From the NCBI RefSeq assembly GCF_013376105.1, contig NZ_JAAMFM010000031.1, forward strand, positions 1-50,587: DNA of 50,587 bases, given 5' to 3'. This DNA is from Arthrobacter wenxiniae (GTDB lineage Bacteria > Actinomycetota > Actinomycetes > Actinomycetales > Micrococcaceae). Positions 1 through 50,587 of this stretch are shown here, piece by piece. The notes under the pieces are model-generated. The model had not been told where the DNA came from. It did not search any database and worked only from the letters and a program-made list of their open reading frames with translations. The stretch's first letter is position 1, and the number at the start of each line of letters is the position of its first letter. The position numbers and the translations under genes are program-made.

Positions 1-55
1 TGAGTACCTCTACTGAAGACTGAATATTTATCCGGCAGCGAATTCTGACGGAGGA

Positions 56-81
56 CCGGGCACCCCTGTCTAGGTGCCCGG
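56..81. terminator. Hairpin after glyA, probable terminator
   Basis: A perfect 9-bp stem (CCGGGCACC / GGTGCCCGG) with an 8-nt loop begins 17 nt past the glyA stop codon. No clear T-run follows on either strand, which is common for actinobacterial terminators. It probably ends the gcvPTH-glyA transcript and may also serve a plus-strand gene that would end just before it. Confidence 0.5.
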
Positions 82-97
82 CGGGATTTCCTGCGGC

Positions 98-1414
98 TTA
101 GGAGAGATTAGCCACTGACGGGTAGAGCGGGTGCGCGTCGGCGAGTGCCTCCACACGGCGACGGAGCCCGGAAAGGTCCGCACCGGCGTCGGCCATCAGG
201 GCCTCGGCGATGATGTCGGCAACCTCAACGAAGGCGGCCTCACCGAAGCCGCGCGTTGCCAGCGCCGGCGTGCCGATGCGCAGGCCGGAGGTGACCATGG
301 GCGGGCGGGGATCGAACGGCACGGCGTTGCGGTTGACGGTGATGTCGATGGCCGCGAGCCGGTCCTCGGCTTCCTGGCCGTTGAGTTCGCAATGGCGCAA
401 GTCCACCAGGACCAGGTGGACGTCGGTGCCGCCGGAGATGACGGAGATCCCCTTGGCGGCGAGGTCGGGCTGGACCAGGCGGTCGGCCAGGATCCGGGAG
501 CCGAGAAGCACGCGCTCCTGGCGTTCCTTGAACTCGGGCGTTGCGGCGATCTTGAACGCCACGGCCTTGCCGGCAATGACGTGCTCAAGCGGCCCACCCT
601 GCTGTCCCGGGAACACGGCCGAGTTGATCTTCTTGGCGATGTCGGCGTCGTTGGAGAGGATGATGCCGCCGCGCGGACCGGCCAGGGTCTTGTGCGTGGT
701 GGAGGTGGTGACGTGCGCGTGCGGCACCGGCGAGGGGTGCAGCCCGGCCGCGACGAGCCCGGCGAAGTGGGCCATGTCCACCATGAGGTAGGCGCCCACC
801 AGGTCCGCGATGCGGCGGAACTCGGCAAAGTCGAGCTGGCGGGCGTAGGCGGACCAGCCGGCAACGATCAGCGCCGGCTTGTGTTCCAGGGCCAGGCGCT
901 CAACCTCGGCCATGTCCACCTGGTGCGTGTCCTCGCGGACCTGGTACGGGACCACGTTGTAGAGCCGGCCGGAGAAGTTGATGCGCATGCCGTGCGTGAG
1001 GTGTCCGCCGTGGGCCAGGTTCAGCCCCATGATGGTGTCGCCGGGCTTGATCAGGGCGTGCATGACGGAGGCGTTGGCCTGGGCGCCGGAGTGCGGCTGG
1101 ACGTTCGCGAACTCCGCGCCGAACAGGGCCTTGACCCGGTCGATGGCCAGCTGCTCAATGACATCCACGTGCTCGCAGCCACCGTAGTAGCGTTTCCCGG
1201 GGTAGCCTTCGGCGTACTTGTTGGTCAGCACGGAACCCTGTGCCTGCATGACGGCGGCCGCGGTGTGGTTCTCCGAGGCGATCATTTCCAGGCCGGTGCG
1301 CTGGCGGGTCAGCTCGGCGTCGATCTGGACGGCGATTTCGGGGTCCAGCGCGGACAGCGGGGCGTCCAGGCTCGGCGAGATCACCTGGACGTAGTCCACT
1401 CCGACGGCGCTCAC
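98..1414 (-). CDS. glyA: Serine hydroxymethyltransferase
   Basis: This PLP enzyme interconverts serine plus tetrahydrofolate with glycine plus 5,10-methylene-THF in the cytosol. At 438 aa it has normal full length. Visible signatures are the SENHTA segment near residue 48, [15 protein letters not shown] near 65-79 and the PLP-lysine motif [15 protein letters not shown] with K242. The GTG start at 1414 overlaps the gcvH stop by 4 bp (GTGA), so translation is likely coupled to gcvH. It is the last gene of the riboswitch-controlled gcvP-gcvT-gcvH-glyA operon, where the cleavage system supplies methylene-THF and glyA exchanges it with serine. Confidence 0.97.
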
Positions 1415-1794
1415 AGCTCGCCGCCGTTGGCTGCGGCGTACTCGGCCGCGGTCAGCAGCGGGCCCTCGGATTCCACGGCAACCTTGAACAACCAGCCGGC
1501 ACCGTAGGGATCGGAGTTGATCACGGCGGGGTCGTCGACGGCGGCGGTGTTGACCTCGGTGACCTCGCCCGTGACGGGGGCGTACAGGTCTGAGACGGAT
1601 TTGGTGGACTCGATCTCTCCGCAGGGTTCGCCGGCGGTGACGGTGGCGCCGACCTCGGGCAGGTCCACGTACACGATGTCGCCCAGCGCGTCGGCGGCGA
1701 CGGCCGAGACGCCGATCGTGGACGGGCTGGAACCATCAGTGGAGATCCACTCATGCTCGGCGGAATACTGCAGTTCGGGAGCTACTTTGCTCAT
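1411..1794 (-). CDS. gcvH: Glycine cleavage system H protein
   Basis: A 127-aa lipoyl carrier that shuttles the aminomethyl group between the P, T and L proteins. The fold is recognisable from HEWIS near residue 14, [12 protein letters not shown] near 38-49 and the lipoylation motif ESTKSVSDL with K65. It starts at ATG 1794, 53 nt after gcvT, with a GAAAGG-like ribosome site, and its stop overlaps the GTG of glyA. No lipoate attachment genes are present in the window. Confidence 0.97.
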
Positions 1795-1847
1795 GGGGTA
1801 AACCTTTCAGTTGGTCTGGTGAAAGCTTCAGGCATGGAGGCCGGAGA

Positions 1848-2981
1848 CTACTTTTGGCGCCTGTAGAACGGAAGTGCGACGACCTCGAAGGGCTCGGCCT
1901 TGCCGCGGAGGTCGACGTCGAGCAGGGTGCCCGGTTCGGCGTGGGCGACGTCGACGTAGGCCAGTGCGACCGGGTAGCCCAGGGTGGGGCTGGGCTGGCC
2001 GGAGGTGACTTCACCAATCACGACGCCGTCCTTCAGGACCGGGTAGTGGCCGCGCGCGGCCCGGCGGCCAACGCCCTTCAGGCCCACGAGCTTGCGCCCC
2101 GTGGTGGTGCCTTCGCCGGATTCCTTGATGGCGGCGAGGGCGGCCCTGCCCACGAAGTCGCTTTCCTTGGCCAGCGACACCACGGGTCCCAGTCCGGCGG
2201 CGTAGGGGTGGCCGTCCAGGGAGAGTTCGTTGCCGTACAGCGGCATGCCGGCCTCCAGGCGCAGCGAATCTCGGGCGGCAAGCCCGGCCGGAATCAGTCC
2301 ATGGGCTGTGCCGCTTGCCAGCAGCGCCTGCCAGAGGGCTGGCGCGTCGGCGTTGGGCAGGTAGATCTCGAAGCCGTCCTCGCCGGTGTAGCCGGTGCGT
2401 GCCAGCAGCAGTTCATGGACAGTGCCGCCGACGGTGATGCCTACCTCAACGGCAGCGTAGTACTTCAGCTCTTTCACCAGCGGGTGCTGCCCGGCCGGCA
2501 CGAGCGTCAGGAGAATGGCTTCCGCGTTGGGGCCCTGGACGGCGATCAGGGAAGTCTCGCCGGAGACGTCCTGGACCCGGACGTCAAAGCCGGCGGCGCG
2601 TTCGGCCAGAAGTGCTGCCACGGTGGCGGCGTTGCCGGCGTTGGGCACCACCAGGTATTTGTCGTCGCTGCGGCGGTAGGAGATGAGGTCGTCGATGATG
2701 CCGCCGTCGGCGTTGCAGATCAGCGAGTACTTGGCCTTGCCCACGGCCACGGCGGACAGTTTTCCGGCCAGGGCGTAGTCCAGGAACGCTGCGGCGTCGG
2801 GGCCGCTGACCCAGACCTCGCCCATGTGGGAGAGGTCGAAGAGGCCGGCGGCATTGCGGACGGCGTGGTGCTCGGCCAGTTCCGAGGAGTATTTCAGCGG
2901 CATCTGCCAGCCACCGAAGTCGGTGAAGGAGGCGCCGGCTTTTTGGTGTTCGCCGTAAAGGGCTGTGTGGTTCTCAGTCAT
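1848..2981 (-). CDS. gcvT: Aminomethyltransferase (glycine cleavage T protein)
   Basis: 377 aa, normal for the family. It transfers the methylene group from aminomethyl-lipoyl-GcvH to tetrahydrofolate and releases ammonia. Signatures include the N-terminal FDLSHMGEVWVSGPDA, GGIIDDLISYR (containing the conserved acidic pair of the T-protein active site) and RTGYTGEDGFEIY. An AAAGGA ribosome site precedes ATG 2981. The gene lies 18 nt after gcvP and 53 nt before gcvH. Confidence 0.97.
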   Translation of the reverse strand: MTENHTALYGEHQKAGASFTDFGGWQMPLKYSSELAEHHAVRNAAGLFDLSHMGEVWVSGPDAAAFLDYALAGKLSAVAVGKAKYSLICNADGGIIDDLISYRRSDDKYLVVPNAGNAATVAALLAERAAGFDVRVQDVSGETSLIAVQGPNAEAILLTLVPAGQHPLVKELKYYAAVEVGITVGGTVHELLLARTGYTGEDGFEIYLPNADAPALWQALLASGTAHGLIPAGLAARDSLRLEAGMPLYGNELSLDGHPYAAGLGPVVSLAKESDFVGRAALAAIKESGEGTTTGRKLVGLKGVGRRAARGHYPVLKDGVVIGEVTSGQPSPTLGYPVALAYVDVAHAEPGTLLDVDLRGKAEPFEVVALPFYRRQK

Positions 2982-2999
2982 GGGGATTCCTTTGCGGTG

Positions 3000-5882
3000 T
3001 CAGTTTTCGAAGTCTTCGATCGGGGGGCAGGAGCAGACCAGATTCCGGTCCCCCGCCGCCCCGTCAATGCGTCCCACGGGCGGGAAGTACTTGTCCTGGC
3101 GCAGACTGGCCACCGGGAAGACGGCCTGTTCGCGCGGGTAGCCGCGCTCCCAGCTGGAATCGACGACGACGGCGGCCGTGTGCGGCGCGTTCCGCAGCGG
3201 GCTGTCCGCCAGGGTGAAGTCGCCCGCGGCGACCTGGTCGATTTCGTGGCGGATGCTGACCATGGCCGTGATGAACCGGTTGATCTCGTCCAGGTCCTCG
3301 GACTCGGTGGGCTCCACCATGAGCGTGCCGGCCACCGGGAAGGACAGCGTGGGGGCGTGGAAGCCGTAGTCGATCAGGCGCTTGGCCACGTCCTCGGCGG
3401 TGACGCCGGTCTTGGCCGTCAGCTCGCGCAGGTCCAGGATGCACTCGTGGGCCACCAGGTCCCCGACGCCCGTGTACAGGACCGGGAAGTGCTCGTTGAG
3501 CTCGGAGGCGATGTAGTTCGCGGCCAGCAGCGCGGACTTCGTGGCCTCGGTCAGCCCCTGCCCGCCCATCAGCTTGACGTAGGCCCAGGAAATCGGCAGC
3601 ACGCCGGCGGAGCCAAAGCGTGAGGCGGAGATCGGCGCCCCGGTGGCCGGTTCCCCGGCCGTCTCGACCAGCGGCGCGTTCGCGTCGCCTGGCATGAAGG
3701 GGGCCAGGTGGGCCTTGGCCGCAACGGGGCCGACGCCGGGTCCGCCGCCGCCGTGCGGGATGCAAAACGTCTTGTGCAGGTTCAGGTGGGAGACGTCGCC
3801 GCCGAACTTGCCGGGCTGGGCGAGGCCCACCAGTGCGTTCAGGTTGGCGCCGTCAACGTAGACCTGTCCCCCGGCGGCGTGGACGGCGTCGCAGACCTCG
3901 CGAACGTCCGCATCGTAGACGCCGTGCGTGGACGGGTAGGTGATCATGATGGCCGCCAGCTGGTCCCTGTGGGTTTCAATCTTGGACTGCAGGTCCGCGC
4001 TGTCAATGGCACCGTCGGGGGCGGTGGCCACGACGACCACCTTCATGCCGGCCAGGACGGCGGAGGCGGCGTTGGTGCCATGCGCGGACTGTGGGATCAG
4101 GCAGATGGTGCGCTGGCCGTCGCCGCGGGAGCGGTGGTAGCCGCGGATGGCCAGGAGGCCTGCGAGCTCGCCCTGGGAACCGGCGTTGGGCTGGAGGGAG
4201 ACCTGGTCGTAGCCGGTGATCTCACAGAGGTCCGCTTCCAGGCCCGCGATGAGTTCGCGCCAGCCACTGGTCTGGGAATCCGGGGCAAAGGGGTGGATGG
4301 AGGCGAACCCGGGCCAGGACATCGCTTCCATCTCGGCGGTGGCGTTGAGCTTCATGGTGCAAGAGCCCAGCGGGATCATGGTCCGGTCCAACGCCAGGTC
4401 GCGGTCGCTGAGGCGGCGGATGTAGCGCAGGAGCTGCGTTTCGGAGCGGTGCGTGTTGAACACGGGGTGGGTCAGGAAGTCCGAGGTGCGCCCGGTGTCC
4501 GCGGCGAGGGCAAAGGTTGCCCCTGCTCCGTGCTCGGTGCCGTCGCCCGCCGGTGCGGCACCAAACACGGCGGCAACGCGGGCGGTGATGTCCGCCGTCG
4601 TGGTTTCATCAAAGGAGATGCCCACGTGGTCGGCGTCGATGGGGCGCAGGTTGATGCCGTCCCGTTCGGCCAGTGCCACGATGGCGCCGGCGCGTCCGGG
4701 AACGCGCACCGTGAGGGTGTCAAAGAAGGAGCCGTGGAGCACTTCGACGCCGGAGGCCGCCAGTCCCGCGGCGAGCGTGCGGGCGTGGCTGTGGATCGTT
4801 TCGGCGATCGCCTTCAGCCCCTCGGGGCCGTGGTAGACGGCGTACATGGAGGCGACGATGGCGAGCAGTGCCTGGGCGGTGCAGATGTTGGAGGTGGCCT
4901 TTTCGCGGCGGATGTGCTGCTCGCGGGTTTGCAGTGCCAGCCGGTAGGCGGGAAGGCCGGTGTTGTCGGCGGAGACGCCCACGATGCGGCCTGGGAGTGT
5001 GCGTTCCATCCCGTTGCGGACGGCCATGTAGGCGGCGTGCGGGCCGCCGAAGAACAGCGGTACGCCGAAGCGCTGGGCCGTGCCGACGGCGATGTCCGCG
5101 CCCTGCTCGCCGGGAGGTGTGATCAGCGTCAGTGCCAGCAGGTCCGCGGCCACCGTAACGAGGGCGCCGCGTTCCTTGGCCGCGGCAATGACCGGTGCGT
5201 GGTTGAAGACCCGGCCCGAAACGCCGGGCTGCTGCAGGACGACGCCGTTGATCGCGCCGTCCGGCAGGCCCAGGGACAGGTCCGCGATTTCCACCTCGAA
5301 GCCCAGGGCCTCGGCCCGGCCCAGGACGATGGCGATGGTCTGCGGCAGGAGGTCCGCATCGAGCACCGTTTTTCCGTCCGAGGCGCCCTTGGACTTGTTG
5401 GCCCTGCGCATGAGGAGGACGGCCTCGGCCACGGCCGTGGCTTCGTCGAGCAGCGAGGCGTTGGCGACGGGCAGTCCGGTAAGGTCGCTGACCATGGTTT
5501 GGAAGTTCAGCAACGCCTCGAGGCGGCCCTGGGAGATTTCCGGCTGGTACGGCGTGTAGGCGGTGTACCAGGCCGGTGCCTCCAGGATGTTGCGGCGGAT
5601 CACGGCAGGCGTCACGGTGTCGTAGTAGCCCTGCCCGATCAGCTGGACGGCCGTCTTGTTCCTCGCGGCAAGTGCGCGAAGTTCGGCCAGCACCTCCACT
5701 TCGCTGAGCGGCGCCTGCAGCACCAGCGGCGTCCCCTGGCGGATGGAGTCGGGGACTGCGGTGTCGACCAGGGAGTCGACGCTGTCGTAGCCGATGGCCT
5801 TGAGCATGGAGTCGATGTCGGCCTGCCGGCGGGCACCGATGTGCCGGTCGGCAAACACGGTTGGGTTGGATTGAATCGTCAT
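3000..5882 (-). CDS. gcvP: Glycine dehydrogenase (decarboxylating), P protein
   Basis: 960-aa single-chain P protein: PLP-dependent decarboxylation of glycine and transfer of the aminomethyl group to lipoyl-GcvH. The PLP lysine lies in [18 protein letters not shown] (K704 from this start). The two halves of the protein resemble the alpha/beta subunits of two-chain P proteins. I chose ATG 5882 ([14 protein letters not shown]) because GGAG sits just upstream and because longer in-frame reading runs back into the riboswitch. The first codons and ribosome site closely resemble those of cycA, which has a second copy of the same leader. Confidence 0.96.
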
Positions 5883-5930
5883 GAGGAACTCCAAGGTACG
5901 GCCGTCCCCGTTGGGGCCCGGCATGGGTTT

Positions 5931-6126
5931 GGGTTCCTCCCCGCTCTGTCTTGGACCTGAGAGATTCCGTAGGACTTGTCCGTCCACTTGCACCGTCGGT
6001 GAGCCGGGCTTTCGCCAAGCTGCTTTCCAGAGTTGCCTCGCCGTGGCGGTACGTGGGCCTGAGAGATTCCTGGGGAGGATTTGCTCCTACGGCGCCGCCA
6101 AAAAAGTTGGGAGGACTCTCCCGCCA
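5931..6126 (-). ncRNA. Tandem glycine riboswitch (gcvT leader), copy 1
   Basis: On the minus strand the leader carries the two-aptamer glycine riboswitch hallmarks: GGCGGGAGAG at the 5' side, CCGTAGGAGCAAATCCTCCC, GGAATCTCTCAGGCCC closing aptamer 1, CTCTGGAAAGCAG in the linker, CACCGACGGTGCAAG in aptamer 2, and GGAATCTCTCAGGTCC followed by AGACAGAGCGGGGAGG. A small CCCC-AAC-GGGG hairpin lies between the aptamers and the ribosome site and may belong to the expression platform. Glycine binding typically turns such operons on. It is closely similar to the copy at 7371-7575. Confidence 0.95.
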
Positions 6127-6167
6127 CGATTCGAAAGGCATATGAAGTTGTGGGTGATTCGCAGCAC

Positions 6168-6196
6168 ACGTTACACGAAGGATCGGCCTGCGGCAA
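6168..6196 (-). promoter_or_regulatory. Promoter of gcvPTH-glyA
   Basis: On the minus strand TTGCCG (6191-6196) is followed after 17 nt by TAACGT (6168-6173). The cycA leader has TTGCGC-17 nt-TACTGT at exactly the same distance from a shared GTGTG, which supports both assignments. A CRP-like half-palindromic site, TGTGC-N6-TCACC, overlaps the likely start of transcription (6153-6168). Confidence 0.5.
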
Positions 6197-6217
6197 AGCG
6201 GGCGGGTCTCGCCGGGA

Positions 6218-6439
6218 TCATCGACCCGCGCACCCGCGGTGCCCCTGCTTGGCGTTGCCGTCCTCGCGGTCCGCGGCCTGTCCCCGGAGTTCCTCTTCCA
6301 GTGTGTCGGGACGGTCACGGACAAATCGGTCGATGGCGGCCGACAACGTCGCGTCCGGGTGCAACCCGCGCAGGTTTTCGACAAAGAGGTCTTCGGCCTG
6401 CCGGGGCGTCGCCGGGCGGCGATGTGAATCGGACACCAA
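6218..6439 (-). CDS. Small hypothetical protein
   Basis: About 72-73 aa starting at TTG 6439 or, more likely, GTG 6436, with GGGAG upstream. The middle (RQAEDLFVENLRGLHPDATLSA... DTLEEELRGQ) looks like amphipathic helices and has coding character unlike the overlapping frames. It follows the frameshifted gene at 6471-7194 by about 30 nt on the same strand, so the two may be co-transcribed. I do not recognise a family. Confidence 0.35.
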   Translation of the reverse strand: MVSDSHRRPATPRQAEDLFVENLRGLHPDATLSAAIDRFVRDRPDTLEEELRGQAADREDGNAKQGHRGCAGR

Positions 6440-6470
6440 CTATCCCGCTCCCTGTCGTTGGCATGACGTG

Positions 6471-7194
6471 TCACCACGGCCGCCAACCTGAGGTTTCGCG
6501 GGCAATTTTGCCAGCAGCGAAGATCAGGAGCAATGCCGCCAAAACGTGATGTCGGTTATAAGTTGAGTCCGCCTCCAGCATGTCGCGCAGCATTCCGGCG
6601 CACGCCGTGGCAATGCGGATGACCATCGGCGAGTCGAGCCGGCAGGGCTCCCGTTCGTCACCGGAAATGTAAGGCAAGTCCACCGCGAAAACGCCCTTGG
6701 CCGTCGCTGACGATGGGGACCGCCAGCCCTTCGGAGTATTTGCGGGCCACTTTGCGGAATTCGTCGTAGGAGAATCCCCTTCCCGCCGCCTCCGGCAGTG
6801 ACGCATGGGCCTCCCACGGTACGTTTTCCGGACGCTTCCAGGCGGCAGCAACCTCGCGCCAGTCGAAGTGCCGCGGCGCGACGTCCCGCATTGCCTGGCC
6901 AACAACCCCCTTGCGGTCCGACCACTGGATGCCGGAGCCCTGCGGGTGCTCATTCAGGCGGTACCGGACGACGCGCCGCAGGCGCCGGTGCCGGAACGGC
7001 CACAGGCGCCGGCGGACGGTGTAGACGCAGCCGCCGATTTCCGTCAGGTCGATGTGGGTGACATCGCTGATGGATTTCAGGGATGCCAGGACCGCCTTCT
7101 CCAGCTGGCGTTGGTGTTGTTGCTGGCGCGGGAGCCGGTTGAGTCTGGCGGCGCCGCGAACACTTTGCACGAAAACCACCAGGCCGGCGGCCAC
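6471..7194 (-). pseudogene. Frameshifted membrane-anchored GAF-like protein
   Basis: Starts at GTG 7194 with a short hydrophobic stretch (AAGLVVFVQSV) that looks like an N-terminal anchor, then a long helical linker and a segment (GLAVPIVSDGQG ... VFAVDL) resembling the core strands of a GAF domain. The reading frame is lost near 6690-6700 at GGGCGTTTTC: removing one C would join GLAVPIVSDGQG to VFAVDLPYISGDE, and the second frame runs to the stop at 6471. The joined product would be about 240 aa. One base is responsible, so either a recent mutation or a sequencing error is possible. The GAF reading is tentative. Confidence 0.5.
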
Positions 7195-7297
7195 AACGAT
7201 CCAAAACTAGACGGTGGGATTGGGCGCGATCATCCCCCCGGCGGCCTGGCCACGGCAGCGGTTTGCTTGCAGTCGCGAGTGACCGCCGCCACTCGGT

Positions 7298-7326
7298 TTG
7301 CGCCCGGACGCCCGTTGCATTACTGT
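7298..7326 (+). promoter_or_regulatory. Promoter of cycA
   Basis: TTGCGC (7298-7303), 17-nt spacer, TACTGT (7321-7326). The position of both boxes relative to the following GTGTG is identical to the gcvP promoter. Confidence 0.5.
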
Positions 7327-7341
7327 GTGACTCGCGTCACC
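7326..7341. promoter_or_regulatory. CRP/GlxR-like palindrome at the cycA start site
   Basis: TGTGA-CTCGCG-TCACC matches the TGTGA-N6-TCACA form of CRP/GlxR sites at nine of ten outer positions. It lies directly after the predicted -10 box, where a bound protein would be expected to hinder transcription. The equivalent place before gcvP has the weaker TGTGC-N6-TCACC. The assignment rests on pattern only. Confidence 0.3.
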
Positions 7342-7370
7342 GAAAGAAAAGAAGCATGTGCCCATGATCC

Positions 7371-7575
7371 GCGGCGGGAGAGTCCTGCCGGTACGTCCTG
7401 GCAGGCGCCGTAGGAGCAAACCCTCCCCGGGAATCTCTCAGGCCCACGTACCGCCGCGGCAAGGCAACTCTGGAAAGCAGCCGAAGGAAACCAGGCTCAC
7501 CGAAGGTGCAAGCGCACCCTTGTTCTCAAGGATGCGCGGAAACTCTCAGGTCCCAGACAGAGCGGGGAGGAACCC
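7371..7575 (+). ncRNA. Tandem glycine riboswitch, copy 2 (cycA leader)
   Basis: Same two-aptamer architecture as the gcvP leader: GGCGGGAGAG, CCGTAGGAGCAAACCCTCCC, GGAATCTCTCAGGCCC, CTCTGGAAAGCAG, CACCGAAGGTGCAAG, GGAAACTCTCAGGTCC and AGACAGAGCGGGGAGG. Aptamer 2 carries a longer variable arm here (about 7516-7538). The riboswitch ends about 40 nt before the cycA ribosome site, so glycine is predicted to control uptake as well as cleavage. Confidence 0.95.
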
Positions 7576-7616
7576 AATTAAGCGTGGCCGCGGCCACCTG
7601 AACGATGGAGTTCCCT

Positions 7617-9059
7617 GTGACGATTCACCGTCCCCAGTCAGTCCAAGATGCACCGCCCCGGCTTGAGCGCCAGCTGAGCAACCGGCACATCCAGCTGATC
7701 GCCATTGGCGGGGCCATCGGCACCGGCTTGTTCATGGGCTCCGGGAAGACCATCTCCGCTGCCGGGCCTTCGGTCATCTTTGTCTACATGATCATCGGCT
7801 TCATGCTGTTCTTCGTCATGCGCGCCATGGGCGAACTCCTGCTCAGCAACCTGCACTACAAGTCATTCAGCGACTTCGCCGCGGACCTTTTGGGCCCGTG
7901 GGCCGGTTTCTTCACGGGCTGGACCTACTGGTTCTGCTGGGTGATCACCGGCATCGCCGACGTCATTGCCATCGCCGGATATTCCCAAGAACTGTGGCCC
8001 GGACTTCCCTTGTGGATCCCCGGGCTGGTCACGATCGGCATCCTCCTGGTGCTGAACCTGACAACAGTCAAGGCCTTTGGCGAGACGGAATTCTGGTTTG
8101 CCCTGATCAAGATCGTGGCCATCGCCGCCTTGATCATCGTGGGCCTGTTCATGATCTTCGGCGGGTTCCGCTCCAACGCAGGCGCTGCGAGCTTCACCAA
8201 CCTCTGGAGCCACGGCGGCTTCTTCCCACACGAGTTCATGGGATTTGTGGCGGGTTTCCAGATTGCCGTGTTTGCCTTTGTGGGAATCGAGCTGGTGGGC
8301 ACCACGGCGGCCGAGGCGAAGGACCCGGAGAAAAACCTCCCCAAGGCCATCAACTCCATCCCGGTGCGCGTGCTCCTGTTCTACGTTGGCGCCCTGATCA
8401 TCCTGATGTCCGTGATCCCCTGGACGCAGTTTACCGCCGGCCACAGCCCGTTCATCGCCATGTTTTCCCTGGCCGGCCTGGGCGCCGCGGCCACTGTGGT
8501 TAACCTCGTCGTGCTGACCTCCGCCATGTCCTCGGCCAACTCGGGCATCTACTCCACCTCGCGCATGGTGTACGGCCTCGCCCAGGAGGGGGACGCCCCC
8601 AAGGTGTTTGGCCGGCTCTCCGGCCGCAAGGTTCCCAGCAACGCCCTGTTCCTCTCCTGCGTCCTGCTGCTCTCCGGCGTCGTGCTGATGTATGCCGGAC
8701 AGGACATTGGCAAGGCCTTTGAAATGGTGACCACGGTGTCCGCAGTGTGCTTTGTTTTCGTCTGGTCGATCATCCTGGCCAGCTACATCGCCTTCCGGCG
8801 CCGCCGGCCGGAGCTGCACAACGCATCCGCGTTCAAGATGCCCGGCGGCATTCCCATGGTGCTGGTGGTCTTTGCGTTCTTCGCCTTTGTCCTCTGGGCG
8901 CTGACCACCCAGACCGACACCCTGGAGGCCCTGCTGGTCACACCGATCTGGTTCATCGCCCTCGGCGTCGTGTGGCTCTTCCTGCGGCGCCGCCCGACCC
9001 ACGTGGCACGCTACGCGACGTTCCGCGGCGAGCTCAAGTCGGAACGCGGCGTGAACTAA
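7617..9059 (+). CDS. cycA: CycA-type D-serine/D-alanine/glycine permease
   Basis: 480 aa, APC-superfamily proton symporter of the inner membrane with about 12 hydrophobic segments. It carries the family N-terminal signature (LSNRHIQLIAIGGAIGTGLF), FVGIELVGTTAAEAKDPEK and LTSAMSSANSGIYSTSRM, which match CycA closely. I prefer GTG 7617 (MTIHRPQS) over ATG 7605 because GGAG lies 7 nt upstream and because gcvP has the same arrangement (GGAGTTCC, start, then ACGATTCA). The glycine riboswitch in front supports glycine as a physiological substrate. Confidence 0.93.
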   Translation: MTIHRPQSVQDAPPRLERQLSNRHIQLIAIGGAIGTGLFMGSGKTISAAGPSVIFVYMIIGFMLFFVMRAMGELLLSNLHYKSFSDFAADLLGPWAGFFTGWTYWFCWVITGIADVIAIAGYSQELWPGLPLWIPGLVTIGILLVLNLTTVKAFGETEFWFALIKIVAIAALIIVGLFMIFGGFRSNAGAASFTNLWSHGGFFPHEFMGFVAGFQIAVFAFVGIELVGTTAAEAKDPEKNLPKAINSIPVRVLLFYVGALIILMSVIPWTQFTAGHSPFIAMFSLAGLGAAATVVNLVVLTSAMSSANSGIYSTSRMVYGLAQEGDAPKVFGRLSGRKVPSNALFLSCVLLLSGVVLMYAGQDIGKAFEMVTTVSAVCFVFVWSIILASYIAFRRRRPELHNASAFKMPGGIPMVLVVFAFFAFVLWALTTQTDTLEALLVTPIWFIALGVVWLFLRRRPTHVARYATFRGELKSERGVN

Positions 9060-9172
9060 AACGCACCCCCGCCGTGGTGCCGGTGCCGACGGCCAGCGCG
9101 GCACTCAGGGCTGCGGCTTGACCCCGCCCTCGCGCACGGGCGGCCCCCAGGTCCGCTCCCCGGCCGGACAGC

Positions 9173-11131
9173 TCAGTTCCCGGCCGCGGCCTCCAGCGCC
9201 GCCTTCGCCAGCGGACCGCCGGTGATGGCGCCGAGGTCGCCGTCCTCCACGAAGACCGCAACAGCAATGTCGCCTTGGGCGGCAATGACCCACGAGTGGG
9301 TGCGCGGAGGGTTGTCGGTGCCGTATTCGGCCGTTCCGGTCTTGCCGATCGCCGGTGCCCCGGGCAGGTCGGCCAGGTTGGTCAGGTAGCCTTCCGTGAC
9401 GGAGGCCCGCATGAGCGTGCGCAGCCCTTCGGCCTCCTTGGCGGTCACGGCCGGCCCTTCGGCGGGCTTGGCCTTCGCGTCACGCCCGGCCACGAGCACC
9501 GGCACCACCTCGGCTCCCTTGACGGCCGAGGACATCAGCGTGGCCATGGCCAGCGGGGATACCAGCACCTTGCCCTGGCCGATCATGGAGGCGGCGTGCG
9601 CGGTGCCGGCGGAATCGCGCGGGACCACGCCCATGAACGCGTCCAGGCCCAGGTCGCTGGTCATGCCGATGCCCAGGGCACCGGCCGCGTCGGCCAGCTT
9701 GTCCTGCGCCAGGTTCTTGTACTGGGAGACAAACGCGGTATTGCAGGAGTGGGCAATGGCCACGGTCATGGGGATCTGGCCCTCCGCGTCAACCGCGTAG
9801 CCCGGGGCGTTGAGGAACTTCTTGCCGTCCGCCGTGTATTCAGGCGTGCAGCTGAGTGTGGACTGCGGGGTCATGCCCTCCCGGAACAGGCCCAGGGACG
9901 TGGCGATCTTGAAGGTGGAACCGGGGGCGTACTGTCCCAGGAACGCCGTGTTGTAGCCGTTGCTGTCCGGGCCGTTGGCGGCGGCGAGGATGGCGCCCGT
10001 TGACGGCCTCATGATGACGATCGAGCTCGGCGTCTTGACATCCGCCAGGGCGTCCTCGGCGGCGGTCTGGAGCTTTGGCACAAGGGTGGTCTTGACGTCC
10101 TTGCCGTCGACTGGGGCCTGGGTGAAGAGGATCTTGGCGCTGGTGGTGGCATCCGCGGACGGGGCGGCGGCCTCGGTGGCACTGGGCGCGGTGGCACCGG
10201 GGGCGGGTGTGGCGGCCGTGCCTGCCACGGCCTCGATGGTCACGCCCGGCGTTCCGGCCAGCTGGTTGTCAAAGGAGGCCTGCAGGCCGCTGCCGCCCAC
10301 CACCTGGCCGGCCGAGACCTTGCCGTCGGACTTCTTGATGTCCTCCGCTGTCGCCTCGTGGACGGAGCCGAGCACCGCCTGGGCGAAGGTGCGCGACGGC
10401 GCCAGCGGCAGGGTGCCCGGGGTAGCCAGGAAACCCTTGATGTCCTTCAGCTTCGCCTGGTCCAGCGCGTCGTATGCCTCCTGGCGCAGCGTGATGGCGT
10501 CCACGAAAGCGACGGGGCCGTAGGCCTTGACCTTGGCCAGGTAGGCGGCCGGGTCGACGACGACGACGGCGGCCAGCGCCTTGGCGGACGCCGCGGCGAC
10601 CGCTTCGCTGAGGCCGTCCTTGTTGATGCCCAGCGTTTCCACGGGCCGGTCCTTGACGATCGACTGGCCGTCCGCGGCCAGGATGCCCGCCCGATGGGGG
10701 TAGCTGGTGGAGATCTTCAGCCGTTCGCCGGCCTCCAGCCGGGGCACCAGCATGTCAGGGGCCCACGAGATGGTCCAGCCGTCGCCGTTGCGCTTCATGT
10801 CCGCCCCGGTCGTATAGGTCCACGGCTTCGCGACATTCGGGAGGGTCCATGAATAGCCCAGGGAGATGCGGGCAGTGCCGTCATCCTTGACGGCGACGCC
10901 GTCCACGGTGACCTTGGGCCATACGGGGTCGATCCCCCTCGACAATTCGGTGAGTTCCCTTTGGACGGCGGCCGCCGGCTGGTCAAAGGCCAATGCACCC
11001 ACAGTATGCGCCGCGAGCGCCACGGCAAGGGCCTTGGCCGTTCCCGTGCCGTCGTCCTTCGGGGACGAGCAGGCCGCACCGGCCAGGACGAGAGCCAGCA
11101 CGAACAAAAGACCCGCGGCACGACGAAGCAT
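9173..11131 (-). CDS. Lipoprotein penicillin-binding protein (MecA-N type transpeptidase)
   Basis: 652 aa. A signal peptide ends in the lipobox LAGAAC (C21), so the protein is probably lipid-anchored outside the membrane. Residues about 30-150 resemble the NTF2-like MecA N-terminal domain, followed by a dimerisation region, an Ala/Pro/Thr-rich insert (about 303-332) and the transpeptidase domain with the three active-site motifs: STFK (S405), SCN (462-464) and KTG (597-599). It cross-links peptidoglycan peptides. No cell-division or wall genes adjoin it, and it converges with cycA. Confidence 0.93.
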   Translation of the reverse strand: MLRRAAGLLFVLALVLAGAACSSPKDDGTGTAKALAVALAAHTVGALAFDQPAAAVQRELTELSRGIDPVWPKVTVDGVAVKDDGTARISLGYSWTLPNVAKPWTYTTGADMKRNGDGWTISWAPDMLVPRLEAGERLKISTSYPHRAGILAADGQSIVKDRPVETLGINKDGLSEAVAAASAKALAAVVVVDPAAYLAKVKAYGPVAFVDAITLRQEAYDALDQAKLKDIKGFLATPGTLPLAPSRTFAQAVLGSVHEATAEDIKKSDGKVSAGQVVGGSGLQASFDNQLAGTPGVTIEAVAGTAATPAPGATAPSATEAAAPSADATTSAKILFTQAPVDGKDVKTTLVPKLQTAAEDALADVKTPSSIVIMRPSTGAILAAANGPDSNGYNTAFLGQYAPGSTFKIATSLGLFREGMTPQSTLSCTPEYTADGKKFLNAPGYAVDAEGQIPMTVAIAHSCNTAFVSQYKNLAQDKLADAAGALGIGMTSDLGLDAFMGVVPRDSAGTAHAASMIGQGKVLVSPLAMATLMSSAVKGAEVVPVLVAGRDAKAKPAEGPAVTAKEAEGLRTLMRASVTEGYLTNLADLPGAPAIGKTGTAEYGTDNPPRTHSWVIAAQGDIAVAVFVEDGDLGAITGGPLAKAALEAAAGN

Positions 11132-11268
11132 GAAACCCCCAGCGTTGATTGTCTGCCCAGCCTACCGAAAAAATTTGGGCGTCCAACCAAAAACAGTGTG
11201 CGTCCCGGCAACCAAGGCCATGATAAGACCGTGGAAGCGGGAACCGGGGATGGCACGGCAGGCGGCGG

Positions 11269-11885
11269 GTGCGCCCGGCCGCAAGGGCTTCGGCGGATGG
11301 ACGCACCGCGCTGCAGTGGCTCCAGCGCAGCTTGCTGTTCGTCGTCACGGTGGTTGCTGGTTGGGCCGTCATGGGCTCATCGCCCTGGAGATCCACAACC
11401 GGGCCCGCCAGCCAGGGCTGTTCCTGGTCATCTGGGTCGTGGCCGCCCATATCCTGCTCCCGCGCCTGAACCGCCTGCTGCCAGGGCTTTACGTCCCCGA
11501 CTACTTCACCGGCCGGACGCGCACGGCCGACGGCCTGCTCGGGCACCCCGTCACCCTGCGCAGCAGCTGGCACTTTATCCGGGCCTCGCTGCTGCGCCGC
11601 AGCTACCCCACCGCGCCCGTCAGTGCGCTCTTCGTCTTCCAGCGCAGGCAGACCCTGGCGTTTGAGCGCGAGGTGGACGGCAGCCCGGCCCGGCGCCACC
11701 CTGTCCGGTTCTGGGTGTGCCCCGGCGGCTGGAAGCTGCCCGGCGGCTTCGACGTGGACCTGGTCGGGGCGCCACCGTCCACACGATCCGGCACTTCTCC
11801 ACGGGACACCACAGCCGCAACGGCGGGGCGACGGCGGCAGTTGCCTTGCGCCACGGCGCCCTGTTTGCCTGTGCCCCAGGCATGC
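11269..11885 (+). pseudogene. Decayed LssY_C-type membrane protein
   Basis: Pieces of one protein lie in three successive frames: a hydrophobic N-terminus (LQWLQRSLLFVVTVVAGW, about 11317-11375), then HILLPRLNRLLPGLYVPDYF, TADGLLG joined directly to HPVTLRSSWHF, LLRRSYPTAPVSALFVF and HPVRFWVCPGGWKLPGG (about 11390-11775), then a poorly recognisable tail. From memory of LssY C-terminal-domain proteins, the stretch normally found between GLLG and the SSW segment is missing, so there is an internal deletion as well as two frameshifts. The relic lies in plus orientation up to the stop of the GH84 gene. Confidence 0.5.
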
Positions 11886-11890
11886 GGGAC

Positions 11891-14621
11891 CTAGGACGAT
11901 GGGCCGAGGATGATCTCGCTGACCACCGGGGCCGGGCCGCGGTCCAGGACCAGGCGGACGCCGGTGACGGGCGCACCGCCCACACGCACCTTCGTGTAGC
12001 CGGACTTGAGGGTGCCGGCCGTGGTCCAGGCGTCCCCGCGCCGAATCTGGACGGTGCCGGTGGCGGTCCCCACCACGGTCACGGACGCCAGGTCCCGGGC
12101 GTCGAACTCCCGGGTGAGGGCGTCGCCGGCCATGGCGTCCCGGGATCCGGTCCAGGCGGTGTCCACCCGGCCGTCCACGGTGTCGGACAGGACACTGCCC
12201 TCGGCCGAAGGAATCGTGGAGGCCACTCCCACGGGGACCGTGCTGACCGTGAACTCGCGGATCTTGACCCACTTCCCTCCGGGGTTGACGTCCGTGGCAA
12301 TGATCCGCACGTAGCGGGCTGTCACGGGCGTGGCGAACGTGGCACTGATGACCGGTGCGTTGTTGAAGTTCCCGGCGTCCGTCCAGGCGGCGCCGTCAAC
12401 TGAGTATTGCAACTTCGCGTGGTACATCATGTCGGCGCTGACGGTATCGGAGTCCGCCTGTTGGATTTTCACACTCGTGATGCTGGCCGGGCCGCCCAGG
12501 TCTGCCCCGATCACGGACCCGACCACCGGGGTGGAGTTGGTCCAGAAGATGGTGCCGGTGTCGCCGTCGAACATCTTGTCCGGGGTGTTGTTGCCATATG
12601 GCTGGAAGCTGGCCACCGCTTTGGGCGCCGCTCCGGGGGCCGGCACGGCCCCCAGCCAGGAGTCGGCCGTGGACTTGGCCCTGGCGATGAACGCCTGGAA
12701 GACGCCGTCACCCACCTGCGGGACCACCAGGCCCTGGTCGAGGGTGGGCTGCGTGGCAGCGCCGGCGGCAGCGACGGCCGTGTTCAGCAGAGTGCGGGCG
12801 GCGACGACGGCGGGCCCGTCGCCCTTCTTGACGGCCTGAAGCATGTCCAGGGCGTGGCCGGTGGCGCTGCCCCAGTGTGCGGCCGTGTCGATCCAGTGCT
12901 TCGCATCCGAGTAGAAGCCGGCCTCGGCCATTGCGGCCAGGTCCTTAGGCATGCCCTGGATCAGCCTGGCGCGGGCGGCGAGCGTCGAACGCGCCGGGAA
13001 CTTCCCGGCGTCGTACTGGGACCAGAACGCGGCGACGTCGGCCGACAGGGCCGGGGCGCGGGTCGTTCTGCCAATTCTGGTTCAGGTCGGCGAACGCCGT
13101 GAGTGATTCGAGGCTGCCCTTTCTGGTTCCTGCGAGCAGCTTCAGGGCGGCGTCCATGGACTGCCGCGGCTGGTAGGCGGGGCCGTTCCAGGTGAAGTCG
13201 GCGAAGTTGAACAGCGTGGGAAGCGACGCGTAGGACTCGATCATCGGGTTCGCCGTGATACCCGTCGTGGCCGTGTAGAGGTCCGCGTCGCGGCCGATCA
13301 GCGGCGCCAGGAACAGCTTGTTCTGGGCGAAGTCGTTGACCGGGTAGTTGTCCCAGATGAACAGGCCGCGCGGATCAGCTGCTGTGCCGTAGGTGACTTG
13401 GGCGGCCTTGGTGCTGGCGGTGGTGATCCGGTGCAAGACCACCTGCTCGCCGGTCCACTGCAGCAGGATGTCCTTGTCCATTTCCACGCCCAGCTCACCC
13501 TTGTAGGGGTCCGCTGCGGATCCGGCATAGTTGGTGGGCACCATCTGGAGTGCCCCGACGTCGGCGTGCTTCTTGATGAACTGCGCGTTGACAGCGTTCA
13601 GGTAGTAGGCCTGGGCGTCGGCCAGTCCGCGGAAGTTCGTCTTGGGGAACATGGCCAAGTCCCCGGCGCATTGCAGGTAGGGGGCGATGTCGTCCAAGGC
13701 GATGTAGAAGTCCCGGACGCCGAGTGCGTGGAGCGAATCAAACTTGGCAACCGTCGAATCCAGGTCGGCCTTGTTCGAATAGCAGATGTCGTTGCCCGGT
13801 GACAGGGCGTAGGTGAATTTCACGTGATTCGCGGCGGCGGCGTCGATGAGTTCCTTCAGCTGCCGCTGTTCGTCGCCGGAGTACAGCCCGCGCCACTGTG
13901 CGCGCAGCAGCGGATCGTCCTTGGGCGAGTAGATGTAGGTGTTCATTTTCTGCCGGCCATGGAATGCGAACTGGTCCAGCCGCGCCTGGTGCGACCAAGG
14001 CGTGCCGTAGAAGCCCTCCACCGTGCCCCGGACGCTCATGAGCGGCCAGTCCAAGACCCGGACGGGCGCGATTGTTTTCCTGCTGATGACCTGGCGCAGG
14101 GTCTGGACGGCGTAGAAGCTGCCGTTGCCGTCCGCGCCGGCCAGCACTGCGGCGTTCCGGCCCTGTACGGTGCCGGTGGCCAACACGTAGCCCTCGGCGT
14201 GCGCGAGCGTCGGCGCCGCGTCGACCCCCAGCTCGCCCAGGGCGTCTCGCACGTTGGGGTTGTCGCTGGGCGTGCCGAGGTAGATAACACTGCCGTTCCT
14301 AATGTCCTGGGTGCTGGTCACGACCTCAACGTTGTGGCTTTGGGCCCTCAGGACGGCAGTTGCCCCCTTCACGGCGGCCTGGTCCGTGGTGGCGCCGACC
14401 ACCAGGGTCACGATGCCCGAGAGCGGGACCTCCCGGCCCTGAGTGACTGCGGATTGGGGCACCGGGTAGATGGCCGGCGTGAGGGGGTGGCCGTTGCCTT
14501 CCAGCGGCCGGGTGGCTGCCACGGAGCCCGGGGCTGCGGTGAGGATGAGTGAGCCGGCAACAAGGGCGGCAGCCCCCGCGCCCGCAATTCGTCTGATGAA
14601 TGTAGATGTGTTGAGTTTCAT
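11891..14621 (-). pseudogene. GH84 beta-N-acetylglucosaminidase (hyaluronidase-like), frameshifted
   Basis: A secreted, roughly 910-residue enzyme for removing beta-linked N-acetylglucosamine. ATG 14621 follows GGAGG and begins a signal peptide (MKLNTSTFIRRIAGAGAA...). The N-terminal non-catalytic domain is followed by the GH84 signatures RGTVEGFYGTPWSHQARLD, KMNTYIYSPKDDP and the catalytic Asp pair in IALDDI. The C-terminal half holds a helical region and an F5/8-type (CBM32-like) module. The frame breaks once near 13060-13070 (after QNWQNDP): shifting one base in the run GCGCCCCGG continues into ALSADVAAFWSQYD. A sequencing error is a real alternative to a true pseudogene. Confidence 0.8.
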
Positions 14622-14704
14622 TGGGCCTCCTTGCGGTCGTTTCCGCACCGGCCGCGTGGCCGGCACCACTTCACTCAACCACCGGACATCGGATGAATAA
14701 AGGG

Positions 14705-14716
14705 GTGTCCGGACAC
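14705..14716. promoter_or_regulatory. Perfect 12-bp palindrome upstream of the GH84 gene
   Basis: GTGTCCGGACAC is perfectly self-complementary. It lies between the GH84 start and any plausible promoter, so it could be an operator for a dimeric repressor. No regulator gene is nearby and the assignment is by position only. Confidence 0.3.
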
Positions 14717-14890
14717 ACTTGACATCCCTGTTCCGCCATTCAACTGTTTCGTCAAGATGGTTTTCCATCCGCTGTCACACAACTCACCGCAGGCCGTGGG
14801 CGCCAGCCGTCCGCGACGTTGACGCCTTTTCACTCGGATTCCCGCCGCCGCCGGGAACGGTGCCGCAAAGTGTGTCGCGAATGTCTGCCT

Positions 14891-14922
14891 TTGTTACGTC
14901 CGGGCCTTGTTACATCCGGGCC
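14891..14922. repeat. Two tandem 16-bp repeats
   Basis: TTGTTACGTCCGGGCC and TTGTTACATCCGGGCC follow each other with one mismatch, ending 4 nt before the protease stop codon. Function unknown. Confidence 0.6.
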
Positions 14923-14926
14923 GCCG

Positions 14927-17113
14927 TCAATCGGCGATGGCCAGGTACTTCCACTGCCCCGCCAGCGTGACCCGGGTGCCCCAGCGGCCCGTTAAGACGG
15001 GGTAGTAGTAACGGGTGCCGGTCGCGGCGTTCCGGGCAATCAGCCCCCTGCTGCCCGGGGAGGCAAATCCGGGCACCGGGCTGAGGGTGTCAAACCCCTG
15101 CCAGCCGGTGCCGATCACGCGGCGGGTTTCACTGATGATTGCGCCGGATCCGTTGCCGCGGTACAGCAGCATGGCCCCGCTGGAGCGCCGCACCAGCAGG
15201 TCCGCCCTGCCGTCGGCGTCGAAGTCGAGCTGCGTGATCTTCAGGCCGGTCCACCCCGTGCCGATCCGTACTGCCGTGTCAACCGTTGTCCCGCGGCGGT
15301 TGGCCCAGTAATACAGGCCCCCGGCACTGTTGGTGCCGACCAGCCACGGGTAGCGCGCGGAGGCGGACCACGTGCCCACGGTGAGAGTGACGCCCTGCCA
15401 GCCCTGGGTCGCGATCACGGGGCCATAACCCAATCCCGTGGAATTTCCCAGGTACACGCTCACCCGGCCGCTCTTCCACTGGACCAGCAGGTCGAGGATG
15501 CCGTCGCTGTTCCAGTCGGTGACATGCAGGTCGCGAATGCTGTAGAAGCCTGTGCCGATCCTGCGCGCGGGGCCCGACTTCAGGCCGCCGGGGGCCGGTA
15601 CGTCAAAAAGCCGCCCCGAGGAGTCGGCATATACAGTGTCCGCGGCCGAGGTGATGGCGTGCACGGGCGGAGGCGACGGACTCGGCTTCGGGGTCGGCGA
15701 CGGGGTGGGCGACGGACTCGGCTTCGGGCTGGGCGACGGCGACGGGGTCGGTGACGGACTCGGCTTCGGGGTCGCCGTCGGGCTGGGCGACGGGGTCGCC
15801 GACGGGCTGGGCGACGGGGTCGCCGACGGGCTGGGCGACGGGGTCGCCGACGGGGCGGCGAACGCGCCTACACCGGAGGGGGTGCCCAGTCCGGTGGGCC
15901 CGTCATAGCCGGCGGCGCCGGAGCACAAATAGGCCGCCGCGCAGCTGCCGTTGCTTCCCGTGGTGACATCGTTGAGCTGGCCGCTGTGGGCGTAGGGGAA
16001 CTGGGCCGGGTACGAGCCGGCCGCCGGCGTCCCGGCCATGGCATAGATGGCGGCGATCAGCGGCGCGGACGCGCTGGTGCCGCCCATCACCATCCACCCG
16101 CCTGCGGTGTCGTAAACGGCCACGCCGGTGGCCAGGTCCGCCACGGCCGACACGTCGGTGACGGTCCGGGTGGCGCAGCCGGCGTCGGACTGCCAGGCCG
16201 GCTTGGCCGCGCCGTACGAGCAGCCGCTGCCGGTGCCGGACCAGGCGCTCTCCGACCAGCCCCGGGCGCTGCCGTCGCGGCTCAGGCTCGTCCCTCCCAC
16301 CGCCGTGACATAGGCAGAAGCGGCAGGGTACTCGGCGCCGTAGCCGCTGTCGCCGGCGCTGGCCGTGATGGCCACCCCGGGGTGGTTGTAAAAGCTGTCA
16401 AAGGAAGCGTCCGAGCTGCTGGACGCCGTGCCGTAGCTGTTCGAGACGGCGACCGCCCCCTTGGACACGGCCGTGTTGACGGCTGCGCCCAGGTCGGCAA
16501 CGGCGTCGGTATCGGCCTCCACGAGGAGGATGCTGCAGAGCGGGCAGGCCGCGGAGACCATGTCCAGGTCCAGGCTGATTTCCTCGGTCCACCCCGCGTC
16601 CGCGGCCGGGTAGGCGGTGCCCCCGCGCTGGTCCACCTTGGCAAGGCATCCGCTGGCCGCGGTGCACGGCGGCAGACCGTACTTGGCCCGGTAGGTGGCA
16701 AGGTCGGCTTCCGCGGTCGGGTCGTCATAGGCGTCGACCACCGCCACCGTCATGCCGGTGCCGGCCGTTGCGGCAGGAAGCCTGTAGGCGGCCTGCAGGT
16801 CGGTGGGCGCGTAGCCGAACGGTACGGTCGTCGCCGTTGCGAGAGGGCCGCTGACGTCGACGTCCTTGACGGAGTTGCAGCTGGCACGGCCCGGCAGGGC
16901 CAGGGCGCACACCGGCCGGTGCCGGTGGCCGGCCAGGGAGGCCTTGACGTTCCGGTTGATGTCCGGGTGGACGGCCACGGATGCGGCGGGAGGGGCCGGC
17001 GGGGAAGGCGCGGCGACGGCGGCCGCGCCGGAAAGGACAGTAAACAGTAGGAACACAGTGGCGGCCGCGAAGGCATGGTGCAATTTTTTGCTCACCCGTG
17101 TACTTTGCCCCAT
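14927..17113 (-). CDS. Secreted sedolisin-like (S53) serine protease with FG-GAP repeats
   Basis: 728 aa from ATG 17113; GTG 17095 (MSKKLHHAF) is an alternative start. A signal peptide (to about residue 35) precedes the catalytic domain at about 97-420 with the sedolisin pattern E178-x3-D182, oxyanion D254 in SAGDSGYG and nucleophile S347 in GGTSASAP. Residues about 421-482 are a low-complexity Ser/Pro/Thr/Lys linker. The last 240 residues carry VCBS/FG-GAP-type repeats with calcium-loop motifs such as [14 protein letters not shown] and [13 protein letters not shown]. Only about 60 residues separate the signal peptide from the catalytic domain, so the large pro-domain typical of sedolisins is absent. 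Confidence 0.88.
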
Positions 17114-17250
17114 GATTCGGAATCGGCGCGCATCGGCGCCTTCTGTTACGTCAGCGCGTCAGTCTACGCCTGGTCAAGCCATTGAACTGTCCCCGGGCCG
17201 GGCTCCGGCGGCTCTGGACGGGACGGGCATTGCTGGCCGAGACTTGGTGT

Positions 17251-18111
17251 GTGCCAGAGCTCCCGGAAATCCATGCTCTCGTCAAGGATCTCGATGCCCG
17301 AATCCGTGGCAGGACCGTGGCGCGCCTCGACGTGCATTCCATTTCGGCGTTGAAGACCTATGATCCGCCGGCCTCCGCGCTGGCCGGCCAGACCGTGCGC
17401 GCCGTGGTCCGGCACGGGAAGTTCCTCGACTTCGCTGTGGGTGACGTCCACTTCGTCGTCCACCTGGCGCGGGCGGGGTGGATCCGCTGGCGCGAGAACG
17501 TGCCAGCATCGTCGGGGGTGCCGGGCAAGGGTCCACTCGCGGCGCGGCTGGTGTTCAGCGACGGCTCGGCCCTGGACATCACGGAGGCAGGCACCAGGAA
17601 GCGCGTGGCCGTCTACGTGGTCCCGGACGCGGGCAGTGTGCAGGGAATCGCGCAGCTCGGACCGGATCCGCTGGACAAGAACTTCACCGAGCAGTTGTTC
17701 CTTGGGATTCTCCGGGCGGCGGGGCGGTCCGAGATCAAGGGATTGCTGCGCCAACAGTCGATCATTGCCGGCATTGGCAATGCCTATTCAGACGAAATCC
17801 TCCATGCGGCACGGATGTCGCCGTTCAAGCCGGCGGCCATGGATGCAGCGGAGGGCAGGCGCCTGTTCAAGGCGTTGCGGACCACCCTGGCGGAAGCCGT
17901 CGCCCGGCTGGACGGCCTCCCGGCCTCTGAACTGAAGGGCGGGAAGAAATCCCACCTCAGCGTGCATGGCCGGGCGGGCGAGCCTTGTCCGGTCTGTGGC
18001 GACGTCATTCGCCAGGTCAACTTTGCCGACTCCAGCCTTCAGTACTGCCCCACCTGCCAGACCAAGGGAAAACTCCTGGCGGACCGGCGGTTGTCGAGGC
18101 TGCTGAAGTAG
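17251..18111 (+). CDS. Fpg/Nei-family DNA glycosylase (AP lyase)
   Basis: 286 aa. I take GTG 17251 as the start because the mature enzyme must begin MPELPE: Pro2 is the nucleophile and Glu3 the acid. Other features are K57 in the HGKF segment, the helix-two-turn-helix at GIGNAYSDEIL (about 174-184) and a C-terminal zinc finger with C246, C249, C266 and C269. It excises oxidised bases and cleaves the backbone. The longer upstream reading frame would bury Pro2 and is rejected. It is divergent from the protease gene and convergent with the ABC-F gene. Confidence 0.93.
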   Translation: MPELPEIHALVKDLDARIRGRTVARLDVHSISALKTYDPPASALAGQTVRAVVRHGKFLDFAVGDVHFVVHLARAGWIRWRENVPASSGVPGKGPLAARLVFSDGSALDITEAGTRKRVAVYVVPDAGSVQGIAQLGPDPLDKNFTEQLFLGILRAAGRSEIKGLLRQQSIIAGIGNAYSDEILHAARMSPFKPAAMDAAEGRRLFKALRTTLAEAVARLDGLPASELKGGKKSHLSVHGRAGEPCPVCGDVIRQVNFADSSLQYCPTCQTKGKLLADRRLSRLLK

Positions 18112-18176
18112 GCCCGCGCAGCGGTGCCGCGGTGCTTAAAGGCGATCTCCTGGGAAGCGACCCGAGCTTCCCAAAA

Positions 18177-19763
18177 TTACGCCTGCCGGACGGCGAGTTC
18201 ACCGGGCACGTCGGCGTCGAAGACCAGGCGGCGGGTGGCGATCTTGTCGGTGAAAAAGCGGTCGTGGCTGACCACCAGTACGGCGCCGGGAAAGTGCAGC
18301 AGGGCCCGTTCCATGACCTGGGTGCTGGAGAGGTCCAGGTGGTTGGTGGGTTCGTCGAGGACCAGCACCGAGGCACCGGAGAGCAGGCACTGGGCCATGG
18401 CCACACGGGCCTGCTGGCCGCCGGACAGCTGGCCGATGCGCTGTTTCAGCTCCGCCTCGGAAAACTGGAACATGGCCAGGAAGCGGTTGACCGATTTTTT
18501 GGTGGCGGTCAGGGCGAGGCTGTCCGGCATCGCGTTGACGGCATGCGTGACCGTGTCCTCGGGGTCCAGCGCGTCCAGGACCTGGTTGTAGGAGACGGGG
18601 CCGCCACCCTTCGCCCAGGCGACGTGGCCGGAATCCGCCGGCTCCTCCCCCATCAGCACGCGCAGCAGCGTCGACTTGCCGGAACCGTTGGCGCCCAGGA
18701 CGGCAATGCGGTTCCCGCGGCGGATTTCGAAGCTGACGTCGCTGAACAGGGTCCGTTCCCCGTAGGACTTGGCCAGCGACTCCACGCGGCACAGGACGTC
18801 CTTGACATGGAGGCCGGCATAAATTTCGGTGATGATCTTATCCACCGGCCGCGGCGCCCGGGCCTTCTTGATCTTTGACAGTTTCGCGTCGAGCCCCTTC
18901 GAGCCGGCCTTCGCTGCCGCCCGCCGGTCCGAGATCCCCTCCGCCTCAAACGCCAGCAGCTCGGATTCGTGCACAAACTGGCTCTCCAGCGTCTTGAGCC
19001 GGAACTGCTTGGCCACCACGTAGTCGGCAAAGCTGCCGGGGTATTCGTTCAGGTGGAAGTTTTCCACCTCGATGATGCGGGTGACCACTGAATCAAGGAA
19101 CTTGCGGTCGTGCGAGACGATGACGGCCGCGCCCTTGAAGTTCTTGAACCAGCCCTCAAGCCATTCGACGCCGGCCACGTCCAGGTAGTTGGTGGGCTCG
19201 TCCAGGAGCAGCACGTCCGGCGCCTCGAGCAGGATCTTGGCCAGCGCGGCCCGGTTGCGCCAGCCGCCGGAGAGCTCGTCGATGGCACAGGAGCGGTGGG
19301 CCCCGTTGAAGCCGAGTGTTGTGAGCACCTTGTCAATGGTGCGCGGATAGTCCCAGCCGTCCAGCCGGTCCATGTCCGCAAACAGTTCCGACTGGCGGTG
19401 GATCAGCCGGTCCAGCTCGGCCTCGCAGGGACCGTCCGCGAGCGCGGCGTCGATGCCGGCCAGCTCGGCCTCGACGTCCTTGACGTGGGCAAACACGTCC
19501 TCCAGCACCTCCAGGATGGTGGCGGCGCCGTTGAGTTCGGAGAACTGGGAGAAGTACCCGATCCTGGTGCCCAGTTCCACGGCGACGGTCCCCGTGTCCG
19601 GCTGCACCTGGTCCAGCACCAGCTTCAGCAGCGTGGACTTTCCCGAGCCGTTGCGCCCGATCAGCCCCACCCGGTCGCCGGCGTCGAGCTTGAAGTAGGC
19701 CTCGCGCAGCACCTGCACACGGTCGAAGCGGACGGAGACGTCGTTGAGGCGGATCAGGCTCAT
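18177..19763 (-). CDS. ABC-F family ATPase
   Basis: 528 aa with two nucleotide-binding domains and no membrane segments: Walker A GRNGSGKS (36-43) and GANGSGKS (357-364), signatures LSGGWRNR and LSGGQQAR, and Walker B VLLLDEPTNYLD and VLVLDEPTNHLD. The helical linker between the domains is charged, as in ribosome-associated ABC-F factors. The subgroup (translation factor or antibiotic resistance) cannot be told from the sequence. ATG 19763 follows AAGGAC; the longer frame adds 19 residues without homology. Confidence 0.92.
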   Translation of the reverse strand: MSLIRLNDVSVRFDRVQVLREAYFKLDAGDRVGLIGRNGSGKSTLLKLVLDQVQPDTGTVAVELGTRIGYFSQFSELNGAATILEVLEDVFAHVKDVEAELAGIDAALADGPCEAELDRLIHRQSELFADMDRLDGWDYPRTIDKVLTTLGFNGAHRSCAIDELSGGWRNRAALAKILLEAPDVLLLDEPTNYLDVAGVEWLEGWFKNFKGAAVIVSHDRKFLDSVVTRIIEVENFHLNEYPGSFADYVVAKQFRLKTLESQFVHESELLAFEAEGISDRRAAAKAGSKGLDAKLSKIKKARAPRPVDKIITEIYAGLHVKDVLCRVESLAKSYGERTLFSDVSFEIRRGNRIAVLGANGSGKSTLLRVLMGEEPADSGHVAWAKGGGPVSYNQVLDALDPEDTVTHAVNAMPDSLALTATKKSVNRFLAMFQFSEAELKQRIGQLSGGQQARVAMAQCLLSGASVLVLDEPTNHLDLSSTQVMERALLHFPGAVLVVSHDRFFTDKIATRRLVFDADVPGELAVRQA

Positions 19764-19897
19764 GGGTGTGGTCCTTGCATGCGGGTTGGTGGCGGGCCGT
19801 GAACAAACACCCGCCCCCACTTTACCGTCCAGCGCCGGCCCGCGTTGGCGGCACCGCCTCGTCCTGGGGATGGCCCGCGAGGCCCGCCGCCCAAGGT

Positions 19898-19945
19898 ACG
19901 ACGCCGGGAGGCGGCCTGGGCACCCAGGCCGCCTCCCGGCGTCGT
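19898..19945. terminator. Perfect 23-bp inverted repeat after the VOC gene
   Basis: Arms at 19898-19920 and 19923-19945 are perfectly complementary and separated only by CA. The element starts 8 nt past the stop of the VOC gene, so it most likely ends that minus-strand transcript. There is no T-run. It is unusually long and GC-rich for a terminator. Confidence 0.6.
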
Positions 19946-19952
19946 CCCTCCC

Positions 19953-20330
19953 TCAGCCGTTGGGGCGGCTCGGGATGTACTGCAGGGCCCACTTGTTGCC
20001 GTCGGGGTCGGCGAAGTTCACAAAGTGACCCCAGGGCTGGACGTCGACGTCGCTGACGTCCACGCCGTTGGCCTTGAGTTGGTCGTGGGCCGCCTGGATG
20101 TCGCTGACCACAATTTGCATGCTGGGCGCCGTGCCGGGAGGGGCGTCCGTGAGGCCCTCGCCGATGCAGATGGAACAGGCCGAGCCGGGCGGTGTCAGCT
20201 GCACGAAGCGGATCCCGCCGCCGGGCCGCTCGTCAAAGTCGGCGTTGAAGCCCACCTTGTTCACATAAAAATCCTTGGCCCGGTCCACGTCGGAGACGGG
20301 CACAAAAATGAGTTCAAGTTTCCAGTCCAT
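19953..20330 (-). CDS. VOC (glyoxalase/bleomycin-resistance) superfamily protein
   Basis: 125 aa with the beta-alpha-beta-beta-beta repeat pattern of VOC proteins: LIFVPVSDVDRAKDFYVNKVGF at the N-terminus and ADPDGNKWALQYIPSRP at the C-terminus. The final DPDGN segment is typical. The substrate cannot be predicted. It is a stand-alone gene ended by the long inverted repeat. Confidence 0.88.
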   Translation of the reverse strand: MDWKLELIFVPVSDVDRAKDFYVNKVGFNADFDERPGGGIRFVQLTPPGSACSICIGEGLTDAPPGTAPSMQIVVSDIQAAHDQLKANGVDVSDVDVQPWGHFVNFADPDGNKWALQYIPSRPNG

Positions 20331-20408
20331 GGGTTCACGCTAGTGGAGGCGCCGCCCGCTGGGTAGTGCTGCGCAAGCATTGGCAGGAAAACCAAAGGGC
20401 CCTGTCCC

Positions 20409-20426
20409 CCTCCATTTCGGTGGAGG
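20409..20426 (-). terminator. Hairpin after the csbD-like gene
   Basis: A 6-bp stem (CCTCCA / TGGAGG) with a 6-nt loop about 40 nt beyond the stop; on the minus strand it is followed at some distance by TTTGGTTTT. Plausible terminator. Confidence 0.4.
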
Positions 20427-20465
20427 ACAAGTCCCCCTGTCCTGCGCGGGGCACGGGCGGGACGG

Positions 20466-20651
20466 CTACTTGCCGAAGACGTCCTTGGACGCGTCCTTGA
20501 CGTGCTCCCCGGCCTGCTTCGCCTTCGCGGCGGCTTGGTCAGCTGCGCCTTCGGCCTGAAGCTTTTCGTTGTTGGTGGCGTCCCCCAGGGACTCCTTTGC
20601 CTTGCCGGCGGCTTCCTGGGCTTTGTTGCTGATCTTATCTCCGAGACCCAT
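20466..20651 (-). CDS. CsbD family stress protein
   Basis: 61 aa, MGLGDKISNKAQEAAGKAKE..., Lys/Ala/Glu-rich and helical, matching the CsbD family in length and composition. AAGGAGG lies 5 nt upstream of ATG 20651, which decides the start against a 77-residue reading. CsbD proteins are typically general-stress induced; the molecular role is unknown. Confidence 0.9.
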   Translation of the reverse strand: MGLGDKISNKAQEAAGKAKESLGDATNNEKLQAEGAADQAAAKAKQAGEHVKDASKDVFGK

Positions 20652-20699
20652 GGGCCCCTCCTTAATCTCAATCCAACAGTTACGCCGTCGACTGTACAA

Positions 20700-21625
20700 A
20701 CCTTCTCTGGTCGTTTGCTGGGAGGCAGGCCAATGACCGGGCCCGTGAGTCCCCGTGAGTCAGGGACGGGCGAGCCGCGCCCGGGCAACCACTCCCACCT
20801 TGGACGTTCCGTCCGGACTCATGATGTCCTTCCGGAACTTCCGCCGGGCACCCTTGTAGATCGGATCTCCTCCCCCATCCCGGCAATCGCCGCCCGTATC
20901 ACCCGGTGCAGGGCTGGGCCCCTGGGAGGGACAGAATGGTGGCTCTCGCGTTGCGTGTGGACGTGCCGGCATGGGTGGACCCACCCACGGCGAACGAGAG
21001 CGCGGTCACTGCGAGCGCCACGCAGGCAACGGCCTTGCCAAACGACAGCAGGCTTCGGACCCAGCGCTTCTTGGATGACGATCCAATCCCCAGCGCCGCC
21101 TGGAGCAGCGGCCAGGGGGCCAAGGCGCCCAGACCGAGGACCATGGCCCTCAGGCCAACAGTTCCCCCGGGCCAGTTCCGCCGGGCAGCTTTGCCAACTG
21201 CGCCAAGGCCCCGGACTCGCCGTGTTCACCGCCGGGGTGGAATGCCACACTGATGGCGACCTAACAGGTGGACCCGGCCGCTGCCCGTACGTCCGGCGCG
21301 GGCGCTGAACGTCAGCGCACGGCTGTGGCCGCCATTGCGGGCGGGCCTGCGCCGAGGAGGCCCGGTCCCTGGTCATCCTCCCGGCCACGGACGACGGCGT
21401 GGATCCGGCCCCCGGCCTGCGCAGCCTCACTGCGGACCGGTAGCCCGGCACGACCGGGCGGCTCTTAGGGCTGGGTTGGGACCCTGCCGGCCTTGGCCTT
21501 TAGCGCGTTGATGATGCGTGGCACGCTCCGGCCGGTCTGCTGAGGGAGCTCCAGCTTCACGGGTCAGCGGCCATGAAGAATTTCCCATGGGCGGCCACGA
21601 AAACCCTGCGGATTTGAAGTCGCCG
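20700..21625. other. Long stretch without a confident gene
   Basis: No frame here has a convincing family match. On the minus strand 20899-21144 could encode an 81-residue product with two hydrophobic stretches (LGALAPWPLLQAALGIG and GKAVACVALAVTALSFAVGG), perhaps a small membrane protein or a relic. On the plus strand, about 21346-21442, one frame ends with a protein-like tail (ARSLVILPATDDGVDPAPGLRSL). Both look like leftovers of decayed genes. Confidence 0.3.
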
Positions 21626-21655
21626 TTGACACTACTTGCATGAACCAAGTAGTCT
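21626..21655 (+). promoter_or_regulatory. Promoter with an internal inverted repeat
   Basis: TTGACA (21626-21631) and TAGTCT (21650-21655), 18 nt apart. Between and overlapping them lies a perfect inverted repeat ACTACTTG-N7-CAAGTAGT (21631-21653), placed like the operator of a MarR- or PadR-type repressor. It is about 130 nt before the small gene at 21785. Confidence 0.5.
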
Positions 21656-21784
21656 GCCACCCTTCTTGCCACCCGAGTACCCGGAATTCAGGTGTCGATC
21701 ACTCGTGTCAACCTTCAGCGATGTTCATAGCCTTTTCTTAGGGTATTCAACGCGGTTCCAGTCATGGAATAGGAGGTCTCCGCC

Positions 21785-22222
21785 GTGGGACACAAGTATC
21801 CTGGTCTGCTCGCAGGCACGACGATCCCAGACATGTTCGCTGGCCACGGTGACGGCGCTGCCGTCATCGAACCGGAGGGGCAATACACGCCCATCTCGTC
21901 CCCCCGCTACGAGGCCGCCAGGCAGGCCCTGAGCGAGGCATGGGAGCACCGCCCGCCCGCCTACTCGTGGGAACGTGCCGTGTTTGAACAGTCGGTGATG
22001 CCCGCGGCCCGCGCGGAATTGCAGGCCGCATGGCTGGAAGCCACCGAGCAACGCGAGGATCATAGCCGATCTGCCGCAACGGACAAGGGACTGTGCGAAA
22101 CGCGTCCCTTGGAGGCCTGCGGGTCCACACCCGACACCAGGCCGGGACAGAGGGCCGCGCCAACTGACGATGCACCACATCGCCGGCGACTCCGAACCGC
22201 CAGTCGCCACCGATGTACTTGA
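21785..22222 (+). CDS. Hypothetical protein
   Basis: 145 aa from GTG 21785, which has AGGAGG 7 nt upstream. The first 95 residues (MGHKYPGLLAGTTIPDMFAGHGDG... YSWERAVFEQSVMPAARAELQAAWLEATEQRE) look like a genuine acidic, helical protein. The Arg/Pro-rich tail after that may result from a frameshift. No family recognised, no membrane segment. Confidence 0.5.
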   Translation: MGHKYPGLLAGTTIPDMFAGHGDGAAVIEPEGQYTPISSPRYEAARQALSEAWEHRPPAYSWERAVFEQSVMPAARAELQAAWLEATEQREDHSRSAATDKGLCETRPLEACGSTPDTRPGQRAAPTDDAPHRRRLRTASRHRCT

Positions 22223-22560
22223 ACAACTTCAGGTGTGAACTATTTGGTGTCGGACCGTCCAACCTCCACCGCATCAGCAGGTAACCAGCTGCATGCGGCC
22301 GTCTTTCATGCCTCCTCCACCGGCTCCACGCAGGCCATTCTCGTGACCGGTCATTTTTGATTGACTTCTTGGGCTCGCGCTTTTCTTCAAAGCGGGTGTT
22401 CCCCGTCAGGCTGGCCCCGTTTTCGGAAAATGACGAACTCCTGGCCTCCCCTCAAGGGAGGACTCATTTTGATGGCTGCTGACGCCTGTTAGGCCCTTGA
22501 GTCTCCGCGGATATTCGGCCGATCGTCGTTAGTGCCCGTACTCGCGGCATCCCATTCTCG
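22223..22560. other. Intergenic stretch
   Basis: No coding frame stands out. The only structure I see is the hairpin at 22445-22461 and the separated complementary octamers GTCATTTT (near 22348) and AAAATGAC (near 22428). Confidence 0.4.
22445..22461 (+). terminator. Possible terminator hairpin
   Basis: CCTCCC-CTCAA-GGGAGG, followed by ACTCATTTT. It sits downstream of the small plus-strand gene at 21785-22222, though 220 nt away. Confidence 0.35.
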
Positions 22561-22669
22561 AGCGACCGCGGTCAGGAATCGGGCTAAAAAACAGTTCCAA
22601 TGCGCTGGCGTCCTTTTCCAGGGAACCGCAGCTGCCCCGACGGCTTCCAGCCCCACCGCACCCCGGCCC

Positions 22670-23950
22670 TCAGCGCAGGCCGCGACTGTGCGCCAGTGCA
22701 ACTGCCTCGGACCGGGAACCGACGGCAAGTTTTTTCAGCACATTCCGGACATGGAACTTGACGGTATTTTCACTAATGTTCAGTGCCATGGCAATCGAGC
22801 GGTTGCGCTCCCCGGCGGAGAGGTGCTCGAGCACCTTGATTTCGCGGGGGCTCAACTTCCATGCGGTAACGTTGCCACCTCGCAGCTCGGGCGGGTTCAA
22901 CGGCAGCGACACGGCGACGTCTGCCCCCCAGCCAGGGATCACATCCATTTGCATTGTGCCGGTGAGAGCCTGAACTTGGCGGTCCAGCCGCGCCATGCCT
23001 TGAGACTCCCGGGAGAGCGCCCCATGGCCGTCGTCACGGACGTTCACCAGCAGGTTTTCGCCGTCGCAATCCCACTGCGTGCGAATTCTGTGGACGTCCG
23101 GCTGGTCCATCATCGCCAGGACCAGTCCCCGAACAATGGCACGCGCCGCGTGGGCAACCTCCCCGGGAAGCGCCCTGCCGTTCCGAGGGGGTTCGACGAA
23201 CTGGACATCGATGCCGCTGAAGCGTGTCAGCGGGCGCAGGTCATCCCGCAACCTCTCGAAGGCCCTGCCAACCGGCTCCTCCACGAGGTCAGTGGTGCGG
23301 TCGTTGAGGGTGCGGAGCCCGATGAGGGACTTGGCGGTCAGGTCCGTGACCGACGAACGTGCCTCCTTGTCATTGAGGGAGGTTGAACGCACGGCAGCCA
23401 GAATTGTCTCCAGTACCGTGGAGTACTGGTCAACGAGTTCTGCAGTGACGCGGACACGCTCTGCCGACGCGGCCCGCGATTCCAGCAGGTACGACGGCGG
23501 TGCGTCAGCGACCTTCTCCTGGATCCGCCGGGCCGTGAGGCCCCATAGGTAGCCCACCATCCCCAATGCTTCATCAGGCATCAATTCAGCGGCAGGATCA
23601 GGGTCGGTCAACACCAGCAGCGCTTGGCTGGGCGTGTACTTCATGGCGAGGACATGGCGGGGCCGACCCGCTATCTCCGCTTCCCCCAGCCACGGGGCTT
23701 CATCCGCAAGGGTGGCACGGAGCTTGTCGAGTTCGGCAATGGAGGTGCGGGAGATGATCGCCTCCGATCCCGCCTTCTTGTGCGGGCGGCCAGTACAGTC
23801 CTCGGTGAAGATGAGCAGTGCGCTGCTTGCCACATACGGGGCCGTGGCATCGCGCAGGCGCTCGGCGATGCTCGTCAAGGGAGCCGCAGCCAATGCTGCA
23901 ATGGAATCCAGCAGCGTACCGGTCCTGCCGAAAAATGGCGTAGCGGCCAA
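22670..23950 (-). CDS. LuxR-type regulator with histidine-kinase-like ATPase domain
   Basis: About 426 aa from TTG 23950. The N-terminal ~150 residues resemble a sensory (GAF-like) domain, the middle contains a helical region and an HATPase_c-like domain (NVRDDGHGAL, then GWGADVAVSLPL), and the C-terminus is a LuxR/FixJ helix-turn-helix (LSPREIKVLEHLSAGERNRSIAMALNISENTVKFHVRNVL). I see no obvious phospho-acceptor His box, so this looks like a one-protein sensor-regulator. The upstream ATG at 24037 overlaps a perfect TATAAT and has no ribosome site, whereas TTG 23950 has AGAGGGGG upstream. It diverges from hxlB and probably controls the formaldehyde-fixing genes. Confidence 0.85.
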   Translation of the reverse strand: MAATPFFGRTGTLLDSIAALAAAPLTSIAERLRDATAPYVASSALLIFTEDCTGRPHKKAGSEAIISRTSIAELDKLRATLADEAPWLGEAEIAGRPRHVLAMKYTPSQALLVLTDPDPAAELMPDEALGMVGYLWGLTARRIQEKVADAPPSYLLESRAASAERVRVTAELVDQYSTVLETILAAVRSTSLNDKEARSSVTDLTAKSLIGLRTLNDRTTDLVEEPVGRAFERLRDDLRPLTRFSGIDVQFVEPPRNGRALPGEVAHAARAIVRGLVLAMMDQPDVHRIRTQWDCDGENLLVNVRDDGHGALSRESQGMARLDRQVQALTGTMQMDVIPGWGADVAVSLPLNPPELRGGNVTAWKLSPREIKVLEHLSAGERNRSIAMALNISENTVKFHVRNVLKKLAVGSRSEAVALAHSRGLR

Positions 23951-24033
23951 GGTCGAACCCCCTCTGTCGGTGAAATGGTCGCCGCGGACAATCGCGGAGC
24001 ATCCTCGTTCCCTACCCGAAAGAGTAGTGAAAA

Positions 24034-24043
24034 CCATTATAAG
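24034..24043. promoter_or_regulatory. TATAAT box in the divergent regulator/hxlB region
   Basis: TATAAT on the minus strand at 24036-24041, within CCATTATAAG, which also reads TATAAG on the plus strand. The -35 regions are poor in both directions, so an activator may be needed. It sits about 100 nt before hxlB and about 86 nt before the proposed regulator start. Confidence 0.35.
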
Positions 24044-24144
24044 AGCGTGTTACGCCCACCCCCGACGTTCGAAAGGATGGATACAGGCCGCGCAACAAGT
24101 GCCGCGGCCGCCCACTGTCCGTCAAACTGACCAAAGGTACTTCC

Positions 24145-24741
24145 GTGAGTTCCACTGCTGCGCCAGCGCCTCCCGACATCACGAGACACGTCGTGAGAGA
24201 AAATCTCTCACTCGTACAGGACGAAATTGCTGTTGCCGTAGCTGGACTGGATGATCGACAACTGACCGTTCTGGCCGCCGAACTCCAGTCAGCCCGCCGG
24301 GTCTTTGTGGCCGGTGCCGGGCGGAGCGGATTGGTGCTGCGGATGGCAGCCATGCGCCTGATGCATTTGGGGCTGACTGTCCACGTGGCCGGTGACGCCA
24401 CGACGCCCGCGATCTGCTCCGGCGACCTGCTCCTCGTGGCCTCCGGATCAGGAACGACGTCGGGAGTCGTCAAGTCCGCGGAGACGGCAGCAGGGGCAGG
24501 TGCCCACATCGCGGCGCTCACCACGAGCGCCTCCTCCCCTCTGGCCGTCCTCGCGGACGCGCTGGTCATTATCCCCGCCGCACAAAAAACCGACCACGGA
24601 TCCGGCGTTTCGCGCCAATACTCCGGGTCACTTTTCGAGCAAGCACTTTTTCTTGCCACTGAGTCCGTCTTCCAGACCTTGTGGGAAGACGCCGGGCAAC
24701 CCGCCGAACAACTCTGGCTCAGGCACGCAAACCTGGAATAG
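24145..24741 (+). CDS. hxlB: 6-phospho-3-hexuloisomerase (SIS domain)
   Basis: 198 aa. Second enzyme of the ribulose monophosphate route, converting hexulose-6-phosphate to fructose-6-phosphate. SIS-domain signatures are VFVAGAGRSGLVLRMAAMRLMHLG and DLLLVASGSGTT, and the C-terminal GSLFEQALFL is typical of PHI. GTG 24145 has AAAGG upstream. It precedes hxlA by 46 nt. Together the pair fixes formaldehyde, either for growth or detoxification. Confidence 0.93.
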   Translation: MSSTAAPAPPDITRHVVRENLSLVQDEIAVAVAGLDDRQLTVLAAELQSARRVFVAGAGRSGLVLRMAAMRLMHLGLTVHVAGDATTPAICSGDLLLVASGSGTTSGVVKSAETAAGAGAHIAALTTSASSPLAVLADALVIIPAAQKTDHGSGVSRQYSGSLFEQALFLATESVFQTLWEDAGQPAEQLWLRHANLE

Positions 24742-24787
24742 CCCGTGACCTGGACCCCCGCAGTTTCCTACAGAAAGTGAACTAAAC

Positions 24788-25411
24788 ATGAAGCTCCAAG
24801 TAGCCATGGACCTGCTGACCATCGACGACGCCCTCGAACTGGCCGGAAAGGTCGCCGAATACGTCGACATTATCGAACTCGGCACCCCCTTGATTAAGGC
24901 CGCCGGCCTCGCCGCCGTTACCGCCATTAAGGACGCCCACCCGGACAAGATCATCTTCGCTGACATGAAAACCATGGATGCCGGAGAGCTCGAAGCCGAC
25001 ATTGCGTTCAAGGCAGGCGCCGACCTCGTCTCAGTCCTGGGAAGCGCGGACGACACCACGATCGCCGGCGCCGTCAAGGCCGCCAAGAGTCACAACAAGG
25101 GCATCGTGGTTGACCTCATCGGCGTTGTGGATAAAGTCTCGCGGGCCAGGCAGGCACATGCCTTGGGCGCCCAATTCATCGAGTTCCACGCCGGACTTGA
25201 TGAACAGGCACAACCCGGTTTCGACTTGAAAGGCCTCCTCAGCGCAGGAAGGAACGCCCTCGTTCCGTTTTCCGTCGCCGGCGGCGTCAACCTCAGCACG
25301 ATTGAGGCGGTCCAGCTGGCCGGCGCTGATGTAGCCGTGGCTGGCGGCGCGATCTACGGCGCGGCCGATCCCGCCCTGGCGGCAAAGAAACTTCGGGTAG
25401 CCATCGTCTAG
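24788..25411 (+). CDS. hxlA: 3-hexulose-6-phosphate synthase
   Basis: 207 aa, OMP-decarboxylase-like TIM barrel. It condenses formaldehyde with ribulose-5-phosphate. Motifs: VAMDLL at the N-terminus, IIELGTPLI, the catalytic DMKTMDAG and the phosphate-binding VAGGVN and VAVAGGAIYGA. ATG 24788 has AGAAAG upstream. It forms a two-gene unit with hxlB, and the remnant of zwf follows on the same strand. Confidence 0.96.
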   Translation: MKLQVAMDLLTIDDALELAGKVAEYVDIIELGTPLIKAAGLAAVTAIKDAHPDKIIFADMKTMDAGELEADIAFKAGADLVSVLGSADDTTIAGAVKAAKSHNKGIVVDLIGVVDKVSRARQAHALGAQFIEFHAGLDEQAQPGFDLKGLLSAGRNALVPFSVAGGVNLSTIEAVQLAGADVAVAGGAIYGAADPALAAKKLRVAIV

Positions 25412-25543
25412 TCTTGCGAATTTCCGGTATCACGGCTGTCCCCTGCAGCGAAAAGGCGGGCCACCGCCACACGCCCCTTCCGAGGCCCTGATGGTGTGCG
25501 CGGCACCCCGAACGGGTGATTTTCAAGCAGTTCGTGAGCATCA

Positions 25544-26268
25544 ATGACTGACAAGCAAACTCTTTCGCGCAGAAAAGGCGGAGCCAACCCGCTTCGGGAC
25601 AGCCGCGACCGCCGGCTGTCCCGGGTGGCGGGCCCGTCGTCGCTGGTGCTCTTCGGGGGCACCGGGGACCTGTCCCGCAAGAAGCTCATGCCAGCCGTGT
25701 ACGACCTGGCCCAGGGCGGGCCGGACTGCTGGCGCCGGGTGGTCATTGAGAAGCCGTTCGGGCACAACCTGGCCTCGGCTAGGGCGCTGAACGACATTGT
25801 CGAATCGGTGTTCCCGCCCGATGCCATGTTCCGGATCGACCATTACCTGGGCAAGGAAACCGTCTGGAACATCCTGGCCCTGCGCTTCGCCAACCAGTTC
25901 TTCGAGCCCCTCTGGAACGCGAACTATGTGGACCATGTGCAGATCACCATGGCCGAGGAGAAGTCCGGCTGGACATCAACACCCGGCGCTGGTCGGGGGT
26001 GCCGTTCTACCTGCGGGCCGGCAAGCGCCTGGGCCGGCGCGTGACGGAGATCGCGGTGGTCTTCAAGCGCGCCCCGAACCTGTTGTTCACCGACCACGCC
26101 GAGGACGACTTCGGGCAGAACGCCGTGGTGATCCGGGTCCAGCCCGACGAGGGCGTCACGATCCGCTTTGGCTCCAAGGCCCCCGGGACGCAGATGGAGG
26201 TCCGCGACGTCACGATGGACTTTGGCTACGGGCACGCCTTCACCGAATCCAGCCCGGAAGCCTACGAG
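25544..26268 (+). pseudogene. zwf: Glucose-6-phosphate dehydrogenase remnant with internal deletions
   Basis: Recognisable blocks of Zwf are joined with large pieces missing. [42 protein letters not shown] (cofactor-binding N-terminus, with GGTGDLS) jumps straight to [13 protein letters not shown], losing roughly 90-100 residues. [11 protein letters not shown]...[25 protein letters not shown] then jumps, with a frameshift near 25970, to [20 protein letters not shown], losing roughly 110-120 residues. The block ending in GHAFTESSPEAYE (26268) is cut again. A working enzyme has about 510 residues; this cannot be active. It probably once supplied the oxidative branch of the RuMP cycle beside hxlAB. 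Confidence 0.85.
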
Positions 26269-26556
26269 CCCGGCAGCAGGGGGCCCAGGCTGCACCGCGC
26301 CATGGGCGCGCCCACCACCATGACGGAGGACCCCCGGGGCACCGGCATCCGCCGCGTAATCCTGGAACGTGAGGGGGGCAACGTCGAACTCCACCGCCCC
26401 GGCGCCATCGAGGCCGAAATGAGCCAGCCCGGCCAGCCCGTGCAGCAGATATCCCTTCCGCGGCGCACCCTGCAGGACTGCCTCGCCGAGGAACTGCGCC
26501 GGCTCGACCCCGACGAAGTCTTCGGCGAAGGTTGTCCAGCACCGGTAGACCGCTGA
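26269..26556 (+). pseudogene. opcA: OpcA C-terminal remnant fused to the zwf relic
   Basis: Right after the truncated Zwf sequence the same frame continues with GTGIRRVILEREGGNVELHRPG, SQPGQPVQQISLPRRTLQDCLAEELRRLDPDEVFGE, which is the C-terminus of OpcA, the G6PDH assembly protein that normally follows zwf in actinobacteria. The end of Zwf and most of OpcA are missing, so one further deletion spans the gene boundary. Confidence 0.75.
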
Positions 26557-26656
26557 CGAGCAACGGATTGGTTCGTCCCGGGCATGTCCCCCGTGCGCGC
26601 CCCTCGGGCAGGCGTCCAAGTCCCCCTGTTGCCGATCGTTCCTGGCGCCAGGGACG

Positions 26657-27622
26657 TCAGAGGTCCAATACGAGACGCCTGCCCTTGCAGCGGGAAACAC
26701 AGATCATCATGGTGTCCATCGCGGCTCGCTCGCCCTCGGAGAGAAGGCTGTCGCGGTGGTCGACCTCCCCGGCCAGCACGCCTGTCTCGCAGGTGCCACA
26801 AATCCCTTCCTGGCATGAGCTGAGCACGCGCACGCCGGCGCTCCCAAGGGCCGCCAGGATGGTGGTCCCCACCGGCACGTCGATCTCCTGTCCGTCGTTG
26901 AGTTCCACGACGAACTCGTGATCGCCCGCAGCGGGAGCGGTGGCGGCGCCGGCATCGGCAGGGTCGCCGACGAAACGCTCATAGTGGAAGCGCGACTGGT
27001 CAACCCACGGATTAATGTACCGCTGAATCGCTTTCAGCAGGGGTCCGGGACCACAGGTGTAGAGGTGGAAGCCGGCCTCGGGCTGCTCCAGCACCTCCGC
27101 CAAGGCATAGCGTCCACTTTCGTCGTCGGCGTGCACTTCAACTTTGTCTCCGTAAACCCCAAGTTCGTCCAGGAAGGCCATGCTCTGGCGGCTGCGTCCC
27201 AGGTACACCAACCGCCAGGGGACACCACTGCGGTCCGCCTGGCGAACCATCGGGAGAATCGGCGTGATGCCAATGCCGCCAGCGATGAATAGGTACTCCG
27301 GGGCGGGTCCGAGGGCAAAGTTGTTCCTTGGCCCTCGAACCTGGACCTTCGTGCCCGGCAGCAACTCATTGTGGACAAAGTCGGAACCTCCTCGTCCGGA
27401 CACCTCATGCAGGACGGCGAGCCGCCACTGCGGCTCACCCGGTTCCGAGCACAGCGAATACTGGCGCACCAATCCGTTGGGCAACAGCACGTCGACATGG
27501 GCGCCGGGCTGCCATTCGGGCAGTGGTGAATCAAGTGGGTGCTCGAGCACGAGGGAAACCACGCAGTCTGATTCATGCTTGATGGTCGTGACGGTGACGT
27601 CGGAGAACTCGGTGATTTTCAT
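26657..27622 (-). CDS. Ferredoxin/NAD(P)H oxidoreductase of a Rieske oxygenase system (VanB-like)
   Basis: 321 aa from ATG 27622; GTG 27637 is an alternative. Domain order is FMN/FAD-binding barrel with RQYSLCSEP, NAD-binding domain with GGIGITPI and a C-terminal plant-type [2Fe-2S] domain with CQEGICGTCETG and a final Cys in MMICVSRC. This order is that of phthalate dioxygenase reductase and VanB. It passes electrons from NAD(P)H to a Rieske oxygenase, here surely the one at 31872-32924. It is the last gene of the operon, separated from the oxygenase by the transporter genes. Confidence 0.93.
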   Translation of the reverse strand: MKITEFSDVTVTTIKHESDCVVSLVLEHPLDSPLPEWQPGAHVDVLLPNGLVRQYSLCSEPGEPQWRLAVLHEVSGRGGSDFVHNELLPGTKVQVRGPRNNFALGPAPEYLFIAGGIGITPILPMVRQADRSGVPWRLVYLGRSRQSMAFLDELGVYGDKVEVHADDESGRYALAEVLEQPEAGFHLYTCGPGPLLKAIQRYINPWVDQSRFHYERFVGDPADAGAATAPAAGDHEFVVELNDGQEIDVPVGTTILAALGSAGVRVLSSCQEGICGTCETGVLAGEVDHRDSLLSEGERAAMDTMMICVSRCKGRRLVLDL

Positions 27623-27646
27623 GGTTCTGACTTTCACTTGCCGGGT

Positions 27647-28438
27647 TTAGCGCACGGAGGAGAGGAATGCCTTGGTCCGCTCGTGCTGGGGGTTGGTGAT
27701 CACGTACCGTGCCGGACCCTGTTCAACGATTCGTCCATCGGCCATGAAGACCACTCGATCCGCCACGTCGCGGGCAAAGTTCATCTCGTGGGTGACGACG
27801 ACCATGGTCATTCCCGAAAGTGCCAGGTCCTTCATGACCTTTAAGACGTCCCCCACCAGTTCCGGGTCAAGGGCCGAGGTGGGCTCGTCGAAAAGCATCA
27901 ATTTTGGTTGCATGCACAGGGCGCGGGCTATCGCAACGCGCTGCTGCTGCCCCCCGGAGAGTTGACGCGGGAAGGCCCCCGCCTTTTCTGCCAGCCCCAC
28001 CTTTTCAAGCAGTTCCAGTGCGCGCTGGACCACAACGGACTTTTTTTCCCCGAGCACCAGGCGGGGCGCCTCCACCAGGTTCTCCAGCACCGTCATGTGC
28101 GGAAACAGATTGAAGTGCTGGAAGACCATGCCGATGCCGGTGCGGCTCCGGCATATCCGGCTTTCCTTCTGCTCGTGCAGCCGTGTTCCCTTGATGTCAT
28201 AGCCCATCGCCTTCCCATCCACCCACATGCGCCCGCCGTCGATGCCTTCGAGGTGGTTGATGCAGCGCAGGAAGGTGCTCTTGCCAGATCCGGAGGGACC
28301 GATGAGGCAGACAACCTCGCCGGCGTCGACCTCCAGGTCCAGGCCGTCAAGGACGTTGAGCTTTCCGTAGTTCTTCACGATCCCGTCGGCCCGCACCATG
28401 GGTGCAGCCCGGACCGTCGTATTTTCCGCGGCCGTCAT
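27647..28438 (-). CDS. Polar amino-acid ABC transporter ATP-binding protein
   Basis: 263 aa with Walker [10 protein letters not shown]-loop [16 protein letters not shown], signature LSGGQQQR, Walker [13 protein letters not shown] and the switch His in VVTHEM. This is the GlnQ/HisP group. ATG 28438 overlaps the permease stop as ATGA; the longer reading upstream runs inside the permease gene and is rejected. It energises uptake together with the two preceding genes. Confidence 0.95.
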
Positions 28439-29388
28439 AATTTTCCGCCTTTCCGGGCCAGCCGGTCGTGGGTGTTGAAAAACAACGTTAGTTTTTGCAG
28501 CGGCGTAAGCGGCAGGTTCCGTTGGCCGCCCTTGGCGAAGCGCCGTTCCAGGTAATACTGGCCAATGCTGAGGATCGACGTCACGACGATGTACCAAATG
28601 CTCGCGACCATCAGCAGGGGGATGGTCTGGAAGTTCCTGGCGTAGATGATCTGTGAAGAATAGAGGAGCTCCGGAACGGAAATGACACTGACAAGGGCCG
28701 TCGTCTTGAGCATTCCGATCGTTTCGTTTCCGGTGGGCGGAATGATCACCCGCATCGCCTGGGGCAGGACAATCCGGCGCATGGTCTGCAGCTTGTTGAT
28801 GCCCAACGCTCCCGCTGCCTCGACCTGGCCGTGGTCAACAGAGAGTATCCCTGCCCGCACAATTTCGGACATGTAGGCCCCTTGATTCAAGCCCAGGCCC
28901 AGAATTGCGGCAAACATTGGCGTGATGATCGCGTTTGCGTCCAGGGCAACGCCGGGGATCCCAAAGCTAACCGTCGGGTACAGTGCAGCGAGGTTGTACC
29001 AAAACAGCAGTTGCACCAGGACAGGGGTGCCACGGAAAAAGTTCACGTAAGCGAACGCGGCCGTGCGCACCACGGGGTTGGGTGAGAGGCGCAGCACCGC
29101 CACCACCACACCAAGTACGATTCCAATGGCCATGCACACAGCGGTCAGCTCAAGCGTCACCGCGATGCCTTGAACGATGCTCACTTCCCGCAGGTACAGG
29201 CCCACGGTTTCCCAGCCAAACCGCGGGTTCGTGGCCACGGAGCGCGCCATCAAAACCGCGAAGACCGCAATGATGGCAGCGGAAACCCACCGGCCGGGAT
29301 GTTTCGCCTTGACTACCGTGTAGTGGTCCCTGGTCCGGCCGGGCGATGTAAAAGTTGTTTTCTCAGGTGTCTTGGTCAGGTCTGTCAC
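28435..29388 (-). CDS. Polar amino-acid ABC transporter permease
   Basis: 317 aa, HisM/GlnP type, with about five to six membrane segments and the cytoplasmic coupling motif [22 protein letters not shown]. The cytosolic N-terminus is somewhat long (about 35 residues before the first helix). GTG 29388 begins 6 nt after the binding-protein stop. Only one permease gene is present, so the transporter is probably a homodimer. Confidence 0.94.
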
Positions 29389-29394
29389 GGCGGC

Positions 29395-30321
29395 CTACTT
29401 TTGCACAATCTTGTTGGCGCTGATCGTGGCGGCGGCGGGAATGCCCCACTTGGCGTTGATTTCAGCGAACGCCGGGCTTTCGACGACGAGCCTGGTGGCT
29501 TCCTGAATCGCCGGGAGCAGTTCGGAACCCTTGTTCAGGGCCGTTCCGGTCGGCAGGGGGTCAAAGTCGGCACCAGCTCCCAGCTCAAATCGGCCGTCGG
29601 CAAGCTTGCCTTGGTAGGCCAGGGAAACACTGTCTGCAAGAACCCCGCTCACGCGTCCCGAGGTCAGGGCCAGGTTTGCGTCGGTCTGGGTCGGGAAGTT
29701 TTGTGCTTCGAGCGCTGGCTTGCCGGCGTCGGTACACTTTTTGGACAGCTGCGGAATCAAGTCCATGCTCTGGATCGATCCCTTCTGTGCCGCCACTTTC
29801 TGCCCGCACAGGGTCAAACCTTCGATGGCCAGTTTGAGAGGATTTTTCGGTGCAACCGCCAGCCCCGTGCCGTTGTCCAGGTAGGGAACGAAGTCCACTG
29901 CCTTGGCGCGCTCCGGCGTGACGGAAAATGCCGACATGCCCAGGTCATACTTGTGTGACGTCAGCCCGGGCAGGATGGTGTCAAACGTGGCAGGCACATG
30001 ATCGGCCTTCAGGCCGAGCACGGCCGCGATGGCGTTGCCCATGTCCACGTCCCAACCGATCATGGTCTTGTTGTCCGTGTCGAAATACTCGAATGGCGGG
30101 TACGTCGGATCCGAGGCGATCTTCAGCACGCCAGCCTCACGGATGGTGGTCGGCAGGAGTGCCCGCGCCTTGTCATTGACAGTCAGCGTCGCGGCGACTG
30201 GCGACGCCAGCTCCGCCTGTCCGCCGGCTTGCGGGGAGGCCGGCACAGTGGTGCAGCCTGCCGCAACAATCGTGAGCGTCAATACTCCCGCTGTCAGGAG
30301 CGATTTTCGGAACGTGTGCAT
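29395..30321 (-). CDS. Amino-acid ABC transporter substrate-binding lipoprotein
   Basis: 308 aa. ATG 30321 follows GAAAGG. Signal peptide with lipobox VAAGC (C23), then a family 3 solute-binding fold: LKIASDPTYPPFEYFD, GWDVDMGNAIAAVLG, FDTILPGLTSHKYDLGMSAFSVTPERA and a C-terminal INAKWGI. The ligand is unknown, but the conserved PPFEY and TPERA segments are typical of polar amino-acid receptors. It lies 49 nt after the deacylase gene. Confidence 0.93.
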   Translation of the reverse strand: MHTFRKSLLTAGVLTLTIVAAGCTTVPASPQAGGQAELASPVAATLTVNDKARALLPTTIREAGVLKIASDPTYPPFEYFDTDNKTMIGWDVDMGNAIAAVLGLKADHVPATFDTILPGLTSHKYDLGMSAFSVTPERAKAVDFVPYLDNGTGLAVAPKNPLKLAIEGLTLCGQKVAAQKGSIQSMDLIPQLSKKCTDAGKPALEAQNFPTQTDANLALTSGRVSGVLADSVSLAYQGKLADGRFELGAGADFDPLPTGTALNKGSELLPAIQEATRLVVESPAFAEINAKWGIPAAATISANKIVQK

Positions 30322-30370
30322 GAACTTACCTTTCGTGGGGGTCTCGACGTCGCTGTCGGACCCGGGCTGA

Positions 30371-31423
30371 CTACAGGCTCTTGCTGGGTACTTCCGGTGC
30401 AATGTGCACCAGGTGCGTGCCCACGGTGACCAGCGATGGATGCCGCAGGATGGCCACCACCCCGTCCACCCGGGCACGATATTCGACTGGTTCACGATCC
30501 AGTTCGTCGATAAAATGTACGCGCGCCACCACATCTCCGGCCGAGACGTGGTCGCCCAAGTCCACCAGGGGTTCCAGGATCCCTGCCGTCTTCGAGGTGA
30601 CAGCCGCTTCGGGCACGAGTTCGATCCACACGGGTTCGTGCGCGGCTGCGCGCAGGGGGACACCCGTGGACGCTTCCTGCAGCACGCCGACGTGCTGCAG
30701 GAAGGCGGGCAGGCCTGCCCGGATTAACTCCAGCGCACCCCGATCCACCGTGCCCCTGCCGGAGAGTTCGGTGGACAGCGAGAGAATCCCCGCGTCGTCA
30801 CCGGCGCAGCTCAGCGAGCCGGGCTCGAGCCGTGCGGGGACCACCATGACATAAGGCAGGCCCAACAGCCTGGCGGCGTGCACCCTTTGCTCCCACAGTG
30901 CCGGGTCCGGCCCGCGATACAGGAAAGTGCATGGCAGATAGCTCGAATTCGTACCGCCGGAGTGCAGGTCCACCACGGCATCGGCAAGGGGGAGCAGCGC
31001 GCCCGCGACGAGATTGGCCGTCTGGGCGGTGGGGCCGCCCGCGGCACTGCCGGGGTAGCTGCGGTTGAGGTTGCCGCCGTCGATCGGGGAAACCCGCGTT
31101 CCCGCCCGGACGGCAGCTGAGTTCGCCGCGGGCACGACGATCAACGTTCCGCTGAGCTGCCCCGGCAGGGTGTTGCGGATGAGCTCATGGAGCAACACCT
31201 GTCCTTCATACTCGTCACCGTGGGTACCGGCCACCAGCAGCACCGTCGGCCCGGGCCCCGAACTGATGACTGCGACGGGGACCGGAATCACCGCACCGTC
31301 ATGCACGTTATCGGAATGCACCACATGCCCGTAGCCAAGATGCTTGCCGGGCTCACCGAAATCGATTCCGGTGAACCGGGCACCGCTCGTGGGTGCCCGG
31401 ACGCCTGCTGCCGAAGGGCTCAC
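30371..31423 (-). CDS. Succinylglutamate desuccinylase/aspartoacylase family deacylase
   Basis: 350 aa zinc deacylase (M14-like). Zinc and catalytic features visible are GTHGDEYEGQ (His and Glu ligands), NLNRSYPG and DLHSGG (third ligand His). The C-terminal beta-domain (VDLGDHVSAGDVVARVHF) is as in AstE/DoeB-like proteins. I chose GTG 31423 because it overlaps the preceding stop as GTGA; earlier starts lie inside the upstream gene. In this operon it probably removes an acyl group from the imported amino-acid-like substrate, or opens an amide after demethylation. The substrate is unknown. Confidence 0.88.
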   Translation of the reverse strand: MSPSAAGVRAPTSGARFTGIDFGEPGKHLGYGHVVHSDNVHDGAVIPVPVAVISSGPGPTVLLVAGTHGDEYEGQVLLHELIRNTLPGQLSGTLIVVPAANSAAVRAGTRVSPIDGGNLNRSYPGSAAGGPTAQTANLVAGALLPLADAVVDLHSGGTNSSYLPCTFLYRGPDPALWEQRVHAARLLGLPYVMVVPARLEPGSLSCAGDDAGILSLSTELSGRGTVDRGALELIRAGLPAFLQHVGVLQEASTGVPLRAAAHEPVWIELVPEAAVTSKTAGILEPLVDLGDHVSAGDVVARVHFIDELDREPVEYRARVDGVVAILRHPSLVTVGTHLVHIAPEVPSKSL

Positions 31424-31863
31424 GGCACCCACCGCAAGGCATTTGCGCGCTTGGGGGCCATGGACACGACCGAAACCTTGGAAGGTGGCGCCGCCAGGCT
31501 CAGTCGGAGCGACTCCTCTTCCTCGCCTTCCACAATGAAGACGTCCCCGGGCTTGAGCCAGCGTTCCCACGGGCCGTTTTCCGCTGACACTAGTGCCTCG
31601 CCGGCAAGCCCGGCGACAATGAGCTGGTGACCGGCCGGACGGTGCAGCAGCCCGGTGTGGCCATCGGCATACTCGGTGACGTCGAGTTCTATGAAATCAC
31701 GGTCCACTGAGACGCTGACCCCCGACTGGGTTTCATCGAGGCTGACCGTCCAGCGCCACGGGTCCCCACGCTCTGCCGTGTCCGGGCACGCCGCGAGGGT
31801 CCTGGCGTTTCGGTCCGGTTGCATGTCGCCTCCCAGGGCGTTGGCCCTGATCAACATCCACAT
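31420..31863 (-). CDS. HutD/Ves-like cupin protein
   Basis: 147 aa. It begins MWMLIRANALGG, continues with PWRWTVSLDETQSGVSVSVDRDF and has a cupin-like core (HRPAGHQLIVAGLAGEALV, LKPGDVFIVEGEEEESLRL). The start and layout resemble HutD/Ves proteins, which accompany histidine-utilisation genes, but the match is from memory and partial. It begins 8 nt after the Rieske gene and its stop overlaps the deacylase start. The role is not known; a sensor or housekeeping role for the pathway is possible. Confidence 0.55.
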   Translation of the reverse strand: MWMLIRANALGGDMQPDRNARTLAACPDTAERGDPWRWTVSLDETQSGVSVSVDRDFIELDVTEYADGHTGLLHRPAGHQLIVAGLAGEALVSAENGPWERWLKPGDVFIVEGEEEESLRLSLAAPPSKVSVVSMAPKRANALRWVP

Positions 31864-31871
31864 GCGGGCCC

Positions 31872-32924
31872 CTACGCCGACCGCGGAGCAGCGGGCTCCA
31901 CGGTCCGGTTGGCCGGGGACGCGTTTTGTTCCTTCTTCAACAATGCCGCCAGGATGCGTCGGGCCTTGGCCACTCCCCCGTCCTGGGCGATCAGAACATC
32001 GAATTCGCCGGCAGGCCGGTCCTGCATGCCGATCTCCTGGGCTTCCAGGGCCGCGGCGTCCTCATCCAGGACGGTGGCCAGCCCCACGAGCAGCTCCTGC
32101 GTGGCCTGGGCGTTGTCAACGCCAAAGTTCCGGCTGAAGGCGTAGTAGTACCAGGAATTGTGCTCGTCGATAGGCGTGATGCCGTTGAGGACCTTGATCA
32201 GGTACCCCTCCTCGCGCGGGCGGCCTTCACCGCTGATGCCTGAATGCAGCACATGGAGGTTCGGGACAAAGAACTCGGTGCAATGGAAGCGGTCAAAGAG
32301 GCCCCGGGCATCCATGGTCTCCGCATACAGCGGGGGGGCCTCCACCGAGGGCATCAGGCGGTCGACGCTGACCACATTGCCCTCCACCTCAACCGTGATG
32401 CCGTGCTCATAGATATAATCGTCGCCCACAGTCGTCTTGTGGAGGAACGACTCATGCGTCAGGTCCAGCAAATTGTCATGGATCAAATCTGTCCGGCACT
32501 TGAAGTGGACGGAGTGCGTCACGGTCGCCCATTCCGGATCGACCATCCAATGCGTGTCAGGCACATCCGCCGGATCGGCAAGCTCCGCGTCGCCCGTCCA
32601 AACCCAGATCCACCCGTCCTTCTCGACCAACGGGTACTTCCGCACGCGGGCCCGCTCCGGAATGGTCGTCTGGGCAGGGACCTTGGTGCACATCCCATCA
32701 GGACCGGACGTAAAACCGTGGTAACCACACTCCACGGAGTCCCCCACAGTCCGTCCCTCCGAAAGCGGGAATGCGCGATGGGCACAACGGTCGGCCAAGG
32801 CGACCGCCGCGCCGTCCTGGGTCCTAAAGAGGGCGATTGGCTGCTTACAAACCACCCGTCGAACGGGTTTGCGGGTCACTTCGGCGGACCAGGCGGCAAC
32901 GTACCACGTGTTCAAGACAAACAT
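31872..32924 (-). CDS. Rieske non-heme iron oxygenase (VanA-like demethylase family)
   Basis: 350 aa. Rieske centre: C47-A-H49 and C66-GY-H69. Mononuclear iron site: D154-LT-H157-x4-H162 in NLLDLTHESFLH. Length and layout match the VanA/TsaM/dicamba demethylase group, which splits O- or N-methyl groups to give formaldehyde, more than ring-hydroxylating dioxygenase alpha subunits. AAGGAGG lies 7 nt upstream of ATG 32924. It is first in a seven-gene operon and faces the GntR regulator. Demethylation is an inference from the family and the adjacent formaldehyde-fixing genes. Confidence 0.9.
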   Translation of the reverse strand: MFVLNTWYVAAWSAEVTRKPVRRVVCKQPIALFRTQDGAAVALADRCAHRAFPLSEGRTVGDSVECGYHGFTSGPDGMCTKVPAQTTIPERARVRKYPLVEKDGWIWVWTGDAELADPADVPDTHWMVDPEWATVTHSVHFKCRTDLIHDNLLDLTHESFLHKTTVGDDYIYEHGITVEVEGNVVSVDRLMPSVEAPPLYAETMDARGLFDRFHCTEFFVPNLHVLHSGISGEGRPREEGYLIKVLNGITPIDEHNSWYYYAFSRNFGVDNAQATQELLVGLATVLDEDAAALEAQEIGMQDRPAGEFDVLIAQDGGVAKARRILAALLKKEQNASPANRTVEPAAPRSA

Positions 32925-32945
32925 CTTTCAAGCCTCCTTGCTTGG

Positions 32946-32971
32946 GTGTATACACCGTATACGACGAATAC
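32946..32971. promoter_or_regulatory. Triple GTATAC operator between Rieske operon and GntR gene
   Basis: GTATAC (32948-32953), GTATAC (32957-32962) and GAATAC (32966-32971) repeat with an exact 9-bp period. The first sits in the perfect palindrome GGTGTATACACC (32945-32956) and the second in CGTATACG. GntR/FCD regulators commonly bind GT-N(2-3)-AC palindromes, so the adjacent regulator is the obvious partner. The array begins about 20 nt upstream of the Rieske start. Confidence 0.65.
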
Positions 32972-33075
32972 AAAGAGAGTCAATGGTCATTGTGAGGCTG
33001 TTTCCGTGGGGCGGGTGAAGCATCGGCATGGGGTATTAGACTCAAACCACCATCCAGCAGCGACGGAGATTTTGA

Positions 33076-33744
33076 ATGGATTCACATCACAGCGTGATCA
33101 AGAAGCATGATCCACGCCCCCTGGCCATTCAGGTGCACGAGCGCATCAGCTCCGACATCATCGACGGAAATTTCCCGCCCGGCTCCTCGCTGGTGCAGGA
33201 GCAGGTGGCCGCCCTGTACGGCGTCTCCCGCACGCCCGTCAGGGACGCCCTCACGCAGGTCGCGCAGGAGGGCCTGGCCACCCTCGTTCCCGGCCAGGGG
33301 TACGTGGTCAATGACCTCACGGACAAGGACGTCCGCGACGTCTACGAGGTGCGCTACACACTGGAGGCCCTCGCCGCCCGGCAAGCCTGCGGCAAGCACT
33401 CACCCGCCCAACTGATACGCCTGCGGGCAATGATCGACGAGTTCGAAACCTTGGATCCGTCAGATGCACAGGCCTTGTTCCTGATGGGCAGCCAATTTCA
33501 CGCGGCCCTGATTGAACCGTGCCCGAATGACTACCTGCGTTCCACTTTGGCCGCCATGTGGGCCCACCCCATCCAGCGCCGGATCACCATGACATACCGG
33601 CAGGGCCCCCACCACCAGGCCAAGCTCGCCGATGACCACCGGCGCATCCTCGAGGCACTTAAAACGAACGACCCCGAGACCATCGTGGAGGTCCTTCGCT
33701 ACTGCCACGATCCGGCCGACGAACGGTCTGGACCGGGCGCCTGA
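33076..33744 (+). CDS. GntR-family regulator, FadR/FCD subgroup
   Basis: 222 aa. Winged helix at about 15-80 (IQVHERISSDIIDGNFPPGSSLVQEQVAALYGVSRTPVRDALTQVAQEGL, read in parts) and a helical FCD effector domain with the metal-ligand pattern D/H...H (EFETL, FHAALIE, DDHRRILEAL). Members usually repress catabolic operons and are released by a carboxylated metabolite. It diverges from the Rieske operon across the GTATAC array and is very likely its repressor, binding the pathway substrate or an intermediate. Confidence 0.92.
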   Translation: MDSHHSVIKKHDPRPLAIQVHERISSDIIDGNFPPGSSLVQEQVAALYGVSRTPVRDALTQVAQEGLATLVPGQGYVVNDLTDKDVRDVYEVRYTLEALAARQACGKHSPAQLIRLRAMIDEFETLDPSDAQALFLMGSQFHAALIEPCPNDYLRSTLAAMWAHPIQRRITMTYRQGPHHQAKLADDHRRILEALKTNDPETIVEVLRYCHDPADERSGPGA

Positions 33745-34500
33745 CCATGGCCGGTCAATACGGCCCAATGCGGCGTCGGCTTCACCGACTGGTCCGGATC
33801 GCCCGGCCTCAGCTCAGGAGGGTCTCAGCGGCGCGGCTCGCAGGGATGCTCACCGGGAACGTGGCCCGGAGCATCTCGAGTCGAGCGCCGCAGAACTCCG
33901 CCGCGAGTGCCCGACCGCCACACGCCTCCTCCGCCGGGCGTCCAACCCGGCCCGCCGTTTGAACCTGCTCGGCGGCCGCCAGCTACCGGGCGAGCAGCAC
34001 CTGATCGTCAGGTCCGGCGATCCCGTGCCCAAGGACAGCGTGCCCAAGGACAGCGTGCTCAAGGACAGCGTGCCCAAGGACAGCGTGCTCAAGGACAGCG
34101 TGCCCAAGGACAGGGTGAATGCCGCCGTGACGGGGCGTGATGGGCATCCGGTGCCCGTCCACGTAACCGATGGCGCCGGCCGCAGCCCCAATCGGCGCAT
34201 CCCGATGCCCTGGCGCGACTCATCGGCGTCAGCCCCGGACGTCAATAGGCGTGGTCCCCTCGCCGCCCCCGAAGATCCGTGAGTCATCGACAACGTCCCG
34301 GTCAGGCAGGACCTCGTTCCGACAATCCCGACGTTGGATTCCGGAAGCGTCGCTTGCTGATCCCCGCGGCCCCTGCTGGAGATCAGTAGGGCGCAAGGCC
34401 AGATAGAGGGCTGCCAAGCCTTGATCCACCGAAGTTGTGTGGGGTTGCTGCGGCGTTTTAAACACGAAATGCTCGCCTCAGGCGAATTCTCAGGGGCACT
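33745..34500. other. Region without a confident gene; decayed sequence
   Basis: Several overlapping open frames exist on both strands, none with a recognisable family. One plus-strand frame (33632-34282) runs through the 15-bp repeats. A minus-strand frame near 34229-34465 ends in NEVLPDRDVVDDSRIFGGGEG and might be a relic. I see no promoter or ribosome site that would select any of them. Confidence 0.35.
34025..34114. repeat. Six tandem 15-bp repeats
   Basis: Six copies of GTGCCCAAGGACAGC run without gaps; copies 3 and 5 have GTGCTC and the last ends CAGG. The 15-bp period keeps frame, and the plus-strand frame reads VPKDS or VLKDS repeats. The alternating CCC/CTC pattern suggests duplication of a 30-bp pair. 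Confidence 0.85.
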
Positions 34501-34619
34501 TTTTCGCTTTAACACGCCGCCCTCAAGAAGGTCCTACTCGCGGATCCGGGTCTAAGCACCAGGGCAGCAAAGGAATCCAACCTCGTGGCCACCACGGGCA
34601 TCGGTGACAAATGCCCCGA

Positions 34620-34824
34620 CGTCCCGGCAACGCCGCTGACATCCGTGGGAATCGGTCGACTCCAAAATCGAGGTTGCGACGGACGTCTCTCGGCCCAGCG
34701 ACGACTTGGCGATGTCCACCCAGGACATGGGCTTCCTGTCCCGTGTGCATCCGAGGCTTGAATCTGCGCTCTCGAGCATTTTGGCGAGTGGCCAACTTGT
34801 CATGACGAAAGAGTCAGGCCGCAC
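34620..34824 (-). pseudogene. ArdC-like gene remnant, copy 1
   Basis: The minus-strand stretch reading RDRKPMSWVDIAKSSLGRETSVATSILES is clearly related to RDRKPMSRTDMAKSTLRRVTSVAKTILEA in the larger remnant at 48522-49112; the DNA also aligns with roughly two-thirds identity over about 100 nt by eye. The metallopeptidase part is missing here. It abuts the hairpin at 34809-34845. Confidence 0.45.
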
Positions 34825-34845
34825 ACACGGTGCGGCCTGACTCTT
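34809..34845. terminator. Strong 16-bp hairpin
   Basis: Perfect stem of 16 bp (AAGAGTCAGGCCGCAC and its complement) with a 5-nt loop. It lies at the junction between the ArdC-like remnant and the truncated restriction-enzyme relic and could act in both directions. Confidence 0.65.
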
Positions 34846-36075
34846 GTGCGCGCGACGTCGTTGAGCTTGAGGCCCCCATTCTCCTCGAACATGCCCCGGA
34901 AGGAGCGTGAGACGGCTTCCTCGTCCACTGCCAGGACCAAGACCTTGTAGTCGGCCAGATGGCCCGTCTCCACGGCCCTGCCGAAGCCGAGATGGCGGAA
35001 TTATGGCCCGAACACTGGCTCGTCGTCCATGGAGTAGACGGCCAAGTTGTCCTCGGCGGCCTTGGCCTTGGACTCCTGGACATGGATGCGCGGCGTTGCC
35101 GTCACATGGAGGCGCTTGGCCGCCTTCAGACAGGTCTCATCGTCGAGGCGGACAAAAGTTGAAGCGTCATGGTCTGCTTCGGTGATTCCCGTGGTGCGGT
35201 GGGCCTCGCGGCAGAGGATCGTGTCAAAATCGGCAAGGCCCTGCTGCTGGACCTGGGCAATGACATCTGTGGAATGGTGCGTGGAGAAGACGACTGTCAC
35301 GGCCTTCCGGCCGGTGCTGAGGCCGTGGCGGTTCAGCAGCTTGACCGGGTCCGTGGTGGCGGGGAAGGCCAGGTCATGGACGGAGACGTCCTCATTCTCC
35401 TTGCGGCCCGCCTTGGAGTCCACACAGACAGCGGGCGCCCTCAGAGGCATCGCGGCTTGTGCTGTCCGCTCGCTGAGAGTCTGTTGCAGCAGCGCGATGG
35501 AGGGGACGAGGAGGAGCACGGTTCCACCGATGGGCACCTGCTCCTCGACGATCTTCAATGATGTGTATGTCTTGCCCGTACCGCAGGCCATGATCAGCTT
35601 GCCGCGATCGCTGGATTCGAAGCCTCAGGCGACATCATTGATTGCGTCACGCTGGTATTTTCGGGGTTCCTTGCGGTCCACCTGGCGCACCTGCTCGGGG
35701 ACGTCGAGTGCATCCTCGGCGTGCTTGGACCAAGTGGTCCGTGGTGTAGACCGCGATCCCCTAGGAGAAGTCGGTTTTGCCGGCGGCCGTGAAGAACGAG
35801 CCAATCTGCGCCTTCTGCAGCGTGGAGATCGGGTCGTAGAACTTGCACTGGATGGCCGTCAGCTCTCCGGTGTAGCGGTCTTTGGTGACCAGGTCCATGC
35901 CGGCGTCCACCTTGCCATCCCGGCCGGGGTATTCCTGCCACATCCAGACATCCGAAAACTGGTCCGCATACGTCGGCTCCAACTGCAGATACCGCTTGAC
36001 CAGCCGCTCAAACTTGCCGCCTTTGTGCTTCTGGTCAATGGCAGTGAAATAGAGCCGGTCAAGCACGTCTTCGAA
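34846..36075 (-). pseudogene. Remnant of a type ISP restriction-modification enzyme
   Basis: Read on the minus strand: an N-terminal Mrr-like nuclease domain (FEDVLDRLYFTAIDQKHKGGKFERLV, then EYPGRDGKVDAGMDLV and AIQCKF, giving a D...QxK site; 35761-36075) ending at a stop, then WSKHAEDALD...RKYQRDAINDVA, an in-frame TGA (35622-35624), GFESSDRGKLIMACGTGKTYTSL (Walker A) and a DEAH-box position now reading REAH (near 35210). A further frameshift after PVFGP leads to FRHLGFGRAVETGHLADYKVLVLAVDEE. The methyltransferase and target-recognition parts are absent. The layout resembles LlaGI-type single-chain enzymes. Confidence 0.7.
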
Positions 36076-36263
36076 TGTCGCAGATCCCCTGCAATCATCT
36101 TGCCGCATTCCGGCCGGTTGCATTGGACCGTAGGTGCGCACCGGTGCCATGGGTCCTTGAAAGGGGCTGCGACTGTGCGAAGTGCGGGGCTCCATGCGCC
36201 GCAAGGTACTCGTTCCGTGTTGCAGTATTGTCGAAATGCAAGCGCTCGGCCAGGACCCGCCAC

Positions 36264-36479
36264 GTCGGTGACCAGACCGACGCGCTCATCGACGGCGGCA
36301 TCCACCGCAGCTCGGAAATCGTCAAGGCGATGGCCCTGGGCGCAAAGGCGGTCGGCATTGGACGCGCCTACGTGAAAGGGCTTCCCGCCGCGGGCGAGCC
36401 CGTGGTGATGAGGATGGTCGACCTGCTGCGGGACCGGATGATCGACTCCCTCCGATTCCTCGGGGTCGACACCCCGCCT
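36264..36479 (+). pseudogene. C-terminal fragment of an FMN alpha-hydroxy-acid dehydrogenase
   Basis: The plus-strand frame reads DALIDGGIHRSSEIVKAMALGAKAV, GIGRAYVKGL and VMRMVDLLRDRMIDSLRFLGV. This is the FMN-phosphate-binding C-terminus of the lactate oxidase/LldD family (DGGIRRG...DIxKALALGA). The catalytic His region and everything before are missing, so it is a relic. Confidence 0.65.
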
Positions 36480-36654
36480 AGATCAACTCCTCGTTCCTCG
36501 AGGTCCCCCGCCCTGGTCCGGTCTCTCCCCCGACCAGCTCACCGGAGCACCCTCATGAGCGCAGGCCCGCCAATGAGTCCCGGTCTGGCCGAGAGCCCGT
36601 TCCAGCTCGGGTGCGTGACCAACGATCTCAACGAAACCACCCCCAGACGCAGGA

Positions 36655-36774
36655 CACCCACCGGGTGGGCGCGTTCGTGATCATGCCGGCTGAAGCCGAC
36701 ACCCCCGGGTTCGTCGCGTTCCTCTGCGCCGACACCCGCACGGAGCTCGGACACTACCTCGAATACGTGTAACC
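36655..36774 (+). pseudogene. C-terminal fragment of an unidentified protein
   Basis: One frame reads THRVGAFVIMPAEADTPGFV, FLCADTRTELGHYLEYV and stops at 36772-36774. The composition looks like genuine protein, with no start nearby. Not recognised. Confidence 0.3.
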
Positions 36775-36942
36775 CGCCACGGGTGCGCGGGCGCTGTTCG
36801 CCGGCGTCCCCGGCAGCGTCTTCACCGGCACCTGAGACTCGAGAGACCTGCCGCCGACGGGGCCACGGACCCGAACATCGCGCGGTGGCACTGTCGGCGG
36901 CGAGTGGACCGAACTGCTGGTCGATTGCTCTCAGCTTGTCTC

Positions 36943-37130
36943 TTAACCTTTTCGCGGATGACTAGGGATGACTAGCTCGGTGGCTCGTTCGGAGTCCGTG
37001 GGCATGTCCTTGATGATGCGGCGCAATTCGAGGTCACTCTCGATCCATTCGCGGTGGAGTTTGGCTACTTCCTGGCTGAGGGTGCGGGTGACGGTCTTGC
37101 CGTTGCCCTTGCTGCTCCACTGGTTGAACG
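36943..37130 (-). pseudogene. DUF6788-like fragment of a mobile-element gene
   Basis: Minus-strand frame NQWSSKGNGKTVTRTLSQEV, KLHREWIESDLELRRIIKDM. The GKTVTR(T/L)L and REWI patterns resemble small proteins found beside transposase-like genes. The N-terminus is missing. The match is from memory. Confidence 0.4.
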
Positions 37131-37169
37131 GCGGACGCCCCGTAGTCGTTTCCGTGGCCGCTGTCCGGC

Positions 37170-38141
37170 TCAGCTCCACAGGGCAACGTGAACCTTGGAG
37201 CCCCTCTGCGCCAGCCCCCTGGACCCTCGCCGAGCCACCATGGCTGCGGTCGCCTCCGCCGTCGCGGCGAAGCGCTGCAGCGCCCGGGCCTGCCCCGTCG
37301 ACCGGCCGCGGTCCAGAGTGCTGGCCCACCACATGCCGGTAATGGGTGTGCCGGCAGCGACCACTGCGACAAGGGCGTCCGTGCCCAGCTCGGCACGGAC
37401 AACGTGCTCCAGGGCCAGCATGACTCCCTCCCCCGCCCTGACGGCCGCGAGCGCATCGGTCTCGCTGGTCAGGTTCACCACATCGGGAGGCCTCCCGACG
37501 GCGGCCAACCACCGTCCTTCTTCCGTGGCCTTCTCGATGCCGCGGGGTCCGGCAAACCATTGATGTTCCAGGAGTGCGGGTGCCGGGGCAGGCCCGCTGA
37601 ACCTCGCCAGCGGGTGCGACGGGGCCGCAACCAGCACCCGTCGGTAGCGCAGCACCGGAACGCTCTCAACGCCGGCCATCGCTGCCAGCTCCGGGCGGGC
37701 ACCCAGTGCAATGTCATACGAACGGCGGGTGAGCAGTGCCGCTATCTCAGAGGAGCCTTCCACAACAACTTCCAGTGGTATGTCGGCGTGGCGCCGGGCA
37801 AAGACATCCAGCAGCCGGCCCGCGGCATGCTCGGCAAAGGCGGCCGTGGCGAGCACCCGCAGCCCTTGGCCGGATCGCTGGGCCTGGCTTACGTCGCGGC
37901 GAATCGCGGCCACGAGGCCCACCACTTCCTCTGCATGGATGGCCAGGACCCTCCCGCCGGGCGTCAACGCGATTCCGCTGCCCGCCCGGACGAACAAGAC
38001 ATCGCCCAGGTCCCGGCGCAGGGCTGCCAGCGCGGCGGAAACGGCAGGCTCGCTGACCCCGAGGGCGGCAGCCGCGGCATGCAGCGACCCCAGCTTGGCA
38101 ACCAGCGCAAAGGCCTGCAGTTGCCTCGCAGTCATCGCCAT
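37170..38141 (-). CDS. LysR-family transcriptional regulator
   Basis: 323 aa. N-terminal winged helix (RQLQAFALVAKLGSLHAAAAALGVSEPAVSAALAALRRDLG, residues about 5-45, read in parts) and a periplasmic-binding-like effector domain (GLRVLATAAFAEHAAGRLL onward). It diverges from coxM with 114 nt between, the classic arrangement for a LysR activator of the adjacent operon, so it probably controls CO dehydrogenase synthesis. The C-terminus (MVARRGSRGLAQRGSKVHVALWS) is longer than usual. Confidence 0.92.
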   Translation of the reverse strand: MAMTARQLQAFALVAKLGSLHAAAAALGVSEPAVSAALAALRRDLGDVLFVRAGSGIALTPGGRVLAIHAEEVVGLVAAIRRDVSQAQRSGQGLRVLATAAFAEHAAGRLLDVFARRHADIPLEVVVEGSSEIAALLTRRSYDIALGARPELAAMAGVESVPVLRYRRVLVAAPSHPLARFSGPAPAPALLEHQWFAGPRGIEKATEEGRWLAAVGRPPDVVNLTSETDALAAVRAGEGVMLALEHVVRAELGTDALVAVVAAGTPITGMWWASTLDRGRSTGQARALQRFAATAEATAAMVARRGSRGLAQRGSKVHVALWS

Positions 38142-38145
38142 GGCG

Positions 38146-38165
38146 TCATAACCTTTCGCTTATGA
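38146..38165. promoter_or_regulatory. LysR-type binding site in the cox divergent promoter
   Basis: TCATAA-N8-TTATGA is a perfect interrupted palindrome containing ATAA-N8-TTAT, close to the T-N11-A pattern of LysR sites. It sits only 5-24 nt upstream of the regulator start, fitting autoregulation plus control of coxM about 90 nt away. Confidence 0.5.
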
Positions 38166-38255
38166 CGATGTTGACATGCCAAGGACGCCGGGACAAGACT
38201 GGCTTTCACTGGGAGCCTTGCGTTCCGCCTGGCTCCGCGAGCCAAGGGGTGGACT

Positions 38256-39140
38256 GTGCAGATTCCAGCTTCATTTGATTACGACCGCGCCACTGACGTG
38301 GCCCATGCAATCGCCCTGCTGCAACGCCACGGACCCGAGACACGGGTTGTGGCCGGAGGGCACAGCCTGCTTCCCATGATGAAGTTGCGGCTGGCCAGGC
38401 CCGAACGGCTGATCGACATCAACGACCTGCGCGAACTGGATTTCATCCGCCGCGATGGCACCATGCTCCGTGTTGGCGCGCTGGTACGGCACACGGCGCT
38501 TCTGGAATCGGCCGAAGTTGCGCAGCTTTTTCCGATCATCCGGGACGCAGAACAGGTCATTGCCGACCCCGTGGTGCGCAATCGGGGCACCATTGGCGGG
38601 TCGCTGTGCCAGGCCGACCCGGCCGAGGACCTCTCCACGGTTTGCGATGTGCTGGCGGCCGTTGCCATCATCAGGGGCCCCGGCGGCGAGCGTTCCCTGC
38701 CCATGGCGCAATTCCACCGGGGCCCCTATGAGACGGCCGTGGCGCCGGACGAGCTCCTGTGTGAGATTCACTTTCCCATCCATCCCCTCTCCTCCAGCGC
38801 CTACGAAAAGGTGGAGCGCCGGACCGGCGACTGGGCTGTTACGGCAGCCGGTGCCACCGTCACACTCTCCGAAGACGGCAGCATTGCCGACGCTGCGGTG
38901 GGCCTGACCGCCGTCGGGCTGGACGGCGTAGTGGCGGGAATTGCGGAGCTGCTGCGGGGCCGCCCGCCCGGGGAAGAACTGTTCGCGGAAGCCGGCCTGC
39001 TTGCCGCCGCGGCCGCCCGCCCCATCGAGGACCAGCGCGGCCCCGTCGACTACAAGCGCCACCTGGCCGATGAACTCACCCGCAGGGTCCTGCGGCGCGC
39101 CTGCGCCCGCGCGGCCCAGACCCGAGCACAGAAAGGCTGA
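38256..39140 (+). CDS. coxM: Aerobic CO dehydrogenase, medium (FAD) subunit
   Basis: 294 aa. FAD-binding signatures VVAGGHSLLPMMKLRLARP (about 31-49) and RNRGTIGGSLCQADPAED (about 107-124). It passes electrons from the iron-sulphur subunit to the quinone pool. GTG 38256 has AAGGGG 8 nt upstream. It is first in the coxM-S-L order typical of form I operons, and coxS starts 4 nt after its stop. Confidence 0.95.
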   Translation: MQIPASFDYDRATDVAHAIALLQRHGPETRVVAGGHSLLPMMKLRLARPERLIDINDLRELDFIRRDGTMLRVGALVRHTALLESAEVAQLFPIIRDAEQVIADPVVRNRGTIGGSLCQADPAEDLSTVCDVLAAVAIIRGPGGERSLPMAQFHRGPYETAVAPDELLCEIHFPIHPLSSSAYEKVERRTGDWAVTAAGATVTLSEDGSIADAAVGLTAVGLDGVVAGIAELLRGRPPGEELFAEAGLLAAAAARPIEDQRGPVDYKRHLADELTRRVLRRACARAAQTRAQKG

Positions 39141-39144
39141 GGCC

Positions 39145-39668
39145 GTGCAGATCAGCATGAGAATGAATGGTGGCGAGGTCACCCGTGACGTGGAACCGCG
39201 CGTCCTGCTCGTCCACTACATCCGCGATGTCCTCGGCCTGACAGGCACGCACTGGGGCTGCGACACCTCCAACTGTGGCACCTGCGTTGTCCTCATGGAC
39301 GGCGAACCGGTCAAGTCATGCACCGTGCTGGCCGCCATGGCCGCAGGCCACGACATCCGCACGGTTGAGGGGCTGGCCAACGGTGCCACCCTGGATCCGG
39401 TGCAGCAGGGCTTCATGGAGGAGCACGGCCTGCAATGCGGCTTCTGCACCCCCGGCATGATGCTCACGGCCCGGGCACTCCTGGACCGCAACCCCGACCC
39501 GGACGACGCCGAGATCCGTCAGGCCATTTCCGGCCAGATCTGCCGGTGCACCGGCTACGCCACGATTGTCCGCTCCGTGAAGTGGGCGGCCAAGAACCCG
39601 CTGGGAACTGACTCGGGCACAGGCGCCGCCGAGCCTGGGGACACACCCGCCACTGAGGACGTGAAGGC

Positions 39669-39672
<4 letters not shown>
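39145..39672 (+). CDS. coxS: Aerobic CO dehydrogenase, small [2Fe-2S] subunit
   Basis: 175 aa. The plant-type cluster is in GCDTSNCGTC (about 32-41) and the second in CGFCTPGM ... CRCTGY, as in the xanthine oxidase family. The GTG at 39145 (MQISMRMNGGE) gives the right N-terminus; ATGs 12 and 18 nt later are possible. The tail after KWAAKNPLG is a short acidic extension. The stop overlaps coxL as ATGA. Confidence 0.95.
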
Positions 39673-42062
<2,390 letters not shown>

Positions 42063-42063
42063 C

Positions 42064-42990
42064 ATGCCCAGCAACGCGGATGCCCGGAACGCCCGGGCGG
42101 AGGAACTGCGCCAACGGCGGGAGCCCTTTGTGCGCGCCACGGTGGTGCGCGCCATGCGCCCCACCAGCGCCCATGCCGGCAACACGGCCCTGGTGCTGCC
42201 GGACGGGGAAATCGACGGCTTCCTGGGCGGTACCTGCGTGGAGGCGTCCGTGCGCGACTACGGCCTGCGGACGTTGTCCACCCGGGAACCGGTACTGCTG
42301 CGCGTGGTGCCGGGGGAACCCTCCCACCTGCAGCAAGAGGGCGCCGTTGAAGTGAACAACCCCTGCCTGAGCGGCGGCACGATCGAGATTTTCCTCGAAC
42401 CCCAACTCCCGCCGCCACGCGTGCTGGTGATCGGTTCCACTCCCGTCGCGGAGGCGCTCGCAGCCTTGGGCGCCGTCCTGGACTTCGACGTGCAGCTCGC
42501 GTCCGGGACCGCCGCAGAACCCCGGTCCGGCGACGCCGCCCTCATTGTGGCCTCGCTCGGGCGCGAGGAGGAACCTGCGCTGGAGGCTGCGCTGCGGGCA
42601 GGTGTGCCCTACATCGCCCTGGTGGCCAGCGTAAGCCGTGGTTCCGCGGTGCTGGCTTCTCTTGGGGTCGACGAGGATCTGCGGGCGCGGGTGCACAGCC
42701 CCGCCGGGCTCGCCCTGGGCGGGCAGACCCCGGCCGAAATAGCGCTGTCCATCCTTGCCGAACTGGTCTCGGAACGCGCCGCAGCACGGGCCGGTGGCGA
42801 TGCTGCCCCGGCTGGTTCCCCGCCCGTAACAGCACCCGCCACGGCTCTGGACCCCGTCTGCGGCATGAGCGTGGCCGCCGTGGAAGCCAGTCTGCACACC
42901 GATGTCGACGGGGTGCGAGTGTATTTTTGTGCCCCCGGCTGCCAGAAGGCGTTCCTGAAGGATCCGGGCCGATATGCCACAGTCCACTGA
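42064..42990 (+). CDS. XdhC/CoxF-like maturation protein fused to a YHS domain
   Basis: 308 aa. N-terminal XdhC_CoxI domain (RREPFVRATVVRAMRPTSAHAG, GFLGGTCVEASVRDYG), Rossmann-like XdhC C-domain from about residue 120 (RVLVIGSTPVAEALAALG), a short Ala/Pro linker and a C-terminal YHS domain (DPVCGMSV ... YFCAPGCQKAFLKDPGRYA), a possible metal-binding unit. XdhC-type proteins insert or sulphurate the molybdenum cofactor. ATG 42064 is 1 nt after coxL. The next gene starts inside its last 17 nt. Confidence 0.88.
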   Translation: MPSNADARNARAEELRQRREPFVRATVVRAMRPTSAHAGNTALVLPDGEIDGFLGGTCVEASVRDYGLRTLSTREPVLLRVVPGEPSHLQQEGAVEVNNPCLSGGTIEIFLEPQLPPPRVLVIGSTPVAEALAALGAVLDFDVQLASGTAAEPRSGDAALIVASLGREEEPALEAALRAGVPYIALVASVSRGSAVLASLGVDEDLRARVHSPAGLALGGQTPAEIALSILAELVSERAAARAGGDAAPAGSPPVTAPATALDPVCGMSVAAVEASLHTDVDGVRVYFCAPGCQKAFLKDPGRYATVH

Positions 42991-43582
42991 ACCCCGGGTT
43001 GCCATACTGGTGCTGGCCGCCGGGGCGTCGCGCCGGTTGGGGAGGCCAAAACAACTCCTGCCGTACGGTGACGGGGTGCTGCTTGATGCCGTCCTGGCCA
43101 CTGCGCGCGCCACCGGGGTTGGGCAGATCGTGCTGGCCCTCGGCGGCGCCGGGGATCAGGTGCAACGCGTTGTGGACACCAGCGGCTGCACCGTGGTGGA
43201 GAACCCCGGATACGGTGAAGGGTGTTCCTCATCGATCGCTGCAGCCATCCCGTCGTTGCACCCCGATACCGGCGTGCTGGTCCTGCTGCTGGGCGACCAG
43301 CCCGGGGTCACGGCACAGGCGGTGCATCTGCTGCTTGCGGGCCGTGGCAACGCCCCCTTGGCGGTGTGCCGTTACGACGACGGCGTGGGGCACCCTTTTG
43401 CGTTCGCGCGTTCCGTATTTCCTGCATTGTCCGGCCTGCATGGCGACAAGGCCGTGTGGAAACTGCTCGAGCAGCGGACGGCCGACGTCGTTGAGGTCGC
43501 GGTGCCGGGCACCGTCCCGCCGGATGTGAACACCGAGGAAGACTATGCGCGGCTGCTGGCCGGGTACGGCGGTGGCCCATGA
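42974..43582 (+). CDS. MobA/MocA-like nucleotidyltransferase (Mo cofactor cytidylyltransferase type)
   Basis: 202 aa, NTP-transferase fold: VLAAGASRRLGRPKQLLPYG at the N-terminus and LLGDQPGVT for metal binding. CO dehydrogenase carries the cytosine dinucleotide form of molybdopterin, so this is probably the CTP-dependent transferase for CoxL. It overlaps the XdhC-YHS gene by 17 nt and coxD by 4 nt. Confidence 0.9.
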   Translation: MPQSTEPRVAILVLAAGASRRLGRPKQLLPYGDGVLLDAVLATARATGVGQIVLALGGAGDQVQRVVDTSGCTVVENPGYGEGCSSSIAAAIPSLHPDTGVLVLLLGDQPGVTAQAVHLLLAGRGNAPLAVCRYDDGVGHPFAFARSVFPALSGLHGDKAVWKLLEQRTADVVEVAVPGTVPPDVNTEEDYARLLAGYGGGP

Positions 43583-44529
43583 ACGCCCCGGCCGGCCGGG
43601 GCGCCGCCCCTTCAGGCGCAGCCAGGTCCGGTGCCGAGGACGCGGTGCAGCGGCTGGTTCCCGACGTGGCATCCTTGGCCGAAGCCCTTGACGACGGCGA
43701 CTACCTGGCAGACCAGGGCCTGGCCACCGCCTTGTTCCTGGCCATCCGGCTGCCGCAGCCCATCCTGCTGGAGGGCGAAGCTGGCGTCGGAAAGACAGAG
43801 GCGGCGAAGGCGTTGGCCCGGGTGCTGGACACGCCGCTGTTCCGGCTGCAGTGCTACGAAGGCATCGACGCCTCCGAGGCGCTCTACGAATGGAACCATC
43901 AGCGCCAGCTGCTGGGGATCCGGCTGGCCGAAGTCAACGACGCGGCCGTTGTTGAAGATGACCTGTTCAGTGAGCAATACCTGCTGCGCCGGCCGCTGCT
44001 GAAGGCGATCGAGCACCCCGGCCCCCGCCCTGCCGTGCTGCTGCTGGATGAGATTGACCGGGCCGACGCCGAGTTTGAGGCGTTCACCTTCGAGCTGCTG
44101 GCCGAATCTGCGGTGACCATCCCTGAACTGGGCACGGTCCGCGCAACGCACCCGCCCGTCGTCGTGCTTACCTCCAACCGCACCCGTGAGCTGCACGATG
44201 CCCTGACCCGGCGCTGCCTGTACCACTGGATTGACTATCCGTCCCCGGAACGCATCGCCGAGATCGTCCGACGCCGGGTGCCCGGCAGTGCTGCTCCGCT
44301 CACCTTGGACGCCTCCAACGCCGTCACCAGGCTGCGTTCCCTGGACCTGGCCAAGCCGCCGGGGATTGCCGAGGCCATCGACTGGGTGGCGGCGCTCAGC
44401 GTGCTGGGCATCGAACGCCTGGATGCTGCCGCTGTGGAAAGCACCTGGGGTTCGGTGCTGAAAAACCGGGACGACCTGGACCTGGCGTGGGCGCGCGGCG
44501 CCGCCTGGGTGGGCGGAGGCCATGACTGA
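43579..44529 (+). CDS. coxD: MoxR-type AAA+ ATPase, CoxD
   Basis: 316 aa with Walker A GEAGVGKT (66-73), Walker B VLLLDEID and sensor LTSNRTRELHDALTRRC. In the CO dehydrogenase system CoxD acts as a chaperone building the copper-sulphur-molybdenum site with CoxE and CoxF-like partners. The ATG overlaps the preceding stop, and the last 8 nt overlap coxE. Confidence 0.94.
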   Translation: MNAPAGRGAAPSGAARSGAEDAVQRLVPDVASLAEALDDGDYLADQGLATALFLAIRLPQPILLEGEAGVGKTEAAKALARVLDTPLFRLQCYEGIDASEALYEWNHQRQLLGIRLAEVNDAAVVEDDLFSEQYLLRRPLLKAIEHPGPRPAVLLLDEIDRADAEFEAFTFELLAESAVTIPELGTVRATHPPVVVLTSNRTRELHDALTRRCLYHWIDYPSPERIAEIVRRRVPGSAAPLTLDASNAVTRLRSLDLAKPPGIAEAIDWVAALSVLGIERLDAAAVESTWGSVLKNRDDLDLAWARGAAWVGGGHD

Positions 44530-45772
44530 CACGGCGCCCTCAGCCGCTGTTCCCGCTCGCGGGCATGCCGGAGGCACACCCAACGCCCCCGAGGTGGAGG
44601 CTGCCGCCCTGGCTGTTGGCTTTGGCACTGCCCTGCGCCGGGCAGGTCTTCCCACTCCGCCCGACCGTGCAGCCTGGCTGGCCCAGGCGCTGCGTCTGGT
44701 TCCACCGTCGGCCCGCGACCGGCTGTACTGGGCATCCCGGGTGACGCTGGTGCAGTCCCGGGAGCAGCTGCCGGTGTTTGACGCCGTCTTTGCTGCGGTG
44801 TTTGACGGCCTGCTCGATCCCGCCGAGCACCGCGGGGAACCCACCAACCCGCCCGTCACCGGCTCCGAGGTACGCACACGGACGGCACCGCCAGAACACC
44901 GGCGGGGCGCCACCGGAGTTTCCGCCCCGGCGCGGCAGACACCTGCCGCTGCCCCCGGCGGCGACAGGCACTCGGAGGGGCCGGAGCGTGACGCGGTCCT
45001 GGCCATGGCTTCCGCGGACGAGGCCCTCCACGGCACCCACTTCGCACAGCTCAGCCCTGAGGAAATGGTTCGGGTCCGTGCCTTGGTGCGGCAGCTTGTG
45101 CTGGCTACGCCTGCGCGCCGCAGCCGCCGCACACGCAAGGCCCGGCACGGCAACGCCGCCTTGGACATGCGCCGCACCATCCGGGCGGCCCGGCGTGCAG
45201 GGGGTCAAGGCGGCGCGCTGGTGTATGCCCGCCGTCGGGCCCGACCGCGGCCCTTGGTGTTCCTGTGCGATGTTTCCGCGTCCATGGAGCCCTACACGCA
45301 AATCTTCCTCACCCTGATCCAGGGCGCCGTGGCGGGGGCCGGTGCGGAGGCCTTTGTGTTTTCCACCCGCCTCACCCGGCTGACCCGGCAGTTGTCGGCG
45401 GGCAATCCGGACGTCGCCCTGGCCCGGGCTTCGGCCGCTGCCACGGACTGGGCCGGAGGGACACGGCTGGCGGAAAGCCTGCGCCGCTTCATCGACGACC
45501 ATGGCCGCCGCGGACTGGCCCGCGGGGCTGTCGTCGTGGTGCTCTCCGACGGCTGGGCACAGGACACCCCGGACGAGGTCGCCGCCCAGATGGCGCGGCT
45601 GCGGCGCCTGGCCTACCGGATCATCTGGGTCAACCCCCGAAAGGCCGGCCCCGGCTACCAGCCGCTGGTGGGCGGCATGGCGGCGGCGCTGCCGTATTGC
45701 GACGAATTTGTCAGCGGACACAGCTACGGCTCCCTGTCCCAGCTTGCGGCCGCCATCCGGGACGGCCCGTGA
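44522..45772 (+). CDS. coxE: CoxE-like VWA-domain protein
   Basis: 416 aa. Helical N-terminal half with a Pro/Thr/Arg-rich middle, then a von Willebrand A domain with MIDAS motif D250-V-S252-A-S254 and the later WAGGTRLAESL and VVVLSDGWAQD segments. Pairs with the MoxR ATPase in maturation of CO dehydrogenase. Last gene of the operon; it converges with the DUF503 gene 7 nt away. No coxG-like gene follows within the window. Confidence 0.92.
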   Translation: MTDTAPSAAVPARGHAGGTPNAPEVEAAALAVGFGTALRRAGLPTPPDRAAWLAQALRLVPPSARDRLYWASRVTLVQSREQLPVFDAVFAAVFDGLLDPAEHRGEPTNPPVTGSEVRTRTAPPEHRRGATGVSAPARQTPAAAPGGDRHSEGPERDAVLAMASADEALHGTHFAQLSPEEMVRVRALVRQLVLATPARRSRRTRKARHGNAALDMRRTIRAARRAGGQGGALVYARRRARPRPLVFLCDVSASMEPYTQIFLTLIQGAVAGAGAEAFVFSTRLTRLTRQLSAGNPDVALARASAAATDWAGGTRLAESLRRFIDDHGRRGLARGAVVVVLSDGWAQDTPDEVAAQMARLRRLAYRIIWVNPRKAGPGYQPLVGGMAAALPYCDEFVSGHSYGSLSQLAAAIRDGP

Positions 45773-45779
45773 AGACTGC

Positions 45780-46061
45780 TCAGTCCTCGCTGGTGATGGT
45801 CCGGCGCCCGGCGCTGAGCAGGCCGATGCCGGGCCGCGCGGCACCATGGTTTTCCATGGCGTCCAGCACCTCCGCCACAGGGGCCCGGTCGGCAGCGACC
45901 ATGCCGACGCCCAGCTCGGCAGGCCGGTGCCGCCCCTGATACCCCACCTCGCCGACGGAAACGTGAAAATGCTTGCGGATACCGGCAATCCCCGGCCGCT
46001 CTTCCTTCAACGAATGCACATCGCCGAGCAAGACATCGAGCTCAATCCATCCAATCCGCAT
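45780..46061 (-). CDS. DUF503 (YlxP-like) family protein
   Basis: 93 aa, MRIGWIELDVLLGDVHSLKEERPGIAGIRKHF..., VSVGEVGYQGRHRPAELGVGMVAADRAPVAEVLDAMEN. The DVLLGDVHSLK and SVAEVGxQD-like motifs identify DUF503. ATG 46061 is chosen because GGAGG lies 9 nt upstream; ATG 46070 would sit directly on that ribosome site. The function is not established. Confidence 0.88.
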   Translation of the reverse strand: MRIGWIELDVLLGDVHSLKEERPGIAGIRKHFHVSVGEVGYQGRHRPAELGVGMVAADRAPVAEVLDAMENHGAARPGIGLLSAGRRTITSED

Positions 46062-46357
46062 GCCCGCCATCCTCCCGAGGGACGACGCCGTCCTCGGGAC
46101 CACGTCCCGAGATCGGTCCAAGGGCCAGTCGCAAGTCAGACGCGCATTAGACGAACAGAGCTGTCGGCGCGCGGGGCCACCTGCCATGACGCGCGGCGAG
46201 GCTGCGGCGAGGCTGCGGCGGAGTCCACCCCGCAATGCTTCCGGGTAACTGCTGTCCCCAATTATGGACGGCTTACGCGAAGACCAAATACTTTGCGTGG
46301 TTGCCCTGGTCGGCACCCACATGGGCCAGTAATTCCCGACCAGATTCCCGGTTATGA
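46062..46357. other. Upstream region of the DUF503 gene
   Basis: No gene supported. It should contain the promoter of the DUF503 gene (minus strand) and is interrupted by the IS element at 46362. Confidence 0.4.
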
Positions 46358-48250
46358 CTAGGACGCTGCTGAACTAAGCGCTATTTGGGTGGCTGGTTGG
46401 GGTGTTTCGGCATCTGGGCTGGCCATTCCTTGGTTGGTGGCGGGTTTTCTCGGGGCCAGTTTTCTGGTTTCGTGGTGCCTTCATGCCCGTTTGGGCGGGG
46501 TCTGGTGGCCGCCGGGGCGGTGTTGCGGGGGCTGGCGCCCCTGATTCCTTATTGGGCCAGGGCCCAGCCCCCATTTTTGGTGGTCAGGCCTAAGTTGAGG
46601 AGTCGCTTCAGGTTCAATCCGGCGATGCGGGTGTGGATCCAGGCATGGTTTTTCACAACACCGATGTAGCGCAGGCGGCGGTTGTTTCCGGCGACGAGCC
46701 AGGCGACGCCGCGTTCGATCATGGGCCGGTATGTGCGGTAGTCGTGCTGGAAGTCCGGGTCCTTCGCGGCGGCCCGGTGGGCGCGTTGGCGGCCGTGGTG
46801 TTCGGTAATGACAACTTTCCGGCCCTTCTTCGCCTTCGTGCAGGCATCCCGCAGCGGGCAATCATTGCAGGCGGCACCGAAGTTCACGTTTCCCTTCGGA
46901 CTGATCCGCCGCACGACACCGTTGGGACAGCTCAGCGTCCCGTGCTCCGGGTCGTAGGCGAAGTCATCCAGGACGTAGCCGCCGGGCACGGCCGGGCGCA
47001 ACGGTTTCGGCTTCACCAGCGCCTGGTGCCCGGCCGTTTCCAGGGCTTCAAGCATGTCTCCGGAACCGTAGGCAGAATCCCCAAGAACCTGAAGATCCGC
47101 GTCCCCGGCATCCCCGCCATCTCGGGGCAGGCCGCCACCGGCGGTACTGCCACCAGTGATGGCGGGAACGGACGGATCCGCGGCCAGCAGGCCGATGCCG
47201 GCCTCGGCGTCACCGGAGCCAGCCCCGCCGGCCTTGGTGATCGCGGCATTGGTGAACAGGCCCGTCTCGGGCTCACCCACGATGTGGGCCTTGTACCCGT
47301 CCCGCAACGCCGCCCGGGACTTGTGGGCGTGCCGCGCTTCGGGGTCAACCACGGAAATGATCCGGTCCTTCGCCACGCGCCGGGCGATCCGCCACCGCCC
47401 ATCCGTGCCATCGGAGCCCTCGGCCGGTTCCACATCCTGCCCGGCGATCAGCGCCAACAGCGCGTAGCTTTCATGGGCCTTGCCCTCCAAGGCTTCCGGA
47501 TTGACCGCGCCCAGCAGCGCAAGGGCGTCGGTGACCAGGGCCGAGACCAGCGCGTCTTTCGCGTCCCGGTCATCCCAAGAGATCTCCGGCATTCCCACCC
47601 GGGTGTAGTCATAACCGGTGGCATGGGCTGCCAACAACGTAGCGCCGTCAGGGACGTCCCGGCCGAAGCGGCGGATGCCGGCTATCAACTGCGTGATGGT
47701 GTCCTGCCTGGCCACCGCATCATCCAGGACGGTGGAATCCAGGGCCGGCGGCGTTTGCCGGCCAGGACCCCGGTGGATTCAATGAGTTCAAAGACGGCCT
47801 CGGTAATCCGGTGCGGACGCTCACTTGCCGCCAGGCGCTTGCGCCAATACGTCAACGTGGTGTGGTGGAACGCGGTCTCGTTCAACCCGTACCCACAGGC
47901 TGCTTTCCACCGAAGATCGTACGTCAGCGCCTCGGCCGTGCCCCGGTCCGACAAACCTTCCAACGCCTGCAGCACCAGCACTGAACCAATCACCGACGCC
48001 GGCACCGAGGGCCGTCCGCGGCGGGAGGGAAACAAATCCTCCATCATCGAATCCGGAAACAACCGGCCCCGATGCTCCGCCAAAAACGCGAAGGCACTGC
48101 CCGGGGCCAACAACTCCCCAGCCAGTGCCTCCACATCCAAAAACCCGCGCTGCGCGACTTCAACACCCTGCATGCATCAAGTCTTAACGACTCCCACCAA
48201 AAAACACGGAGGCGCGCCTTAACCACCCAAATTAATCAGCAGTCTCCTAG
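46358..48250. mobile_element. IS1182-like insertion sequence with CTAG flanks
   Basis: The element proper is 46362-48246 (1885 bp). The ends read GACGCTGCTGAAC (left) and GAGACTGCTGATT (right, inverted), matching at 9 of the first 11 positions, and both ends share TTTGGGTGG a little further in. CTAG lies directly outside both ends (46358-46361 and 48247-48250), consistent with a 4-bp target duplication. It carries one transposase gene in two frames. The ends were set by eye. Confidence 0.75.
46549..48173 (-). pseudogene. IS1182-family transposase, frameshifted
   Basis: The N-terminal part (47685-48173) has the DUF772-type segment (GRPSVPASVIGSVLVLQALEGLSDRGTAEAL, read in parts; DLRWKAACGY). 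The C-terminal part (46549-47715) has the DDE region (IISVVDPEARHAHKS, GYKAHIVGEPETGL, LGDSAYGSGDML) and a Cys cluster (CNDCPLRDACTKA). The frame is lost near 47750: one base shifts RRPWIPPSW to RALDSTVLDDAVARQDT, which is the expected continuation. The gene is otherwise complete (about 540 aa), so the shift is recent or a sequencing error. Confidence 0.85.
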
Positions 48251-48520
48251 GGAGTCGGATATAGCCTTGCGGTCATCTTGTCCGCCTTCCAGGTGTCCCA
48301 TGTTCGGGCCTTCGGCAATTTCATGCCCAGCTGTGTAGCTGTCACAGTCATGATTTACGTCTCCGGCATGCTTGTCTGAATTCGTCCAGCCACGGGACTC
48401 GAACCCAGAACGTGGCCATCAAAGACGACGCAAGCTACCCGCTTGGCACTTGTCTCAACCCTTGCCTCAGCAGCAGGCTAATCGACATCGGCCATTGCGA
48501 CGAAAATGCATGCCGTCCGC
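48251..48520. other. Non-coding stretch with a tRNA T-arm-like sequence
   Basis: At 48393-48412 the minus strand reads CTGGGTTCGAGTCCCGTGG, which resembles a TpsiC arm (GGGTTCGAGTCCC). No full cloverleaf can be drawn around it, so it is at most a tRNA 3' fragment, as left by integration into a tRNA gene. Nothing else is recognisable here. Confidence 0.25.
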
Positions 48521-48521
48521 G

Positions 48522-49112
48522 TCAAGTGCATGGCAGTCTCCCGACAGTCGACGGTCCTGAGACATCGAAATCAGACCGCAGAAGATTCCTTCCCTGGTGA
48601 ACCCCTGGTGCGTGCGCCTTTCGGTCAGTGCGGGGAGTCTGGATGACGATTCCCCATCTCCCACCAAACCCAGGCGGGTTTGGTGCTTCCAGGATTGTCT
48701 TGGCCACCGAAGTCACCCTGCGCAAAGTGGACTTTGCCATGTCGGTCCGGGACATTGGTTTCCGGTCCCTGGAACATCGCGGAATCGAGCCAGCTTCGGC
48801 TTCCAAGACGGCGTCGGCCCATTTGGCGAGGTATGCGGCAGATCGCGCGCCACGGTCGATGCCATGAGCATGCCGGACTACGTAGGCTACGGACCCGGCC
48901 TCGATTTCAGCGAGCCCGCGATGTTTGGTGCTACTGCCGTACAAGGCACCGATGGCGTCTCCGGGAACGTGCAGTGAGGCGTGCGCAAGTTCGTGGGCGA
49001 GGGCGGCCACCCGGTTGTCCAGGTCCAGCCAGGAACCTCCGCTGATTAGCCGGCGGGCATGGTCCCGCTTGTCTTCCGAAGGACCGTGCTCACCCCGCTC
49101 GACGGGGAGCAT
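48522..49112 (-). pseudogene. ArdC-like metallopeptidase remnant, copy 2
   Basis: The minus-strand frame includes NRVAALAHELAHASLHVPGD (HELAH, a zinc HExxH site), AEIEAGSVAYVVRHAHGID and SAAYLAKWADAVLEAEAG, then RDRKPMSRTDMAKSTLRRVTSVAKTILEA. The HExxH-AEIEA layout is that of ArdC-like antirestriction/ImmA-IrrE metallopeptidases of mobile elements. The N-terminal ssDNA-binding domain is missing, so this is a truncated gene. A related fragment lies at 34620-34824. Confidence 0.55.
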
Positions 49113-49215
49113 GGGTCAAAAGATGCCGCAACGCAGCTCAGCCACTCCCGCAGCGCCATCACCGAAAAGCACTACAGCGAGAAGGCAGCCACGGCCCCTG
49201 GCCACGGCGCTGGAA
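49107..49215 (+). pseudogene. Tyrosine recombinase (integrase) C-terminal remnant
   Basis: The plus frame reads GEHGSKDAATQLSHSRSAITEKHYSEKAATAP. The LxHSxxAITxxHY pattern with the terminal Tyr is the end of a phage-type integrase catalytic domain. The rest of the gene, including the catalytic Arg-His region, is absent. Confidence 0.6.
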
Positions 49216-49665
49216 CAGCCCGGCGCGGTTGCCCCGACGTATGGAGGAGGCCTTCGATCTCTACGCCGCGCCGGGCATGGTTTCCCCTGGTCAGGCTCGG
49301 ACCCTGCAATGGCCGGCATGGAACGCGATGGCCAGCACGCCTGCGTGGAAGGACAGCCGGACTTCGAAGCGCTCTCAACAACTCGGTCGGCCTGCCGCCG
49401 GAAACCTACATCTACGGCACCCTGAAGCGCCAGGCGGCGGCGAGACCGTCGACGCCGCCGATGCCCGACGACGCGGTTGCCCGACGCCGCGGTTGCCCGA
49501 CGACGCGGTTGCCCGCATCGTGGCTGGCAGGCGAGATCTGCTGGCCACAGGGCAAGGGCGCACCCTTCGGATTGAAATGGAACGGCGGCTTATTAAGAGG
49601 CCGCGTTGGCCGGCACCCCAATGCGTCCCGGCGCCACGCTCCCCGGCACCTCGCGTCCACCCCGG
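49216..49665. other. Gene-free stretch with short tandem repeats
   Basis: No frame is convincing. It contains three 16-bp repeats at 49464-49511. Confidence 0.4.
49464..49511. repeat. Three tandem 16-bp repeats
   Basis: CCCGACGACGCGGTTG three times, the middle copy with GCC in place of GAC. The period of 16 does not keep a reading frame, so a coding role is unlikely. Confidence 0.7.
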
Positions 49666-50439
49666 TCAGGGTTTGGGGGATGTCGGGTCGGCCGTGATGA
49701 CGGTGTTTTTCCCCCACGGATCGTGCAGGTCGCAGGTGATCATGACGACGCGGCCAGGTACGGCTTTCCAGATCGGTGCCGTGTTCAACGTCGCCTTGTC
49801 AAGGGTTGTGACCATGCTGACGGTGAAGCTGAGGACCGCGTTTTGGGTGCGCAGCGTCAACCGATCCCCGAGCTTGGCGATGTTGCCGATCCGGTTGAAG
49901 GGTGCGTCCTGCCCGACCCAGCGGTGGCCGATCAGAAATGTTGTGTCGGTCGACCCGACGCCGGGTCTTCCGTAGTTCGTCAGCCAGTAGGCGTCTTGGG
50001 TTTCGGGCGGATCCACTTCACCGGCAGCGAGTTGTGCGGCCGTGGGGGTCAACGGGCGAACGGTGATGTCGGCGCCTGCGCCGGGGTAGACCAGTCTCAG
50101 GGGCGCCCCCGAATGGAGTATTTCCCCGGCCGCGGCGGACTTCGCCGAAACGGGCGCCGGCCGGCCACCCGTCGTCATGGTCGCCGGATGTCCGGCTGGT
50201 GGCCCGCCGAGGACGATTGCAGCGGCGAGCAGGACTGCTGCGGAAACTGCTCCCAGGAAAGTGACCCGGCGAACTCTTCGGAGTGAACGGCGGCCCCGGG
50301 AGGTGCCCTGGCCCGAATCGTCCGCCAGGGCGCCTCCCTCGGTCAACGTGTCGCCGACCCCGGGAGAGTGCCTTCCGACCACTCCCGCATTATCCCGAGC
50401 GTCCCCAGCGCCCGCGGCTGACGGACCCTTTTCACGCAT
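49666..50439 (-). CDS. Sortase, class E/F-like
   Basis: 257 aa. Disordered cytosolic N-terminus (1-58), one membrane segment (about 59-79), then the sortase barrel with catalytic H172 in LIGHRW and C236 in VVMITC. The position after the Cys where the catalytic Arg is usually found reads DPWGKNTVI, without an Arg. ATG 50439 overlaps the preceding gene by 8 nt; a longer reading adds seven residues inside that gene. The partner gene upstream encodes a protein with a C-terminal membrane segment, a plausible anchored substrate. Confidence 0.87.
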   Translation of the reverse strand: MREKGPSAAGAGDARDNAGVVGRHSPGVGDTLTEGGALADDSGQGTSRGRRSLRRVRRVTFLGAVSAAVLLAAAIVLGGPPAGHPATMTTGGRPAPVSAKSAAAGEILHSGAPLRLVYPGAGADITVRPLTPTAAQLAAGEVDPPETQDAYWLTNYGRPGVGSTDTTFLIGHRWVGQDAPFNRIGNIAKLGDRLTLRTQNAVLSFTVSMVTTLDKATLNTAPIWKAVPGRVVMITCDLHDPWGKNTVITADPTSPKP

Positions 50440-50587
50440 GGCGCTTTCGATGGACAGCAACGACCATTGCCAGACCCAGGCCCAGGACTGCGAGCAGTCC
50501 TGTCATCCCAACCCATCCGTCCGCCGGGGAAGATACCGTTCCCTGGGCCGCGGTCTGGATCTTCAGCCCACGCGCCGAGGGATTGTT
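50432..50587 (-). CDS. C-terminus of a membrane-anchored surface protein (partial)
   Basis: Only the last 51 residues are in the window. They read KIQTAAQGTVSSPADGWVG, then a membrane segment GMTGLLAVLGLGLAMVVAV and the positively charged tail HRKRHA. This is the layout of a wall-anchored or membrane-anchored exported protein, although no LPxTG-like motif is visible. It overlaps the sortase gene by 8 nt, so the two are co-translated. Confidence 0.7.
   Translation of the reverse strand, partial: NNPSARGLKIQTAAQGTVSSPADGWVGMTGLLAVLGLGLAMVVAVHRKRHA

Follow-up and report, generated by a model that had tools for sequence, protein, structure and literature searches.

Which compound does an operon serve that sets a Rieske oxygenase, a HutD-like cupin and an AspA/AstE-family hydrolase beside an amino-acid importer, and does the adjacent hxlAB pair act as its formaldehyde sink? 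We addressed these questions for Arthrobacter wenxiniae, using a window of 50,587 nucleotides (contig NZ_JAAMFM010000031.1; G+C content 66%) from a host genome of 4.33 Mb (G000). Open reading frames and Pfam/NCBIfam profiles recovered every gene that the original prediction had named, in the order and orientation given there. The minus-strand operon runs from the Rieske oxygenase through the HutD-like cupin, the AspA/AstE-family hydrolase, the solute-binding protein (SBP), the permease and the ATPase to the reductase, with the GntR/FCD gene divergent from it (Table 1). Two 4-nt overlaps (HutD-like/deacylase and permease/ATPase) were present, and the remaining gaps within the operon measured 6 to 48 nt; the start codons of the reductase, SBP, deacylase and ATPase were our choice within longer open frames. 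What had been described as a complete polar amino-acid ABC importer comprised an SBP, an ATPase and a single permease gene. Overlooked earlier was a broken zwf/opcA remnant between hxlA and the operon, in which large parts of both genes are gone.

Table 1. Features of the operon and its surroundings, with positions in the window.
Feature	Position	Strand	Basis
GntR/FCD regulator, divergent from operon	33076..33744	+	Pfam GntR and FCD above cut-off; related gene near Rieske in 30/35 orthologous loci
Double operator preceding the Rieske gene; two GTATAC-centred sites with 9 bp between them	32944..32966	none	GTATAC in 32/33 distinct gntR-rieske gaps
Rieske oxygenase, non-heme iron, VanA/DdmC type; candidate N-demethylase acting on a histidine derivative	31872..32924	-	Rieske/VanA_C
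HutD-like cupin	31420..31863	-	HutD-like predicted fold
AspA/AstE-family hydrolase, proposed remover of an N-acyl or beta-alanyl cap	30371..31423	-	Pfam AstE_AspA_cat; nearest named family DoeB
Solute-binding protein, family 3 (SBP)	29395..30322	-	Pfam SBP_bac_3
ABC permease, polar amino acid type	28435..29388	-	Pfam BPD_transp_1; HEQRo_perm_3TM
ABC ATPase	27647..28438	-	Pfam ABC_tran; NCBIfam EhuA below cut-off
Reductase, FAD/NAD and plant-type 2Fe-2S, VanB-like	26657..27622	-	Pfam Fer2, NAD_binding_1
Broken zwf/opcA remnant	25544..26556	+	G6PD_N, G6PD_C and OpcA C-terminal domain pieces in two frames
hxlA, 3-hexulose-6-phosphate synthase; neighbour module	24788..25411	+	TIGR03128 above cut-off
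hxlB, 6-phospho-3-hexuloisomerase; neighbour module	24145..24741	+	TIGR03127 above cut-off
LuxR-type regulator, divergent from hxlB	22670..24037	-	Pfam GerE

The system recurred in 35 other actinobacterial genomes with Rieske identities of 68-92%, which excludes a chance array of genes. Scanning genome contigs had yielded 41 loci, of which 35 (L021-L055) were kept as Rieske orthologues; six weak matches of 30-36% identity (L056-L061) were left out of every count, and L065-L070, which repeat genomes of named loci, were counted once. Named relatives of the Rieske gene belonged mostly to Arthrobacter, Pseudarthrobacter, Paenarthrobacter, Paeniglutamicibacter, Glutamicibacter, Brevibacterium and Streptomyces. 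Within 9 kb of the Rieske gene, the 35 loci held a HutD-like gene in 32, a GntR gene, an SBP and a reductase in 30 each, a permease and an ATPase in 28 each, a full-length deacylase in 20 and hxlA in 1, with part of the absences due to contig ends (L037, L041). The arrangement varied among hosts: the deacylase and transport genes form a separate unit in two Brevibacterium loci (L048, L050), and the HutD-like gene sits between the ATPase and the reductase in the Streptomyces loci. At a Rieske match of E <= 1e-90, the even class sample contained the system in 7 of 394 genomes (G000 among them) and the phylum sample in G000 alone (1 of 396), indicating that its occurrence is sporadic. A plasmid search with the Rieske protein returned 588 records, none reaching 60% identity (among the best 20 of the 588, the first-ranked stood at 41.8%).

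The Rieske protein of the window carries a VanA_C catalytic domain and a DdmC-like fold. Invariant across 28 Rieske sequences were C47, H49, C66 and H69 of the CxH...CxxH motif and N151, D154, H157, H162 and D289 of an N/D/H/H/D site, which by analogy to DdmC we take to bind the cluster and the mononuclear iron, respectively. It is 31% identical to the dicamba and vanillate O-demethylases DdmC and VanAB, but those enzymes stand in the context of aromatic acids, whereas the operon combines amino-acid import, links to HutD and hut, and a HutD-like cupin partner. Identity to the caffeine N-demethylases NdmA and NdmB was 22-23%, and to our knowledge these occur without histidine-pathway genes.

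The cupin next to it had been labeled HutD/Ves-like, rightly so. The window protein itself gave no Pfam or NCBIfam match; Pfam HutD (PF05962) matched 4 of the 26 aligned members (best E 8e-4), and the three best predicted-fold matches of the window cupin were all HutD (PA5104 and the protein of P. fluorescens SBW25), at 11-14% identity over 121-129 residues. Unlike known HutD, the cupin adjoins a Rieske oxygenase in nearly all orthologous loci, and the pairing extends to a 55% paralogue found in L062 and L063. Such near-constant pairing points to a role beyond general hut function, and the cupin may be an accessory or ligand-binding partner. HutD has a solved structure and, as far as we know, an unsettled role; the operon adds another setting for it, the company of a Rieske oxygenase, seen in 32 of 35 loci.

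The importer and the deacylase both showed a likeness to ectoine systems. The deacylase scored 123.7 bits with AstE_AspA_cat (cut-off 25); its closest named family was DoeB, the N-acetyl-DABA deacetylase of ectoine catabolism, whose structures 6twl/6twm matched at E of about 5e-50, yet it remained below the curated NCBIfam DoeB cut-off (217.8 against 402.7 bits). EhuA and EhuC, from the ectoine importer EhuABC, were among the best-scoring models for the ATPase and permease, all below their curated cut-offs (EhuA, 321.2 against 345.4 bits), and no ectoine-pathway gene was recognised in the operon. We rejected ectoine catabolism because the DoeB and Ehu models fell below cut-off. In 5 of the 7 genomes searched, the best non-operon relative of the permease adjoined a second hutH-like gene; in 4 of the 7, that of the reductase adjoined a P450 and this hutH-like gene. 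These seven genomes were hand-picked, six of them because they carry the second hutH-like gene.

Further connections to histidine utilization came from the relatives, in some of which the Rieske gene overlaps hutG or the operon abuts hut. The hut genes lay within 9 kb of the operon in 3 of 35 loci (L023, L051 and L052, two of them near-identical) and at 24-30 kb in four more (L032, L034, L035, L038); in the window genome hutH is on another contig and is not linked to the operon. The mere presence of hutH was rejected as evidence for histidine because the gene is common among relatives anyway: it scored above cut-off in G000 and 33 of 35 operon genomes vs 44 of 58 relatives, and in 23 of 23 genomes of the host's own genus. 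The hut linkage, the HutD fold and the transporter and reductase relatives next to a histidine-ammonia-lyase-like gene have made the imidazole or methylhistidine option, offered originally as one speculation, the best supported.

A conserved GTATAC palindrome precedes the Rieske gene and is the probable site of action of the GntR/FCD protein. Of the 33 distinct gaps between gntR and rieske, 32 contain this site, with CACTGTATACRGTG as its best form; L041 was the sole exception, and L063 and L071 lack such a gap. When 25 whole genomes were scanned with the CACTGTATACRGTG pattern plus one mismatch, the gap was hit in 20 and six other matches arose in total; the backward control pattern gave 11 matches. 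The gaps of G000, G882 and G885 carry other operator variants that fall outside the scan pattern, and G910 and G911 are without such a gap. Over 637 kb from the 35 loci, the extended motif appeared outside the gntR-rieske gaps only at hxlB in L026 and at the deacylase-transport units of L048 and L050; among the loci scanned, neither hut nor aminotransferase genes showed an operator.

The operator bears directly on the hxlAB question. In L026 (Pseudarthrobacter HLT1-5), a copy of the double operator precedes hxlB, which supports formaldehyde release by the oxygenase. The ribulose monophosphate module HxlAB adjoins the operon both there and in the window, where hxlA ends 1.2 kb from the last gene of the operon, as would suit a dedicated formaldehyde sink; for the window genome we nevertheless regard such a sink as unlikely. 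The window hxlB lacks an operator copy, the broken zwf/opcA genes lie behind hxlBA, and promoter features and the LuxR neighbor are shared with unlinked hxl loci. An operator-like sequence at 24078, TGGATACA, was weak and was rejected, since its ATGGATA element also precedes hxlB in 5 of 14 other hxl loci (L091, L094, L096, L098, L103). A LuxR relative stood upstream of hxlB in 8 of the 14 hxl loci from other genomes, although these stretches are short and some may be cut off. Nor does hxlAB travel with the operon, apart from the single linked case among the 35 other loci (L026): among 147 relatives, hxlA exceeded its cut-off in 19, comprising 2 of the 10 operon-bearing genomes (those with a Rieske protein of at least 70% identity) vs 17 of the 137 others. 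The two operon genomes were G000 and G071, the latter with hxlA on another contig. From the shared promoter features, the LuxR neighbor and the lack of co-occurrence, hxlAB looks like an independent neighbor in this genome. The coupling that had been predicted is thus seen, as far as operator sequences indicate, in the relative L026 and is not supported in the window genome.

The broader proposal, that an amino-acid-like compound is imported, deacylated and oxidatively demethylated, fits these findings. We lean modestly toward the view that in these soil actinobacteria the operon serves the catabolism of histidine derivatives that are N-methylated and commonly also N-acylated, and that demethylation would be followed by the hut pathway. 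From their families, the SBP, permease and ATPase would import a methylated histidine derivative and the AspA/AstE-type hydrolase would remove its cap. The Rieske oxygenase, with electrons from the VanB-like reductase, would then hydroxylate the N-methyl group, which would depart as formaldehyde; this release by oxidative N-demethylation is supported by the operator at hxlB in L026. The resulting histidine would enter a hut pathway encoded elsewhere, as the linkage in relatives suggests.

Two other substrates must be weighed against this. The closest solved enzymes to the Rieske protein, DdmC and a guaiacol O-demethylase, are aromatic O-demethylases, tight hut linkage is confined to 3 of 35 genomes and hutH is common in relatives, all of which would suit another methylated, acylated amino-acid-like compound (e.g., an O-methyl aromatic amino acid) with incidental hut and HutD links. 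We judge this improbable, as separate lines meet at histidine: the Rieske/hutG overlap, the operon abutting hut, the HutD fold, and the relatives of the transporter and reductase next to a hutH-like gene. Quite improbable, in our assessment, is an N-alpha-methylated histidine (hercynine or N-alpha-dimethylhistidine), from which the Rieske oxygenase would take the first methyl(s) and, in Streptomyces, a flavoenzyme resembling sarcosine or N-methyltryptophan oxidase the last. The hut and HutD evidence applies equally to such a substrate, and a gene resembling N-methyl-L-tryptophan oxidase lies directly downstream of the reductase in three Streptomyces loci (L042, at 255.8 bits with a cut-off of 257, L045 and L046), which hints at an N-alpha-methyl group. 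Yet this flavoenzyme occurs in only 3 of 35 loci, the Rieske protein is of the VanA/DdmC type with carnitine monooxygenase at the noise level of sequence comparison (E about 0.4), and a trimethylated alpha-nitrogen cannot hold the cap implied by a deacylase in 20 of 35 loci.

Animal tissue is rich in methylhistidines and anserine, which are used to track muscle breakdown and meat intake. Among the matches listed from titles and abstract openings of the open-licence literature, we found no account of methylhistidine demethylation by bacteria, of an operon for anserine, or of a Rieske oxygenase combined with a HutD-like partner feeding hut. The parts of the operon are all from known families; its candidate enzymes, binding protein and operator, together with cultured hosts, would allow a bacterial route of methyl removal to be tested.

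For the methylhistidine derivative favored here, our best guess for the cap is a beta-alanyl group, as in anserine or balenine, with N-acetyl-methylhistidine as the main alternative capped substrate. The guess comes from a putative beta-alanine pair near the operon; breakdown of beta-alanine needs an aminotransferase together with a CoA-acylating semialdehyde dehydrogenase. Seven of the 35 genomes (L024, L028, L030, L033, L036, L037, L054) have a class-III aminotransferase no more than 13 kb from the Rieske gene, with the copies of L036 and L028 above the PRK06062 cut-off, and a relative of CoA-acylating methylmalonate-semialdehyde dehydrogenase (MMSDH) accompanied it at four of these loci (L024, L030, L036, L037). 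The sides and orders of these genes vary between loci, and the linkages in L033, L036 and L037 may have arisen only once. Full deacylase matches were missing from 15 loci, including L041, where the contig ends first, and L045, which has a short piece (63.5 bits). In L026, L027 and L051, all without the deacylase, no such aminotransferase was found at E <= 1e-130; L052, L023 and L029, likewise without it, have the aminotransferase elsewhere in the genome, and L054 has one near the Rieske gene although its locus is without the deacylase. Anserine is named in one publication as a product made from beta-alanine (PMC7057948).

A complete anserine/balenine pathway can be drawn from these pieces, although we consider it rather doubtful as a whole. 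The AspA/AstE-type hydrolase would represent a new anserinase family, the Rieske oxygenase the first methylhistidine N-demethylase and the HutD-like cupin its regular partner; beta-alanine would pass to the aminotransferase and MMSDH and histidine to hut, and the P450 sister system by the second histidine-ammonia-lyase would handle a related methylated histidine. With 15 of 35 loci lacking a full deacylase and the SBP being variable (32-46% identity to the copies found with the window SBP as query), the substrate may differ between hosts. Other hydrolase genes were also observed around the operon, namely hydantoinase-like genes beside it in L032, L033, L034 and L038 and M20 hydrolases at L022, L025 and L029.

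Four further loci (L085, L086, L087 and L088) carry a cytochrome P450 gene close to a second hutH-like gene. This sister system includes a related VanB-like reductase at all four, the one for L086 coming from a search of that locus's genome and being absent from its ORF table, and an importer of the related ABC type in L085, L086 and L087 but not L088. Such an arrangement may serve to demethylate a related derivative of histidine by means of the P450. A divergent second hut cluster with hutU2, hutI2 and hutF was observed in L084 and L089. The L084 frames also include hutH2, an AllC-like gene and a true HutD (121 bits), and the aminotransferase beside that cluster is related to the HisC-like aminotransferase of L086. 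A HisC-like aminotransferase (263.3 bits, below the cut-off of 276.55) precedes the Rieske paralogue set of L062.

Features in the window and at other loci
Feature	Position	Strand	Context
Rieske-gene paralogue (55%), own HutD-like partner, related ABC importer	L062:8400-11201		
Rieske-gene paralogue (55%), own HutD-like partner, related ABC importer	L063:9811-11321		
N-methyltryptophan-oxidase-like flavoenzyme	L042:16796-17962		directly behind reductase
zwf/opcA remnant, broken	25544-26556		downstream of hxlA
Glycine riboswitch	6037-6133	-	upstream of glycine-cleavage and glyA genes (98-5993)
Glycine riboswitch, tandem pair	7365-7570	+	upstream of amino-acid permease (7605-9059)

The N-methyltryptophan-oxidase-like flavoenzyme immediately follows the reductase in L045 and L046 as well, making three Streptomyces loci with L042. 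At L032, L033, L034 and L038, gntR is adjoined by HyuA/HyuB-type genes, an NCS1-like permease and a PucR-like regulator; the HyuB-type, permease and regulator names were assigned by eye, and HyuA of L032 was closest to caprolactamase alpha, with a score below the cut-off. The Pseudarthrobacter locus L026 has two longer frames, presumably zwf- and opcA-like, that are related to the window's remnant and occupy the equivalent place.
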